Below the pieces are notes generated by a model. The model did no database searches, was not told the DNA's origin, and saw nothing but the letters and a program-made list of their open reading frames with translations. Below are positions 1 to 64,000 of a stretch of 64,000 nucleotides of DNA, piece by piece. The stretch's first letter is position 1. Every line of letters starts with the position of its first letter. Origin of the DNA: Fidelibacterota bacterium (GTDB lineage: Bacteria; Fidelibacterota; UBA8477; JABMPR01); assembly GCA_016784025.1 (NCBI GenBank), contig JADHVL010000005.1:104733-168732 (forward strand), read 5' to 3'. The position numbers and the translations under genes were made by a program.

Positions 1-15
1 ATTTAAAACCTTCCA

Positions 16-252
16 GTGCCAGGCAGAATATCAATACCCCCATCCCCGCAGGAATTGGGAGATAGAATTGTACGCAACCTAGACCGAGTGCGTGGTTTTC
101 TCAACATTCTCCAGGATGAAATTCGTGATCCTGCCAAATCAGGACCCGGTGGGGATAGAAGTGAGTGGCAGAATCATACCGAAAAACTTGATGCCCATCT
201 GTCTGATTTGAGGAAAATTATCATTAGGGATGGTCAGGAAATCGATTCATGA
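16..252 (+). CDS. small hypothetical protein (GTG start)
   Basis: ORF with in-frame stop just upstream (4-6); its stop overlaps the next ATG (ATGA), suggesting translational coupling. Confidence 0.5.
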   Translation: MPGRISIPPSPQELGDRIVRNLDRVRGFLNILQDEIRDPAKSGPGGDRSEWQNHTEKLDAHLSDLRKIIIRDGQEIDS

Positions 253-479
253 CAGAATCTATGAGTGATATTGCGAAGTTGATAAAAACTTTCGATACCG
301 AACTTCGTAAGGAACTAAATACTTCAAGATCTGGTCTTTTTCGGAATGAGGGAGGCGAATTATTTATACGATCCAACGTGCCTCTGGGGCAGAGTTATCC
401 CGATGAGGTCATTGGCATTTTTGCCGATCCCGCAGATTTGGACTTTTACTACAAGATATACTTAGCAGAGGATGACTGA
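249..479 (+). CDS. small hypothetical protein
   Basis: ORF overlapping previous CDS by 4 nt. Confidence 0.5.
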   Translation: MTESMSDIAKLIKTFDTELRKELNTSRSGLFRNEGGELFIRSNVPLGQSYPDEVIGIFADPADLDFYYKIYLAEDD

Positions 480-587
480 TATTATCTCAGCGCTAGTTGG
501 ATTGGAATTTGCTTTGCGGATATCTAGTCAAAATATGGGATCATATTTTGGTAATAATTAAATGTACGATGTAATGAGGAGTAAAAG

Positions 588-2219
588 ATGGCTGATAAAA
601 TAGTCCGAGTCCCAAAGGCAGTCAACGAGCCAATATTCGAGTACAAACCTGGGTCCCAGGAAAAAGCAGATTTATTAAGCATCCTGAATAAAATGAAGTC
701 AGAAGTTGTGGAAATCCCCGTCATCATTGGTGGTAAAGAGATATTCACAGGTGAAACATCAACTAATGTGATGCCACACAATCATAAACATGTCTTGGCA
801 AAATACCACATGGCAGGAAGCAAAGAGATTGCTCTGGCCATTGAAACCTCTCAGGAAGCCTGGAAAACCTGGTCTGTCATGCCCTGGGAATCACGGGTGG
901 CTATCTTTAAGAAGATGGCTGTCTTATTGGCAGGTCCCTATCGGCACATTCTTAATGCGGCGACAATGCTTGGACAAAGCAAAAATGCATTTCAGGCTGA
1001 AATTGATGCAGCTTGTGAGCTGATTGACTTCTTTAATTTCAATGCTGAGTATTTACAGGAAATCTATGCCCAACAACCTGGTATTTCTCCTGATGGAATG
1101 TGGAATCAGGTGGAACATCGTTCCCTGGAGGGTTTTGTATTCGCTGTTACGCCTTTTAATTTCACTTCAATTGCTGGAAATTTACCCACAGCACCAGCTC
1201 TGATGGGAAATGTGGCGCTCTGGAAACCAGCCTCATCCGCTGTCTATTCTGGCTATTTCCTCATGAAGATGTTTGAGGAAGCTGGATTGCCAGATGGCGT
1301 AATAAACTTCATTCCTGGCAAGGGCTCGGTTGTAGGTCCCCAAGTCATTGAGAGTGAACATCTCGCCGGGATTCACTTTACCGGTTCTACTGCTGTATTC
1401 CAGAGTATGTGGAAAACCATAGGCAACAACATTGCCAAGTATAAAACCTATCCTCGTATTGTAGGGGAGACCGGTGGCAAAGATTTCATTGTTGCTCATG
1501 AATCCACAGAGATGGAAGTTTTAAGAACCGCTGTGATTCGAGGAGCTTTCGAATATCAGGGACAGAAATGTTCAGCTGCTTCAAGAGTTTATATCCCACG
1601 TTCCATGTGGGCTGATTTCAAAGAAAGTTATATCTCAGAAGTAACTAAGATAAAAGTGGGCGATGTGGAAGACTTCGGGAATTTTATGAATGCCGTCATT
1701 GATAGGGGAGCCTTCTCTGATATCACCGCATACATTGATTATGCAAGCTCACACAAGGATGCAGAAATCATTACAGGTGGTACATATGATGATTCTGTAG
1801 GCTTCTTTATTGAGCCCACCACGATTGTCACCACTGATCCTCATTTCAAGACCATGGAAGAGGAAATCTTTGGTCCTGTAGTTACCATTTATGTGTATGA
1901 CGAAAGTTGGGGTGATATCCTGGATATTGTCGATGGAACCAGTCCCTATGCACTAACCGGGGCCGTTTTGGCAAAAGATCGAGATGCAGTAGAGCTCGCA
2001 CTTGAAAAATTGCGTCATAGCGCAGGTAATTTCTATATCAATGACAAACCCACTGGTGCAGTTGTTGGCCAACAACCTTTTGGTGGAAGTCGTGCATCAG
2101 GAACCAACGATAAGGCAGGTTCAATCTTTAATTTGATCCGGTGGATATCTCAACGAACCATCAAAGAAAATTTTCTGCCACCAACAGAATTTCCATATCC
2201 TTTTATGGAGAAAGAGTAG
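588..2219 (+). CDS. pruA: L-glutamate gamma-semialdehyde (1-pyrroline-5-carboxylate) dehydrogenase, ALDH4-like
   Basis: ALDH motifs: FTGSTAVF, GETGGKDFIV, GQKCSAASR, EEEIFGPVVTIYVY, QQPFGGSRASGTNDKAG; N-terminus resembles ALDH4A1-type P5CDH. Confidence 0.93.
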   Translation: MADKIVRVPKAVNEPIFEYKPGSQEKADLLSILNKMKSEVVEIPVIIGGKEIFTGETSTNVMPHNHKHVLAKYHMAGSKEIALAIETSQEAWKTWSVMPWESRVAIFKKMAVLLAGPYRHILNAATMLGQSKNAFQAEIDAACELIDFFNFNAEYLQEIYAQQPGISPDGMWNQVEHRSLEGFVFAVTPFNFTSIAGNLPTAPALMGNVALWKPASSAVYSGYFLMKMFEEAGLPDGVINFIPGKGSVVGPQVIESEHLAGIHFTGSTAVFQSMWKTIGNNIAKYKTYPRIVGETGGKDFIVAHESTEMEVLRTAVIRGAFEYQGQKCSAASRVYIPRSMWADFKESYISEVTKIKVGDVEDFGNFMNAVIDRGAFSDITAYIDYASSHKDAEIITGGTYDDSVGFFIEPTTIVTTDPHFKTMEEEIFGPVVTIYVYDESWGDILDIVDGTSPYALTGAVLAKDRDAVELALEKLRHSAGNFYINDKPTGAVVGQQPFGGSRASGTNDKAGSIFNLIRWISQRTIKENFLPPTEFPYPFMEKE

Positions 2220-2232
2220 AGAGCCAATTTTC

Positions 2233-2256
2233 AAGCGGGGAGTTGCATCCCCGCTT
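2233..2256. terminator. stem-loop after pruA-like gene
   Basis: AAGCGGGG-agttgcat-CCCCGCTT perfect 8-bp stem; weak T-tract. Confidence 0.5.
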
Positions 2257-2294
2257 GGTTCTAACCAATACATCACTGAAACTGTAAGCCAATT

Positions 2295-2972
2295 ATGAAT
2301 AATATTGAGCAACTTGATATCAAGGGTAGAAGTGTCCTTCATCGACCAGCCCGAGATTTGAAGCAGGTTCGAGCCACACTTGTGCTATTGCATGGATATG
2401 GTGCCGACGAATATGATCTCATGGGTTTGGCATCTTATTTCGATCCTGATATCCAGGTGCTGAGCATTAGAGGCAATGGTCTAACTCCTTATGGTGGTGC
2501 CTCATGGTTTGATATTGATATGCTCGCTGATGGTAGTCTTAGATTTAACATTGATCAGGCCAAAGCGAGTACCCTTGGTGTGATTGAAATACTTGCTCAA
2601 ATGCAACTAGATGGGCTTATCCCCACGGAACGGATAATTCTAGCTGGATTTAGCCAGGGAGCTACTATTTCAAATCTGATCAGCCTGCAAAAACCTGAAC
2701 TTCTACAAGCGTTACTCATCATGAGTGGCAGATTACCTGAAGATGTGGTTGAGCTTTCTGGTGATACAACCAGATTTAAAAATCTACCCGTATTTGCAGG
2801 CCATGGTACCCTTGACAATGTTATCCCCATAGAATTTGGTCGTCAGATTGTTTCATTTTGGGATCCCATTGCTGAGTTGGAGCATCATGAATACGCCATG
2901 GGTCATGAAATTTCCCAGCCAGAGCTGGAACACATTCAAGCGTGGCTCCAGCTCGTACTCTCCCGGACGTAA
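2295..2972 (+). CDS. phospholipase/carboxylesterase family alpha/beta hydrolase
   Basis: LLHGYGADEYDL, GFSQGATIS nucleophile elbow, GHGTLDNVIP, MGHEI catalytic His. Confidence 0.88.
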   Translation: MNNIEQLDIKGRSVLHRPARDLKQVRATLVLLHGYGADEYDLMGLASYFDPDIQVLSIRGNGLTPYGGASWFDIDMLADGSLRFNIDQAKASTLGVIEILAQMQLDGLIPTERIILAGFSQGATISNLISLQKPELLQALLIMSGRLPEDVVELSGDTTRFKNLPVFAGHGTLDNVIPIEFGRQIVSFWDPIAELEHHEYAMGHEISQPELEHIQAWLQLVLSRT

Positions 2973-3141
2973 AAAAACCAAAGGATCAGATGTAAATACC
3001 ACGAGGGTTAACAAATCGTGGCTCATCTCGGATAACATATTGCACCTGAAGTCAAATCAATATTTACTGAGTAAAAATTTAAATGGTATATTTATTGTCA
3101 CCATTGCATATATAAGCCATCTATAGCTTTAGGAGGAAAAA

Positions 3142-3843
3142 ATGAAATTTAGAATTATTAGTATAGTATTGATGAGTGGGGTATTGATGTTTTCATGTAG
3201 TGACAATACAGGTGGAGGCAGTGATACACCTGTGGAAGTGTCTGGCAAAGTTCAGGGTGGCTATCGACACCTACCTATAAGTATGACAAGTGATTCAACT
3301 GAGCTGATTGTTTACCGTGGTGATTATGTCAAGTTCTACGTCGACGATCAGGGTCATGCACAGGTGGACTATCCGCTTGATATAGCTGAATTAGGTGTCA
3401 GCGTGGTTCTTAAAGACAACACCCTGGATCAGCCCTTCTTCAAGATGAAAACGCCTGGAAGCTACGCTTTTACAATCGGTGACAAGGTAGGTACAATCGA
3501 CGTCGTAGAGCTGCGTCAATCCAACTACCGTGAATTGGGAGCTGAAGAAGCTTGGAAAATAGTCATCAAGAATCCACCTTTACTTCTTGATGTGCGTACT
3601 AAAAACGAATTCAGCCAAGGATATATCAAGGGAGCGGTGTTGATTCCACTCCAAGAACTTCAAGCCCGAGCTGGCGAATTAGAACAGTATCAGAATCAAC
3701 CCATTTTGATTTACTGTGCTACAGGAAATCGCAGTACAACGGCCTCTAAAATTCTTTTAGATCAAGGCTATAAAGATGTGATGAATTTGAGAATGGGAAT
3801 TATGGGCTGGGCCAGTAAAGGCTACAATATCGAATTTAGATAA
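3142..3843 (+). CDS. lipoprotein with C-terminal rhodanese domain
   Basis: Lipobox-like VLMFSC; LLLDVRTKNEFSQGYIKGAVLIPL and IYCATGNRST rhodanese active-site loop. Confidence 0.88.
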   Translation: MKFRIISIVLMSGVLMFSCSDNTGGGSDTPVEVSGKVQGGYRHLPISMTSDSTELIVYRGDYVKFYVDDQGHAQVDYPLDIAELGVSVVLKDNTLDQPFFKMKTPGSYAFTIGDKVGTIDVVELRQSNYRELGAEEAWKIVIKNPPLLLDVRTKNEFSQGYIKGAVLIPLQELQARAGELEQYQNQPILIYCATGNRSTTASKILLDQGYKDVMNLRMGIMGWASKGYNIEFR

Positions 3844-3859
3844 AACAAACATTGGTAAA

Positions 3860-3888
3860 AAAAAGGAGAGCACTGCTCTCCTTTTTTT
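3860..3888. terminator. bidirectional intrinsic terminator between convergent genes
   Basis: aaaaGGAGAGC-act-GCTCTCCttttttt. Confidence 0.85.
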
Positions 3889-3907
3889 GTATCAAATTTT
3901 GTAATAA

Positions 3908-4300
3908 TTACGAATCAAGACAATTTTTACAGGTACCTTCCAACTCCAGATTAAACGACTCAATCCGAAAATCGTGTTTCTCAGCAAATGATTTAAAGAT
4001 TGATTGATCAATGAGCTCGACATCATACCACTTGCCACACTTGGAGCACCTGAAGTGATCGTGTTGCCCTGTATTCCCATCATAGCGTACCATGGCTTCA
4101 TCTTTGAGCTTGAGAATCCGACCACTCTCTACAAGTTGGTTTAAATTCCTGTAGACTGTTCCCAGGCTGATGTTGGGAATTATCTTTCTGGTTTCTTTGT
4201 AGACCCAATCTGCATTAGGGTGTACAAGGGTACTCTGTACGACCTGAAGGATTGTTTCTCGCTGATGGCTATATCTTTGTTTTATTGGTTCCATATTCAC
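3908..4300 (-). CDS. Fur/PerR-family transcriptional regulator
   Basis: RYSHQRETILQVVQSTLVHPNADWVYKETRK...SLGTVYRNLNQLVESG; HDHFRCSKCGKW and CKNC metal-binding motifs. Confidence 0.92.
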   Translation of the reverse strand: MNMEPIKQRYSHQRETILQVVQSTLVHPNADWVYKETRKIIPNISLGTVYRNLNQLVESGRILKLKDEAMVRYDGNTGQHDHFRCSKCGKWYDVELIDQSIFKSFAEKHDFRIESFNLELEGTCKNCLDS

Positions 4301-4333
4301 GTAAAAGTAAGCAAAGTACAGCCAAATTCAAGT

Positions 4334-4354
4334 TAATAGTAATAGTTACTGTTA
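4334..4354. promoter_or_regulatory. inverted repeat upstream of fur/perR-like gene (candidate Fur-family operator)
   Basis: TAATAGTAA-TAG-TTACTGTTA, arms match 8/9, 34 bp upstream of start codon. Confidence 0.45.
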
Positions 4355-4357
4355 TGT

Positions 4358-5731
4358 TTAATTTTTAGCATGACGCTGTAGGATACGCCAGGCTGCAGGA
4401 TATTTATTGCGAATTTGTCCTGTTTTCAAGACGTGCTGCCACCCCAGCCCATATCCTTTATAAACAACTAGATTATACCCTGGTGGAAAATCTTTTCCAT
4501 GACTCTTATTAATGTGTGCCAGATAATCAAGAGCTTCATCAGTTGAAAGTTCTATGTATTGGATATCCCGGGATAATGATCGATTGAGCGCCAGCTCTGG
4601 AGATGGCTTGAGTTGACCATGATATACCTTTCCCATATATAGAGCTGAACTAGTAATTCGGAGAGATCGACTAATTGTGAGATAATCCTCATAAATTGCT
4701 TTGGGAATAGCATGTCGGTGTTCCTCCCGTGTCAGGAACGTATATCGGTCTGGAGAGTGCAGCCATTTCTGGTCCTCTGGTGTGGCAATTTCAGGATAGT
4801 GGATGGGTTTACGCCTTGATTTACCTGGTGCAGATGTTGAAGCTGCTTTCTTGAAAGCTGCGATGAAGAATCCTTCACCTCTGGTGCGGTGGGGGTAAAA
4901 CCTATAGCTGGCCTGATCTGGACCACTATGGACAATGCCCCATGATTCAGGAATATCCAGAGGTAGAGGTGTCAAACCAGAATCCTGTTCTAGCCATTCC
5001 ATATTGGCTTCATTCTCTGCTTCAGAAAAGGTACAAGTACTGTATATCAGGAGACCTCCTGGGGCTAGGGAAGGCAAAATATCAGCCAGGATGCGTTTTT
5101 GTCGTCGCGAACAAAGTAATACATTGTCTTCAGACCACTCCTTAATGGCTCCTGGATCTTTTCGCATCAGACCTTCGCCAGAGCAGGGTGCATCCACCAG
5201 GATGAGGTCAAAAAAATCAGGCAGTTTTTTGAAATATTTTGGATCGCTCTGGGTTACGATATGATTATCACCACCCCAACGGGCAAGATTTTGACGAAGT
5301 GTTTTATTTCGGGAAGCAATAACCTCATTGGCAACGAGAAGGGAGTCTTTTGTTAGGAGAGCCTGGAGGTGGGTAGCTTTCCCCCCCGGTGCTGCGCTAA
5401 GATCTAGGACTCGATGGTTCTGTTCGAGATCCATAACACCTCTCAGAACATGCTCCAGAAACATAGATGAAGCTTCCTGGACATAGTATGTGCCAGCATG
5501 GAATAGAGGATCATCGGTAAATCTTGGGCGGGATTCCAAATATTTTCCCTGCTGGGACCAGGCGATGGGGGCTGCGGTGGAATATTGATTCGTGGGCTTT
5601 CCGGGATTCATTCGTATCGATATTGGTGGCGGTTCAAATAGAGCAGCGTAAAAATGCTGGAACTCTTCACCAAGTTGTTTTCGGAGTCTATTTTCCAGAT
5701 TAGAGGGGAGCTTGATAGAAGGATCAGTCAT
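4358..5731 (-). CDS. NOL1/NOP2/Sun-family rRNA cytosine-C5 methyltransferase (RsmF-like)
   Basis: VLDLSAAPGGKATHL, LVDAPCSGEGLMRKDP, YSTCTFSEAENE. Confidence 0.92.
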   Translation of the reverse strand: MTDPSIKLPSNLENRLRKQLGEEFQHFYAALFEPPPISIRMNPGKPTNQYSTAAPIAWSQQGKYLESRPRFTDDPLFHAGTYYVQEASSMFLEHVLRGVMDLEQNHRVLDLSAAPGGKATHLQALLTKDSLLVANEVIASRNKTLRQNLARWGGDNHIVTQSDPKYFKKLPDFFDLILVDAPCSGEGLMRKDPGAIKEWSEDNVLLCSRRQKRILADILPSLAPGGLLIYSTCTFSEAENEANMEWLEQDSGLTPLPLDIPESWGIVHSGPDQASYRFYPHRTRGEGFFIAAFKKAASTSAPGKSRRKPIHYPEIATPEDQKWLHSPDRYTFLTREEHRHAIPKAIYEDYLTISRSLRITSSALYMGKVYHGQLKPSPELALNRSLSRDIQYIELSTDEALDYLAHINKSHGKDFPPGYNLVVYKGYGLGWQHVLKTGQIRNKYPAAWRILQRHAKN

Positions 5732-5955
5732 TGTGGAAACTAAGAGTAGAATAATAAAAAGAAATCAATAAGGGATTTATTAAGCAGGATTCGATAGTTT
5801 CCTATTAGCAATGAAATATTTCCGCCATATCTATTTACAGGCATTATATTTGCAGCAGTATTCGCTTAGAGTAATAATTGCCAAACAGCATTAATATTTA
5901 GAGAATTAATTATTTTAAGCATTCATGTTTTGAGATCGAAATTTATGAAGGAGAT

Positions 5956-7260
5956 TTGAATATGTCATTATTAAAAAGCAAGTTAGAAGAGATCATCCCT
6001 AAATTTCGCGAGGAAGTAGGGGAGATAAGAAAGAATCATGGGGATAAAAAATTATGTGATGTAACTGTTGCTCAGGCATATGGTGGTATGCGTGGAGTTA
6101 AAGTTATGATTACCGAAACCTCTGCTTTGGATCCAGATGAAGGTATCCGCTTTCGCGGCTTTACTATCCCAGAGCTCCAGGAGAAACTCCCTCACGCTGC
6201 TGAAGGTGAAGAACCATTGCCCGAAGGACTATTCTATCTCCTCATGACCGGGGAGCTGCCAACCGAAGAAAATATTGCTGAAATCACCAAGGAATGGCAA
6301 GAGAGGGGAACGCTTCCTGAACATGTCTACAAAGCTATAGATGCACTTCCAAAAGATACACATCCCATGACACAGTTCTCAGTGGGTATTGTTGCTCAAC
6401 AGACTGAATCAATTTTTGCTGCAGAATATCGCAAGGGCATCAACAAAATGGATTACTGGAAACCTGTCTATGAAGATACTATGAATCTCCTAGCCCGTCT
6501 TCCTGCCCTGGCAGCCTATATTTATCTTCGTTCCTACAAAGATGGCAAAGTCATTCCTGCTGATCCTACACTTGATTGGGGTGGTAACTTTGCTCACATG
6601 ATGGGCTTTGATACCAAGATGTTCAGAGAACTAATGAGAATATACCTGACCATTCACGCAGATCACGAGGGTGGCAACGTATCAGCACACACAACACATC
6701 TTGTGGGATCTACTTTGTCTGATGTTTATTATGCTTTATCAGCGGGTATGAATGGCCTGGCAGGTCCACTACACGGTCTGGCAAATCAAGAAGTATTGCG
6801 TTGGATCATGGATGTAAAAGATCAGCTGGGTGGTGGTGTTCCCACCATGGAAGACTTAAAGAAATTTGTCTGGGATACACTTGCTTCAGGTAATGTTGTT
6901 CCTGGATATGGTCATGCCGTATTGCGCAAGACGGACCCACGCTACTCAGCACAACGTGAATTTGCTCTCAAGCATATGCCGGAGGATGAACTCTTCCAGG
7001 TGGTAAGTATGCTGTATGAGGTTGTTCCACCTATTTTGCTGGAACAGGGCAAAGCCAAAAATCCATGGCCAAACGTAGATGCTCATTCTGGTGTACTTCT
7101 GGTTCATAATGGAATGCATGAGTATGATTTTTATACAGTGCTGTTTGGTGTCTCCCGTGCCATGGGTGTCTTGGCATCCACTATTTGGGATAGGGCAATT
7201 GGCCTGCCGCTTGAGCGGCCAAAATCACTCACAACAGAATACATCAAATCTATACTATAA
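5956..7260 (+). CDS. gltA: citrate (Si)-synthase, eukaryote-like type
   Basis: IRFRGFTIPELQ, HADHEGGNVSAHTTHLVGSTLSD, GLAGPLHGLANQEVL, VPGYGHAVLRKTDPR, DAHSGVLL. Confidence 0.95.
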   Translation: MNMSLLKSKLEEIIPKFREEVGEIRKNHGDKKLCDVTVAQAYGGMRGVKVMITETSALDPDEGIRFRGFTIPELQEKLPHAAEGEEPLPEGLFYLLMTGELPTEENIAEITKEWQERGTLPEHVYKAIDALPKDTHPMTQFSVGIVAQQTESIFAAEYRKGINKMDYWKPVYEDTMNLLARLPALAAYIYLRSYKDGKVIPADPTLDWGGNFAHMMGFDTKMFRELMRIYLTIHADHEGGNVSAHTTHLVGSTLSDVYYALSAGMNGLAGPLHGLANQEVLRWIMDVKDQLGGGVPTMEDLKKFVWDTLASGNVVPGYGHAVLRKTDPRYSAQREFALKHMPEDELFQVVSMLYEVVPPILLEQGKAKNPWPNVDAHSGVLLVHNGMHEYDFYTVLFGVSRAMGVLASTIWDRAIGLPLERPKSLTTEYIKSIL

Positions 7261-7282
7261 AAAGCGGGGATCAGACCGATAC

Positions 7283-7309
7283 AAAGCCCTGGGTAGCACC
7301 GGGGCTTTT
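7283..7309 (+). terminator. stem-loop downstream of citrate synthase
   Basis: AAAGCCC...GGGGCTTT hairpin followed by tatgtttt. Confidence 0.6.
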
Positions 7310-7447
7310 ATGTTTTATAAAATCACTTATGAATATCGGGCAAATATTAGTAGGTTGATCTCCAGCCAATAATAAATTTGACGATTAATGTCGATAAATT
7401 TTATGCATAGGATTCATGCTGTGATCAACTCGGAAAAAATATAACTA

Positions 7448-7900
7448 ATGCAGTTAATCGATACACGGGTACTCATTGTTGAAGATGAGATAGTTGTGGC
7501 CAGTGAAATTAAACTGAGGCTTGAAGCAATGGGTTTTCAAGTTATAGGAATTGTGAACAATGGCCGAGATGCCATCACTGAAGCCAATGAACATTACCCT
7601 GACATCATACTCATGGATATAACCCTGAAGGGCAAGATGAATGGTCTCGAAGCCACACGCGAGATCACCAGAGAAACTGATATACCCGTAATATTCATTA
7701 CAGCCCATACGGATACGCCTACACTTGATTCAGCTCGCGAAGCAAGCACGCATGGGATTTTCACAAAACCATTTAGTGATGATGAATTAATGGTTGCCAT
7801 TCAACAGGCAACCATCTCAAAAGTGATGACAACTTACCTTGAAGCTGAAGATAAGAGAAAAGACGATGCAGATAATGCTGAGGGTGAAATGGGTGAGTAA
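7448..7900 (+). CDS. response regulator (receiver domain)
   Basis: VLIVEDEIVVASEI, DIILMDITLKGKMNGLEA, PVIFITAHTD, FTKPFSDDEL. Confidence 0.92.
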   Translation: MQLIDTRVLIVEDEIVVASEIKLRLEAMGFQVIGIVNNGRDAITEANEHYPDIILMDITLKGKMNGLEATREITRETDIPVIFITAHTDTPTLDSAREASTHGIFTKPFSDDELMVAIQQATISKVMTTYLEAEDKRKDDADNAEGEMGE

Positions 7901-7922
7901 ACTCTATACCAGCAACAGCATC

Positions 7923-10900
7923 TTAAAGATATTTGACTAGGCCTCCCTGGTCTTTTTCAATTATAAAACCAAATTTATAGAAATATCCAGGATGGAGAAA
8001 TCCTGTGGTAATCATCTTTTTCTTAGCATTTCGCATTCGGTTGACAAATTCATTCAGAAGACCCCTGCTAATCCCACCACCTCGATGATTGTCCGAGACC
8101 ACAACCTTATCCATGTAAACCACCTCTTCTCCCTGGTCGAGATAGAAAAGACCACCAATGACACGGCCTTTCTTATTTAGAGCCACCAGGAATTTGTGTT
8201 CATGGGTGAAATTGACATCCATGCGAGCCTTTACAAAATGTTGCTGCAGCTGAATGATTTCTTTTGGATGCATCGCACGTCTAATCCTAAAAGTGGTTCC
8301 CTTGCTATCATGACGCGAGATCATAATCTCTATCTGATCCATGGCAGTGGAGCGAGTAGCAATAAGTTCAATATCTTCGCTAGGAGGCAATTCAGGAAAG
8401 GCCAGTCTTTTAAGAAAAAATGAGCAGTAATCATCCAACTCGTTCGATCCAATATACTGGCTAATTTCACTTTGGAGGCTTCCGCCATCCAGGGAGCGCT
8501 GACGTAGGTTGCGTCCCAGGAGTGCCAGATATTCTTTCAACTTTGAATCGGACTCAGAAAATACAGTATGCATAAATAATTGAACTCGAGCATCAGGATA
8601 TTCAGGTTCGCTGTCCTGGATATTATAGTCTTTATACAGGTCCTTCAGGAAATGAGCTTTTGCATTCAGGGTGGCGTCCTGATTAATCAATAGCCAACGA
8701 TGATATCGGCGGATGGCAAAATAGACTGTTTTGGTTTGGAAACCCTCATCCTCAACCCTTGAAAGAAAACTGAGGAGATCATTCTTCCGGAGGGGAGAAA
8801 TCGCCTTATCAGCTAGTATGGCCTTGAAAAACGCAGGGGAATGTTTTTGTCCCAAGGCTTCCCGCATGGCGTGATATACGATATCCGTACTTACTTTGAG
8901 TTTGAATTTTGGAAATTCCTTCTCAGTAGCCCGTACAAATAGTTCTTCAAGATTCTCAAAAAATTCGAGTTCGGATGAGACTTCGGTGATGCCGGAAATA
9001 GATACCAGTCTACCACCAACATGGTAGTCATGAATTGGAACCACGATTTTTCCTGGACTGGGAACAGAAATGATCTTCTTGAATCGAGTTCTCTTCCAGA
9101 AACTCGTATAGGTAAGTACTGAGGTCCACACAAAATGCGGCCATATATGCTCAGGCGAAGGCATCTCATCTGAAGATCCAGCCCATTCTGCCTGCTTTAA
9201 ATATTGTCTTACTGTCAATCCTGAAATAAACTCTTCTGACCAGAGATCTTGCTCAGGTTTATAAGATCCCAGTGTCTCGACCAATTGATTGAATTGACTG
9301 TCCCGGGCGCAAGCCATTAACCAGAATAGTTCGGTATTGACTTGATCTGAACTGAGATCATCGTTCAAATTGAAGACGAATTTAAAGCTGCCTTCACTAC
9401 TCTGTATGGTGACACGATAGACTGTTTTCCCATGTGCACTTCCCAATAAATTGATCCAGATGCCCTGGGGTGGAATTTTATGAAGGGATAGCTGCTTGCC
9501 CTCAAAGAAAAGATACATTGATTCATTCAGGATTGAAGTGTTGACAAATGCTGATGTGATACGGTCGCGGTGCTCGATTGAAACCGGTTTATCAAATACC
9601 AGGACGTCTTCCCAATCCAGGGTCTGCTCGTGTTGAATTCTCGTTGTCTCTGGATCCATATCCTGCATGGACCTGGAAAAATTTTCATTCAACATTTCAT
9701 AGGTTTTGAGGATTTCCTTAGAGATTCTACTTTTTGCGGACAGGTTGACACTAGAGCTGATCATGGCCGTTCTGATTGTAGCATAATATTGAGGGAACTG
9801 TTTTGACCAGGAATAAAGTATTCCCAGGACATTTTCAAACAGGATAGAGGGTTTTTCTGCCTGGGCTTCTTGATTTGACAACCATTTTAAATAATTGGCA
9901 GACAGCTTGACCTTGTGAATATTAATATTGGACCAGGATGAGTTTCCCGAGTCCCGATTAAAGAGCACCTTTCTGCCCAGGGCATAGCTGACTATTCTTT
10001 CAAGATCATTTGCCGGGTAGAGAGCAACAACCTGTTCAACGGCAAACTGGGCCTGCACCAGATCATCAGAGCGAATAAGACGCAGGAAAGCATACCGGAC
10101 TATGTGTCTAATGCTTTCATTGGAATTTGAATATATCCGATTTAACAAACGATAGGCTGATTGGGAGGGGTGGAGCGTTTGAGAGTACACCAACATAATG
10201 ACCGGTTTTAATGCTTCCAGCGAATAATCTGAGTGTTTCAATGCCTTCTCGACTTCAGCCTCGGCCTGTAACCTGGCTCGGTCTGAAAAATCAAGATCGG
10301 TCCAGGTACCTGGAAGGAGGGTGGGCTTTAAGGCGATGGGTTTTATTCTCAAGTGGGAGTAGTCCAAAAACTCCTCTAACTCCTGGTTCCCTATGCAATA
10401 GGCGGGCTGTCTTATGAAATCTTGAAATTGGAGTATCTCTCCCTGGAATTGATAGAAAAAGTCACCGATTCTAATCTCATTCTTGCCTGGTTCTATTCTC
10501 AAGGCGTGTCGTTTATTCCTATGCTTGAGAATCTGGTCTTTAAAGACCAGATCATTTTGTGTCCAACCCCGCTGCAAAAAGACCCAATTGGGGATTTGGA
10601 TTTCAAGGTCCTCCATAAAGAAGGATTTATAGGATCTTTCATAGAGGGATTCTACCGTATCCTTAAAATGCTCCAGGATTGAGGCACGCTTAAAGGTTCC
10701 TTTTTCAGTTAGTTCACCCAAATCTTTACTAAAATCTCGGTTGACTTGTATAAAATCGACAATTCTCTCAAAGGGAGCCAAAAAGGAGTTCACAGAGTGA
10801 ATGACGTTCCCAACATAGTCTCGGACTTTCTGCCTGTCTGACCAAATATCCCTGAGATCTTTGTGCTTCTTATTCAACCTCACCAGGGCCGTGTTATAAG

Positions 10901-12560
10901 GCATGTGGTCACCCACAATAAAGAGTTGATGAATACTGTCAAAATCCCTGAACATATTTTCAATTTTCTGAGGGGCAATTGTTTGACCCTTGGTATTCTT
11001 GTAGATTTCTTTTTTTCGATCAATGATTTCTATCTGTCCATTGTCCAGGGATTGAAAAATATCACCTGTGGTGAACCACCCATCAGGACGACTATCTGGC
11101 TCAACCGGATTCCAGTAACTGCCTGATACATAGGCGCCTCGAATCCAGAGCTCACCATCATCTGCCAGTTTTAATTCCATCCCTGGCAGGGGAACTCCTA
11201 CTGAGTTTTCGATATATCCATCTGTTGGTGTCATGGTGATTCCACCTGTGGCTTCAGTCATACCATAACCACTATGGAGATATAGATCATAAGCTTGAAA
11301 GAATTTGAAAACTTCAGGGGGTAGATAGCCAGCAGCAGACAGCCCCCATCGCAGTGATCCACCTGTTACCTCCCTCACTGCAGGAGCAATGGTAGTGGAA
11401 TCATCGTTGATGAGGTCCACCTTTGAACCAATGGTATCATAGATGTCCTGCCAACGTTTAGGTATACTGATGAGCACAGTAGGTTTGATTGTTTTGAGAT
11501 CGCTGAGGAGAGATTGAACCCCTTTCCCACTGGAGAAGGTGTATTCAGCACCCCAAAATATGGAACCCCACATCTCCAGAAATCTACCAAATGTGTGAAA
11601 CAGGGGCAAAAAGCAAAGAAAACGGTCTTTGTTACCCAGATTTAGCGCAAGACTTCGTGCAAACCGTTTAGAAATAATATTCTCATAAGTGAAAACAATG
11701 CCCTTAGGATACCCAGTAGTGCCTGAGGTATACATAATACTTGCGATATTTGACAGCGTGACGGAAAGTCGAATACCCTCCAGCCAATCAAGGGCATCGG
11801 CCGAACCACCTTCGTCCAATAGTCGTTTATAAGATTTTACCAGTGGATTGGTTGTGGCGACACTGTTGAATGTAATGATATGTTTAATAGCAGGAAGATT
11901 GGGTAGGATGCTTTCAATAGAGCGCAAATGCTGGGAATCGGAAATAAATATCCCCTCAATTTCAGCGTGGGCCAGAATATACTCGATTTGAGCCGGGGGA
12001 GCGGCAGGCTGGATGGGAACATTCACAAATCCATGTGTAAGACAAGCGATATCGGTTACTGCGACTTCAAGACGATTTTCGGAAAGAATGGCAATACGAG
12101 GACTTGTGCTACCCATGAGATCTATGAGGGCTGCTGCGAGATGGTTGACTGATTGCTGAACAGCAGACCATGATTGTTGTTGCCACTGTCGACCCTGTTT
12201 GAAGCTAAATAAAGTTTTATTCCCCAGCTGCTCAGCCTTGCGGGTAAAGAGATAACCCGGTGTGTAGTTAAGCTTGCGGATTAACTCCATTTCGAGCTTG
12301 AACCATTCATCCTGAATATGGGATGCTTTAATTAGTGAGGTGAAGGAAGGGTTCCAGCCCTGCTCCAAGAGAAAGGTTAGACTCTTATGACTTCCTGTGG
12401 CAAGGATGTTTTCACCGAATTTGAGGAGGTCACGGGACCATATACCCAAATCATGGGGTAGGTGAGATTCCAATTCTTTGAAATATTGGACCAGGATAGA
12501 TTCTTGTTCAAGTGAATCCTTATCCACATTGTCCAACAGGTCATGTAGTGAATATTTCAC
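7923..12560 (-). CDS. multidomain long-chain acyl-CoA synthetase (AMP-binding) with large helical middle region and C-terminal GNAT acetyltransferase domain
   Basis: IMYTSGTTGYPKGIVFTYENI, HSGYGMTEATGG, WFTTGDIFQSLDNGQIEIIDRKKEIYKN (AMP-binding motifs); C-terminal VYMDKVVVSDNHRGGGISRGLLNEFV...GYFYKFGF (GNAT-like). Confidence 0.85.
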   Translation of the reverse strand: MKYSLHDLLDNVDKDSLEQESILVQYFKELESHLPHDLGIWSRDLLKFGENILATGSHKSLTFLLEQGWNPSFTSLIKASHIQDEWFKLEMELIRKLNYTPGYLFTRKAEQLGNKTLFSFKQGRQWQQQSWSAVQQSVNHLAAALIDLMGSTSPRIAILSENRLEVAVTDIACLTHGFVNVPIQPAAPPAQIEYILAHAEIEGIFISDSQHLRSIESILPNLPAIKHIITFNSVATTNPLVKSYKRLLDEGGSADALDWLEGIRLSVTLSNIASIMYTSGTTGYPKGIVFTYENIISKRFARSLALNLGNKDRFLCFLPLFHTFGRFLEMWGSIFWGAEYTFSSGKGVQSLLSDLKTIKPTVLISIPKRWQDIYDTIGSKVDLINDDSTTIAPAVREVTGGSLRWGLSAAGYLPPEVFKFFQAYDLYLHSGYGMTEATGGITMTPTDGYIENSVGVPLPGMELKLADDGELWIRGAYVSGSYWNPVEPDSRPDGWFTTGDIFQSLDNGQIEIIDRKKEIYKNTKGQTIAPQKIENMFRDFDSIHQLFIVGDHMPYNTALVRLNKKHKDLRDIWSDRQKVRDYVGNVIHSVNSFLAPFERIVDFIQVNRDFSKDLGELTEKGTFKRASILEHFKDTVESLYERSYKSFFMEDLEIQIPNWVFLQRGWTQNDLVFKDQILKHRNKRHALRIEPGKNEIRIGDFFYQFQGEILQFQDFIRQPAYCIGNQELEEFLDYSHLRIKPIALKPTLLPGTWTDLDFSDRARLQAEAEVEKALKHSDYSLEALKPVIMLVYSQTLHPSQSAYRLLNRIYSNSNESIRHIVRYAFLRLIRSDDLVQAQFAVEQVVALYPANDLERIVSYALGRKVLFNRDSGNSSWSNINIHKVKLSANYLKWLSNQEAQAEKPSILFENVLGILYSWSKQFPQYYATIRTAMISSSVNLSAKSRISKEILKTYEMLNENFSRSMQDMDPETTRIQHEQTLDWEDVLVFDKPVSIEHRDRITSAFVNTSILNESMYLFFEGKQLSLHKIPPQGIWINLLGSAHGKTVYRVTIQSSEGSFKFVFNLNDDLSSDQVNTELFWLMACARDSQFNQLVETLGSYKPEQDLWSEEFISGLTVRQYLKQAEWAGSSDEMPSPEHIWPHFVWTSVLTYTSFWKRTRFKKIISVPSPGKIVVPIHDYHVGGRLVSISGITEVSSELEFFENLEELFVRATEKEFPKFKLKVSTDIVYHAMREALGQKHSPAFFKAILADKAISPLRKNDLLSFLSRVEDEGFQTKTVYFAIRRYHRWLLINQDATLNAKAHFLKDLYKDYNIQDSEPEYPDARVQLFMHTVFSESDSKLKEYLALLGRNLRQRSLDGGSLQSEISQYIGSNELDDYCSFFLKRLAFPELPPSEDIELIATRSTAMDQIEIMISRHDSKGTTFRIRRAMHPKEIIQLQQHFVKARMDVNFTHEHKFLVALNKKGRVIGGLFYLDQGEEVVYMDKVVVSDNHRGGGISRGLLNEFVNRMRNAKKKMITTGFLHPGYFYKFGFIIEKDQGGLVKYL

Positions 12561-12770
12561 CGATATATCCTTCTCGTTTAGCCTTCAACATAGGAACGTT
12601 GATCTTGACTTCCAAATTAATTGCTAGGCGTCATCTGCTGAAGAAAGCAATAATTTAAATACGTTACAATTATTCTGCATCTGGTGTGCATCTCAGAATA
12701 AATGTGATGAATTTCATCCGAATAAGATTATTATCGGCGCGTTGTCAATTTTCGCAAAATTATACATAAA

Positions 12771-12785
12771 TGGCACAAGATTTGT
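12771..12785 (+). promoter_or_regulatory. candidate sigma-54-like promoter upstream of gdhA
   Basis: TGGCAC-aagat-TTGT resembles TGGCAC-N5-TTGC. Confidence 0.25.
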
Positions 12786-12909
12786 CTCACTAACAGGACA
12801 ATGAAAAATATGGCACAAACATCGGATTATTCAGTAACTGGCATCTCGCTCGCATTTATTGACATGCGGCATCAGGAGAGCAGTAGGAGAACTGAAATCC
12901 AACTTTTAG

Positions 12910-14259
<1,350 letters not shown>

Positions 14260-14286
14260 GCACTTTAGATCCTAAAAAGTTCAATA

Positions 14287-14314
14287 AAAAAGCGCAGGTA
14301 ACTGCGCTTTTTTA
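14287..14314. terminator. bidirectional intrinsic terminator
   Basis: aaaaaaGCGCAG-gtaa-CTGCGCtttttt between convergent genes. Confidence 0.88.
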
Positions 14315-14339
14315 TTGAGTAAAATTGAGGATGAAAGCG

Positions 14340-16160
14340 TCAAGCAGGTGTTTCCACTCCCAGCTTTGATTTGAAATGTTGGTAGAATTTCTCCAGCCGT
14401 TTACCATGTGTTTCTACGGCTTCTGAAATCGAGGGAAGGTTTTCACCCTTATAGGCAACTTCCTGTGCGATCTCTTTACAATAATCCAAGCCAGTCTGCA
14501 TATTGTCATAGAAGGTCTGAAGAAATTTCGGTGTCTGCAGCCCTTCCATTGCTTCATCCAATAGTGATCTAAAATGATCTACATATAATTGGATTTCTTT
14601 GGCAAACATATGGGGACGATCATCTGAAAGTAATTCCTTACCTCGACCATAAATCTGGTCTACCATCTCTTCCAACGAATAATTACGATTAAACCATGAC
14701 AGGTTGGGTCCCGGGCAGATTGCTTGAGGAGAGCGTGAGGCAGGGGAGATTCCCAAGCTTATGAGAGCTCCATTTCCAAGATGCTCACAAAGACACTCTT
14801 TTGCCAATACCTTTTCAATGGCGAGGTCCTTATCGGCTCCAGGAGCAATGGTATCATCGATCTGATGCAATTTGTGGGTCATGTATTGTGTGGATGCAGT
14901 ACAGATCATCTCTTCAGTAAATTCAGTATTGGATTTTAAAAATCCTTTGGGGCATGGTGAACCTGGTTTGCCCTGGGCATATCGCTTAGCTCCCCACTTG
15001 GCTGATCCCGATCCTTTTATGTTGTTGAATGGGACGCCTAAAGGAGAGGCTCCACTCAAATAAAGACTATCGTCTGTTGAGTTCATAAGCTGCATTCTGG
15101 TCACAGTATCAATAGGTGTCGCTTCAGGGACCAGCAGAAAGGGGCTGGCCCAACCAGTGCGATCAATGCCAAAATTCTGTTCCAGGCGCTGGACTTCACC
15201 ATGATTACCAATACCACCCTGTACAGTTATCTCTGGGTGATGGTTTAGATCTTCTGGATATTCCCACTCCATCTTATCATAAAATTTCTTGATGATGGGC
15301 TGAAACTGAGAACCCAATTCCTGCCTTTTCTCTCTAAATTCTTTTAGGAGAATTGGTAGCAGATGTCCAGGTGATGCAAATGCATGTCCACCACAATTCA
15401 AACCAGACTCGATTCGAAATTCAGAGATCTCAATTCCCTTTTTAGCCATATAGCGTCCCTGAATCATGGCTGATCTAAAATCGCTGACCTTAAGGATGAT
15501 CTTCTTTTTGATCTCACCCTGGTGATCCCGGTAGAATTCTTTGTATTTGGTCATATAGCCGTACAGACTCTGGTTGATTCCTGCAGAAAAGATCATGGCA
15601 GATTGAACTTTGCTTTTGGCAAAACCACGCAACGCAGCCTTGGCATCAGAAAATTCTTCTCCCAGGGGTGATCCATGCTTGTTGGTATTGATGTTGTCAA
15701 CTTTCACCATGATGTTGACATCAATATTACCAGGTTTCATTCTTTTGGTAAGCTCATGAGAGAGCTGATCTCTGAGTTTTCCAGGTGTGGTTTCCAGCAA
15801 TTCCTGATAAGTCTTCTTCAAGGAACTGGTATCAGGCAATAATTCAAAATAACGTGTCTTTTCATTCTGCTCAAAGAAAGGCAGGGAACGAATATGGGAC
15901 ATCTTCATTTCAACTATCTCCTGGACCATATCCAGGTATGCCGTAATCCTCTTTGCCCGGCCATCAGGTTCCCGGTTTGAAATGGGATTATAGGGTAGCT
16001 TGTACTTAGCTGTATAAAATTTCCTCAAACGCTCCATCAGAATGTCATCAATGATGGATATCACCGAAGTGATTCCTAAATGGGCCAGACGAATAGGGGT
16101 ATCAATTGAATGGCCTGTTCCCATGACGGGTATATGAAAATTATGTGTTGTATCTGTCAC
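14340..16160 (-). CDS. conserved hypothetical protein (606 aa), possible TIM-barrel enzyme
   Basis: Long clean ORF; GGIGNHGEVQRL and GGHAFASPGHLLPI glycine-rich motifs; Cys-containing C-terminal region; family not recognised with certainty. Confidence 0.7.
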   Translation of the reverse strand: MTDTTHNFHIPVMGTGHSIDTPIRLAHLGITSVISIIDDILMERLRKFYTAKYKLPYNPISNREPDGRAKRITAYLDMVQEIVEMKMSHIRSLPFFEQNEKTRYFELLPDTSSLKKTYQELLETTPGKLRDQLSHELTKRMKPGNIDVNIMVKVDNINTNKHGSPLGEEFSDAKAALRGFAKSKVQSAMIFSAGINQSLYGYMTKYKEFYRDHQGEIKKKIILKVSDFRSAMIQGRYMAKKGIEISEFRIESGLNCGGHAFASPGHLLPILLKEFREKRQELGSQFQPIIKKFYDKMEWEYPEDLNHHPEITVQGGIGNHGEVQRLEQNFGIDRTGWASPFLLVPEATPIDTVTRMQLMNSTDDSLYLSGASPLGVPFNNIKGSGSAKWGAKRYAQGKPGSPCPKGFLKSNTEFTEEMICTASTQYMTHKLHQIDDTIAPGADKDLAIEKVLAKECLCEHLGNGALISLGISPASRSPQAICPGPNLSWFNRNYSLEEMVDQIYGRGKELLSDDRPHMFAKEIQLYVDHFRSLLDEAMEGLQTPKFLQTFYDNMQTGLDYCKEIAQEVAYKGENLPSISEAVETHGKRLEKFYQHFKSKLGVETPA

Positions 16161-16335
16161 TCAGCGACCTCACAAATTTGTTTAGCTAACTATTTCAGTA
16201 CCAGGCTCTTATGACAATGATCATTAGACCCGGTGGTATGCTCAATACTAACCTAGTTAGACAGGAATTCAATAAAAGAATCCCATGGTAATCTTAACAT
16301 TATGACAAATGCGGACTAAACTGGCAATAGTCAAA

Positions 16336-16364
16336 AATAATCCCATTCATAGAACGGGATTATT
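16336..16364 (-). terminator. intrinsic terminator of small outer-membrane-like gene
   Basis: AATAATCCC...GGGATTATT stem with T-rich flank on minus strand. Confidence 0.6.
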
Positions 16365-16383
16365 TATAATTGAACACTAAGGT

Positions 16384-16839
16384 TTAGAAAAAGTATCTGA
16401 TACCCAGGCTTCCACCATAAAAATCAAACCCGGTTCCACCAAGTATTTTGAGTGTAGGAGCACTTTCAATATATATATCGACTGGGTAGGAGGATAGGTA
16501 ATAACCAATCCCAATCACACCTCGGATACCCAGATCAAACTTAGTTGTTTTGTTGCCATCATCATTCGGTTCCGTGTGAGTCCCCAGACTTATGCCCGCA
16601 CCATAGTAAACTGGAGTGGTTTCGTCTGTGAGATTCAACATGTCGGCCTTATTAAACAGGTAATCTGCAGCTAGAGCAGTTCCAAAATTCCAAGTTACAG
16701 CCACAGCATTACTGCCACCCATCCAATATTTTGCAGTAAGACCATCAGTTGACAAACCAATTCCAAGACCAGAATTTTGTCCAAATGCACCCACGGTGAT
16801 GAGTAAAACGCTGAACAATAAAATAAGACGTCTACGCAT
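16384..16839 (-). CDS. small secreted / outer-membrane beta-barrel-like protein
   Basis: Start re-assigned to MRRRLILLFSVLLITVGAFGQ (signal peptide, GGAGGAAA RBS); terminal aromatic SLGIRYFF typical of OM barrels. Confidence 0.7.
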   Translation of the reverse strand: MRRRLILLFSVLLITVGAFGQNSGLGIGLSTDGLTAKYWMGGSNAVAVTWNFGTALAADYLFNKADMLNLTDETTPVYYGAGISLGTHTEPNDDGNKTTKFDLGIRGVIGIGYYLSSYPVDIYIESAPTLKILGGTGFDFYGGSLGIRYFF

Positions 16840-16918
16840 TTTGATGTTTCCTCCATTAATAGCATTACATCTTGGTTTGAACATAAAATATTTTACTGGA
16901 TACTCAATAAAGAAAAAT

Positions 16919-19897
16919 TTAGACGTTCTCGTGCATGGATGCAAAGCACCCTGGTCTCCATATATGACCTTCACCCCTAACACCATCAACCTGAATGATG
17001 AATGGTTTATCAAAATGAAAATGTTTGAGAAATTTAGTCTCATTGGCAGGTTTTTGCTTTTGAAACCATTCCAAATTCATTTTCTCGGCTAATAGTCGTG
17101 GGGGAATGGTGAAGTAACTGATCCCAAGAGAGGTAATATTTTGGAAGAAATGACTTCCAAAGGAAGGATCAACATATAAATCAGGTAATCCCACTTCGAT
17201 AATCGATCTGGCATTGGATATATAGTTCCAGCTAACTGGAATCCCCAACATGGGATCAGCAGTGCCCCAGCGACCAGGACCCACGAGCATGTAAGATTTC
17301 TCAGGGCTGAACTCGCGATTCATAACCCTTAATTCCTCAGCAATTTCCAGACTTTTTAGTATGTCGAATTTGTCAATATCGATATAAATCAAATCATGGA
17401 TCTCAACATTGTCACCATTTCCCAAACAAATTTCACTATGAAAAAGTTCATCTTGTTTTTTAGCCCGGGTAATGTCAACGACATGGGGACGTTCAAATGT
17501 GACCATGGGTCTTATTTGTAAAATGGATAGTTCCGCTGGTTCACCCGATTTATCTGGTAAATTCACAGCGAATTCCATTTCCACCTCACAACCCATACCC
17601 AATTTCCCAAAATCCATCAAATCACTGAGCATATTCGCCAGGGGTAGTGATTTCCATTTCAATATATTGGCAAAGGTAATAATGCGAGGACCGGCTTCAA
17701 ATAAGCTGTCACGAAAACGACCATCTTGGAATGAGTATACACTGGCAATCTGGTCCAGACTGCCATGCTCCTCAGCAGTTTTTAAATCGAGCTGCCTCAG
17801 ATTCGAACTTTCACCGCTTTCCAGAGGTGATTCGCAATGGGCGGTATCCAACGCATAGAAGTGATTCTGGCTGTTTTTTAAAATAGACTTTTCATCATAA
17901 AACTGAGGCTGCACATTGGGTCTTTTCGGGCTGAATTTTAGTGCTTTTTCTCCATTAACCACAGTACGACCCAAACCGAGGGCCATGGTGGCCATACCCT
18001 CTTCACGCTTCATGGCACCCTGGGGATAATAATTGAGAGTTTGTAATACCCCGGAAAAGCTGGGGTAATAATAATCGCCATGTTTTCGACCAGAGAGATG
18101 TTGTATCACCACAGCCATCTTTTCATCCTCAGGCCGGTTACCCGTTGATTTAAGATAAGCAATGGCTTCTCTATGAAATCCAGAGGCGTACACAAGTTTG
18201 ATGGCTTCCAGCAATTGAAAGACCCGGGTGTCAAGAGCAGGAGCACAGTTGGGGAGCATATAGGTACTGTATATACCCGCAAACGGCTGAAACAGGGAAT
18301 CTTCTAATAGACTGGATGATCTTACAGCCAGAGGACCGGCATGATGACCGAGGTAGCTGTGGAGCTGATCAGTAAAATTACCTGGGAAAACAGCTTTCCG
18401 GAAAAGGTCGTCGACTTCTTCGTTTGACTCAGCTTCCAATGCTTTAAGTCGCAATTTATTAATATCTAGAAATCTGTCATAAATGTCCGTAGCTATGACA
18501 GCGAACTGGGGGACACCGACATTAATTTCAGGATATTTTTGTGAGAAATCATAGCGACGTTTGTGGGCTGTGAGGAAGGCTAGCCCTCGGGCCTTTCCTC
18601 CGATGGATCCGCTGCCTATTCTGACGGCAGTAATTTTTGGATCATAGGTGTCTACATCAAAGTAACCAATATTGTCAAAATGTTGCAAAACCCGTTGTCG
18701 TTCAATGGCATCCAGTAAAATCTTGCGAAAATCTTCTGGGTCTTCAAAATCTTCAATATTCACTGGCTTAAGAAAATCAGCAAGATCAAAGTATCCGCGA
18801 ACTGCCAACCAGTTTGAGAAATGATCTCGTCGTGCATGGTATTCAATACTCTGAATGGGCACAGATTCCAGAGCAGCATTTAGAGCATTTAGATGTCGAA
18901 TTTTCGCAATGGTTTTTCCTTCTCGGGTACTGAATACCAGATCACCAAAACCACAATGCTTGAAAACGAAATCCTGTAAACTCTTAATCAATTGAGGAGA
19001 ATACTTAGCTATGAAATAAGCGCCCAATTCTTTTGCAGTCTTTTCGTTACTACCTTCCATCGATTGCATGATAATAGGCATGCTGGCATTTTTCTTTTGA
19101 ACAATTTTTATAAACTTTGCACCAGCTTTTGGATCCAATACACCATTACGTGGATAGCGCACATCTGAAATAACAGCAAGGAGATTATTCTTATACAATC
19201 GATACAATTCCGTAGCTTCTTCAAAAGTGGATGCCAACAGGATTTTTGGTCTGGATCGCATTCTGAACAATCGCAATTCGTCAGTATATTCGTGTTTCAT
19301 CAATTTCTGAGTCGTATTGATGATCACATTGTAAAGCATAGGTAGAAAGATGGAATAGTATTTGGGAGAGTCCTCAACCACGATGATGGCTCGGGCTCCA
19401 CCTTTAAGAATGTCGCGAGGAGCATTCATCCGGTCTTCAATATATTTCACGATGGTCGTAAAGATGTTTGAATCACCATGCCAGATAAAAGTTTTATCAA
19501 TACCCTCGAGGCTATCAACCCTTTGTGTGGCCCACTTATATTCGCGACGACTGGAGGCCAGCAGAATGACTGGAATGGAGTCGTGTTTCTTTTTGATCTT
19601 GCGACCGAGCTCAAATGGATTCATATCAGAGATGCGTGTCATGGTAATGACCAGATCGTAATGTCGTGCTCTCAATTTTCTTAAAGCATGGTCACCCGTG
19701 GAGACTCTGGTGATCCTGGGCGCGCTACTTAAATTCATATCCTGGTATTCGGTGAAGATCATTTCACCGAGACGTCCATCCTCTTCAAGTTTGAAAGCAT
19801 CATAAAGACTGGAAATCAGCAGGATTTCATGAACACGATGTTGCATCATATCTCTGAAGCCGGGGCGTTGCTTGAGTGTGAGTACTTGATTAAACAT
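16919..19897 (-). CDS. receiver-like domain(s) fused to PEP/pyruvate-binding (PPDK N-terminal-like) domain protein
   Basis: N-terminal receiver-like region (YDLVITMTRISDMNPFELGRKIKKKHDSIPVILLAS), then GSIGGKARGLAFL, LAVRSSSLLEDSLFQPFAGIYSTYM, LQIRPMV. Confidence 0.82.
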   Translation of the reverse strand: MFNQVLTLKQRPGFRDMMQHRVHEILLISSLYDAFKLEEDGRLGEMIFTEYQDMNLSSAPRITRVSTGDHALRKLRARHYDLVITMTRISDMNPFELGRKIKKKHDSIPVILLASSRREYKWATQRVDSLEGIDKTFIWHGDSNIFTTIVKYIEDRMNAPRDILKGGARAIIVVEDSPKYYSIFLPMLYNVIINTTQKLMKHEYTDELRLFRMRSRPKILLASTFEEATELYRLYKNNLLAVISDVRYPRNGVLDPKAGAKFIKIVQKKNASMPIIMQSMEGSNEKTAKELGAYFIAKYSPQLIKSLQDFVFKHCGFGDLVFSTREGKTIAKIRHLNALNAALESVPIQSIEYHARRDHFSNWLAVRGYFDLADFLKPVNIEDFEDPEDFRKILLDAIERQRVLQHFDNIGYFDVDTYDPKITAVRIGSGSIGGKARGLAFLTAHKRRYDFSQKYPEINVGVPQFAVIATDIYDRFLDINKLRLKALEAESNEEVDDLFRKAVFPGNFTDQLHSYLGHHAGPLAVRSSSLLEDSLFQPFAGIYSTYMLPNCAPALDTRVFQLLEAIKLVYASGFHREAIAYLKSTGNRPEDEKMAVVIQHLSGRKHGDYYYPSFSGVLQTLNYYPQGAMKREEGMATMALGLGRTVVNGEKALKFSPKRPNVQPQFYDEKSILKNSQNHFYALDTAHCESPLESGESSNLRQLDLKTAEEHGSLDQIASVYSFQDGRFRDSLFEAGPRIITFANILKWKSLPLANMLSDLMDFGKLGMGCEVEMEFAVNLPDKSGEPAELSILQIRPMVTFERPHVVDITRAKKQDELFHSEICLGNGDNVEIHDLIYIDIDKFDILKSLEIAEELRVMNREFSPEKSYMLVGPGRWGTADPMLGIPVSWNYISNARSIIEVGLPDLYVDPSFGSHFFQNITSLGISYFTIPPRLLAEKMNLEWFQKQKPANETKFLKHFHFDKPFIIQVDGVRGEGHIWRPGCFASMHENV

Positions 19898-20181
19898 GCT
19901 TTAAAATAGTTGAGATATCCTTATTAAAAATGCTCATTTGACTATTGTGGCCATAGTCATCTAATTTTGGGCTGAGCTATATATTGGAAACCCCCAGTTT
20001 ATTTAGGAATCCACGTGTGCGTATGGTAATCTAACCCACCAAAAATATTTATCAGGTTTACAGGTAAGAACAACAGCCGGGGGATTCGTAATATCTTGTT
20101 TACGAACTTGGGACACTTGGCACGCTGTTTGTCTTTATTATTTTGTATCAAAAACAAGGGGGATGAGATTGGGAGACGGCT

Positions 20182-21276
20182 ATGAATTTTGGGATTCTGC
20201 ATGAAAGTCGCTTAAATGAGAGACGTGTCTGTTTAACACCTCGCGGGGCAACATCTCTTATTAAGAGAGGCCACAACGTTTTTGTTGAATCTGGTGCAGG
20301 CGTATCAAGCGGTTTTGCTGACCAGAATTACACCAACAAGGGCGCACAAATCGTTTTCAGCTCAGAAGAAATTTATGGTCGGTCTGATGTCCTGCTAAAG
20401 CTTTTACCCGTCAACGAAGAATGTCTGGAACTCATGCTTGAGAGTCAGACGGTCCTCACCTTTCAGCATTTATCTGTCAGCTCTCCTGAAGTATTTAAGG
20501 GCTTAACCGAGAAAAAAATCACCTTAATTGGTATGGAGATCATGGAAGAGGAAGACGGTTCCAGACCCATCCTCAATATCATGAGCGAACTCGCCGGTCA
20601 AATGGCACCAATCATTGCTGGCAATTATCTGGGTCGTGATCCCATGGGACGAGGCGTTCTGCTAGGTAGTGTCCCTGGAGTTGCTCCTGCATCCGTTGTC
20701 ATCGTTGGTGCCGGAATGGTAGGCACAAGTGCTGCAAAGGCTTTTATTGGTCTAGGGGCCCAGGTCCACGTTCTGGATAAAAACATTGAACAGTTGCGTA
20801 TCATTAAAAATGTACTGGGTGACAGGGTAACAACTATTTACGCCAATCAACCAGCAGTTGAGAGATGCATTGCCTTTGCCGATGTCGTGGTAACATCCAT
20901 TCTCGAGAGAGGCGCCCAAACTCCCCAGATTATCACACGGGAGATGGTCAAAAAAATGAAGTATCTATCTGTCCTCATCGATTATTCCGTGGATGAAGGT
21001 GGTGCAAGTGAGACTTCAAGGCCAACCTTGCTTTCTGATCCCGTCTATATAGATGAAGGTGTTATTCATTACTGCGTTCCCAATGTCACATCAGGAGTAA
21101 ATCGGACTACCTCCATTGCTCTTTCCAACGTCCTGTCAAAGTATCTCATTCAGATCGCAGAGATGGGCATTGAAAAGGCCTTGAAGGATTCCCACGTACT
21201 CAAAAAGGGCTTATACACAATGGAGGGACGTAATATGCAACCCGTCCTTAATCGTTTATTTGGGATCAAGATATAA
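20182..21276 (+). CDS. ald: alanine dehydrogenase family protein
   Basis: KLLPVNEEC, LTFQHLS, VVIVGAGMVGTSAAKAFIGLGAQVHVLD Rossmann motif, VLIDYSVDEGGASETSRPT. Confidence 0.85.
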   Translation: MNFGILHESRLNERRVCLTPRGATSLIKRGHNVFVESGAGVSSGFADQNYTNKGAQIVFSSEEIYGRSDVLLKLLPVNEECLELMLESQTVLTFQHLSVSSPEVFKGLTEKKITLIGMEIMEEEDGSRPILNIMSELAGQMAPIIAGNYLGRDPMGRGVLLGSVPGVAPASVVIVGAGMVGTSAAKAFIGLGAQVHVLDKNIEQLRIIKNVLGDRVTTIYANQPAVERCIAFADVVVTSILERGAQTPQIITREMVKKMKYLSVLIDYSVDEGGASETSRPTLLSDPVYIDEGVIHYCVPNVTSGVNRTTSIALSNVLSKYLIQIAEMGIEKALKDSHVLKKGLYTMEGRNMQPVLNRLFGIKI

Positions 21277-22574
21277 TGGCCTGGACTGAAAACTATCGCT
21301 CCCGCATTGGAACTCCTGAAGAGGCCATGAGTCTCATAAAATCTCGAGACTCTGTCTATTTGCATGCCGGGGCAGCCACACCCCAGATCTTTGTGGATGC
21401 ATTTGCCAAACGTGCCATGGAACTCGAAGGTGTTACGATTACCCACATCCTATCTCTTGGCGATCCTAAATATGTCACACCTGAGATGGAAGGTCATGTC
21501 CGTCTTAACTCTCTATTTACCGGAACCAATGTGAGAGAATCAGTGAATGCCGGTCGGGCAGACTGGACACCCATATTTCTTTCAGAAATTCCTGGATTAT
21601 TCAAAAATGGTCATATCCCCGTGGATGTGGCACTCATCCACGTGAGTCCACCTGACTCACATGGGTTTTGCAGCTTCGGAGTGAGTACTGATACAACGAT
21701 TGCTGCCTGCAAAGCGGCAAAAATTATTGTGGCCATGGTGAACCGACAGATGCCTCGTGTCCATGGGGACAATTTTATTCATGCCTCAAAGTTGGATTTT
21801 ATCGTTGAGGCCAATGAGCCACTTTTTCAAGCTGCCAAGGTCGAACTATCTGAGCGGCATATGCTCATAGGTAAATATATCGCCAGTCTCATCGAGGACG
21901 GATCAACCCTGCAAATGGGTATTGGGGCTATACCAGATGCAACCCTGTTTTATCTCAAGGAGAAACGCAACCTGGGGATCCATACTGAAATGTTTAGTGA
22001 TGGTGTAGTAGAGCTGGTTGAATCAGGTGTGATTAATGGTGAAGAAAAAACACTACACCCCGGTAAGGTGGTTTCTAGTATCGTCATGGGCTCTCAACAT
22101 GTCTACGATTTTATCCATGAGAATCCCTTTATGGAATTTCATCCCACTGATTATGTGAATGATCCCTATATCATTGCTCAGAACAATAAAATGGTGGCCA
22201 TAAATTCATCCATTGAGATTGATCTAACTGGTCAGGTATGTTCAGATTCTATGGGACGCACCAACTTTTCAGGTATCGGTGGTCAGGTTGATTTTATGAG
22301 GGGGGCTTCCCGAAGTATTGGTGGGAGACCTATTATTGCGATGCCTTCAACAGCCAAGAAGGGCACCCAATCCCGAATTGTATTAGATCTGAAGCCTGGT
22401 GCAGCGGTAACTACCAGCAGGGGAGATGTGCACTATATCGTTACTGAGTATGGCATTGCTCATCTGCATGGTAAAACATTAAGACAAAGAGCCAAGGCTC
22501 TTATAGAAATAGCTCATCCAGATTTTCGCGAGGAATTGGAGCGACAATCATTTGAGAGCAAAATTTTACATTGA
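21276..22574 (+). CDS. acetyl-CoA hydrolase/transferase family (4-hydroxybutyrate CoA-transferase-like)
   Basis: LHAGAATPQIFVDA, GIGAIPDATLFYL, HTEMFSDGVVELVESGVI, GIGGQVDFMRGA, VTEYGIAHLHGKTLRQRAKALIEIAHPDFRE. Confidence 0.9.
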   Translation: MAWTENYRSRIGTPEEAMSLIKSRDSVYLHAGAATPQIFVDAFAKRAMELEGVTITHILSLGDPKYVTPEMEGHVRLNSLFTGTNVRESVNAGRADWTPIFLSEIPGLFKNGHIPVDVALIHVSPPDSHGFCSFGVSTDTTIAACKAAKIIVAMVNRQMPRVHGDNFIHASKLDFIVEANEPLFQAAKVELSERHMLIGKYIASLIEDGSTLQMGIGAIPDATLFYLKEKRNLGIHTEMFSDGVVELVESGVINGEEKTLHPGKVVSSIVMGSQHVYDFIHENPFMEFHPTDYVNDPYIIAQNNKMVAINSSIEIDLTGQVCSDSMGRTNFSGIGGQVDFMRGASRSIGGRPIIAMPSTAKKGTQSRIVLDLKPGAAVTTSRGDVHYIVTEYGIAHLHGKTLRQRAKALIEIAHPDFREELERQSFESKILH

Positions 22575-22603
22575 GAAAATATGAATCTTAGGAGGTTCTG
22601 AAT

Positions 22604-22972
22604 ATGGCTAAAGCTCGTGGACTGGTTGCAGTCAACATCGAGGAATGCAAAGGATGCAATCTTTGCGTCGTGGCATGTCCCGTGGATGTGCTGCACTTGG
22701 CAAATAGTTTTAATACACATGGTTATAGTCCAGCTGAATATGATGGTGAAGGATGTACGGGTTGCGGCATCTGTTTCTATGCTTGTCCAGAGCCAGGTGC
22801 AATTACGGTGTATAAGAATTGGACTGAGGCTCAAGAAGCCTATATCTGCCAGACCAAGAATGTAGCAAGCAGATTGAAAGTTACCGATTCGGTAAAAGGA
22901 CTGGCAGAATGTGAAGCCTGCGGTCAGCAAGTTATTCTTAGCAATTTTAGAAATCTAAGTTTCGCGGAGTAG
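22604..22972 (+). CDS. 2-oxoacid:ferredoxin oxidoreductase ferredoxin-like (delta) subunit
   Basis: Two 4Fe-4S motifs [13 protein letters not shown] and [13 protein letters not shown]; operon context. Confidence 0.92.
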
Positions 22973-22975
22973 AGT

Positions 22976-24034
22976 ATGGCTAAACAATTTGTAAAAGGAA
23001 ATGAAGCGATTGTCAAAGGGGCTATTCTAGCCGGTTGCCGCGCTTATTATGGATATCCAATTACCCCGGCAAGTGAGATTGCCCACGCTGCTGCATTGTA
23101 CATGCCTTTAGTGGGAGGGACCTTCCTTCAGGCTGAAAGTGAAATCGCGGCTATCAATATGGTTTATGGTGCTTCAGGGACCGGTATTCGTGCCATGACC
23201 GCCAGTTCCAGTCCTGGTTTTAGTTTAAAACAGGAGGGCATGTCGTACCTGGCTGGAGCTGAACTCCCCTGTGTGGTTGTGGATATCATGCGCGGAGGTC
23301 CTGGTCTGGGAAACATTGCACCTGAACAAAGTGACTACAATCAGGTGGTAAAAGGTGGTGGCCATGGGAATTATAAAAATATAGTTGTGGCCCCTGATTC
23401 TGCTCAAGAGATGTGTGATCTCACCATGCTGGCATTCGATCTCGCTGACAAATATCGAAATCCAGCAGTTGTTTTAGCGGATGGGTTTATCGGTCAAATG
23501 ATGGAGCCAGTGGATTTTCCAGAACCGGTGGAAGAGTTCGCCGAAAAGAAATGGGCCATACGCGGTGTTGATGGGGATCGAATGAATCTCATTAGCTCAA
23601 TAGAGCTTGACCCAGATGACCTGGAAAGACACAATCAAAAATTACAACGCAAATACGAGATAATTGAAAATAGCGAGACCCGTTTTGAAGAATATCGTCT
23701 TGATGATGCAGATTTCATTGTGATTGGCTATGGAATTGTTTCGCGCATGGTACATACCGCCGTTGATCAACTGAGAATTGAAGGTGTAAAAGTGGGTATG
23801 TTGCGACCCATCACACTAATGCCTTTCCCAACCAGGCGTATAACCGAGCTAGCTGCCATGGATCATGTCAAAGCATTTAGTGTGATTGAATTGAGTAATG
23901 GACAAATGGTTGATGATGTTCGACTGGCAGTAAATGGCGCAAAACCAGTAGAGTTTTACGGACGAATGGGTGGTAATGTCCCATCCATCAAAGAGTTGGT
24001 TCATGAGATCAAACGCATGATGAGGGTACTATGA
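22976..24034 (+). CDS. 2-oxoacid:ferredoxin oxidoreductase alpha subunit (KorA/VorB-like)
   Basis: [58 protein letters not shown]. Confidence 0.94.
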
Positions 24035-25464
24035 GCGTCAAAATATTAGGAAAATCAGAGGGTTTCTACGACACCTACGAACGGCGTCCTGGAAACAATC
24101 AAGAACAGACCCACTATTGCCCTGGATGTGGCCATGGAATCCTGCACAAAATGATTGCTGAGGCGCTGACAGATTATGAAGTGGCTGAGAACTGTATATT
24201 TGTCAGCCCAGTAGGGTGTAGCGTTTTTGCTTACTATTACTTCAATGCCGGGAATATCCAGGCGGCTCATGGTCGAGCTCCAGCAGTTGCCACAGGTGTG
24301 AAGCGTGCCTTGCCTGAATCTATCGTCATCTCATATCAAGGTGATGGGGATCTGGCGGCCATCGGGGGGAATGAGATTCTACACGCTGCCAACCGCGGTG
24401 AAGCCATGACTGTTTTCTTCGTGAATAATGCTATTTATGGAATGACTGGTGGGCAAATGGCGCCCACAACGCTTATTGGCCAGAAGACCACTACCACTCC
24501 TTATGGACGAACTCTGCAGAACGAAGGCTATCCTATGCGGATGGCTGAGATTATTGCCAGTCTTGAATCACCAGTTTATGTGGAACGAGTGATGTTGGCC
24601 GATGTACGCTCAAAAAATGCTGCACGTAAGGCAGTTAGACGCGGTATTAAAAATCAAATCGAGAAAAAGGGTTTTTCATTTATTGAAGTGCTGTCCACCT
24701 GTCCTACTGGCTGGAAGATGACGGCTCCTCAGTCTGAAGAGTGGATCAAATCAACTCTGATGCAGAACTTCCCGCTGGGTGTATTTAAAGATATAGCCCA
24801 ACAGGTTGAACCCCTGGATTTAACTCAGAATCTTGCATCACCTGCCCGGGTACCAAAACTTATTGGTCTTGAGCAGGACAAGCTAAAATTCGATACAACA
24901 TCGATGAAGCTCAGCGAGACCATTGATCAGGAAATAAAAATTGCCGGTTTTGGCGGCCAGGGGGTGCTCTCCCTGGGTGTCTGGCTCAGCGAGATTGGGA
25001 TGCGAGAAGATCTGGAAGTAAGTTGGATTCCTTCTTATGGTCCTGAGATGAGGGGGGGGACGGCGAACTGTCACGTCAAATTATCCCGAGAGCCAATTGG
25101 ATCGCCTCTGGTTACTCATCCTACAGTGCTTGTTGCCATGAATCGACCATCCCTTGAAAAATTCGAGGGGGATGTCATTGAAGGCGGTGCCATACTATGG
25201 GATAGCTCGTTGATTGATATTGAACCGAAGCGTGATGATATCATCAGAATACCAATTCCTGCAACTGAGATTGCCAAAGAATTAGGGAATACCAAAACCT
25301 CAAATGTTGTCATTCTTGGTGTGCTTGCAGGATACTCAGATTTTCTAGATCCTATGGTGGTTCAACAGGTTCTACCGCTTATCTTTAAGAAGAGACATCT
25401 CTTAGAGATCAATCTGAAAGCTTTTCAGAAAGGTCTGGAACTGGGGAGGCAAATCTCAGCCTGA
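24031..25464 (+). CDS. 2-oxoacid:ferredoxin oxidoreductase beta-gamma fusion
   Basis: TPP motif [25 protein letters not shown]-terminal gamma domain [14 protein letters not shown]...[16 protein letters not shown]. Confidence 0.92.
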
Positions 25465-25494
25465 TATCCTCCTCAAAAATTTGGAGGTCACAAA

Positions 25495-25956
25495 ATGAAG
25501 TATTCAAAAATTTTAGTACCGACTGATTTTTCAGAGTCTGCCAAATATGCCCTTCCATTCGCAGTTGATCTGGCGCAAAAGTACCAGGCTAGCCTACATA
25601 TTTTGCATGTCGTGGAACCAATCGTTGCCCCGGTTGATTTTGCCTGGGGGACCTATAGTTATCCAGATATTGAGAAACAACTCAGCGGTTATGTTGATGA
25701 ATCTCTGGCAAAGATAATGGAAGAACAAATTCCTACCGAAATCAAAAGTGAATCAACAAATCTGCATGGGAAACCCTGGCGCGAGATTGTCTCATTTGCT
25801 AAGCAAGAGGGGATAGATCTCATTGTGATGGCCACCCATGGTTTAAGTGGATTCAGTCATGCTTTATACGGATCAACAGCTGAAAAAGTTGTCCGTAAGT
25901 CCCATTGCCCGGTCTTAATTATCCGGCATCCCGATGTAAAATTCGAGATGCCTTAG
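25495..25956 (+). CDS. universal stress protein (UspA family)
   Basis: KILVPTDFSESAKYALPFAVDLAQ, LIVMATHGLSG, GSTAEKVVRKSHCPVLIIR. Confidence 0.95.
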   Translation: MKYSKILVPTDFSESAKYALPFAVDLAQKYQASLHILHVVEPIVAPVDFAWGTYSYPDIEKQLSGYVDESLAKIMEEQIPTEIKSESTNLHGKPWREIVSFAKQEGIDLIVMATHGLSGFSHALYGSTAEKVVRKSHCPVLIIRHPDVKFEMP

Positions 25957-26218
25957 ACCAACTTGTCATCTCTCTCAGGAGTGGTTCAGAATCAACTCAC
26001 TTCAGCAGCTACTTGAAGCGTGAAACATTGTAAAACCTACGCATAGTTCTTCATAAGACATTTGTTATTCACTGATACATAGTAAGTTATCGTATTCTGC
26101 TTGAGAACGCGCACACATAATTTATGACACTACATAGCAGGTCTAAAAATTCAGATAGCCTTGGATAAAAAGCAATTCGTTTTAGTATTCACTCCCCTTT
26201 ATTCTATCTTCTCAGCTT

Positions 26219-26812
26219 ATGAATGATACCACAAGGGACAATCAAACGCATCTCCTCATATCAAGTCTTGAGCATATCTATCAGCTCAAAACCATTCCAA
26301 GATCTGGGTGGTTACAATCTGGAATCGATGAAGTTGGCGTTGAATCTATCGCTGCCCATAGCTATGGGATGTTAATCCTCATTTTGCATCTACGGTCTGA
26401 TATACAATCGGTTGGAGTAAATGTTGAACGAGCATTAAACATGGCTCTCGTACATGACATTGCTGAGTCAATTGTGGGAGATTTGACCCCACAGGACAAT
26501 GTTTCAGAAAGTGCAAAATACGAAGCTGAAGCCGCTGCATTTGAACAGATTGTCAGGGGTGTTCAGCAAGGAGATTATTTTCGAGATCTCTGGGAAGATT
26601 TCGAGTCTGTGAAATCTCCTGAGGCAAAACTTGTAAAGCGCATTGACAAATTGGATATGTTGATTCAAGCATATCTATATGAAAAGAAATATGAAATAAG
26701 ACTTGATTCATTCTGGGAAAACATGGACGAAATGTTCCGGGGGAGCGAATCCGAGTCGATCTACACATACATACGCTCAAATCGATTTGAATTAAAAGGG
26801 AATGAAGCATGA
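26219..26812 (+). CDS. HD-domain phosphohydrolase (HDDC2/YfbR-like 5'-nucleotidase)
   Basis: ESIAAHSYGMLIL, ALVHDIAESIVGDLTP, ETKLVK-like EAKLVKRIDKLDML. Confidence 0.88.
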   Translation: MNDTTRDNQTHLLISSLEHIYQLKTIPRSGWLQSGIDEVGVESIAAHSYGMLILILHLRSDIQSVGVNVERALNMALVHDIAESIVGDLTPQDNVSESAKYEAEAAAFEQIVRGVQQGDYFRDLWEDFESVKSPEAKLVKRIDKLDMLIQAYLYEKKYEIRLDSFWENMDEMFRGSESESIYTYIRSNRFELKGNEA

Positions 26813-28299
26813 GGACGTTTGTTTTTGGAAAGCTGATATTATTGGCATTATTGATTATCAGTCCGGTTATGGCTGAAGAGCATGCTAGCATTAGCGAACA
26901 AGCTGCCAGCGATCAAATAGTAAGCCATGAAGGGGAGCTGGGTCAGGATGCAGATGCTGGACATCATAGCAGCTTGCCACCCGTCTGGTTGGTGGCTCCA
27001 TTTATCATATTGTTGATCATGATTGCTACAGGTCCGCTTTTTTATCCCCATCTATGGGAACACCATTATCCAAAATTTGCCATGACTCTGGGATCCATTG
27101 TTGCCGTCTACTATGGGTTTCTCATGGATCATGGTGTGCTGAGCCTCATGCACACGCTTGAGGAATACATAGCCTTTATCGCTTTGCTTACAGCTCTTTT
27201 TGTGGCTTCAGGTGGAATACTGGTCAAATTTAATGCTGTTGGAACACCCTGGATAAATGGACTCATCCTTCTGGGAGGTGCCATACTATCCAACTTTATT
27301 GGCACAACAGGAGCATCCATGTTGCTCATCAGACCGTTCATGCGTTTGAATGAGGGTCGACTGAAGCCATACCACATCGTCTTCTTCATATTTGTTGTAA
27401 GTAACATAGGTGGTGGTCTCACTCCCATTGGTGATCCACCGCTGTTTTTGGGTTTTCTTAAGGGAGTACCTTTCTTCTGGGTGATTGGGCATGTCTGGCA
27501 TATCTGGTTGGTTACCACACTGGCTGTAATTGGTGTATTTATGGCATTTGACATGAGGACCCCAGCCAGTGACATTGTACCCAAAGAGGGTAGGACAGTA
27601 GAAATTCATGGTAGTAAAAACTTTATCTATCTGGCAATTGTAATCGTTTCAGTATTTATGGATCCTGCTGTGATAACTGGATTCCCCAGTTTACAGAAAA
27701 TATTCCATGTCCCCTTTGGTATCAGAGAAATCATTATGTTCAGTGTCGCCTTCATCGCCTACAAAACAGGGGATAAGGAAGCTTTAAAAGGAAATGAATT
27801 CAACTTTGAACCCATCAAGGAAGTCGCCTATCTGTTTGTTGGTATCTTTGCAACCATGATCCCAGCTCTGCAGTTGATTGGGGCATACGCAAGGGATCAT
27901 GCCGCAGAATTTACGGTCTCACGCTTCTATTGGTTTACAGGATCACTTTCAGGTGTTCTGGATAATGCACCGACCTATTTGAATTTTCTTGCTGGATCCC
28001 TGGGTAAATTTGGTCTGGATATTAGCTCAATAAATGATGTACAGCATTTTGCAGCAGGGGTTGAATCACCTGTCGCCGGTGATTCACATTCAATTATTTA
28101 CTTGATGGCCATATCTGTGGCTGCTGTGTTTTTCGGCGCCATGACCTATATTGGAAATGCACCAAACTTTATGGTAAAAAATATTGCTGAGCAGGCTGGT
28201 GTTGATGTACCCAGTTTTTTGGGCTACATCTTCAAATATTCCATCCCCATCCTGCTGCCGATCTTTTTTGTCGTCTGGTGGGTGTTTTTTAATCTTTAA
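26809..28299 (+). CDS. sodium:proton antiporter (NhaD / citrate-transporter-like family)
   Basis: Multi-TM; GTTGASMLLIRPFMR, GGLTPIGDPPLFLGFLKGVPFFW, GVLDNAPTYLNF; ATGA overlap with upstream gene. Confidence 0.88.
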   Translation: MRTFVFGKLILLALLIISPVMAEEHASISEQAASDQIVSHEGELGQDADAGHHSSLPPVWLVAPFIILLIMIATGPLFYPHLWEHHYPKFAMTLGSIVAVYYGFLMDHGVLSLMHTLEEYIAFIALLTALFVASGGILVKFNAVGTPWINGLILLGGAILSNFIGTTGASMLLIRPFMRLNEGRLKPYHIVFFIFVVSNIGGGLTPIGDPPLFLGFLKGVPFFWVIGHVWHIWLVTTLAVIGVFMAFDMRTPASDIVPKEGRTVEIHGSKNFIYLAIVIVSVFMDPAVITGFPSLQKIFHVPFGIREIIMFSVAFIAYKTGDKEALKGNEFNFEPIKEVAYLFVGIFATMIPALQLIGAYARDHAAEFTVSRFYWFTGSLSGVLDNAPTYLNFLAGSLGKFGLDISSINDVQHFAAGVESPVAGDSHSIIYLMAISVAAVFFGAMTYIGNAPNFMVKNIAEQAGVDVPSFLGYIFKYSIPILLPIFFVVWWVFFNL

Positions 28300-28322
28300 A
28301 ATTTTATAGCAGGAGAATCATA

Positions 28323-28715
28323 ATGAGTAAAACTATTCAAGAGGTAACCGATGCCAAGGGAACCGGATTTTTAATTAAAAATTCAATCTTTCTCCCCTTC
28401 CATTTTGAATTATTAAGCGTCTGGATTGGCAAGGACATGTCGCTCTTGTCAAAGCCAGAACTGATTACCGACTTTAGCTATAAAAAGGGTGAAATCTTTA
28501 TTAGAGAAGGTGAGACGTACACCAATCTAATCTTTGTTAATCATGGTGAGTTAAAACGAGAGTATGGTCACTATAAAGGTCACATCATTCTTTATTGTAC
28601 TGAAAAGGGAGATGATGTCTTTGATAAGGACCGTCGCCACTATGTCAAATTGTCCTTCCATGATGATACCAATAATGTTTATATGGAATTGATCGACGAT
28701 CCTTTTGAACTTTAG
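28323..28715 (+). CDS. hypothetical protein
   Basis: ORF with RBS (aggagaa); no recognised domain. Confidence 0.55.
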   Translation: MSKTIQEVTDAKGTGFLIKNSIFLPFHFELLSVWIGKDMSLLSKPELITDFSYKKGEIFIREGETYTNLIFVNHGELKREYGHYKGHIILYCTEKGDDVFDKDRRHYVKLSFHDDTNNVYMELIDDPFEL

Positions 28716-28750
28716 GTAAAATGTAAATTCAGCCCATGGAGTAAATTGAT

Positions 28751-29977
28751 TTGATTAGTGCAGCTGTAACAGGATACCTGCTATTATCTGGAATTCTCCT
28801 GCAATTCTCAGGAAAATTCATCTCAGCCGCCCGGCAGCACCAATTGGCATTTGTATCAATTATCGTGCTTGTTGCAGGCATCTTCCCACAACTCCGTTTA
28901 CCCCTGGTTGCCCCAGGGATAATTTTCCATCTAGGTATGATGCTTTTTGCACTGCACCTGAGTGCCTATTATTCAGGAACCTCGAAAAACTCAGCCCATA
29001 TGTATTCGCTTATCCTCTATCTCGCTGCAGTCGTCCTTGCTCCACTTTCGCATCATCTGTTTATTGAATGGAGTTTAAGCAGGTTTCTTATTATGGGCGG
29101 AACCTGGTTGGTCCTGTTGGAGCTTGAAAGAACAGTAGCAGATAGCTCGTATTCACTTACCACTGTTGAGAAGAACCTACTCTGGGTCTGGTTTGTCTCT
29201 GCTGTAATGGGTTTGTGGGAGCGTCAGGTTCAACTGCTTCCTGATTTATTCTTTCTGGTCATTCTGGTAGTCCATCTGGAAAAACGATGGCCCAGGTTAA
29301 GCGTTCCAGCACCACTGATTGCGTTATATGGTATGCTCATCGTCTGGTATGGTCATTACACCTTATCTGGCATTCCTGGTCATGTGTTGGATATATCAAA
29401 TGTTTACCCACCCTCAAATACCCAACTGATCCTCATCGGGTTAGTCATGATTGGATTGTTGGTGTTTGGACTCCGTAGCAGGAGTATAACCAAGCAGTTT
29501 TTATATCTATTTCTTGCTCAAGAAACATTATTACTGGGAACAGGTCTTGAGAATTTCTTCCAGCCCTCGCAAGAGCTGATAGGTTTGCAAAGAATTCTTC
29601 TATTTGTCTCATTGATAGGACTCTTTGTCATGATAGAATCCAAAGAAAACGAGGGCCTGGACAAAGCGGGTTTATCGGGATTGGTATTTGAGCGTCCGCG
29701 ATTTACCAGTAGTGTGGTTCTTGTATCACTCTTTTTTGCAGTTTACCCATTGGTATATATTGCAGGTGATTCCCCTACAGTAACAGGTATGCTCGTTGGA
29801 ATTGTAGTTGTGAGCGGGTCGTGGACAGCTAATCTCATCCGAATTCTTTTCACACGGGTGGATCGTAACTATCGCATTCTTAGACCGTCTCTATCCATTT
29901 GGTCCACAGTTGTATTTACTATCTTATGGGCAGCAGTTGTATTGCTGGAGATTGTGAGCAGAAATGTTTTTAGCTGA
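28751..29977 (+). CDS. multi-TM membrane protein, hypothetical (TTG start)
   Basis: Long hydrophobic ORF; TTG start. Confidence 0.65.
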   Translation: MISAAVTGYLLLSGILLQFSGKFISAARQHQLAFVSIIVLVAGIFPQLRLPLVAPGIIFHLGMMLFALHLSAYYSGTSKNSAHMYSLILYLAAVVLAPLSHHLFIEWSLSRFLIMGGTWLVLLELERTVADSSYSLTTVEKNLLWVWFVSAVMGLWERQVQLLPDLFFLVILVVHLEKRWPRLSVPAPLIALYGMLIVWYGHYTLSGIPGHVLDISNVYPPSNTQLILIGLVMIGLLVFGLRSRSITKQFLYLFLAQETLLLGTGLENFFQPSQELIGLQRILLFVSLIGLFVMIESKENEGLDKAGLSGLVFERPRFTSSVVLVSLFFAVYPLVYIAGDSPTVTGMLVGIVVVSGSWTANLIRILFTRVDRNYRILRPSLSIWSTVVFTILWAAVVLLEIVSRNVFS

Positions 29978-30006
29978 TGACATGTTATAAATAGAGGTGA
30001 TTCACG

Positions 30007-30555
30007 ATGAGACTTACAAAAATTTATACGCGCTCCGGGGATAAAGGGAATACCCGTCTGGCAAATGGCGAAGAAGTCTCAAAGGACTCGTTATGGGTGA
30101 CAGCTTATGGTGAGGTCGATGAGCTAAACAGCATCGTTGGTTTTGCATTGACCCAGGAGCCTGATACAATGTCTGCTCAGATTTTGTCTGATATACAACA
30201 CACCCTATTTGACCTGGGAGGTGAATTGGCCTCTGCAGGAATGATTACAGGTCTTATTGCACAACAACAAGTAAAAGCACTGGAGCAGCACATCGACCAA
30301 ATAAATGCTGATCTCCCTCCCCTTGAAGAGTTTATCCTCCCTGGTGGATCAACTTCTGCAGCCGCGCTCCATCTTGCGCGAACTGTTTGTCGCAGGGCAG
30401 AACGGGTGATTATCACCTTGGATCAGACGGAAGCAATTGCTCCTGAAATCATCCAATACATGAATCGTCTTTCTGATTTATTATTCGTCATGGCTCGGCA
30501 TGAAAATCATCTTGCTGGCAATCAAGAAGTCTACTGGAAAAACCCGCGTAAATAA
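30007..30555 (+). CDS. PduO-type cob(I)alamin adenosyltransferase
   Basis: KIYTRSGDKGNTRLANGEEVSKDS, ELNSIVGFA, EFILPGGSTSAAALHLARTVCRRAER, YMNRLSDLLFVMAR. Confidence 0.95.
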   Translation: MRLTKIYTRSGDKGNTRLANGEEVSKDSLWVTAYGEVDELNSIVGFALTQEPDTMSAQILSDIQHTLFDLGGELASAGMITGLIAQQQVKALEQHIDQINADLPPLEEFILPGGSTSAAALHLARTVCRRAERVIITLDQTEAIAPEIIQYMNRLSDLLFVMARHENHLAGNQEVYWKNPRK

Positions 30556-30690
30556 TCCCTACAATTTGAATTAATAATTGGTAAAGATTTTCATTGCATA
30601 CCAATAAGTATGAAATATATTACATTATGATAAAAATAAATTACATATTGAATGAAATAATATTCATAAGCAACAAGAGGGGAGATTAAA

Positions 30691-31278
30691 ATGAATATCT
30701 GGTTTGGTGTTACAATGGTGTCAGCATTTATCGTTAGTGCCTTGGCTGCATATCTGGGGGTTCGAGCATTACAAGTATTAAAGGTACGCAAGGCTAAGTT
30801 GGAGGAGGGAGGTGAGATCGTTAATATTCCCATGGCAATATTACAACAAAGGTCTCTCTGGAACATTCTCTCCATTACCATTGGTGTGTTAATCATCTCG
30901 TGGCTATTCAAAGGGTACGCTGTATCTGAGTTTTTTGCGAATGATAAATTACGCATCAGCATTACGGCAGTGGTGGCCGTCACACTGATGGTAAACTTAT
31001 TTCTCATGTTGCCTACATCCAAAAAGGGGCGTTGGTCCAAAATGTTTGATGAACGGGATGAGCTGGTGTTGTCCAAGGCATCAAACTTCCAAATTGTTGG
31101 TCTACTGATCCTGAGCGTGATCTGGACAATTGGGCTCACCGAATACTACTGGGAAGCTGGATCAATCCCCATTGATATACCCTATCTGATGTTTTGGTCA
31201 AATTTTCTCATGCTATTTCTTAGCAGATCTGTCGGCATTGTTTTTGGTTACTGGTGGTTGGATCATTATGGGAACTGA
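30691..31278 (+). CDS. membrane protein (about 5 TM), hypothetical
   Basis: Hydrophobic ORF overlapping downstream HTH gene, typical DUF2178-like/HTH pairing. Confidence 0.7.
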   Translation: MNIWFGVTMVSAFIVSALAAYLGVRALQVLKVRKAKLEEGGEIVNIPMAILQQRSLWNILSITIGVLIISWLFKGYAVSEFFANDKLRISITAVVAVTLMVNLFLMLPTSKKGRWSKMFDERDELVLSKASNFQIVGLLILSVIWTIGLTEYYWEAGSIPIDIPYLMFWSNFLMLFLSRSVGIVFGYWWLDHYGN

Positions 31279-31483
31279 TATTATACTCAACAATATCCGC
31301 AAATGTAGATTTGAGAAAAATGAGATGACCCAACAGGAATTAGCTGATGCTGCGGGATGTACGCGTCAAACAATTGTGGCCCTGGAGGCAGGGCGCTATA
31401 CACCATCCCTGGGTCTTGCATTTCGTATCGCTGGAATATTTGACAAGGGATTGGAAGACATATTCGAATATCGTGAACCTTAG
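31268..31483 (+). CDS. XRE-family helix-turn-helix regulator (YozG-like)
   Basis: MTQQELADAAGCTRQTIVALEAGRYTPSLGLAFRIA; start adjusted to internal ATG. Confidence 0.9.
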   Translation: MGTDIILNNIRKCRFEKNEMTQQELADAAGCTRQTIVALEAGRYTPSLGLAFRIAGIFDKGLEDIFEYREP

Positions 31484-31770
31484 AGAATTGTCAACTCAGA
31501 TTTCATGATATAAGCATGACCTATTACCTCATCCTCAATAAATCGTGAAATCGATTGAAATCTTGAGTCAAGATGGGATCTGTCTGTTGAGAGCATAGCA
31601 ACAGCGATTGATGCATGTTGCCATTTGTCCAGGTAGTCAAACTCAGAAACTGAAACATTGTAACGAGATCGTAGTTTATCCTTCAGGCTTTTTATCACAC
31701 TACGCTTTTGCTTCAAACTTTGAGCAGCAGGCAGGTGTAATTCAATCTGCAAAATTCCTGTGAGTAACAT
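31480..31770 (-). CDS. DUF503 family protein
   Basis: LQIELHLPAAQSLKQKRSVIKSLKDKLRSRYNVSVSE. Confidence 0.9.
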   Translation of the reverse strand: MLLTGILQIELHLPAAQSLKQKRSVIKSLKDKLRSRYNVSVSEFDYLDKWQHASIAVAMLSTDRSHLDSRFQSISRFIEDEVIGHAYIMKSELTIL

Positions 31771-31792
31771 CTAAGAGCCTAATCCTGATTGT

Positions 31793-32593
31793 CTAAAGTC
31801 TATGTTTAAACAGGCTTATTTCTTTGATGATGCGTGGGTGGATGCTTGGATTGGCAGCGATGATATGTCCTTCCGCCAAATCCAGATTCTCACCCTGGGG
31901 ACCTGAAACAAGCCCTCCAGCTTCTTTCACTAACAAGGCACCTGCAGCAATATCCCAGGGTTTTAAACTGAATTCCCAGAGTCCATCCAAACGACCACAA
32001 GCCAACCAGGCCAGATCAATTGCTGCTGAACCGGCTCGTCTTAATCCTTGTGTTTTTCCATAGATTGAAGCCCAAAGCTCCATATTGAGTTTGAAATAAT
32101 CATCATTAAAGTATGAGAATCCCGTAGCCAATAAGGATTTGCCTAACTCTTGAGTTTTGCTCACAGAAATGGGCTCCCCATTGAGAAAAGCGCCTCGCTC
32201 CCTGCCGGCAGTGAAGAGTTCCTGCCGATTTGGATCATAAACTGCCGCTGCATAGAGTTCATCTTCAAAGAGAATCCCTATGGATACAGCAAAGGCTGGA
32301 AATCCATGAACAAAATTGGTGGTACCATCCAAAGGATCAATAATCCATTTATGGGGGGACTGAGTCAATGTGGATCCACTACCTTCTTCAGCCAAAATCT
32401 CATGCTCAGGATAAAGTCGATTGATCTCAGACACGATATATTTTTCTGAGGCTTGATCTACCTCAGTCACCATATCACGGGCACTCTTGAAGGAGATTTG
32501 TCGTTCCTGAGAGCTCAGGGTGAGGATGAGTTCACCTGCAGACCTGGCAATAGAACCAGCATCTTGAATCAGTTGGCTGTGAAAATTGTTCAA
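31793..32593 (-). CDS. suhB: inositol monophosphatase family protein
   Basis: ILAEEGSG, WIIDPLDGTTNFVHGFPAFAVSIG, WDIAAGALLVKEAGG. Confidence 0.94.
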   Translation of the reverse strand: MNNFHSQLIQDAGSIARSAGELILTLSSQERQISFKSARDMVTEVDQASEKYIVSEINRLYPEHEILAEEGSGSTLTQSPHKWIIDPLDGTTNFVHGFPAFAVSIGILFEDELYAAAVYDPNRQELFTAGRERGAFLNGEPISVSKTQELGKSLLATGFSYFNDDYFKLNMELWASIYGKTQGLRRAGSAAIDLAWLACGRLDGLWEFSLKPWDIAAGALLVKEAGGLVSGPQGENLDLAEGHIIAANPSIHPRIIKEISLFKHRL

Positions 32594-32618
32594 CTAACCC
32601 TCAATCTATTAATTAGGA

Positions 32619-34217
32619 TTATTTGTATGGCACATGTTCCTGGTCAAAATATTCCGTGGTCATGGTCTTCAACTTTCTGGATAGCAGAATAATGGCTATG
32701 AGGTTTGGAAGGGTCATGAATCCTAGTGCAGCATCTCCAAATTTCCAGACAGCATCCAGTCCTGCAATTCCTCCCAAAAAGACGAAGAAGACATACACTG
32801 ACCGATAGGGAAGAATGGCATTGGGTCCAAACAGATATTCAGTAGCACGATCACCATAAAAAGACCAACTAATTGCAGTTGAAAGGGCAAAGAGCAGAAT
32901 GGATATTGTGATAATCTTATCACCCCAGCCAATCATCCAGCTCAGACCTTCTCTAAATGCAAATGAAGTGAGTAAACTGCTATTCAAGAGCTCACGTCCC
33001 TCGAAAACACCAGATGCTATAATTGAATCAGCTAGGGTTGCATCTTCGACGCTAATTCGTACGAAAAATTCTGTGTGTTCCCAGGCGCCCGTAGAGATGA
33101 TAGCTAGTCCAGTTAAGGTACAGATAAGGATGGTATCAATAAAAGGGCCCAGCATGGCGACAGCACCCTCACGAACGGGTTGATCGGTCTTGGCAGTGGA
33201 GTGAGCAATAGCTGCACTACCCTGGCCAGCCTCGTTGGAGTACAATCCCCGTTTTATACCATGGAGCATAACCAGCAATACACCGCCACCTACGCCACCA
33301 GCCATAGCAGGTGGATTAATGGCCATTTTGAAGATCAAGGCAAATGAATTTCCAATTTGATCAAAATGAGAGAGAAGAATAAGCAGCGCAGCAATAATGT
33401 AAACACCAGCCATAATCGGGGCGAGGTATCCAGTGACCTTACCAATACGCTTGATGCCACCAATAATTACCAGACCCACCAGAGTAGCCATGATCAAACC
33501 GTTCATGATTTGCTGTACAGAAACGTCAAATCCTTCAAAAATTACGTGTTTAAGTGTCAACCAGTGTGTTGAACCCACCACTTGAGACACTTCAGAGTAA
33601 ATTTGATCTGAAACGGTGAAGGACTGGATGGCGTTACCGGTTGCCATGGAACAGATGATGGTGAAGGCAGCGAATGCCACTGCCAGCCAGCGCCAATTCT
33701 TGCCAAGACCATTTTCAATGGTATACATGGGACCACCTGCAGTGTCGCCATTGACATCCATTTCTCTATATTTTAAGGCAAGGGTACTTTCTGCAAACTT
33801 CAAGGTGGTGCCAAAAAAGGCTGTGATCCACATCCAGAGTAGGGCTCCGGGTCCACCATAGTAAAGTGCGATGGCCACTCCGGCGATGTTTCCTATACCT
33901 ACTGTGGCTGATAGGGCAGTGGTTAATGCCCGGAAATGATTCAGATCGCCTTCATCCTCAGGATTATCATAGATACCCATGGTGACTTGAACCCCGTGCC
34001 AGAATCGTTTAATCTGGGGGAATCCAAGATATATAGTCACATAAATTCCGGAGCCAACCAGGGCCATTACCATAAATGGAACCGCTCGCTGAGAGGGGAA
34101 AGACCAGATTGCATCGAAGAAATCAACTCCAAATGCATATAGAAAAAATGAGATGGTTGCAAATGCAAGAAGACCAGCAGTAGATCGTTTCATGAAAAAC
34201 CCTTCTGTGAATAACAA
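32619..34217 (-). CDS. alanine/glycine:cation symporter (AGCS) family protein
   Basis: GIGNIAGVAIALYYGGPGALLWMWITAFFG, KYREMDVNGDTAGGPMYTIENGLGKNWRWLA, GIKRGLYSNEAGQGSAAIAH; true start may be 34193. Confidence 0.94.
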   Translation of the reverse strand: MLFTEGFFMKRSTAGLLAFATISFFLYAFGVDFFDAIWSFPSQRAVPFMVMALVGSGIYVTIYLGFPQIKRFWHGVQVTMGIYDNPEDEGDLNHFRALTTALSATVGIGNIAGVAIALYYGGPGALLWMWITAFFGTTLKFAESTLALKYREMDVNGDTAGGPMYTIENGLGKNWRWLAVAFAAFTIICSMATGNAIQSFTVSDQIYSEVSQVVGSTHWLTLKHVIFEGFDVSVQQIMNGLIMATLVGLVIIGGIKRIGKVTGYLAPIMAGVYIIAALLILLSHFDQIGNSFALIFKMAINPPAMAGGVGGGVLLVMLHGIKRGLYSNEAGQGSAAIAHSTAKTDQPVREGAVAMLGPFIDTILICTLTGLAIISTGAWEHTEFFVRISVEDATLADSIIASGVFEGRELLNSSLLTSFAFREGLSWMIGWGDKIITISILLFALSTAISWSFYGDRATEYLFGPNAILPYRSVYVFFVFLGGIAGLDAVWKFGDAALGFMTLPNLIAIILLSRKLKTMTTEYFDQEHVPYK

Positions 34218-34317
34218 GTGGTAGTTATTTGTGGCTTTATTTTAAAGCGGAACAGATAGAGGGAAAGGAAAAAGTTAATGAAATGCTTGATTTGAAAGCA
34301 ATCCTGATGGATAGGGG

Positions 34318-34347
34318 AAATCCCCCTCCCGTGGGAGAGGAGGATTT
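34318..34347 (-). terminator. terminator-like hairpin
   Basis: AAATCCtCCTCtCCC-ac-GGGaGGGGGATTT on minus strand downstream of surface beta-propeller gene. Confidence 0.55.
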
Positions 34348-34358
34348 ATCAGTTCAAA

Positions 34359-35687
34359 TTATTTTATCAGGTTGAGCTTGATTGAGCTTGATTGGGAATT
34401 TGAATGTAAAATCGCATGGTAAACACCACTACTCACGGCTTTTCCCTGCGAATTAGTCCCATCCCAGTTCGAGATGTAATCACCGGCTGTGAAATGATCA
34501 TCAATGAGAGATGCCACGATCCCTCCACTGATATCATAAATACGCAAGCTGACACGGCCTGAGTTTTCAAGCCTGATCGGGATTGTGGTGGAAGGATTGA
34601 AAGGATTAGGGTAATTATTTCCAAGCGAGAATGTCTCAGGAACCTTAGCCATCTCGTCTGTAGCAACAATATCAGGTGCATAGTAAACAATTTGTATGGG
34701 CAACGCACCTACATCGAAACTGGCCATTTCCTGACCATCAAGGGATAAACTAGTAATCAGATCAGGGGCAACATAATCGCTGGAACCAATCAGGATGTGA
34801 TTGTTACCTACGAAGTGACTATGAATTCCGCTGATATTCCCAATGGCTTCATCAGAATTCAGAGATAAATCCTCATTTAATGGTACGACAGAATTTCCAA
34901 ATGATCTATAAGCTGCGCCATTGATGATACTTATATCTGCAGTATAATTTGTATAGGAACCATGATCCATGGACACAACGGTATGGTCAGTCACATTGAT
35001 TCTAGAAGTACCGCTAAAGTACTCCCAAGCATCATTATAGTAGACGGATGTGACATACAGCTGATCCCCGATTAAAGCCAATGCCCCAGGTCCTTCGATT
35101 ACATCATAGGTATGGGTAACCTCCGGAGAATTACCAGATAAATCAATTCTGAGAACTTTGTTGGATGCACTCCAATCACTCCTGAGAGGAATGCTAACAA
35201 ACATTTCATCCTCCAAGATTAGGATTTGTTCAGGCAACGCGCCCAGCAAAAAGGTATCGATGACAGTATTGCTCTCCATGTCCACTACAAGGAGACCGCC
35301 CAATCCCCAACTGCTGATGTAACCTAGACCGGATTCAGGATGCACCGCCATATAACGAGGACTGGAATCGGGGATTTCAATATCTCCAGAATGGGTCTCA
35401 CCGGATTCAAGATCAATGATTCGGACTCCGTGTGAGCCATTCAGAATGATATACATGGAGTTTTCGAATAGGGTGAGAGACTGTCCTACATCACCAAGTG
35501 GATTGGTAGAAGCATTCCAGATGAGTGGACCTTCAATATTTTGGAGGGATTCATCAATAGACCACAATGAAGCATTGGCCTGGCCAAAATTACCCTCACA
35601 TAAGACATAATATTTACCTGCGTGAAGGGAAGAAAATGTGAGAATAAGAATTGTGGAGATTACAAATAGAGATTTTGAGAGTTTCAC
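34359..35687 (-). CDS. secreted YncE/BtuG-like beta-propeller protein with FlgD-type C-terminal sorting domain
   Basis: Signal peptide; repeated propeller-like strands (MAVHPESGLGYISSWGLGGLLVVDMESNTVIDT); C-terminal NYPNPFNPSTTIPI...GVYHAIL; downstream of riboswitch-linked TonB receptor. Confidence 0.75.
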   Translation of the reverse strand: MKLSKSLFVISTILILTFSSLHAGKYYVLCEGNFGQANASLWSIDESLQNIEGPLIWNASTNPLGDVGQSLTLFENSMYIILNGSHGVRIIDLESGETHSGDIEIPDSSPRYMAVHPESGLGYISSWGLGGLLVVDMESNTVIDTFLLGALPEQILILEDEMFVSIPLRSDWSASNKVLRIDLSGNSPEVTHTYDVIEGPGALALIGDQLYVTSVYYNDAWEYFSGTSRINVTDHTVVSMDHGSYTNYTADISIINGAAYRSFGNSVVPLNEDLSLNSDEAIGNISGIHSHFVGNNHILIGSSDYVAPDLITSLSLDGQEMASFDVGALPIQIVYYAPDIVATDEMAKVPETFSLGNNYPNPFNPSTTIPIRLENSGRVSLRIYDISGGIVASLIDDHFTAGDYISNWDGTNSQGKAVSSGVYHAILHSNSQSSSIKLNLIK

Positions 35688-35711
35688 AGGGTTGGAGCCT
35701 TTCGATGAGGG

Positions 35712-37823
35712 TTATTTTGAAAATTTTGTAGATATTCTATAGGAGCGTCCAGGTTCAGGATAGCCCTTAATGGTTTCATAGGATGTGTCTTCCAGATTAT
35801 CAGCAGAAATGACCAGCGTCAGCTGACCCAGCTTGCCATTCCAGGTATGAGCGACGCTGCCGGTCCAAAGTCCTGTTGCATCGATGATAACATCTTCTGG
35901 ATATCCGTACATACTGATACGATCTGAGATATAATTATACTGCATGTTGATCTCAAACTGCAAAGGGGTCCAGGTAAAACCCAGGGCAGAGGTTTGTTCT
36001 GGGGCATACCTAAGAGGTAGATTTCGTTCATGATCCAGTGTTTGGATGAGACTGTGATGAGCGAAAGCGGAGAATCGATAGCCTGGTAAATCGTATTGCC
36101 ATAGTGCTTTACGGCTCTCCCGAGTGGCAGATTGAACGTTTCCTGGCTGCCAATACGAGAGTACGGGCATCCACTGGATCAGATTGTTGCTGACCTTCTT
36201 CTGCCATTGGAGGTGCAGGGAGCCCATATATCTGAAATCGAAACGGGATTGTAGAGTAGTCACACTGGTTTCTTCTGGTTCCAGGTCAGGATTACCACCT
36301 GGTTCCCAGTAAAGATCATTAAAAGTGGGATATTTGAAAACTTCTCCCTGACTCCACGCCAATTGAGTTAAAGGACCCCAGTTGAGGGGGATCTGAATTT
36401 GAAAATCGTTGAGGATTTCATTATACAATTCAGGGCTAAAGTGGAACTTTAGCGTCGGTGTGACTCTAATATTTTTCAAAATGCGTATTGTGGGAGCTAG
36501 TGAACCATTGTATGAATTGCGCAAATGGTTGGAAGTACTGCTGCTTATGATTTCATCCAGATTGTAGCGTAAATCAGTATTCAATTCCAATCTTTCACCA
36601 AGATCCCGCTCATCTTTCAAATTTATATAGTAGCCTCGCAAATGATGATCACTGCTCACATTTAGATATGGATTAACATAGTTCTCATCTGAGTTCCGTG
36701 CAGAAAAATGGAGGTGACTGCTCCCATTTTGACGAATCCACCCCAGGCTGGAACCCAGGAGCGTCAGTTGATCATTTCGATGGGAGATGGTATCAGGAGA
36801 CCAGAGTAATCCGGCGACACCCCTGGACTGATGTGAGCTCATGGCTGTGAGCTGCCAGTAGAGGTCAGTTCTAATCATTTTACGCAGTGTTAATGCTGCG
36901 AACTTTTGGTCCAGCTGATTGTTCTCACGGAGACTCTGATTTCCATCCCAATTGACAGGGTAATTCCCGCCCTCTTGTCGTTGGCCCACTTGCAGTGAGG
37001 TCCAGAATCCTGAGATCTGATTATTAAGATATATATCATAGGCACGATGACCAAAACTTCCCTGACTAAGGTTCAGGTGCGTTCGCTGATCACCAGTTTC
37101 AAGTTTGACGACACCATCAATTCCACCATCACCAGATTGGGTTATATCGTAGGGGATGTAGCTCATGCTCTCAATGAAGGGGAGAGGCAATTGTGAGAGA
37201 TCAGCCTCGCCATTCTGGGAGGAGCTAATATCAATACCGTTTACCCTGACAATGGTGTGTGAACTTGGGCCGCCATCCATGCTCAGGGTACTGATACCTG
37301 CTGGTCCACCATAACTTTTGATTGAAATACCTGGGATCCGAGCTAACATATTTTTGTGATCCGTCGCCACAGAACCCTGGGTTTTTGTGTGATGACCGAG
37401 AACGGTTACATTCTGATGGGCTATTGATTGCCCTTCAACCTCCACAGACTCCATTCTAAGAATGTCAGGTGCCAGTTGGATGGTTCGCGAGCGGAAGATA
37501 TCCTCCACAAGCAGCATTTTATTTTTATACCCGATGCGCTGAATAAAGACGGAATCATTCTCAGCCAAGGTTGAACTATAGCTGAAGCGACCGTATTCAT
37601 CTGAGAGGAGAAAGACTTCTGACTCTTGAAACATCAGGGATACATATGGAATAATCTGACCATTGAGGTCAAGGGTTTGACCTTGTAAAAATAAATTATT
37701 GGAATTTGATTCTGTAGAAAATCCCAGGGATGGAAGTATGACAATTGCGGACAGGGCATAAAAAAAGCCCCGTCTCAAGTTGGGGCGTATTTTTGAATGT
37801 GTCCTGATTCTCAGGCGCATCAT
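35712..37823 (-). CDS. TonB-dependent receptor (BtuB-like, cobalamin)
   Basis: Carboxypeptidase-like regulatory N-terminus, plug motif VRVNGIDISSSQNGEADLSQLPLPFIESMSYIP, C-terminal barrel; preceded by cobalamin riboswitch. Confidence 0.88.
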   Translation of the reverse strand: MMRLRIRTHSKIRPNLRRGFFYALSAIVILPSLGFSTESNSNNLFLQGQTLDLNGQIIPYVSLMFQESEVFLLSDEYGRFSYSSTLAENDSVFIQRIGYKNKMLLVEDIFRSRTIQLAPDILRMESVEVEGQSIAHQNVTVLGHHTKTQGSVATDHKNMLARIPGISIKSYGGPAGISTLSMDGGPSSHTIVRVNGIDISSSQNGEADLSQLPLPFIESMSYIPYDITQSGDGGIDGVVKLETGDQRTHLNLSQGSFGHRAYDIYLNNQISGFWTSLQVGQRQEGGNYPVNWDGNQSLRENNQLDQKFAALTLRKMIRTDLYWQLTAMSSHQSRGVAGLLWSPDTISHRNDQLTLLGSSLGWIRQNGSSHLHFSARNSDENYVNPYLNVSSDHHLRGYYINLKDERDLGERLELNTDLRYNLDEIISSSTSNHLRNSYNGSLAPTIRILKNIRVTPTLKFHFSPELYNEILNDFQIQIPLNWGPLTQLAWSQGEVFKYPTFNDLYWEPGGNPDLEPEETSVTTLQSRFDFRYMGSLHLQWQKKVSNNLIQWMPVLSYWQPGNVQSATRESRKALWQYDLPGYRFSAFAHHSLIQTLDHERNLPLRYAPEQTSALGFTWTPLQFEINMQYNYISDRISMYGYPEDVIIDATGLWTGSVAHTWNGKLGQLTLVISADNLEDTSYETIKGYPEPGRSYRISTKFSK

Positions 37824-37860
37824 GCCGGTCCCTTTTCTCGCGAAGGTTCATGGAAATTCT

Positions 37861-37995
37861 CTTAGGCAAGTATCCTGACTTCCAGATCATTCTCCGCTGA
37901 TGCCTTCCCTCTATCCGAAGTGGCCTCTTTCAGCATTGTCCCTGGTTACAGTAGCGCGACTGTGCTCGACTTTCACGAGCTTCCTTGTGCTATGA
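37861..37995 (-). ncRNA. cobalamin riboswitch
   Basis: Reverse complement: GGAAGCTCGTGAAAGTCGAGCACAGTCGCGCTACTGTAA...GGCCACT...GGGAAGGC...AGTCAGGATACTTGCC matches the conserved B12 aptamer blocks in order. Confidence 0.93.
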
Positions 37996-38083
37996 GATGT
38001 TTACAAAAATCAGTCTTATGTTATCCGATGGGATAGGGTTTGTCAATTTAATAGTTTGGGATTTTTGAGGGTTTTAAAAATGA

Positions 38084-38196
38084 TGTCTCACTGAGGGCGA
38101 GCGGAGCGAGTGTCTCGAAGTGTGAGCTTACAAATACTATTCAGAAGTGTCATACTTCGACAGGCTCAGCAAGACACAGCTATTATGATCCTAGAA
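38084..38196. repeat. imperfect inverted-repeat intergenic element (REP/MITE-like)
   Basis: GTCTCACTGAG...TGTCTCGAAGTGTGA facing TCATACTTCGACAGGCTCAGCAAGAC. Confidence 0.5.
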
Positions 38197-38203
38197 ATTA
38201 AGT

Positions 38204-39346
38204 TTAATACATCACAAATTTAGCGAGACGTCCATCTAAACCACCATTTCTCAACGGTCGTTTCCACTCAGGACGCAGGCCAATATTCTTCAGGTATTTC
38301 CGCTCCCCAAAATAGATATAGGCTTCACTTCCAGCACATTTCTGCTTCAGCCAATCGCCCATTTCCTTATATAGCGAGGATAAATCTTCTCCAGTTTGAA
38401 GGCGAATGCCATAAGGTGGATTCATGACCAACGTGGCTCCCTGGGGAATCGTAATTTCCTTGTAATCTTTGCGATGGGTATAAATTTCAACTCCACGAGG
38501 CAGATGTGAGAGATTCCGTTTAGCCACTCTTAGGGCACTGGGATCAACATCAGATGCCTGAATTGGTATTTCCTGCGGGGCATCAAAGGCACCATCCATC
38601 TCTTTGCGGACATGTGTCCAGAGTCCCTTGTTGAAATCAGGCATTTTCATAAAACCAAATCGCTTCCTGAAATAACCGGAAGGTAGATTCGTGAGAGACA
38701 TGTAGGCTTCAGCAGGGAGTGTTCCGGAACCGCACATGGGGTCGATAAATGTGGTCTTACCTTCCCATTTAGTCATTTGAACTATAGCAGCGGCCAGAGT
38801 TTCCTGCATGGGAGCTTCTACTGTATCCAGACGATAACCCCTGCGATGCAAAGAACCTCCACTGGTATCCAGACTGATGACAGCCCGGTTGTTCTCAATA
38901 TGGAGATTGAACCAGATGTCAGGGTATTTTGGCTCAACACTGGGTCGACGGTTTGTTTTCTCTCGAAATCGATCTACAATGGCGTCCTTCAGCTTGAGGG
39001 ATGCATATTGTGAATGTGTAATCGCGCTGTTACTGACCTGGGAAAAGATGGCAAAGGTCTGATCAGGTGTGAACAGCTCTTCCCATGGAATTTCCATGGC
39101 TGTCTTATACAGATATTTTGTGCTGTGACAATCGAAGGAGATCAGGGGCGCTAAAATTCTGGTAAGCAGTCTGGTACCATAATTAATTCTATAAATGGCT
39201 TCGGCATCTGCTGTGAACTGTAACCCTCTGAAGCGTTGATTGACCTTGGAAGCACCAAGATTTTCTATCTCAGAGGCAGCCATCTCCTCAAGACCATTGG
39301 CAACCTGAGCAAAATAGCTATTCGTCTTTTGATATTGAAAGCTCAT
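38204..39346 (-). CDS. THUMP-domain class I SAM-dependent RNA methyltransferase (RlmL/YpsC-like)
   Basis: ATFIDPMCGSGTLPAEA, LVMNPPYGIRLQ. Confidence 0.92.
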   Translation of the reverse strand: MSFQYQKTNSYFAQVANGLEEMAASEIENLGASKVNQRFRGLQFTADAEAIYRINYGTRLLTRILAPLISFDCHSTKYLYKTAMEIPWEELFTPDQTFAIFSQVSNSAITHSQYASLKLKDAIVDRFREKTNRRPSVEPKYPDIWFNLHIENNRAVISLDTSGGSLHRRGYRLDTVEAPMQETLAAAIVQMTKWEGKTTFIDPMCGSGTLPAEAYMSLTNLPSGYFRKRFGFMKMPDFNKGLWTHVRKEMDGAFDAPQEIPIQASDVDPSALRVAKRNLSHLPRGVEIYTHRKDYKEITIPQGATLVMNPPYGIRLQTGEDLSSLYKEMGDWLKQKCAGSEAYIYFGERKYLKNIGLRPEWKRPLRNGGLDGRLAKFVMY

Positions 39347-41178
39347 CAGTCGTCAGTCCGCTTTTCTTTCCTGGCCTGGGAAAGACGTTTGTTTGGATCC
39401 AGCTCCATTTTACGGAGGCGGATATTTTCAGGTGTGATTTCAACCAGTTCATTTTCCGAGATAAACTCAATTGCCTGGTCTAAGGTCAATAGATGCGGTT
39501 TCCTGAGGGTCACTGTCGCATCCGCATTGGCACTTCGCATATTAGTTAATTTCTTCTCACGGGTGATATTTACATCCAGATCTCCAGGACGATTTCGCTC
39601 CCCGATGACCATTCCTGCATATACCTGAGTGCCCACTTCAGTTTGAAGCTCTCCGCGATCTTCCATACTCAAGCTGGCGTAGGCTGTGACTTTTCCAGTA
39701 CGATCTGAAACCAGTGCACCAGTATTGCGCTGGGGAATGGGACCAAACCATGGCTCATAGCCTTCCATGATCGTATTCATAACGCCGGCACCTTTGGTAT
39801 CAGTCATAAAAGTTGTTCTAAATCCAATGAGTCCACGTGATGGGATACGGAATTCAAGATTAACACGCCCACTCCCATGATTGATGATATTCACCATGCG
39901 ACCCTTTCGAACCGATAATTTTTCCGACATGACGCCCACAAATTCTTCAGGGATATCCAGATACAGCATTTCGACTGGTTCTGAGACCTTTCCGTCTATT
40001 TCTTTGGTAATGACACGAGGTTTGGATACCATAAACTCATAACCTTCACGACGCATGGTCTCAATGAGAACAGCCATCTGGAGTTCACCACGACCCCTTA
40101 CTTCAAAGGCATCAGCGCGATTTTTGAGTTGTTCTATTTGCAATGCAACGTTGAATTTCATTTCCTTTTCCAGGCGTGCAAGGATATGCCGAGAGGTCAA
40201 GTATTTACCATCCTGGCCGGCAAAGGGACTGGTATTCACGTAAAAAATCATAGAAACTGTAGGCTCATCCACATGGATACGTGGCAGCAACTCTGGATTT
40301 TCAATTGAAGTTATGGTATCACCAATGGTAATGGTATCGATTCCTGCAAAGGCGATAATATCACCTGCTTCAACTTGTTCAACCTGCTGACGACGAAGTC
40401 CCTCAAACGTATACAGGGCTGAAAACTTCACATTGGGAGTCTGCTTGTGTTCACCTGCCAGGAGATAGTTGGTTCCCATCTTGAGGACCCCGTTCTTCAG
40501 GCGACCGATAGCGATCTGACCGACATATGCATCATAATCCAGGTTGGCAATGAGAAATTGTGGGACATGATCATCAATAGCTTCAGGACCCTGGATATAG
40601 TCAATAATAGTATCAAATAGGGGACGGAGATCAGTTGAGCCGTCCTCGAGTTCAGTATGTGCCACACCGTCCTTAGCGATAGTGTATAAAATCGGGAAGT
40701 CGATTTGTTCTTCCGTAGCATCCAGGTCAATAAATAGATCAAAGACTTCATCTATAACTTCGGCAATTCGGGAATCAGGTCTATCAATTTTGTTAATGAC
40801 CAGAATGATGCGTAGATTCTTTTCCAGGGCTTTTTTGACCACGAATCGGGTCTGGGGTAGGGGACCTTCGCTGGCATCAACCAGCAACATGGCACCATCA
40901 ACAAGGTTTAAGCCCCGTTCAACTTCGCCTCCAAAATCGGCGTGTCCTGGTGTGTCAATGATATTAATTTTCACACCTTTGTACTCAATAGCAGTGTTCT
41001 TTGCGCTAATGGTAATACCGCGTTCACGCTCCAGATCCATATTATCCATGACTCTATCAGTAAGCGCCTGATTTTCACGGAAAATGCCACTTTGTCTGAG
41101 CATACCATCAACCAGGGTTGTTTTTCCATGATCAACGTGGGCGATGATGGCGATATTTCTAAAATTTTCTTTGCGCAT
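39346..41178 (-). CDS. typA: translational GTPase TypA/BipA
   Basis: [65 protein letters not shown]. Confidence 0.97.
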
Positions 41179-41403
41179 TTACATCCTCTCAACGTGGATT
41201 TCCCCATCGGAAACACCACAAAATTAAATAGTTACTAAAAGCGCGTGCAGGATGCGTTCTAAAGGAGCTGATTCCAATGAAAAAATGAGCTCTCCAAGTC
41301 TTTAAATCGAATTAAAGCAAGCCGTTGGATTGTTTGGAATGATTGATTAGTTTAACGCCGAATAAAAAAATATGACGGTATCGATATAATTGGGAGGCTC
41401 ACA

Positions 41404-41994
41404 ATGGCTGAAATGTATCTTGAAATGATAGAACTCTTTTTTATTGTCGGTGGTTTGTTGGCAATTGGGACAGGTGGGATTTTATTTTTTAAACCGGAAC
41501 TGATTGAACGCTGGTCTCATTTAGGTAATAAATGGTATTCGGGTTCAGAATGGACCAAACCTCTGGATGTTGTACATGAGACAGATTCATTCTATTTCAA
41601 AAATCATCTTCCTGTAGGCGTGACCATGATGATTGTATCATTGATAGGATTATTCTTAATCGCAAATCGGATGCCTAATACTGAGGAAGTTCTTGCTGCA
41701 ACGAGCAGTGCTGATGAAGGAATGAGTTTAGGAATCCTCCTGGAAGCTCTAAAATGGTTTCTCATCTTCGCCATTGTGTTAGGATTCCCAGTGTGGGGCT
41801 TTTTAGCTTTTGCCCCGGACAAATTGAAAAGTATCAATAAAAAACTCAATACATGGGTTTCTGCTGGTCTCATACTGCTTCCTCTGGAAAAGATGAATCA
41901 TGGCTTTGATAATTTCGTGCTCCATTACCACAGGTTTTTTGGGGCCATCTTTGTGCTTGGAGCAGCTTTTATTCTTTTCAAATTCCTGGGGTGA
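41404..41994 (+). CDS. hypothetical membrane protein
   Basis: Several TM segments; good RBS (gggaggc). Confidence 0.65.
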   Translation: MAEMYLEMIELFFIVGGLLAIGTGGILFFKPELIERWSHLGNKWYSGSEWTKPLDVVHETDSFYFKNHLPVGVTMMIVSLIGLFLIANRMPNTEEVLAATSSADEGMSLGILLEALKWFLIFAIVLGFPVWGFLAFAPDKLKSINKKLNTWVSAGLILLPLEKMNHGFDNFVLHYHRFFGAIFVLGAAFILFKFLG

Positions 41995-42043
41995 ACAAGA
42001 ACACCGAAATCAACTTTTCAAGGCTTCATCTCTTTAGTCAGGT

Positions 42044-42766
42044 ATGAGTAAAAAAGTATATGCCGTATTTCAGGGGCACCAGCCTGGAATTTTTGACTCC
42101 TGGGATAAAGCTGCTCTCCAGGTAAAAGGATTTAAGGGAGCAAAATATAAAAGTTTCTCTCAGAGGAATGAAGCTATTGAATGGCTTCGAGAATGTGTCC
42201 TAGCATCTAAAGAACCTGTGGCGCAACAAATCATAAATCTTATCAAGACTCAAACTGTGAGTGGCTCAGCTGGATCAAAATCAACCATGCCAGATTCCAA
42301 TGGGGAAATAATTATTCATACGGATGGTGGCGCATCTCCCAATCCAGGGGTGGGGGGCTACGGGGTAGTCCTGCAGAAGGGCAGCAAACGCAAAGAGTTA
42401 TCAGCTGGTTATCAACTGACCACCAACAACCGAATGGAGATGATGGCCGTAATTGTCGCATTGCAGGCACTGAACGAATCTTCCAAAGTTGTCCTGCATA
42501 CGGATTCAAAATACGTGGTGGATTCCATATCCAAACGCTGGGTCTATGGCTGGAAAAAACGAGGTTGGAAGAAGTCAGATGGAAAGCGTCCTGAAAATGT
42601 TGATCTCTGGGAAGAGCTCATCGTTTTGCTCAGGGCTCATCAGGTTGAATTTCGCTGGGTTAAAGGTCATGCTGGTAATACCGAGAATGAGCGCTGTGAT
42701 GCCCTGGTGGCTGAGGCCAGGAAGAATAAAAACCTATTGACGGACACCGGGTATAAATCGAGCTGA
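42044..42766 (+). CDS. rnhA: ribonuclease HI with N-terminal viroplasmin/RNase H1 domain
   Basis: KKVYAVFQGHQPGIFDSWDKAALQVKGFKGAKYKSF; IIIHTDGGASPNPGVGGYG, TNNRMEMMAVIVAL, VVLHTDSKYVV, WVKGHAGNTENERCD. Confidence 0.96.
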   Translation: MSKKVYAVFQGHQPGIFDSWDKAALQVKGFKGAKYKSFSQRNEAIEWLRECVLASKEPVAQQIINLIKTQTVSGSAGSKSTMPDSNGEIIIHTDGGASPNPGVGGYGVVLQKGSKRKELSAGYQLTTNNRMEMMAVIVALQALNESSKVVLHTDSKYVVDSISKRWVYGWKKRGWKKSDGKRPENVDLWEELIVLLRAHQVEFRWVKGHAGNTENERCDALVAEARKNKNLLTDTGYKSS

Positions 42767-42804
42767 TACCTTAAAACCTTAATTGGGGAAGGAGGGTTGT
42801 ATCC

Positions 42805-43035
42805 ATGAAGTATTATCAATTATTCTGCATGTGTCTCATTACTGGAATGGTTCTGTTCAATTGTAGCAGCCGCGAAAATCTCACGCCAATCCATGACGAA
42901 CCTCTCAGACTCCCTGGCTTGCCTGCTCCTTCTGATACTGCTGCTATTTCAGAACCCGATGGGTTGATTGGAGTTGAACCCGAGCAAACTTCTGGGACTT
43001 TCCAGCTCCTGGATAGTACTCAGGTCGATAAATAA
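42805..43035 (+). CDS. small putative lipoprotein
   Basis: Signal peptide with lipobox VLFNC; RBS ggaagg. Confidence 0.6.
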   Translation: MKYYQLFCMCLITGMVLFNCSSRENLTPIHDEPLRLPGLPAPSDTAAISEPDGLIGVEPEQTSGTFQLLDSTQVDK

Positions 43036-43092
43036 TAAGCCTAGACAAGTGCAAACCACCTGCCTGGACTTATGCAAATAAAAAAATGAAAT

Positions 43093-43130
43093 AAAAAAAG
43101 CCGGTGCTCCTAAGAGACCGGCTTTTTTTT
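43093..43130. terminator. bidirectional intrinsic terminator
   Basis: aaaaaaAGCCGGT-gctcctaagag-ACCGGCTttttttt between convergent genes. Confidence 0.9.
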
Positions 43131-43152
43131 ATAAATTCTTTAATTTAAAGAA

Positions 43153-43365
43153 TTATACAGCAGTAACGTTCTCTGCCTGTGGACCTTTTTCGCCCTGTGT
43201 AACATTCAAAGTAACGTTTTGTCCCTCTTTCAATGATACGTGTCCTGAACCGTTGATTGCGCGATAATGCACAAATACGTCTGGACCATCTTCCTGCTGG
43301 ATAAAACCGTAGCCTTTTGAATCGTTAAACCATTTGACTACGCCGTTGACTAGTTGATCAGTCAT
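43153..43365 (-). CDS. cold shock protein (CspA family)
   Basis: [30 protein letters not shown]. Confidence 0.96.
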
Positions 43366-43649
43366 TTGTACCTCTTTCTTAAACTTACTGCCTTCAAGCA
43401 GCTTTTTTTTAGCCAGGCTTTTTTACATACATCTGCAAAAAGCATTTCCGTCCCAGTGGACATTTCTGGCCGTCGCAGGGAATATGAACAACAAAATTTG
43501 AAAGTAAACAACAATTTATAACATACATTTCATCTATTTTCTACCTGATTTGTGTTTCCATTTGGATGCCAAGCCCACTTTTATAAGTTGGATTCAATTC
43601 TATTTCTATAGAAACACATGTGCTCTAGTAGAAAACCGGGAGAAATACC

Positions 43650-44696
43650 ATGAATGTTAATCGCCGTGAAATATTACAATTATTAGCGTTAAGTGGACTT
43701 GGTCTTTCCACTATTCGACCGAAGATTGCATTCGCGGAAAATGAGCTTGATGTGATTATACCTCCTCGACTTAAACCAGGGGATGTCATAGGTTTGGTCA
43801 GTCCTGCAGGGATTACCCGCAGCAAGGATAAATTAAATATTATTGAAGAAACATTGGCTGCACTTGATCTGAAGCTGCATGTGGATGAGCATGCCATGGA
43901 TCGGTGGGGTTATCTCGCAGGCAAAGATGAAGTTCGCGCCGAAGCTATTAATAAAATGTACAAAGATCCTGAAGTGGATGCTATTCTCACCTTTATCGGA
44001 GGATGGGGCTGTGCAAGGTTGTTGCCATATCTTGATTACGGTATGATCCAGAAGCATCCAAAAATTATTATGGGCTTTAGTGATGTGACTGCACTCTTGC
44101 TGGCAATCTATGCCAAAACGGGTATGGTGACCTTTCATGGTCCATCAGGTCGATCAGGCTGGAACACCTTTACTGTTGATTATGTAAAACGTCTTTTATT
44201 TGATGGTGAAGTAATCACCTATAAGAACCCTGATGATAGAGGTGACAACTTGACTCAGGTCGAGGATCGTATTCAAACCATTACGCCTGGAAAAACTCAA
44301 GGGCGACTGGTTGGTGGAAACCTTACTGTGCTAACTGCCCTTATAGGTTCTGAATACCTACCGGATTGGAAGGGTCATATTTTGTTTGTTGAGGATATAG
44401 GTGAAGGTATTTATCGGATTGATAGAATGATGACCCAGCTCAAACTGGCAGGAGTGCTTGATCAATTAGCAGGATTCGTTTTTGGAAGATGCACTGACTG
44501 TGATGCTGACAGTGGCTATAGTTCATTCACACTACAAGAAGTGCTGGAGGATCACATCAAGCCTCTTGGCATACCGGCTTTCAGAGGCTCAATGATTGGT
44601 CACATAAAAAACAAATTCACCATCCCCTTGGGTATAGAAGCTGAGATTGATGCCGATAGAGGGACTATTCAGTTGTTGGAATCTGCAGTCGGATAA
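43650..44696 (+). CDS. S66 family LD-carboxypeptidase with Tat-like signal
   Basis: NRREILQLLALSGLGLS; PPRLKPGDVIGLVSPAG, IMGFSDVTALLLAIY, GGNLTVLTALIGS, LFVEDIGEGIYRIDRMMTQL. Confidence 0.92.
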   Translation: MNVNRREILQLLALSGLGLSTIRPKIAFAENELDVIIPPRLKPGDVIGLVSPAGITRSKDKLNIIEETLAALDLKLHVDEHAMDRWGYLAGKDEVRAEAINKMYKDPEVDAILTFIGGWGCARLLPYLDYGMIQKHPKIIMGFSDVTALLLAIYAKTGMVTFHGPSGRSGWNTFTVDYVKRLLFDGEVITYKNPDDRGDNLTQVEDRIQTITPGKTQGRLVGGNLTVLTALIGSEYLPDWKGHILFVEDIGEGIYRIDRMMTQLKLAGVLDQLAGFVFGRCTDCDADSGYSSFTLQEVLEDHIKPLGIPAFRGSMIGHIKNKFTIPLGIEAEIDADRGTIQLLESAVG

Positions 44697-44782
44697 CTAA
44701 AAAACTTTTCAATGAATTCCAGGTGCAACTCTCAAATGTAATCTCGAAGGGGTAAGTTCATTGACTTACTAAGGAACGACCT

Positions 44783-46066
44783 ATGCCACTATTTCCCAAA
44801 CTTGCTTCAGATGAATTAGCCAATCTACAATATGACGAAAACACCCAAATTATTGACCTGAGACCAACAGCAGCATTTAATGGCTGGCAATTGCAGGCTG
44901 AAAAGCGTGGTGGACATATTCCGCGCGCCATTTCATTCCCGCTTCAATGGTTTAGTGAGCTCAGTCAGACAGATTGTCTCCGCATATTACAGCAAAAAGG
45001 ATTAACTCCGGCAAAAGATATAATATTAACTGGATACAGTGAGGAAGAGATGGTTAGTGCTGCTCATGAATTAGAAGCATTGGGCTTCAAATCACTGAAA
45101 ACGCACCTCGCTGGGATGCTCGCCTATCTTGATGATGAGCAATTATCTATTAGCTATTTACAGCGCTTTAAACATTTGGTGCATCCAGCTTGGTTAAGAG
45201 CAAAGTTGGAGCTTAAAAATACAGAGTTAAGCTTTGTTCTTGCACATGTTAGCTTTGACAATTGGGGAGATTACAACGAGGGACATATACCTGGAGCTAT
45301 TTGGCTTGATACGCTTGCTCTGGAAGATGAGACCACATGGAATCATCGAAGCCCTGAGGAATTGGAGAAAGAGCTTTGCATCAATGGGATTACCCGAGAT
45401 ACAATGGTTGTGCTTTATGGACGTACTGCTAATCCCAATATGAGTCAAGACCAGCCTGGTCAACAGGCAGGTCAACTTGCATCAATGCGCGCAGCATTGC
45501 TATTGTCCTATGCTGGTGTGCGGGATGTACGTGTCCTTGATGGGGGACTGGATGCATGGCTACGGGCGGGTGGTGAATTAACTACTGAAGATGTTTCGCC
45601 TGATGCCGTGGATTCCAGTGGTTTGAACATTCCTGAAAATCCTCATTTCATAACACTTATGGAAAAAGCCAAACAGTTTTTAACTGCTTCTGATGCGGAG
45701 TTGGTAAGTGTTCGAAGTTGGGCTGAATTCATTGGTGAAGTCAGTGGATATCATTACATCCAGAGAAAGGGACGAATTCCTGGTGCAGTATTTGGGAACT
45801 GTGGGTCGGATGCATACCATATGGAAAATTATCGTAACCATGATGACACCATGCGGAGTTATCACGAGATTGAAGCAATGCTTGCAGAATCCGAGCTTAC
45901 TCCTGACAAGCATTTGGCCTTTTATTGTGGAACTGGATGGCGTGCAAGCGAGGCCTGGTTTTGTACCTGGTTAATGGGCTGGGAACATGTCTCAATTTTT
46001 GATGGTGGCTGGTTTGAATGGAGTAATGATCCAGATAATCATTATGAAACCGGAGTTCCTGAATAA
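44783..46066 (+). CDS. multi-rhodanese sulfurtransferase (three rhodanese-like domains)
   Basis: Three DxR/GHIPxA-type rhodanese modules; third contains active-site loop CGTGWRAS. Confidence 0.9.
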   Translation: MPLFPKLASDELANLQYDENTQIIDLRPTAAFNGWQLQAEKRGGHIPRAISFPLQWFSELSQTDCLRILQQKGLTPAKDIILTGYSEEEMVSAAHELEALGFKSLKTHLAGMLAYLDDEQLSISYLQRFKHLVHPAWLRAKLELKNTELSFVLAHVSFDNWGDYNEGHIPGAIWLDTLALEDETTWNHRSPEELEKELCINGITRDTMVVLYGRTANPNMSQDQPGQQAGQLASMRAALLLSYAGVRDVRVLDGGLDAWLRAGGELTTEDVSPDAVDSSGLNIPENPHFITLMEKAKQFLTASDAELVSVRSWAEFIGEVSGYHYIQRKGRIPGAVFGNCGSDAYHMENYRNHDDTMRSYHEIEAMLAESELTPDKHLAFYCGTGWRASEAWFCTWLMGWEHVSIFDGGWFEWSNDPDNHYETGVPE

Positions 46067-46210
46067 AGATTGTCACAGAGCCAAAAATCACCTATCCAAG
46101 TTATGTCTCCATGAACAAGAAGAGCTGTCCGTGGATGCATGCTAGTTTTTCGATCTCCCCAAAAAATCTTCCTTATTCAATGATATTGATGAATAGAATA
46201 TAAAAAAAGT

Positions 46211-46245
46211 GGTGAACCTTTTGCCCGGTTCAAGGCCTAATAGGG
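46211..46245 (+). promoter_or_regulatory. candidate ECF-sigma-dependent promoter
   Basis: TGAACCTTTT ... GGCCTAATAGGG upstream of lipoprotein/ECF operon. Confidence 0.4.
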
Positions 46246-46289
46246 TATGAAGCATATTTCAAATCATCTCAATGAGCGAGGAGGTCTCC

Positions 46290-47522
46290 ATGAATAATCT
46301 GTTTTTACTAATGTCCCTCATCATACTGGTAGCCTGTGGTGATAGTGGTTCTAAGCTCAAGGAGGTGGAACGTCCCCAGGACGTGGTGAGCAAGCGAATT
46401 CAGGTGTATTCTGATTCTATCTACAACCGTATGGCTGATGAATGGAAGGCATATTATGAGGTATTTCCCTCTGAAGCGGCCTATGCCAATTGGATGTATG
46501 CTACGCGCTATGCTGGTCAGGCTGATTATAAAAAACTTTTGATGGAAGGTATTAAAACGTATCCTGCAAATCCTACTCTGCTCTATTTGGCAGGGATGCG
46601 AGAACATAAAATGCCCTCTTCAGATAGTGATCTGGCTTTGACTATCCGAGCTGCAGAACTTGATCCTAACTATATGGATCCGTGGTTCAATCTGGTATCA
46701 GAGTTTTTGTCGAGAGGCGAGATGGAAAAAATGGACAATGCATTACAGCATCTTCTTCAAGGGGCAGGCATATCCGAAGAAGTGATGGACTACAACTATA
46801 ATCTTCTCGCCAATCTTGAAGAAAATGCCATCCTGATAACAAATGGGGACAACGATACTTATCCTGGTTGGATATTGCAGCGTATTCTCAATCATCGTCC
46901 AGATGTGAAAATTGTGAACCGCTCACTTCTCAATACCAACTGGTATGTTTTCCATGTAATCCGCCAGGGAGTACCTCGATTTATCACAAATGCAGAACTT
47001 GAGGAACTTAAAAAAACAACCAGGGGCCCCTGGGATGATCTGCTGATAAACAGGATAATTGAAGCAGGTAGTGATGAGAACTTGCCAGTATACTTCTCAC
47101 ACACCCTGTATTTGACAGAAGGTATATCCGAACCTATGATAAATGGTCGCAAACTAGGGCTGGCAACTCTGGTGACGCCTGCAGATAAATCATACCGTGA
47201 CCAAATGCTTCGTGTGGCTGACCTATGGATTAATGAATTTCGGACCAGCGGTATGGAGAGCTGGCAATTAAGATATGGCACCAAAGCGAGCGCTGGTCTT
47301 AGATTAATGGGAAATTATGCCAGGGGAATACTGGCCTTGGTTAAAGAGCTGGATAGCACCCATCCTGAATTTTCCCTTGAGCTATTTGAATGGTATCAGG
47401 ACTATTGTCTGGAGCTGTTGTCGGATCAAAGTCGTGATGCTATTGGTAGTACATGGGCTGAAATTTCAATTCACAAAACTATTCAGGCCTGGTGCCGGCA
47501 GGAGAGGTATTTACAGGATTGA
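46290..47522 (+). CDS. lipoprotein with C-terminal region resembling the soluble domain of DUF2723-type proteins
   Basis: Lipobox LILVAC; AILITNGDNDTYPGWILQRILNHRPDVKIVNRSLLNTNWYV; start at ATG with gaggaggt RBS. Confidence 0.72.
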   Translation: MNNLFLLMSLIILVACGDSGSKLKEVERPQDVVSKRIQVYSDSIYNRMADEWKAYYEVFPSEAAYANWMYATRYAGQADYKKLLMEGIKTYPANPTLLYLAGMREHKMPSSDSDLALTIRAAELDPNYMDPWFNLVSEFLSRGEMEKMDNALQHLLQGAGISEEVMDYNYNLLANLEENAILITNGDNDTYPGWILQRILNHRPDVKIVNRSLLNTNWYVFHVIRQGVPRFITNAELEELKKTTRGPWDDLLINRIIEAGSDENLPVYFSHTLYLTEGISEPMINGRKLGLATLVTPADKSYRDQMLRVADLWINEFRTSGMESWQLRYGTKASAGLRLMGNYARGILALVKELDSTHPEFSLELFEWYQDYCLELLSDQSRDAIGSTWAEISIHKTIQAWCRQERYLQD

Positions 47523-48049
47523 GCGATTGGCAGGACTATAATCTGGCAAAACGTGGCGATGGATCCGCCTGGAAGCGTCTGGTTGATCTCCATATCAAGG
47601 ACCTGACCCGATTGGCAGGTATGTTAACTGGTTCGCATGACCTGGCGCAGGATGTCGTTCAGGAGGTCATGTTAGAGTTATTTCGTAAACCTCCCAAACA
47701 TCAGAACGGGACTCTCAAGGGTTGGCTGACAACTGTAACTTATCATACCGCTTTAAAATGGAAAAAGCAGCATTCCGGCTGGTTTACTCTAGGAAAGACA
47801 GACCCTCCTGATGGGCATCTGCAGCCCCTGACAAAGTTGATCCATGATGAGCAGAATAGAGGATTGCTCGACATCATTCATTCCCTGGATGAGACACATT
47901 GGGAGGTACTCATTCTACGCTTCTATGGAGATAAATCACTCCTGGACATATCTACCCTCCTGGACATACCCCTAGGTACTGTAAAATCCAGATTGTTCTA
48001 TGGTGTTAAACACTGTCGCAAGCTTATGAAAGACAAAGGACTCACATAA
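47492..48049 (+). CDS. ECF-type RNA polymerase sigma factor
   Basis: DLAQDVVQEVMLELFRKPPKHQ, GWLTTVTYHTALKWKKQ, LRFYGDKSLLDISTLLDIPLGTVKSRLFYGVKHCRK; start could be TTG 47519. Confidence 0.92.
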   Translation: MPAGEVFTGLSDWQDYNLAKRGDGSAWKRLVDLHIKDLTRLAGMLTGSHDLAQDVVQEVMLELFRKPPKHQNGTLKGWLTTVTYHTALKWKKQHSGWFTLGKTDPPDGHLQPLTKLIHDEQNRGLLDIIHSLDETHWEVLILRFYGDKSLLDISTLLDIPLGTVKSRLFYGVKHCRKLMKDKGLT

Positions 48050-48459
48050 TGGAGAAGAGAACGAGACATATAGATGAAGATAAACTGCTGAAGTATGTCC
48101 TGGAAACCCTCGAACCAGCTGAAGACACAGAAGTTGAAAGACATCTTCGAGAATGTCAGGCATGTTCTGATGAAATTACCAGCATGATGGCAGATATTGC
48201 ATCGATTAAAGCTCTGGAGGTATCAGTTGAGACTCCGCCGATTCCTTTCCCGTCTACCTACTCCAGGGACTGGAGAATGGTTCTTGGAGCAGCGGCACTT
48301 ATTATAGTTGGATTTGGATTGGGGGTGTTGACTCGATCTGTGAGTAACAACAGAGATATTACCCTCTATTCCATGGCAGCTCCCCATCAAACCATTACCA
48401 CACAATCTGGGAATCATTCCACCTGTATCAGTGACAACCTAAGCATCTATTTGGATTGA
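48049..48459 (+). CDS. anti-sigma factor (zinc-finger type, one TM)
   Basis: HIDEDKLLKYVLETLEPAEDTEVERHLRECQACSDEI; TM segment; overlaps sigma gene. Confidence 0.88.
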   Translation: MEKRTRHIDEDKLLKYVLETLEPAEDTEVERHLRECQACSDEITSMMADIASIKALEVSVETPPIPFPSTYSRDWRMVLGAAALIIVGFGLGVLTRSVSNNRDITLYSMAAPHQTITTQSGNHSTCISDNLSIYLD

Positions 48460-48470
48460 CTGCTTCTGCT

Positions 48471-48523
48471 GCTGGCAGGCGAGCTTGAGATAGAACCTAC
48501 GACTTTTGGCTTGTGAGTCCAAA
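48471..48523 (-). repeat. degenerate tRNA 3'-half-like fragment (candidate att remnant)
   Basis: Reverse complement TTGGACTCACAAGCCAAAAGTCGTAGGTTCTATCTC resembles anticodon-loop to T-loop; no 5' half or CCA-side acceptor found. Confidence 0.5.
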
Positions 48524-49036
48524 CGGATATGCCTAAACATATTATATCTGTTAAGAATCATTTCCAGGCGTGTCAATAATGTGGCAAAATTGCCACTGAT
48601 TAATCCACAAGACATATTGCAATTTAATCGGGTATTATGACACAAGGAGGTTTCCGAATAGTAATTAGGGCAATAAGCAGTATCTCTTTTGTCTTATATA
48701 CATGTGTCAAAGGTTAATAAGTTGAACTATAAGCGTATTAGGTAATATTATTAGTTGCCAATAAGCAATAAGCGTGCTATTTTTAAACAACTATCTTTAC
48801 GTCATTTACGGCTGGAATTAATTCACTATCGTTTCAATCTGAGGGAAAAAGAATCACACCTTCATAGTGAAGGGGGGAACAATGAGATATCAAATTTTAC
48901 GGTTTACTCCTTATAGTGTATCAGCTTTGTGCATTGTCATGCTTCGCCACTCCTCCTCTCCTAAGATTGATCCCACATTTATATAATGAAATGAATTGTA
49001 ATGTTTAGATAAATCAAACTCTAGAAGGGGGCAAAA

Positions 49037-49966
49037 ATGGAAAAAGATTTTCATTTTTATGTTACATATGCACTAGCTTACAAGGCAGGTTTCTCCAGTC
49101 AGGAATCACGAAACATAGCCTACTCATCTCAGTATTTAGACGATAATAACGAAAGTCAATATCCCAGAGATGATGGACCACCAGAGTTTCCATTTGGTAT
49201 TAGAACCAGTACTGGTTTTTTTAGACCCATCATGACGCAATCGATGTCAGTAAAATCTCTAGTTTATGAGATACAAAAATTTGTCTATGTTCCATTCCAT
49301 TTTCTCCCTGGTGATAATAATCGACCCATAAATGGTGAGCTTAATAAATATAGTACAACCCCTGACTCGAAAAATGCCCGAGATGTTTTGAGATCAGCTC
49401 TCAAAACGAAAAATCCGTACAGGATCGGAATTGCTGTTCACACATATGCAGATACCTGGTCTCACCAGAATTTTACTGGCTACGAAGAAGATTGGAATTC
49501 AGTTTTTCATTGGCGGAACCCGTTCAGGTCTATAGCTCCAAATATCGGACATTCGGATGTAGGTCACTTACCAGATGAAATATCTTCGAGCTGGAATGAC
49601 TATCGTCTTGAGAAACCCTATCGATCAAGAAATAATAAGAAAAATGCCCTCCAGGCTTGTAAGCGAATTTTTCAAGAATTGAGAAGAGGGCAAAAGGGCA
49701 AATTGTATTGGACTCAGGTTGAGAAGGACTTTAGACAGATAATCAATGCTGAAGATTATGATGATCGAATTAAAAAAGTGAAAGATTATTTGAATGAGCC
49801 TAATCTCAGCTATAGGGAGGAAGAGTGGATTGACAAAGCGGTTAAGGGCAGAAAAGGAGAAGACATTCAAGCCTCAGCTGACTTTATAAATACGGACTGG
49901 TATAATTTTCAGTTAGCTGCAAAGGCACATCTCGTGTATGTGCTAGATTTATTGAAAAACTATTAA
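49037..49966 (+). CDS. DUF6765-like protein (HxxxDxxxH motif)
   Basis: MEKDFHFYVTYALAYKAGFSSQESRNIAYSSQYLDD; GIAVHTYADTWSHQNFTGY. Confidence 0.75.
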   Translation: MEKDFHFYVTYALAYKAGFSSQESRNIAYSSQYLDDNNESQYPRDDGPPEFPFGIRTSTGFFRPIMTQSMSVKSLVYEIQKFVYVPFHFLPGDNNRPINGELNKYSTTPDSKNARDVLRSALKTKNPYRIGIAVHTYADTWSHQNFTGYEEDWNSVFHWRNPFRSIAPNIGHSDVGHLPDEISSSWNDYRLEKPYRSRNNKKNALQACKRIFQELRRGQKGKLYWTQVEKDFRQIINAEDYDDRIKKVKDYLNEPNLSYREEEWIDKAVKGRKGEDIQASADFINTDWYNFQLAAKAHLVYVLDLLKNY

Positions 49967-50392
49967 ATGAGAATAGTCCTACCTGAGTTAGGAGATAAAG
50001 TAAGTACTGCTCAAGCTCTTCGATTATGTATCGAGTTCAAGCTAGAATATCTAAGAATAAGAATAGAGGCCAATCCAGAGGAATACAAGGAATGGACTTT
50101 TGATGGGTGTTCCGGTATTCCAGACCAATTATTGAAGATATTCACGAATAAAAACTGGCAGGACATCACATATGATTGCTGTTTACCTCACGATCTTTGT
50201 TATGGTTATGGAGAATTAGGTAATAAGGCTGAGAGAAAACAGGTGGACTTACAATTTCGTCAGGACCTCATCAACAAGGGAGGTATGAAAAAAACGGTGG
50301 CATTTGCCTTCTATACAGCAGTGCGGTTGGGAGGGTATGCAAAGCTAAGTCTCCCATTTTCCTGGGGGTTTGCTAAAAAAGTCAAATCATAA
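49967..50392 (+). CDS. phospholipase A2-like protein
   Basis: FDGCSGIPD...ITYDCCLPHDLCYGYGELGNKAERKQVDLQFRQDL (CCxxHDxC active-site-like motif); start abuts upstream stop (TAAATG). Confidence 0.75.
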   Translation: MRIVLPELGDKVSTAQALRLCIEFKLEYLRIRIEANPEEYKEWTFDGCSGIPDQLLKIFTNKNWQDITYDCCLPHDLCYGYGELGNKAERKQVDLQFRQDLINKGGMKKTVAFAFYTAVRLGGYAKLSLPFSWGFAKKVKS

Positions 50393-50419
50393 TTATCAAT
50401 TATTTCAGGGAGTATATCT

Positions 50420-51109
50420 GTGAGAACTAATTTGAATATCAAGTACGGATCATGGGTACTAATCGGTCTTCTGTCATTGGTGATCTTATTTATAGAGTGT
50501 AGCCCGGATACTGAAAGAAGATACATTCGTAAGGAATCATCTAATGCGGCCCCTTCAAACGAGCTTGATAGACTATTAGCTGAAATGGAATTTGCGTCAA
50601 TTGCATTCAATACCCCGAAAAATATTAACATTGATGAATCTCCTACAATTCAGCTAATTTTAAGTCTCTCTGAGACAATTGAGGAATTAGAGCAATCGAT
50701 TGCAATAGAGGGTGAGAGAATTGGTGCGTCTATCAAGGTTAGCAATAGGATGGAAGCTCAACTCAAAGGGGAGAAGTTTACTATATCAGCCATAACTCCC
50801 GAAATCCAAGCAGTATCGCGGATTGAAAGAACAGAATGGAAATGGCGGGTACATCCCAAAAGGGAAGGTAAACATTATCTAGACCTGACAATATCTGCCC
50901 ATGTCGAAATTGACGGACATAACACTCGACGTAAAATCCGTGTATTTGAGAGAATTATTGAAGTTAATGTTTTCCCAACTCAGAAAATCAATTTTTTTAT
51001 CAAAGACAATTGGAAATGGTTATGGGCTGCCATTTTGGTGCCAATCTTTGGTTGGTTTTGGAAGAAAAGGAAAAGTAAAAATTTGGGCCAGTCAGGTCCA
51101 GAGGGATAA
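50420..51109 (+). CDS. membrane-anchored protein with predicted beta-sandwich domain
   Basis: N-terminal hydrophobic segment with Cys, C-terminal TM WKWLWAAILVPIFGWFWKKRK, strand-rich EWKWRVHPKREGKHYLDLTISAHVEI. Confidence 0.65.
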   Translation: MRTNLNIKYGSWVLIGLLSLVILFIECSPDTERRYIRKESSNAAPSNELDRLLAEMEFASIAFNTPKNINIDESPTIQLILSLSETIEELEQSIAIEGERIGASIKVSNRMEAQLKGEKFTISAITPEIQAVSRIERTEWKWRVHPKREGKHYLDLTISAHVEIDGHNTRRKIRVFERIIEVNVFPTQKINFFIKDNWKWLWAAILVPIFGWFWKKRKSKNLGQSGPEG

Positions 51110-51256
51110 AATGTCATCCCTTTATATATAGAAGATTGGGGTATTTGATTAGATGGTGTAATCATCTGAAAAATAATATCCAGTACGAGGTCAATTTATG
51201 GATCAAGGATAAAAATATTTTATGCAAACAAAGGAATCATTTTTTTAGGAGGAAAT

Positions 51257-52144
51257 ATGTCAGACCTAATGTTACTTGTGTTGTTGAAAGTTGCATACCT
51301 TGCCTGCGGATTGACTTTATGTATAATAGGCAAAAATCTGATTAAAAAGAAATTTGAAACTAAATTCGAGGGTGAGGGATTGATTGCGAAGACTTCGTTC
51401 AAAATAGCAACAACATCACCGGGACTTGTATTTTTAGTCGCAGGTCTCATTGTCATTGGTGTCGCAATTTTTCAACAATCTGAAATTAGCGAAGCCTACC
51501 ACGAAGCAACATCAAAAAATAAAGAGTGGAAGACTCAAGAGCTAAAGACAACAATGACGGATGACTATGATGTTCTTGTAGAAAAGATTCGTACTATACG
51601 ATTTGCACAGGAAGCCGATAGAACTCAATTTATTAATACAGAGTTAAAACAGGCTAAGGACCTGGCTAATGCGGGAAAGGTTAATGAAGCTGCAGTTCAC
51701 CTATCTATTGCTGTTGTTTTTCAACCAGCAGCGTTAGCCAATATTGTATCTGATTCAGCATATTTTTCTGTAATAAAACTTCCCCAGTTTAACACTATCA
51801 CGACAGCTCGTTTTGAGTTGCCTTTACACACTACTCGCTTGCCAGTAAATTCTCTCTCCCCTATAGCTGAGGTAGTAGTTACAGGCCTTCAGACGTTGGC
51901 TTCGCGTCAAAAATTAAAAGATGAACAAGCGCTTGAGGCTTGGACTATCGCAAATTTGATACCAATCACTAGGGATATCGAGTCGACAAAAATGACTGTC
52001 AACAGACTAGTTGAGTTACTTGATAAATCCCCTCATGTTTTATTGGAGCACTTAAGTGATGTAAATGGACGTTGGATTCTTGAAGATCAAAATATTTTAA
52101 GTGAGCTTGAGGTTGTAATAAACTGGAAAATTCAAAATGAATAG
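51257..52144 (+). CDS. membrane protein, two N-terminal TM segments, hypothetical
   Basis: RBS aggaggaa; hydrophobic segments; overlaps next CDS by 8 nt. Confidence 0.65.
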   Translation: MSDLMLLVLLKVAYLACGLTLCIIGKNLIKKKFETKFEGEGLIAKTSFKIATTSPGLVFLVAGLIVIGVAIFQQSEISEAYHEATSKNKEWKTQELKTTMTDDYDVLVEKIRTIRFAQEADRTQFINTELKQAKDLANAGKVNEAAVHLSIAVVFQPAALANIVSDSAYFSVIKLPQFNTITTARFELPLHTTRLPVNSLSPIAEVVVTGLQTLASRQKLKDEQALEAWTIANLIPITRDIESTKMTVNRLVELLDKSPHVLLEHLSDVNGRWILEDQNILSELEVVINWKIQNE

Positions 52145-53771
52145 GGCATGTGAGCAACCTCTTATTTCTATTCAAGATCGGTTCGCTGGTAGCTTCCTTA
52201 CGTCACTGTTTCTTTGTTTGATTATTGCATGTTTTTGGCCGGGGAAGACTGTTGTAGCTCAGAACAAGAATCCATTCTTAGACCAAACAATAGGATTTAG
52301 CAAAAAATGGAATTATACATTTGTGGCAGAAGTTTTATCACAACTCCGTTTCGATAGTAGAGAAAAAGGTGATATGGAATTATATGCACTTCTTCAGAAC
52401 ACAAGGATTGTAGTTCCAAATAAATCGTTGAAGGAAGCTTTTCCCAATGCTTACGCTCTTGCAGACGAGCAGGCTAACTGGGTGGTGATTGAAGAACGAT
52501 GGATGAATCAAGTCGCTGGATTTGCTGATCTTGGAGCGTTATACTCACTTCCTGTACTTGGAACAAACTATGCTACATTTGCTAATAAAACTTTTTACAA
52601 GTTCTGTAGGCAATTTCAGGATACATATCGAGTTTCATTACGTGAAAATGTGCATAAGACTCCAGTTTATATGTTTAAGTTTGAAGATTATTTAAATCGC
52701 TCTGATCCCAAATGGGGTGTGGATTACTTAATGTTTGACAAACTGACTGGTTTGGTTTTTGTAAATACTATCGTGTGGACATTTCTCCATGAAGTTGGTC
52801 ATCATGCACTCGGACATACTAAAGCAGTTGCTGGGAATTATCACACAAATCGACAACAAGAGTTGGATGCTGATGCGTGGGCATTTTCGCGTATGAAAGC
52901 TTTGGAATATTCTTTGTTTGGCGTTGGAAGCTACATGGTCGCCCGGTCAATGACTGAAGCTTGCCTCGAAGAACTCGAGCTTCTTGGCCATGAGGAGGAT
53001 AGCTCACATCCGAAATGGCTAAATCGCGATATAGCATTACGTCGTGATTTTGATGTATTAGCTGCACCCATGCAGGATCCACGAATATTCCATATTCCGA
53101 TGGGAATACCTGAGCCAGTTCTAACAACTATTACTATTCCTGATTCAATGTCGGATGTTCTCGAAGCGAGTATTCTTCAAAAGGGTAACATGTCAATTGG
53201 AATGGTCGAGTGGGATAATAATACCGTCAGAGTATATAGACGAGAATCGACAGGGGGCAGAATTGAGTATATTATAAAAGACCAGATGCAAAAGATGCAA
53301 TTAATTGAGCAAAGACAGTATGACACTCAAAACCGTTTGGTTAATACAATAGAATTACCTGCTATACAAGTCGATGTGGCGATATTTGATTTTCTAATAA
53401 TTGAAGGCATGAAAATAGCGGATATTAAGAATCGTCACGGAGGGAGACATAAATTAATAGTGATTCACCTGCGAAGGGTTGGTATCTCAGATTCAGCGAT
53501 TCAGCAGGTGTTGGCTGCGGTTGACCAATATTTGGAGGATAGACGATACTTTGGACTGCAGTATGCGAAAGGGATTATTGGCTTTTCAACGCTTTCTGAA
53601 AAAGTGAGAGAGAAAGCTACCTCTTATGAACAGCACCTTATTGGGATTCTCGGTGAGAGCCTCTATATTGCATTCACTGAATCGTATTCCAATGAAATAG
53701 AGCAGTTTTCTCCCCCCTCAACTGGGATCGACATCTGGGAAGAAAAGATATTTAATGATAATACAAACTGA
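52137..53771 (+). CDS. predicted zinc metallopeptidase (HExxH), exported/membrane-anchored
   Basis: FLHEVGHHALGHTK ... QQELDADAWAF (HExxH plus downstream Glu); N-terminal hydrophobic segment. Confidence 0.8.
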   Translation: MNRACEQPLISIQDRFAGSFLTSLFLCLIIACFWPGKTVVAQNKNPFLDQTIGFSKKWNYTFVAEVLSQLRFDSREKGDMELYALLQNTRIVVPNKSLKEAFPNAYALADEQANWVVIEERWMNQVAGFADLGALYSLPVLGTNYATFANKTFYKFCRQFQDTYRVSLRENVHKTPVYMFKFEDYLNRSDPKWGVDYLMFDKLTGLVFVNTIVWTFLHEVGHHALGHTKAVAGNYHTNRQQELDADAWAFSRMKALEYSLFGVGSYMVARSMTEACLEELELLGHEEDSSHPKWLNRDIALRRDFDVLAAPMQDPRIFHIPMGIPEPVLTTITIPDSMSDVLEASILQKGNMSIGMVEWDNNTVRVYRRESTGGRIEYIIKDQMQKMQLIEQRQYDTQNRLVNTIELPAIQVDVAIFDFLIIEGMKIADIKNRHGGRHKLIVIHLRRVGISDSAIQQVLAAVDQYLEDRRYFGLQYAKGIIGFSTLSEKVREKATSYEQHLIGILGESLYIAFTESYSNEIEQFSPPSTGIDIWEEKIFNDNTN

Positions 53772-53888
53772 TTTGGTGTAGGTCGAAGGAAATAACAACA
53801 ATTAGAGGGAGTAAGAACTTTTTATCATTTATATATAAAATGAATGGAGTTTTGAACCAAGTATTAAGATTTAAATTGAGGAGTATAC

Positions 53889-54206
53889 GTGAAAAGATAC
53901 TTATATTTTCTAATTGTTAGTTTTTTAATAATTGCATGTGCTAGTCGAAAATCAAATTCTTTTGACATGTCGGCACCTGAATCGTATTGGCCTCCTATTA
54001 GTGAATATACTGACATGGAACTCCATGAATTGAGTGTTGAAATTAGCATGATCAAAAAGAATTATGATAGTTTCAAGAAATTTGATGACCAAAAGAATCG
54101 TCGGCTAACAATACAGGCAAAAAATCGTCTCGAATTGCTGATTCAACTATATTCCGTTAAGTCTGGTAGGAATATTGAATCAGTTCGCAAGATGTTTGGT
54201 GTATAG
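53889..54206 (+). CDS. small putative lipoprotein
   Basis: MKRYLYFLIVSFLIIACASRK lipobox. Confidence 0.65.
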   Translation: MKRYLYFLIVSFLIIACASRKSNSFDMSAPESYWPPISEYTDMELHELSVEISMIKKNYDSFKKFDDQKNRRLTIQAKNRLELLIQLYSVKSGRNIESVRKMFGV

Positions 54207-54433
54207 GTCGAATTGAATTTATAAATATCAATATCCGTGTCACGTAATGGTGTTACCATAATATCGCATTGATTGGGGTCAGAATGATATGTTGATACGT
54301 TACAATCATTTCCAAAGCCTGCGAAGTAATTACGTACCCATAACATATCTATTCTTGCTACACCTATTTCCATTTAATTACATTCGGATAAATAAATACA
54401 GCCCTTAGAGACTTTATTCTTCAAGGCCTTGAG

Positions 54434-54600
54434 TTGTAGCGGCCTGTCCTGCCGAAGCTGGACCCAGCCAACGGTGGAGGGAGAGGCGTAGGTGGAGAGC
54501 AGGATTGGCTGAGCGTCATCCCTCCGGGATTCTCTCGCCTTCCTCCTCAAACTTGCCGCCCTTATTCGCTTTCAGCTACGCCGTGGCGAGCTGGCAACTT
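54434..54600. repeat. GC-rich non-coding element of repeat-like character
   Basis: Abruptly GC-rich segment inside AT-rich intergenic DNA, no supported ORF, adjoins tRNA-like fragment. Confidence 0.4.
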
Positions 54601-54640
54601 TGCTCCGGATCGAACCTATGACCTTTGGGTTATGAGCTAG
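54590..54640 (-). repeat. degenerate tRNA-Met-like 3'-half fragment (candidate att remnant)
   Basis: Reverse complement AGCTCATAACCCAAAGGTCATAGGTTCGATCCGG: CAT anticodon loop through TTCGATC T-loop, no 5' half. Confidence 0.6.
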
Positions 54641-54761
54641 ATGAACATTCATAGTTAACAGGTAGTTGCATAGTTAATGTGGCGTATGTGTTACCTAGTC
54701 TGCACCGTCTAATGAGACTGCAATATAGCGATTGAATTATGAGACACCCTTTCTAGGGATC

Positions 54762-56414
54762 TTACAACTTATTTGGCCAGTCCATTGGCAGGTTTCCCTT
54801 CGGCAAATCCTTATTGAACAGAGCCTCTGCGATACCATCACCTTCTGTTCCGGGAAGCCAGGCAACCAATGTGGCTTCAAATCTATCCACGTAGCTGGTT
54901 ATCAGGAGTGGTCGACCTGTTATCAGGATAAGCAATACTGGAATAGTGATATGATCTAGTGCTGTGAGAAATGCTTTCTGATCCAACGGAAGTGTTAAAT
55001 CCTTTGAGTCACCGTGAAATTCTGCATAGGGGTATTCTCCAACAACGGCGATGATAAGATCTGTTCCATCTGGGATGTCTGCCTCATTCGAATAGCCAAT
55101 GTTTATATGAGGAGGTGCCTGGTTAATTATGCCTTCCAAAATAGTTGTACCCTCAGTGATCCTACCTTTATCGCCTTGCCAAGAAATGGACCAACCACCG
55201 CATTGCAGTCCGATATCATCGGCAAATTCTCCACAGACATGGATATGTTTAACGTTGGATTTCAGGGGAAGTATGGCGTCATTTTTCAACAGAACCAACG
55301 ATTCCACGACAGCTCTTCTAGCTATCTGCTTACTCTTCATGCGATCGATTTGTGTTGCTGAAGGCAATTCTGGTGCTTGAGTGTCCAGGAGGCCTAAAGA
55401 AGTTTTTGACGTTAGAATTCGTTCTACTGCATCATTGATACGCGATAATGGGATATCACCTTTAGACAGGAGTTCGAGTAATCCTGCATGGCATTCTTTG
55501 TATTTCCGAGATGTCATAATCATATCCAGGCCAGCGTTGACAGAAATTGATAGTGCATTAATATAGCGATTCTTGGGTGCGAGATCGTCTATGGCATCCC
55601 AATCTGAAACGACAAAGCCCTTAAATCCCAATTCATACTTGAGCAGGTCGCTTATCAGGGTTCGATTGGCATGGCAGGGTGTTCCATTCCATTGGTTGTA
55701 GGAGAGCATGATACTGCCAACTCCAGCAGCAATAGCAGATTCATAGGGTGGTAGAAAGCGAGCTCTTAACTCCGCGAGGCCCATCTCTGTGTTGCCTCGG
55801 TCTACACCTCCCTTAGTCCCGCCATCACCAATAAAATGCTTTGCGCATGCCAAAATCCTGGCTTTCCCCGATCCAAAATTGGTCTGGATGCCCCTCACGG
55901 CTGCAGCGCTTAACTGGGTAACAATTTCAGTCTCTGAAGAGAAACTCTCATAGGTTCTACCCCAGCGAGGATTGTCAAATACGGCGACGCAGGGTGCAAA
56001 ATTCCAATTGAAACCAGTAACAGCCAATTCTAGGGATGTGATTCGCGAAATCTCTTCCACCAACTGTGGATTATTGCCAGATCCTAAACCAATATTATGG
56101 GGAAAAAGTACTGAACCATAAAGATTGTTATGACCATGCACTGCGTCAGTACCCAGAAGCAGGGGTATAGCCATCGAGGACTGATTGGCATGATGTTGCA
56201 TCTTTTCGGACAATAGGGTCCAGGATTCTATTGTATTTGGCTGAGGTGCTCCACCACCATTAACAAATATTCCCCCTAAGTTGAACCGAGCAATATCATC
56301 AGGTGTTTCGAGATAACGGGGATCACTCAGGATCATCTGACCCACCTTTTCCTCTGGTGTCATCCCCTCAATGAGTGCTTTCACATTCGTGCGTTGGCTT
56401 GCCGAAAGTTCCAT
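54762..56414 (-). CDS. glycoside hydrolase family 3 (beta-glucosidase-like), no signal peptide
   Basis: KHFIGDGGTKGGVDRGNTEM, GFKGFVVSDWDAIDDL nucleophile motif, DAVHGHNNLYGSVLFPHNIGLG. Confidence 0.93.
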   Translation of the reverse strand: MELSASQRTNVKALIEGMTPEEKVGQMILSDPRYLETPDDIARFNLGGIFVNGGGAPQPNTIESWTLLSEKMQHHANQSSMAIPLLLGTDAVHGHNNLYGSVLFPHNIGLGSGNNPQLVEEISRITSLELAVTGFNWNFAPCVAVFDNPRWGRTYESFSSETEIVTQLSAAAVRGIQTNFGSGKARILACAKHFIGDGGTKGGVDRGNTEMGLAELRARFLPPYESAIAAGVGSIMLSYNQWNGTPCHANRTLISDLLKYELGFKGFVVSDWDAIDDLAPKNRYINALSISVNAGLDMIMTSRKYKECHAGLLELLSKGDIPLSRINDAVERILTSKTSLGLLDTQAPELPSATQIDRMKSKQIARRAVVESLVLLKNDAILPLKSNVKHIHVCGEFADDIGLQCGGWSISWQGDKGRITEGTTILEGIINQAPPHINIGYSNEADIPDGTDLIIAVVGEYPYAEFHGDSKDLTLPLDQKAFLTALDHITIPVLLILITGRPLLITSYVDRFEATLVAWLPGTEGDGIAEALFNKDLPKGNLPMDWPNKL

Positions 56415-56482
56415 GCTGCATGCTCCTGTTTTGATGGTGTTCTACTTCTGATGCTTTCGCCTAAAGGAAAAATAATTTACAA

Positions 56483-56496
56483 TGTAACGTATTACA
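56483..56496. promoter_or_regulatory. candidate LacI-family operator upstream of GH3
   Basis: TGTAA-CGTA-TTACA palindrome. Confidence 0.55.
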
Positions 56497-56724
56497 TTAT
56501 TTGAATAAATTAGTTAAGTATATATAAAACAATAATAAACAGCATATTTCTATGAATGCTACACTGATGTATATGGACTTGCATAGTGCATAATAGGAAT
56601 ATCCTTCCAATAGTCAAAGATTTATTAATGAAACCGATAGACTCATATCTAGGAGGAAAAAAATGAAGTTAAATAAAATATAAACAATAATATAAATGAC
56701 TCACACTTAGTTACTATAAATGAC

Positions 56725-56770
56725 TTGACAAGCGTTTGCACGTGGATATATTTAAATGTAATCGTTTACA
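56725..56770 (+). promoter_or_regulatory. lacI-type promoter with overlapping operators
   Basis: TTGACA-N16-TATATT; CAAGCGTTTG at 56729 and TGTAATCGTTTACA at 56757. Confidence 0.6.
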
Positions 56771-56813
56771 TACATAGGGCAATAGGACTACAAATTTCAA
56801 AAATGGTGATCCA

Positions 56814-57833
56814 ATGACAACTATTAATGATGTAGCGAAAAAAGCAAAAGTATCGACTGCAACGGTATCCCGGGTCCTAAATAATTCCGATAAGGTTAGA
56901 CCTGCCACCCGCGATCGAGTGAGTACGATCATCAAGGAGCTCAATTTTGTTCCCAATGTCAATGCCCTGGGATTACAACGGAAAAAGACAAAAACTGTGG
57001 GGCTAATATTCCCTGATGCCAGTGCATATTATTTTTCCGAGATTATGCAGGGGATTAACCGTCATCTATTCAAAAATGATCATCAGATTCTAATTTCCAG
57101 CGCTCACGATGAAGAAGAAGAGATAAAGACCATCAACGGTTTCGTAAATAGCGGTCGCATTGATGGACTCATTATTATGATGCCCTCGGCAAGAGATTAC
57201 AAAGGTCTTATAGACCAATTGAAAAATGAGATACCTGTGGTCTTCATCGCTTGTGAGATAGATGCACCTTATTCTACCACCATTTTGTTGGACAATTACA
57301 ATTCAGCCAAAGAGATGGTTCATCACCTATCCCAACTTGGTCGAACACGGATCGCTTTCATTCATGGTGGTGAACACAATTATGATGCCCGAGAACGTCA
57401 TCGAGGCTATATCGATGCTAGAAGTGAATACCAGCTTGATGAGAGTGAGGAACTGGAAGTGATGGGCAACTTTACTGAAGCCTCAGGATTTCAGGCGACG
57501 CTGGCACTCATGAAACGCAGCCCAGCGCCCACGGCAATTTTTGCAGCGAACGACGCCATGGCTATTGGTGCCATCGAGGCAGCCAGAGTGCTGAAGCTAT
57601 CTGTACCTGCAGATTTAGCCATCGTTGGATTTGATGATATCTCACTAGCAGCCTATCTTGATCCTGCACTTACCACAGTACATGTACCATTGAGGCGTCT
57701 AGGACATCTTGCTGGGGAATCTCTTCTGAAGAATATGAATATGGACCCCACTGAGCGGACTACAGAAAAAATTATTATTCCGCTAAAACCAGTCATTCGC
57801 AGATCCTGCGGTAGCGAGCAGGAATCAGCATAA
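56814..57833 (+). CDS. LacI-family transcriptional regulator
   Basis: TTINDVAKKAKVSTATVSRVLNNSDKVRPATRDRV; VGFDDISLAAYLDPALTTVHVP. Confidence 0.96.
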   Translation: MTTINDVAKKAKVSTATVSRVLNNSDKVRPATRDRVSTIIKELNFVPNVNALGLQRKKTKTVGLIFPDASAYYFSEIMQGINRHLFKNDHQILISSAHDEEEEIKTINGFVNSGRIDGLIIMMPSARDYKGLIDQLKNEIPVVFIACEIDAPYSTTILLDNYNSAKEMVHHLSQLGRTRIAFIHGGEHNYDARERHRGYIDARSEYQLDESEELEVMGNFTEASGFQATLALMKRSPAPTAIFAANDAMAIGAIEAARVLKLSVPADLAIVGFDDISLAAYLDPALTTVHVPLRRLGHLAGESLLKNMNMDPTERTTEKIIIPLKPVIRRSCGSEQESA

Positions 57834-57928
57834 TTAGATTTGTAAAAGGAATCCTTGATCCATGGGAAATAATTGGATCTGATTTCAAACACAAGGTTTC
57901 AATAATGAGGGAAAAAAAGGAGAGCGTC

Positions 57929-59692
57929 ATGAAAAAATTACAAGTAATTCTGGTACTCCTGGTGGTTCTCACCACTTTGAGTTATCCGGTAACAGTTGTA
58001 GCTGGAAGTCATGTTGATCCGGCTTTTATCAAGGTCGTGTCAGTTGAAACCGCGCCTATCGTAGATGGTGTTCTAGATGAAAATGCATGGGCTCGCCGTT
58101 ATGATCGATTGGTTTTTAATGCCGGTATGGGTACTGGTGATGTAGACTTCGCCGTTACAGGTGGAGTTGAAGTCCAAGCCCCATATACAGACACCACAAG
58201 TACGATTGTTAAGATTGTGCATGATGGTCTGGATTTGTATATCAGTCTGGATTCCGATGACAAAAGTGTCTGTCGCTTCAATGGCAGTTGGGAAGGTGAC
58301 GGTCTCTTCATGAAGGTGAAGGACGCCAGCGGAACAGATGTAGAATATAAGCTATACTTCAACTTAGAGGGTACGGACCCTGATATCCACCTGGAACTCC
58401 CGGGTCTATATCCATCATCCGCAGAAGGAGCCGCCTTTAAAAAATCAGGTACTATAGTAAACGATACCACAAGTGTTGATTCAGGATATACTGCAGAAAT
58501 GGTGATTCATCTTGCTGATCTTGGGTATACTGACCCCTATAGTGATATTCAGGTATTGATCAATATCTTTGATCCTGATGGTTATACTGGTGTAGCCGGA
58601 GAAGCCTGGGATGTGGGACAATTTTACAAAGCCTGGTGGGGAAGTGAGTGGGGTCCAGATATGCGCATTCTGCGATTGTCAGATCCACCGAACCGCATCG
58701 CTTTAGCTACTGAAGATGATATTGTCATGGATGGTCAAATCACAGAGAGCTTTTGGGGAGGTGCCGAAACCGTGATAGTGGGTCGCGATACGCATGGATC
58801 AACGGGTGGATATTATTCACAGTGGAGCGATCCAGCAAATGATTACACGGATGCCAGTGAAGCGGTGATTCGATTCGTTCACAAAGGTGAATTGCTTTAT
58901 ATCGCTGTAGAATCAAATGATATGTCTGTAGGCAAGTGGTCTCCAGGCTGGGAAGCTGATGGCCTGTTTCTCTGGATGACAGACAAGGGAGACTATGCCC
59001 CAGCTGCCCGCAAAGAGATCAAGGCTATGTATTTTAGTGGTGTGGAAGGGGATGGAATCTCCTTTGAGACCAACGATCAAATTCCCACTGGATCAGCTGA
59101 AGGCGTGAGCTTTGAACCAGAGGGTACAGTAACTCACACTGGAACCAATGGTGACGATGCTGGATATTCCCTTGAGTTGGTTATCAATACCGCTGATTAT
59201 GGGTACGAAGTGGGTGATACCGTTCGCTTGAGTGCAGTCATTTGGGACTTGGATTATTCCAGTGCAGATGAATATGATGCAGCAATTGCTGATTATGCAC
59301 CTGAATGGTGGGGCACTCAATGGGCTGATCCCAATTTTGAAAGATACTTTATGTATCGCGGAGTCGTCTTGAGTAGTAGTCCTGTTTCGACGGACAACTC
59401 TATTGCCGGACCAACTGATTTCAGCCTTTCTCAGAATTATCCTAATCCCTTCAACGCTGGGACAGTGATAAATATTTCTGTGCCCGCAGCAGGGAATGCC
59501 AATTTGGAGATTTACAATGTGCTGGGACAAAATGTTGCTACCCTATTTAATGGCTATCTATCTGAAGGCAGTCACAGTTTCTCGTGGAATAGCCTGGGAG
59601 ATAACAACCAGCAGGTCAGCACTGGCATGTATTTTTATAGATTGACAGTAGGTGATCAGGTTGCCACAAAGAAAATGGTGATGATCAAATAA
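57929..59692 (+). CDS. secreted protein with two CBM9/DOMON-like domains and C-terminal sorting domain
   Basis: Signal peptide MKKLQVILVLLVVLTTLSYPVTVVAG; duplicated VDGVLDENAW / MDGQITESFW modules; NYPNPFNAGTVINISVP...MYFYRLTVGDQVATKKMVMIK. Confidence 0.85.
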   Translation: MKKLQVILVLLVVLTTLSYPVTVVAGSHVDPAFIKVVSVETAPIVDGVLDENAWARRYDRLVFNAGMGTGDVDFAVTGGVEVQAPYTDTTSTIVKIVHDGLDLYISLDSDDKSVCRFNGSWEGDGLFMKVKDASGTDVEYKLYFNLEGTDPDIHLELPGLYPSSAEGAAFKKSGTIVNDTTSVDSGYTAEMVIHLADLGYTDPYSDIQVLINIFDPDGYTGVAGEAWDVGQFYKAWWGSEWGPDMRILRLSDPPNRIALATEDDIVMDGQITESFWGGAETVIVGRDTHGSTGGYYSQWSDPANDYTDASEAVIRFVHKGELLYIAVESNDMSVGKWSPGWEADGLFLWMTDKGDYAPAARKEIKAMYFSGVEGDGISFETNDQIPTGSAEGVSFEPEGTVTHTGTNGDDAGYSLELVINTADYGYEVGDTVRLSAVIWDLDYSSADEYDAAIADYAPEWWGTQWADPNFERYFMYRGVVLSSSPVSTDNSIAGPTDFSLSQNYPNPFNAGTVINISVPAAGNANLEIYNVLGQNVATLFNGYLSEGSHSFSWNSLGDNNQQVSTGMYFYRLTVGDQVATKKMVMIK

Positions 59693-59767
59693 TCCTAATG
59701 CCGTTGCTCATTTTACAGCGACTATAGAACGGGGCTAGATTAACATAGAACGTAATTGATAATTTTT

Positions 59768-59799
59768 CAAGGTGGCAGTACATCAACACTGTCACCTTG
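59768..59799. other. intercistronic stem-loop
   Basis: CAAGGTGgCAGT-acatcaac-ACTGtCACCTTG, 11/12 paired, no T-tract. Confidence 0.6.
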
Positions 59800-59831
59800 A
59801 GAATATTGGCTTATGGATATCGGGTAATGTC

Positions 59832-62507
59832 ATGAGGAGTAAGCATTTGAAGTGGACACTAGACAAGGTGAAATCAGCCATCCTGATTGCGTTGTTCCTG
59901 CAAATGTTCCCAGTAGTATGCTTCGCAGGGACCACGGGCAAGATAAGTGGGAAGGTTACTGATGCGGAAAGTGGTCAACCTTTTCCCGGTGTTAATGTCT
60001 TTCTGGAGGGCACTAATTACGGTGCTGCGACTGATTTAGAAGGCTATTATATGATTCTAAATGTTCGACCAGGCGTATACAGCCTCAATGTGCAAATGAT
60101 TGGCTACCAGAAAATCCGCCAGGATAATATCCAGGTTCTTTCCGACTTCAATTCGATTCACGATTTTAAGATGAACGCCCAGGTACTTGAAGCCTCAACC
60201 CAGGTCGAGGTAATCGCCACCCGCCCAGATATTCAACGCGACCGCACCAGCACGATGGCAGTGATTAGTGCTGAGGAAATAGAAAAACTACCTGTCCAGG
60301 AAATGAGCGACCTGGTTGACCTACAGGCTGGGGTGGTAGACGGTCATTTTCGTGGGGGCAGAGGTGGTGAAGTGAGCTACATGCTGGATGGTGTCAGTGT
60401 TACTGATCCCTATAACGGCGAAATGGCAGTGAATATTGATAATAGCAGTATCCAGGAGATAAAAGTTATTAGCGGTACCTTCAGCGCTGAGTACGGACAA
60501 GCCATGAGTGGCATTGTAAATATTGTCACTAAGAGTGGTTCGCCTGAATTTGGATTATCAGCCAATTTGTACGCTGGTGATTTTATTTCCAGGCATAAAA
60601 CAACCTTCCTGAATATTGACAAGCTTGATCCATTGCAGAATCTCAGCGGAGAATTGGCGCTTACTGGACCGCTGGGAATTCTTGGTAAGGATGCAGGTTT
60701 TGTTTTTAGTGTGAAAAATCATTCGAAAGAGGGACACTTATACGGAGTCGAAGAATTTCTTCCTCCAGATTCTTCCAATATCGATGATCCCGATCCAGAG
60801 GGCTGGTACATCTCGCAATCGGGAAGTGGTGATGTGGTACCCATGAATTTTAAGAATATCTTTTCTGCACATGGCAAACTGTCGAAGCATATGGGTTCCA
60901 AGTTCCGAATCGATCTCTCTTCTGATCTTACCCGGCAATCCTGGTCGGATTACGATCATCTCTACAAGTATAATCCACAGGGTATCCAGACCCACTTTAA
61001 GGATAGTTATCAGACAACCCTGTCCGTGAACCATTTCCCAAGTTCAAAACTATTTTATACGATCAACTTGTCTCGCTTTAATTCCGATTTAAGTAATTAT
61101 GTCTATGAGGACTACCAGGATCAGCGCTATGTAAGTACCTTGTTGTCCAGGCGGTTAGGGTATGGATTCTTCACCGGTGGTATGGACATGAATCACTTCT
61201 ACCGAAGCAGCACCGTCAATACAATTAAAATCAATCTTACTGCCCAGCCAAATCGCCATCACGAACTAAAGACTGGTGTTGAAGCACGGAAGAGTACACT
61301 GTGGCAACATGATTTCAGTATTAAGCTGGATCGCAGTACTGCATGGTTACCTGAAATATTCCCTGAAGAGCATTGGGGCAATAACGAGTATACACACAAT
61401 CCACTGGAAGTAGGGATATGGCTTGAAGATAAAATCGAAGCTGAGCACATCGTGTTGGTGGCAGGTCTACGCTACGATTATTTCCACCCTGATGGATTGG
61501 AACCCTTAGATCTGAGAGATCCAGATGGGAGTTATAGTGGAAACCTGGAGGAGGCATTTAAAGATGCGCCGAGCTCTTCCCAATTGTCTCCTCGTCTCGG
61601 ATTATCATATCCAATCAGCGATAGGGGTGCAATCCACATCTCGTATGGCCATTTTTTCCAGATCCCAGTCTATGAGTATCTCTATCATAATTCAGAATTT
61701 GAAATACGTGGTGGCGATTTAAAAAGTATCGTTGGGAATGCCTCACTATATCCAAAGAAAACAGTTATTTATCAATTTGGCTTGCAGCAAATGCTTTCAG
61801 CCAATCTTATTCTGGACATCACAGGCTATTACAAGGATATGCGCAATCTGGTGGGTACACAAATTTATGAACTCTATATCCTTGGCGATAGCTATGCCCG
61901 CTATGAAAATCAAGATTATGGTAATGTCCGTGGCGTGGCTCTGTCGCTTACCATGAAGCAAATAAGCCTTTTTTCAGGTTCTATTGAGTACACCTACCAA
62001 ACGGCTGAGGGCAACGCCTCCGATCCTCGAAGTGTCTTCAATGACCGTCAGAGTGATCCTCCTCGCGCCAGTGAAATCCAGGTAGTACCGCTGGATTGGG
62101 ATCAGACCCATACCATTAACTTATCCATGACAATGAATGGAAAAAACTGGCACATCAGTCTTATCGGCCAATTTGGTTCTGGATTACCCTATACACCTGA
62201 ATTCCAGGGCGAACGTACTTCTTTCCAGAATTCTGAGCGGAAGCCCAGCACCCTGAATCTGGATATTTCTGGAGAATATGCCATCCCAGTGGGAGATTCC
62301 CGAATGGCTCTCTATTTCTTGATTAAGAATGTTATGGATCGTGAGAATGCCAGAGACGTGAATAAAGATACTGGTAGCCCATTTTACAGCTTAATACCTA
62401 CCTATGTGCCTGAACAATCCATTCACACTCTGGAGGATTATCTATCGCGTCCGGATTATTTCCAGGCTCCACGTGAGGTGTTGGTTGGTATGAAATTCAA
62501 GCTTTAA
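59832..62507 (+). CDS. TonB-dependent receptor with carboxypeptidase-regulatory-like N-terminal domain
   Basis: GKISGKVTDAESGQPFPGVNVFLEGTNYGAATDLEGYYMI; plug SGTFSAEYGQAMSGIVNIVTKSG; start re-assigned from 59772. Confidence 0.93.
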   Translation: MRSKHLKWTLDKVKSAILIALFLQMFPVVCFAGTTGKISGKVTDAESGQPFPGVNVFLEGTNYGAATDLEGYYMILNVRPGVYSLNVQMIGYQKIRQDNIQVLSDFNSIHDFKMNAQVLEASTQVEVIATRPDIQRDRTSTMAVISAEEIEKLPVQEMSDLVDLQAGVVDGHFRGGRGGEVSYMLDGVSVTDPYNGEMAVNIDNSSIQEIKVISGTFSAEYGQAMSGIVNIVTKSGSPEFGLSANLYAGDFISRHKTTFLNIDKLDPLQNLSGELALTGPLGILGKDAGFVFSVKNHSKEGHLYGVEEFLPPDSSNIDDPDPEGWYISQSGSGDVVPMNFKNIFSAHGKLSKHMGSKFRIDLSSDLTRQSWSDYDHLYKYNPQGIQTHFKDSYQTTLSVNHFPSSKLFYTINLSRFNSDLSNYVYEDYQDQRYVSTLLSRRLGYGFFTGGMDMNHFYRSSTVNTIKINLTAQPNRHHELKTGVEARKSTLWQHDFSIKLDRSTAWLPEIFPEEHWGNNEYTHNPLEVGIWLEDKIEAEHIVLVAGLRYDYFHPDGLEPLDLRDPDGSYSGNLEEAFKDAPSSSQLSPRLGLSYPISDRGAIHISYGHFFQIPVYEYLYHNSEFEIRGGDLKSIVGNASLYPKKTVIYQFGLQQMLSANLILDITGYYKDMRNLVGTQIYELYILGDSYARYENQDYGNVRGVALSLTMKQISLFSGSIEYTYQTAEGNASDPRSVFNDRQSDPPRASEIQVVPLDWDQTHTINLSMTMNGKNWHISLIGQFGSGLPYTPEFQGERTSFQNSERKPSTLNLDISGEYAIPVGDSRMALYFLIKNVMDRENARDVNKDTGSPFYSLIPTYVPEQSIHTLEDYLSRPDYFQAPREVLVGMKFKL

Positions 62508-62517
62508 GGATGTTGGA

Positions 62518-64000
62518 ATGAGTATTATTAAAAAAGTATTTATTGTTACCCTAGGTCTTCTACTGGGCGGAATTCCAATACTCCTCGCGCAAAATAACAT
62601 TGATGCACTCCATGGGGATCGTATCAATCGTAAACAGGGTTTGCATAATGGGAATCTGGTAGAAACACTATTCTGGAATTTTGGCGAAGTAGGCTGGTGG
62701 GGTAAGCATCCATCAGGTGTGTGGCCCAAAGGTACAAATCACTCTTATATGGATGGTATCTACCCACTTGTTGCAGCTGAGGTACAACTGGCGGATGGTC
62801 GCATCACTCACATCGTCGAGGGAGGCTACCGAGAGCATTATGAAGAGGGCTCCACGGGGATGGAATTTGGGTGGCAACCCTTATCTGGTTTTGCCAATCC
62901 TGACCAGGATTATATCGCGCTAAGTGATGACCCAAACACCTGGCCGCTTTACTGGCCGGATCAAGCAGCTGACAGGGGTGGGTCTTGGAATGGCTATTTT
63001 GGCAGAAAGACCAATGCCGATCAGGAAAGCTATTTTGTCATGGATGACTACCAGGATTATGGTCAGGATTTTTGGGGGCTATTCAACTCAGATTCCCTTG
63101 ACCCAAATCGTGGTGGACTTGGAATGCGCGTAGGAGTACGCGGCTTTCAATGGTCAAATGTTCTGGCTGAAGACATCATTTTCTGGCATTACGATATAAC
63201 CAATGTTTCAACTACCACTTATGCCAAGACAGTTTTTGGGATGTATGCAGATGCAGGAGTGGGTGGGCAAAATGATAGCAACGATGATCTAGCCTTGTAC
63301 GATCTGTCACTGGATCTGGCTTATACCTGGGATTCCAACAATCTTGGCGAAGGCAATTGGGAAACAGGTTATGCGGGATATGCGTTTTTGGAAAGTCCGG
63401 GAAATCCCTTTGATGGCATCGACAACGATGAAGATGCATCAGCTGGATCTTCACCAGAACTGGGAAGCATAGATTTTCAACCACGGAACCTGGTTGATGA
63501 GATCGTGTTGATTGATTACCAGAATATGGAAGTTGACAATAATCGGGGACGAATACTTACAAGTTTTAGCGAAGGTGGCTCGGCTGATTTCTATCATTTT
63601 TCCGGCGACAGCCTCATCTTAAATCAGTATGACAGTGTGAGAGTCTATCTGCGCGGTTCAACATATAGTGACATCCCTTTTAATGGTGTGGATGATGATC
63701 TGGATGGCATTATTGACGAAAACGAAGCCGTTCATATGGGATTGAAGTATAAGAATTATTTAACTGGCGCTGGACTGGACGATCCGCTCATCGATGAAGC
63801 TCGCGATGATGGGGTTGATAATGATGGCGACTGGGATCCTGAACTCCACGATATTGGTGCAGATGGGTTGGCTGGTTCAGGCGATATTGGTGAAGGAGAT
63901 GGATTGCCAACTCTTGGCGAGCCTAACTTTGATATCACCGATAAGGATGAATCTGATCAGATCGGGCTTACTGCTTTTGATGCTTTTTATATCGGTCAGG
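62518..64000 (+). CDS. secreted protein of unknown function, 3'-truncated by window end
   Basis: Manual translation from ATG 62518: MSIIKKVFIVTLGLLLGGIPILLAQNNIDALHGDRINRKQGLHNGNLVETLFWNFGEVGWWGKHPSGVWPKG..., open to base 64000; absent from supplied ORF track. Confidence 0.85.
   Translation, partial: MSIIKKVFIVTLGLLLGGIPILLAQNNIDALHGDRINRKQGLHNGNLVETLFWNFGEVGWWGKHPSGVWPKGTNHSYMDGIYPLVAAEVQLADGRITHIVEGGYREHYEEGSTGMEFGWQPLSGFANPDQDYIALSDDPNTWPLYWPDQAADRGGSWNGYFGRKTNADQESYFVMDDYQDYGQDFWGLFNSDSLDPNRGGLGMRVGVRGFQWSNVLAEDIIFWHYDITNVSTTTYAKTVFGMYADAGVGGQNDSNDDLALYDLSLDLAYTWDSNNLGEGNWETGYAGYAFLESPGNPFDGIDNDEDASAGSSPELGSIDFQPRNLVDEIVLIDYQNMEVDNNRGRILTSFSEGGSADFYHFSGDSLILNQYDSVRVYLRGSTYSDIPFNGVDDDLDGIIDENEAVHMGLKYKNYLTGAGLDDPLIDEARDDGVDNDGDWDPELHDIGADGLAGSGDIGEGDGLPTLGEPNFDITDKDESDQIGLTAFDAFYIGQ

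What the first reader, a model, noticed from the sequence alone, without database searches (positions are those of the whole stretch)
48471..54640. Candidate undescribed six-gene phospholipase/metallopeptidase island
Seen: six co-oriented genes with tight spacing: DUF6765-like, PLA2-like (stop TAA directly abuts ATG), membrane-anchored beta-rich protein, 2-TM protein, HExxH peptidase (8-nt overlap), small lipoprotein. The cassette is visibly more AT-rich than its neighbours and bounded by tRNA-like fragments. Inference: two potentially lipid-acting enzymes plus membrane sensors and a protease look like a mobile envelope-targeting, defence or antagonism module; function is unproven.
Basis: partly seen in the sequence, partly recalled or inferred. 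Interest (0 to 1): 0.78.

Follow-up and report, generated by a model that had tools for sequence, protein, structure and literature searches.

The report
Acquired island with lipid-enzyme gene pair
A marine bacterium has picked up a 6.1-kb patch of foreign DNA at a tRNA-scar insertion hotspot; two of its genes, probably lipid- or phosphoester-cutting enzymes, recur side by side in other bacteria, while the other four look like unrelated passengers of unknown function.

Summary
Six co-oriented ORFs lie at 49037-54206, with the stated spacing and low GC. Degenerate tRNA-Met 3' fragments flank them at about 48488 and 54607. A congeneric species (G013) has the empty site: window 48461-54597 (about 6.1 kb) is missing from otherwise collinear DNA. 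Another congener (G009) has a tyrosine integrase at the same spot. This is therefore a genomic island in a tRNA-Met-scar hotspot, without its own recombinase.

The idea of a conserved six-gene cassette is not supported. Only genes 1-2 form a recurrent unit. DUF6765 and its PLA2-like partner are adjacent in Desulfobacterales (70-75% and about 57% identity) and in three other arrangements. Genes 3-6 were never found with them. Gene 3 has solitary homologues on Paraburkholderia and Calothrix plasmids; genes 4-6 have no confident homologue.

DUF6765 is most likely a divergent, cytosolic, PLC/S1-P1-type multi-zinc phosphodiesterase. Evidence: ordered invariant His/Asp, weak PF00882 matches in 17 of 72 members, and a Met1-His6 spacing equal to Trp-His in S1-type relatives. 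Profile-profile and Foldseek tests did not reach significance. PLA2 membership is well supported and its catalytic residues are intact.

A defence role is not supported: neighbours of DUF6765 are no richer in defence genes than distal controls.

The parts
48461..54597 (.). Inserted genomic island (about 6.1 kb), absent at the collinear site of G013
   Evidence: blastn window vs G013:C22: 44001-48460 = 701-5158 (87.7%) and 54598-58430 = 5165-9000 (95.1%)
48488..48517 (-). Degenerate tRNA-Met(CAT) 3'-half fragment, left end of the island
   Evidence: 23/30 match to the intact tRNA-Met 3' segment; null maximum 19/30 per 64 kb
49037..49966 (+). Gene 1, DUF6765 (309 aa, no signal peptide or TM); putative multi-zinc phosphodiesterase; invariant M1,H6,D35,H88,H135,D139,H143,H172,D180
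   Evidence: PF20551 2e-70; A4 invariants; AF2 pLDDT 94.6; 17/72 members match PF00882 weakly
49967..50392 (+). Gene 2, prokaryotic PLA2-like (141 aa, no signal peptide); invariant D46,C48,C72,H75,D76,D94
   Evidence: PF09056 6.4e-5; family profile hits PLA2 structures 4aup 1.8e-8 and 1faz 6.9e-5; start abuts the stop of gene 1
50420..51109 (+). Gene 3, N-terminal TM + about 130-aa beta-rich domain + C-terminal TM; homologues on Paraburkholderia and Calothrix plasmids
   Evidence: tblastn 41.7% over 186 aa, 5e-33; hydropathy shows the N-terminal TM, the C-terminal one is read by eye
51257..52144 (+). Gene 4, two N-terminal TM helices + helical domain; orphan
   Evidence: No homologue in plasmids; only E~8e-4 fragments in the phylum; hydropathy
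52137..53771 (+). Gene 5, exported HExxH metallopeptidase (HEVGHH...ELDAD); orphan outside the HExxH core
   Evidence: Weak local hits to Lit / U41 / U49 / M78 / M48; no relative in 100 related genomes, GTDB contigs, plasmids or viral contigs
53889..54206 (+). Gene 6, small lipoprotein (105 aa, lipobox LIIAC)
   Evidence: Sequence; only non-significant Acinetobacter matches
54497..54615 (-). Repeat also found in contig C33: tRNA 3' end interrupted by a palindrome-rich insert
   Evidence: 85% over about 120 bp to G000:C33:8609-8729; sequence comparison
54607..54636 (-). tRNA-Met(CAT) 3'-half fragment, right end; older scar shared with G013
   Evidence: 27/30; the same position in G013 holds a single copy

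Best explanation
A 6.1-kb island without its own recombinase was acquired at a tRNA-Met 3'-scar hotspot in a Neomarinimicrobiota genome (shown). Its functional core is a horizontally mobile, tightly spaced pair, DUF6765-PLA2 (pairing shown; translational coupling and function inferred). Both proteins lack signal peptides and so probably act in the cytosol on lipid, or lipid-derived, phosphodiesters. DUF6765 would use a zinc cluster whose ligands include the N-terminal amine of a retained Met1, His6 and the HxxxDxxxH motif, to cleave a phosphodiester (PLC- or S1/P1-like chemistry). The Ca-dependent PLA2 would remove an acyl chain from the same or the resulting lipid. Genes 3-6 are separately sourced envelope cargo: two membrane-anchored proteins, an exported metallopeptidase and a lipoprotein, with no demonstrated tie to the pair. 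Whether the pair serves lipid turnover or is a toxic effector is open; turnover or remodelling is slightly favoured, because the pair also sits beside core genes such as dsrMKJOP.
For: Empty site. Island ends at tRNA-Met fragments far above the null. The same site in G009 carries a Phage_integrase gene, 1.8e-17. Intact tRNA-Met genes and truncated scars occur across the genus. DUF6765 homologues at 70-75% identity in Desulfobacterales, with a PLA2 17-20 nt downstream in L042, L044, L045 (truncated in L043); reversed order in L056; overlapping and divergent in L119; lipoprotein-type PLA2 in L167. PLA2 profile match to solved PLA2s and invariant catalytic His/Asp. Invariant DUF6765 His/Asp set. 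Residue 2 is D/N/E/Q in 71 of 72 members, which should block Met removal, and the Met1-His6 spacing equals the Trp-His spacing of relatives matching nuclease S1; in S1 the N-terminal main chain ligates zinc (PMC5201275). PF00882 matches in 17/72 members, best 1.8e-4.
Against: DUF6765 versus PLC/S1-type profiles is not significant by hhalign (E 0.05-0.46). Foldseek finds no significant PDB match for a confident model. The model coordinates could not be inspected for a metal site. PLA2 accompanies only about 7 of the DUF6765 loci seen, so DUF6765 usually works without it. Cytosolic disulfides would be unusual for a PLA2, and the L167 PLA2 is a lipoprotein. No substrate evidence.
Confidence: 0.5

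Rival explanations
1. Anti-phage or abortive module: envelope proteins 3-6 sense infection and release the two phospholipases, which destroy the membrane.
For: Genomic-island setting. In L043 the pair lies beside a PDC-M48B-like MBL protein (4e-139), DUF4238, a SIR2-STAND protein and HsdM. DUF6765 on plasmids lies beside E1-E2 and type I RM genes, and in L005 beside a KAP/QatA-like NTPase. Phospholipase effectors exist in CBASS (CapV, e.g. PMC10653837).
Against: No enrichment of PADLOC hits within 3 kb of DUF6765 versus more than 5.5 kb away in the same loci. Genes 3-6 do not travel with the pair. The nearest relatives sit beside dsrMKJOP or ordinary genes. No sensor or cyclase gene recognised in the island.
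Confidence: 0.17
2. Interbacterial antagonism: PLA2 and/or DUF6765 are exported effectors and another island gene is the immunity protein.
For: Lipid-hydrolase effectors are common in antagonism systems (general knowledge). One PLA2 relative has a lipoprotein signal (L167).
Against: No signal peptide in genes 1-2; no recognisable VgrG, PAAR, Rhs or MIX gene in the island; no conserved immunity partner with the pair.
Confidence: 0.08
3. Pure passenger DNA: six unrelated genes accreted at a hotspot, decaying, with no joint function at all.
For: Genes 3-6 have no linked homologues; degenerate att fragments; no integrase.
Against: All six frames are intact. Genes 1-2 keep every invariant residue and are recurrently adjacent in several lineages.
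Confidence: 0.25

Closest known systems
tRNA-targeting integrative genomic islands (tyrosine-recombinase type)
   Same: Ends carry tRNA 3' fragments; an empty site exists in a sister species; an integrase is present at the same site in another congener
   Different: No recombinase of its own; both tRNA fragments are degenerate; it sits at a scar, not at the intact tRNA-Met, which lies elsewhere in congeners
Pfam PF20551 (DUF6765)
   Same: Full-length match 2e-70
   Different: Uncharacterised family (no paper in the library holds the name); this branch is the one that pairs with PLA2
PF00882 / S1-P1 nuclease / zinc-dependent PLC superfamily
   Same: Order of invariant His/Asp; N-terminal residue five before the first His; HxxxD motif; weak PF00882 hits in 17/72 members
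   Different: No significant profile-profile or Foldseek match; cytosolic; initiator Met instead of Trp or Pro at the N-terminus
Prokaryotic secreted PLA2 (PF09056; 1faz, 7ygk, 4aup)
   Same: DGCS...C-x2-HD-x2-Y motif; profile hits 6.9e-5 to 1.8e-8
   Different: No signal peptide; placed directly behind DUF6765
Lit phage-exclusion protease
   Same: Gene 5 resembles it over about 45 residues around HExxH
   Different: Score 23.5 against a cut-off of 274; gene 5 has an export signal, whereas Lit cleaves cytosolic EF-Tu (own knowledge)

Membership tests
Integrative genomic island at a tRNA | Direct repeats of a tRNA 3' end at both boundaries | tested here: met
   23/30 and 27/30 at the two ends, null maximum 19
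Integrative genomic island at a tRNA | Empty site in a close relative | tested here: met
   G013
Integrative genomic island at a tRNA | Encodes its integrase | tested here: not met
   None of the six ORFs; an integrase is present only in G009 at the same site. It is therefore filed as an island or cargo segment, not as a self-mobile element
DUF6765 (PF20551) | Match above gathering score over full length | tested here: met
   238.4 bits vs 26.6
PLC/S1-P1 superfamily | Ordered zinc-ligand set including N-terminal residue and His6 | tested here: met
   Invariant columns and N-terminal analysis
PLC/S1-P1 superfamily | Significant profile or fold similarity | tested here: not met
   hhalign E 0.05-0.46; Foldseek no hit at E<=0.001. 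Hence 'works like', not 'is a member'
Prokaryotic PLA2 (PF09056) | Catalytic His-Asp and Ca-site Asp; profile similarity to solved PLA2s | tested here: met
   the window protein alone scores 24.0 bits, below the Pfam cut-off of 29.4
Prokaryotic PLA2 (PF09056) | Secreted | tested here: not met
   No signal peptide in gene 2
Anti-phage defence system | Component profile match or enrichment near defence genes | tested here: not met
Anti-phage defence system | Phage protection phenotype | not testable with these tools
   Needs an experiment
Lit / Peptidase U49 | Full-length match | tested here: not met
   Only residues 207-252 match, below the cut-off

The most novel reading that the evidence does not exclude
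DUF6765 is a cytosolic branch of the PLC/S1-P1 enzymes in which the retained initiator methionine (protected by Asp/Asn/Glu/Gln at position 2) supplies the N-terminal amine ligand of a zinc cluster. With PLA2 it would form a mobile two-enzyme intracellular lipid-degrading module, possibly gated by envelope proteins on this island.
Probability: 0.35. Interest if true: 0.6.

Novelty: new variant of a known kind. Interest (0 to 1): 0.42.

Why it matters
It replaces a six-gene mystery cassette with two testable statements: a precisely bounded island at a reusable tRNA-Met-scar hotspot in an uncultured phylum, and a catalytic hypothesis for DUF6765, a domain of unknown function found in many phyla, with a recurrent PLA2 partner. 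If correct, DUF6765 becomes an enzyme family with a clear assay.

Tried and rejected
Six-gene module: genes 3-6 were searched in relatives, plasmids, phages, viral contigs and the DUF6765 loci (not every gene in every collection), with no linkage. Intact tRNA at the edges: ARAGORN and Rfam negative. Defence by association: anecdotal neighbours did not survive the near-versus-far control; that control is small, counts families rather than proteins, and includes generic helicase and kinase hits. DUF6765 as a formally proven PLC relative: hhalign and Foldseek not significant. Lit-like function of gene 5: similarity confined to HExxH, and the protein is exported. Phage origin: no DUF6765 or gene 3 in phage records; PHROG hits for gene 2 cover only the PLA2 core.

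Full report
What is there. The six genes are real and arranged as stated. Gene 1 (49037-49966) is a full-length DUF6765 protein. Gene 2 (49967-50392) begins on the base after gene 1's TAA. Gene 3 has TM helices at both ends around a beta-rich domain. Gene 4 has two N-terminal TM helices. Gene 5 is an exported HExxH protein overlapping gene 4 by 8 nt. Gene 6 is a small lipoprotein. Gaps are 0, 27, 147, -8 and 117 nt, so two or three transcription units are as likely as one. Sigma-70-like sites and terminators are not informative: 34 promoter-like sites against 20.7 expected. By hydropathy and the positive-inside rule (inference) genes 3-6 face the periplasm, and genes 1-2 have no export signal.

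It is an island. In G013, a congeneric species whose flanking glycosidase is 95% identical, the DNA runs from the equivalent of window 48460 straight to 54598. G013 keeps one tRNA-Met 3' fragment at the junction. The window has two, one at each end of the extra 6.1 kb; these are the two best matches in 64 kb, while shuffles never exceeded 19/30. Intact tRNA-Met(CAT) genes with this exact 3' half occur elsewhere in congeners, some with a recombinase-like ORF just beyond the 3' end (L186, L197; the copy in L199 is cut by its contig end) (ORF identity read by eye). Truncated copies joined to a similar 'ATGAACATTCATAAATAAC...GTGTGGCGTAT' end recur in G000 contig C33, G009, G010, G012 and G014. In G009 the same sigma/anti-sigma-adjacent site carries a Phage_integrase gene. 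The window is therefore a reused integration hotspot. The island itself has no recombinase and is probably a remnant or was mobilised in trans (inference). One MAG of this genus, G015, is the 'Candidatus Neomarinimicrobiota bacterium BH29' record.

What travels together. A scan of 85,462 genomes with a DUF6765 alignment returned 80 loci. The nearest are in Desulfobacterales at 70-75% identity, far closer than the DUF6765 copies compared within the window's own phylum (26-34%; present in 10 of 245 genomes), which indicates horizontal transfer. In L042, L044 and L045 a PLA2 homologue (about 57%) follows within 17-20 nt. L043 has a truncated PLA2 and L046 none. L056 has the reverse order; L119 (Mariprofundaceae) has a divergent overlapping pair; and an independent scan of 395 Desulfobacterota genomes for the PLA2 found one more pair, L167. 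PLA2 relatives occur in only 24 of those 395 genomes, so this adjacency is far above chance (inference from the frequencies), although most DUF6765 genes stand alone. A second recurrent context is lipoprotein + 90-aa protein + DUF6765, on Vibrio, Photobacterium and Aeromonas plasmids and two chromosomal contigs. Genes 3-6 never appear with DUF6765 elsewhere in the loci seen. Gene 3 has homologues on two Paraburkholderia plasmids and one Calothrix plasmid without the other genes. Genes 4-6 are effectively orphans.

What the pair probably does. Gene 2: the family profile finds solved PLA2 structures (4aup 1.8e-8, 8k1w, 7ygk, 1faz 6.9e-5). The catalytic His75 and Asp76/Asp94 and the Asp46/Cys48/Cys72 positions are invariant; the AF2 model is moderate (pLDDT 80) and its best Foldseek match is a PLA2 at E=0.14. 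Gene 1: 72 homologues keep M1, H6, D35, H88, H135, D139, H143, H172 and D180, and the AF2 model is very confident (pLDDT 94.6). Seventeen members match the zinc-dependent PLC family weakly, best 1.8e-4. S1/P1-like proteins from the same phylum match nuclease S1, with their Trp at its residue 1, and have His five residues later. In S1 the zinc cluster is held by the N-terminal main chain plus His and Asp (PMC5201275). DUF6765 has the same five-residue step from Met1, almost always with D/N/E/Q second, a sequence that Met aminopeptidase does not process (own knowledge), and no conserved N-terminal extension. Cytosolic PF00882 proteins here read MPxxxxH, which after Met removal gives the same spacing. 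Against this, profile-profile and fold searches were not significant. I therefore claim 'works like', not 'is a member of'.

Defence? Individual loci look suggestive: L043 lies amid PDC-M48B, SIR2-STAND and HsdM, and plasmid copies lie near E1-E2 and type I RM genes. A control on 120 proteins near and 120 far from DUF6765 gave no excess of PADLOC families near it. The control is coarse, but it removes the main argument. Gene 5's resemblance to Lit is limited to the zinc motif.

Verdict. Mobility is confirmed and sharpened. The 'six-gene module' reading is replaced by 'a recurrent enzyme pair plus unrelated cargo'. Function remains inferred.

Noticed in passing
L182, L187, L188, L191, L195 (genus-wide) and window 54637-54710: A family of integrative-element ends: truncated tRNA-Met 3' half followed by ATGAACATTCATAAATAAC...GTGTGGCGTAT (variable between copies), in several cases followed by an about 366-aa HTH-like gene (MAEEITISRQELYNLVWSKPVV...).
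   Followed up: partly
window 54420-54615; L016 5570-5760; L034 about 3190-3700: tRNA 3' ends interrupted within the T arm by short palindrome-rich inserts (GTAGCGGGAGTAGGATT-[insert]-CGAACC), several in a row in G009.
   Followed up: no
L020, L021, L022, L074, L093: Second recurrent DUF6765 operon: about 220-aa lipoprotein, about 90-aa protein, DUF6765, on Vibrionaceae and Aeromonas plasmids and on chromosomal contigs.
   Followed up: partly
L143, L144, L147, L149-L152: Cytosolic PF00882 proteins start MPxxxxH or MNxxxH, so the mature N-terminus (after predicted Met processing) is five residues before the first His, as in secreted Trp1 enzymes. This looks like a general N-terminal-amine metal-ligand rule; L145 fits only if its start is a CTG.
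   Followed up: partly
L043 7293-17038: The truncated DUF6765-PLA2 pair lies among DUF4238, a PDC-M48B-like MBL protein, a SIR2-STAND protein and HsdM: a dense defence-like island.
   Followed up: partly
L039 7770-14929; L040 2603-8609: Gene 3 homologues lie next to giant helicases (DruE-like, 1720 aa; SF2-UvrD fusion, 1668 aa) on Paraburkholderia and Calothrix plasmids.
   Followed up: partly
window 46272-48459: TPR-like lipoprotein + ECF sigma factor + zf-HC2 anti-sigma genes, conserved in several congeners, form the left flank of the hotspot.
   Followed up: no
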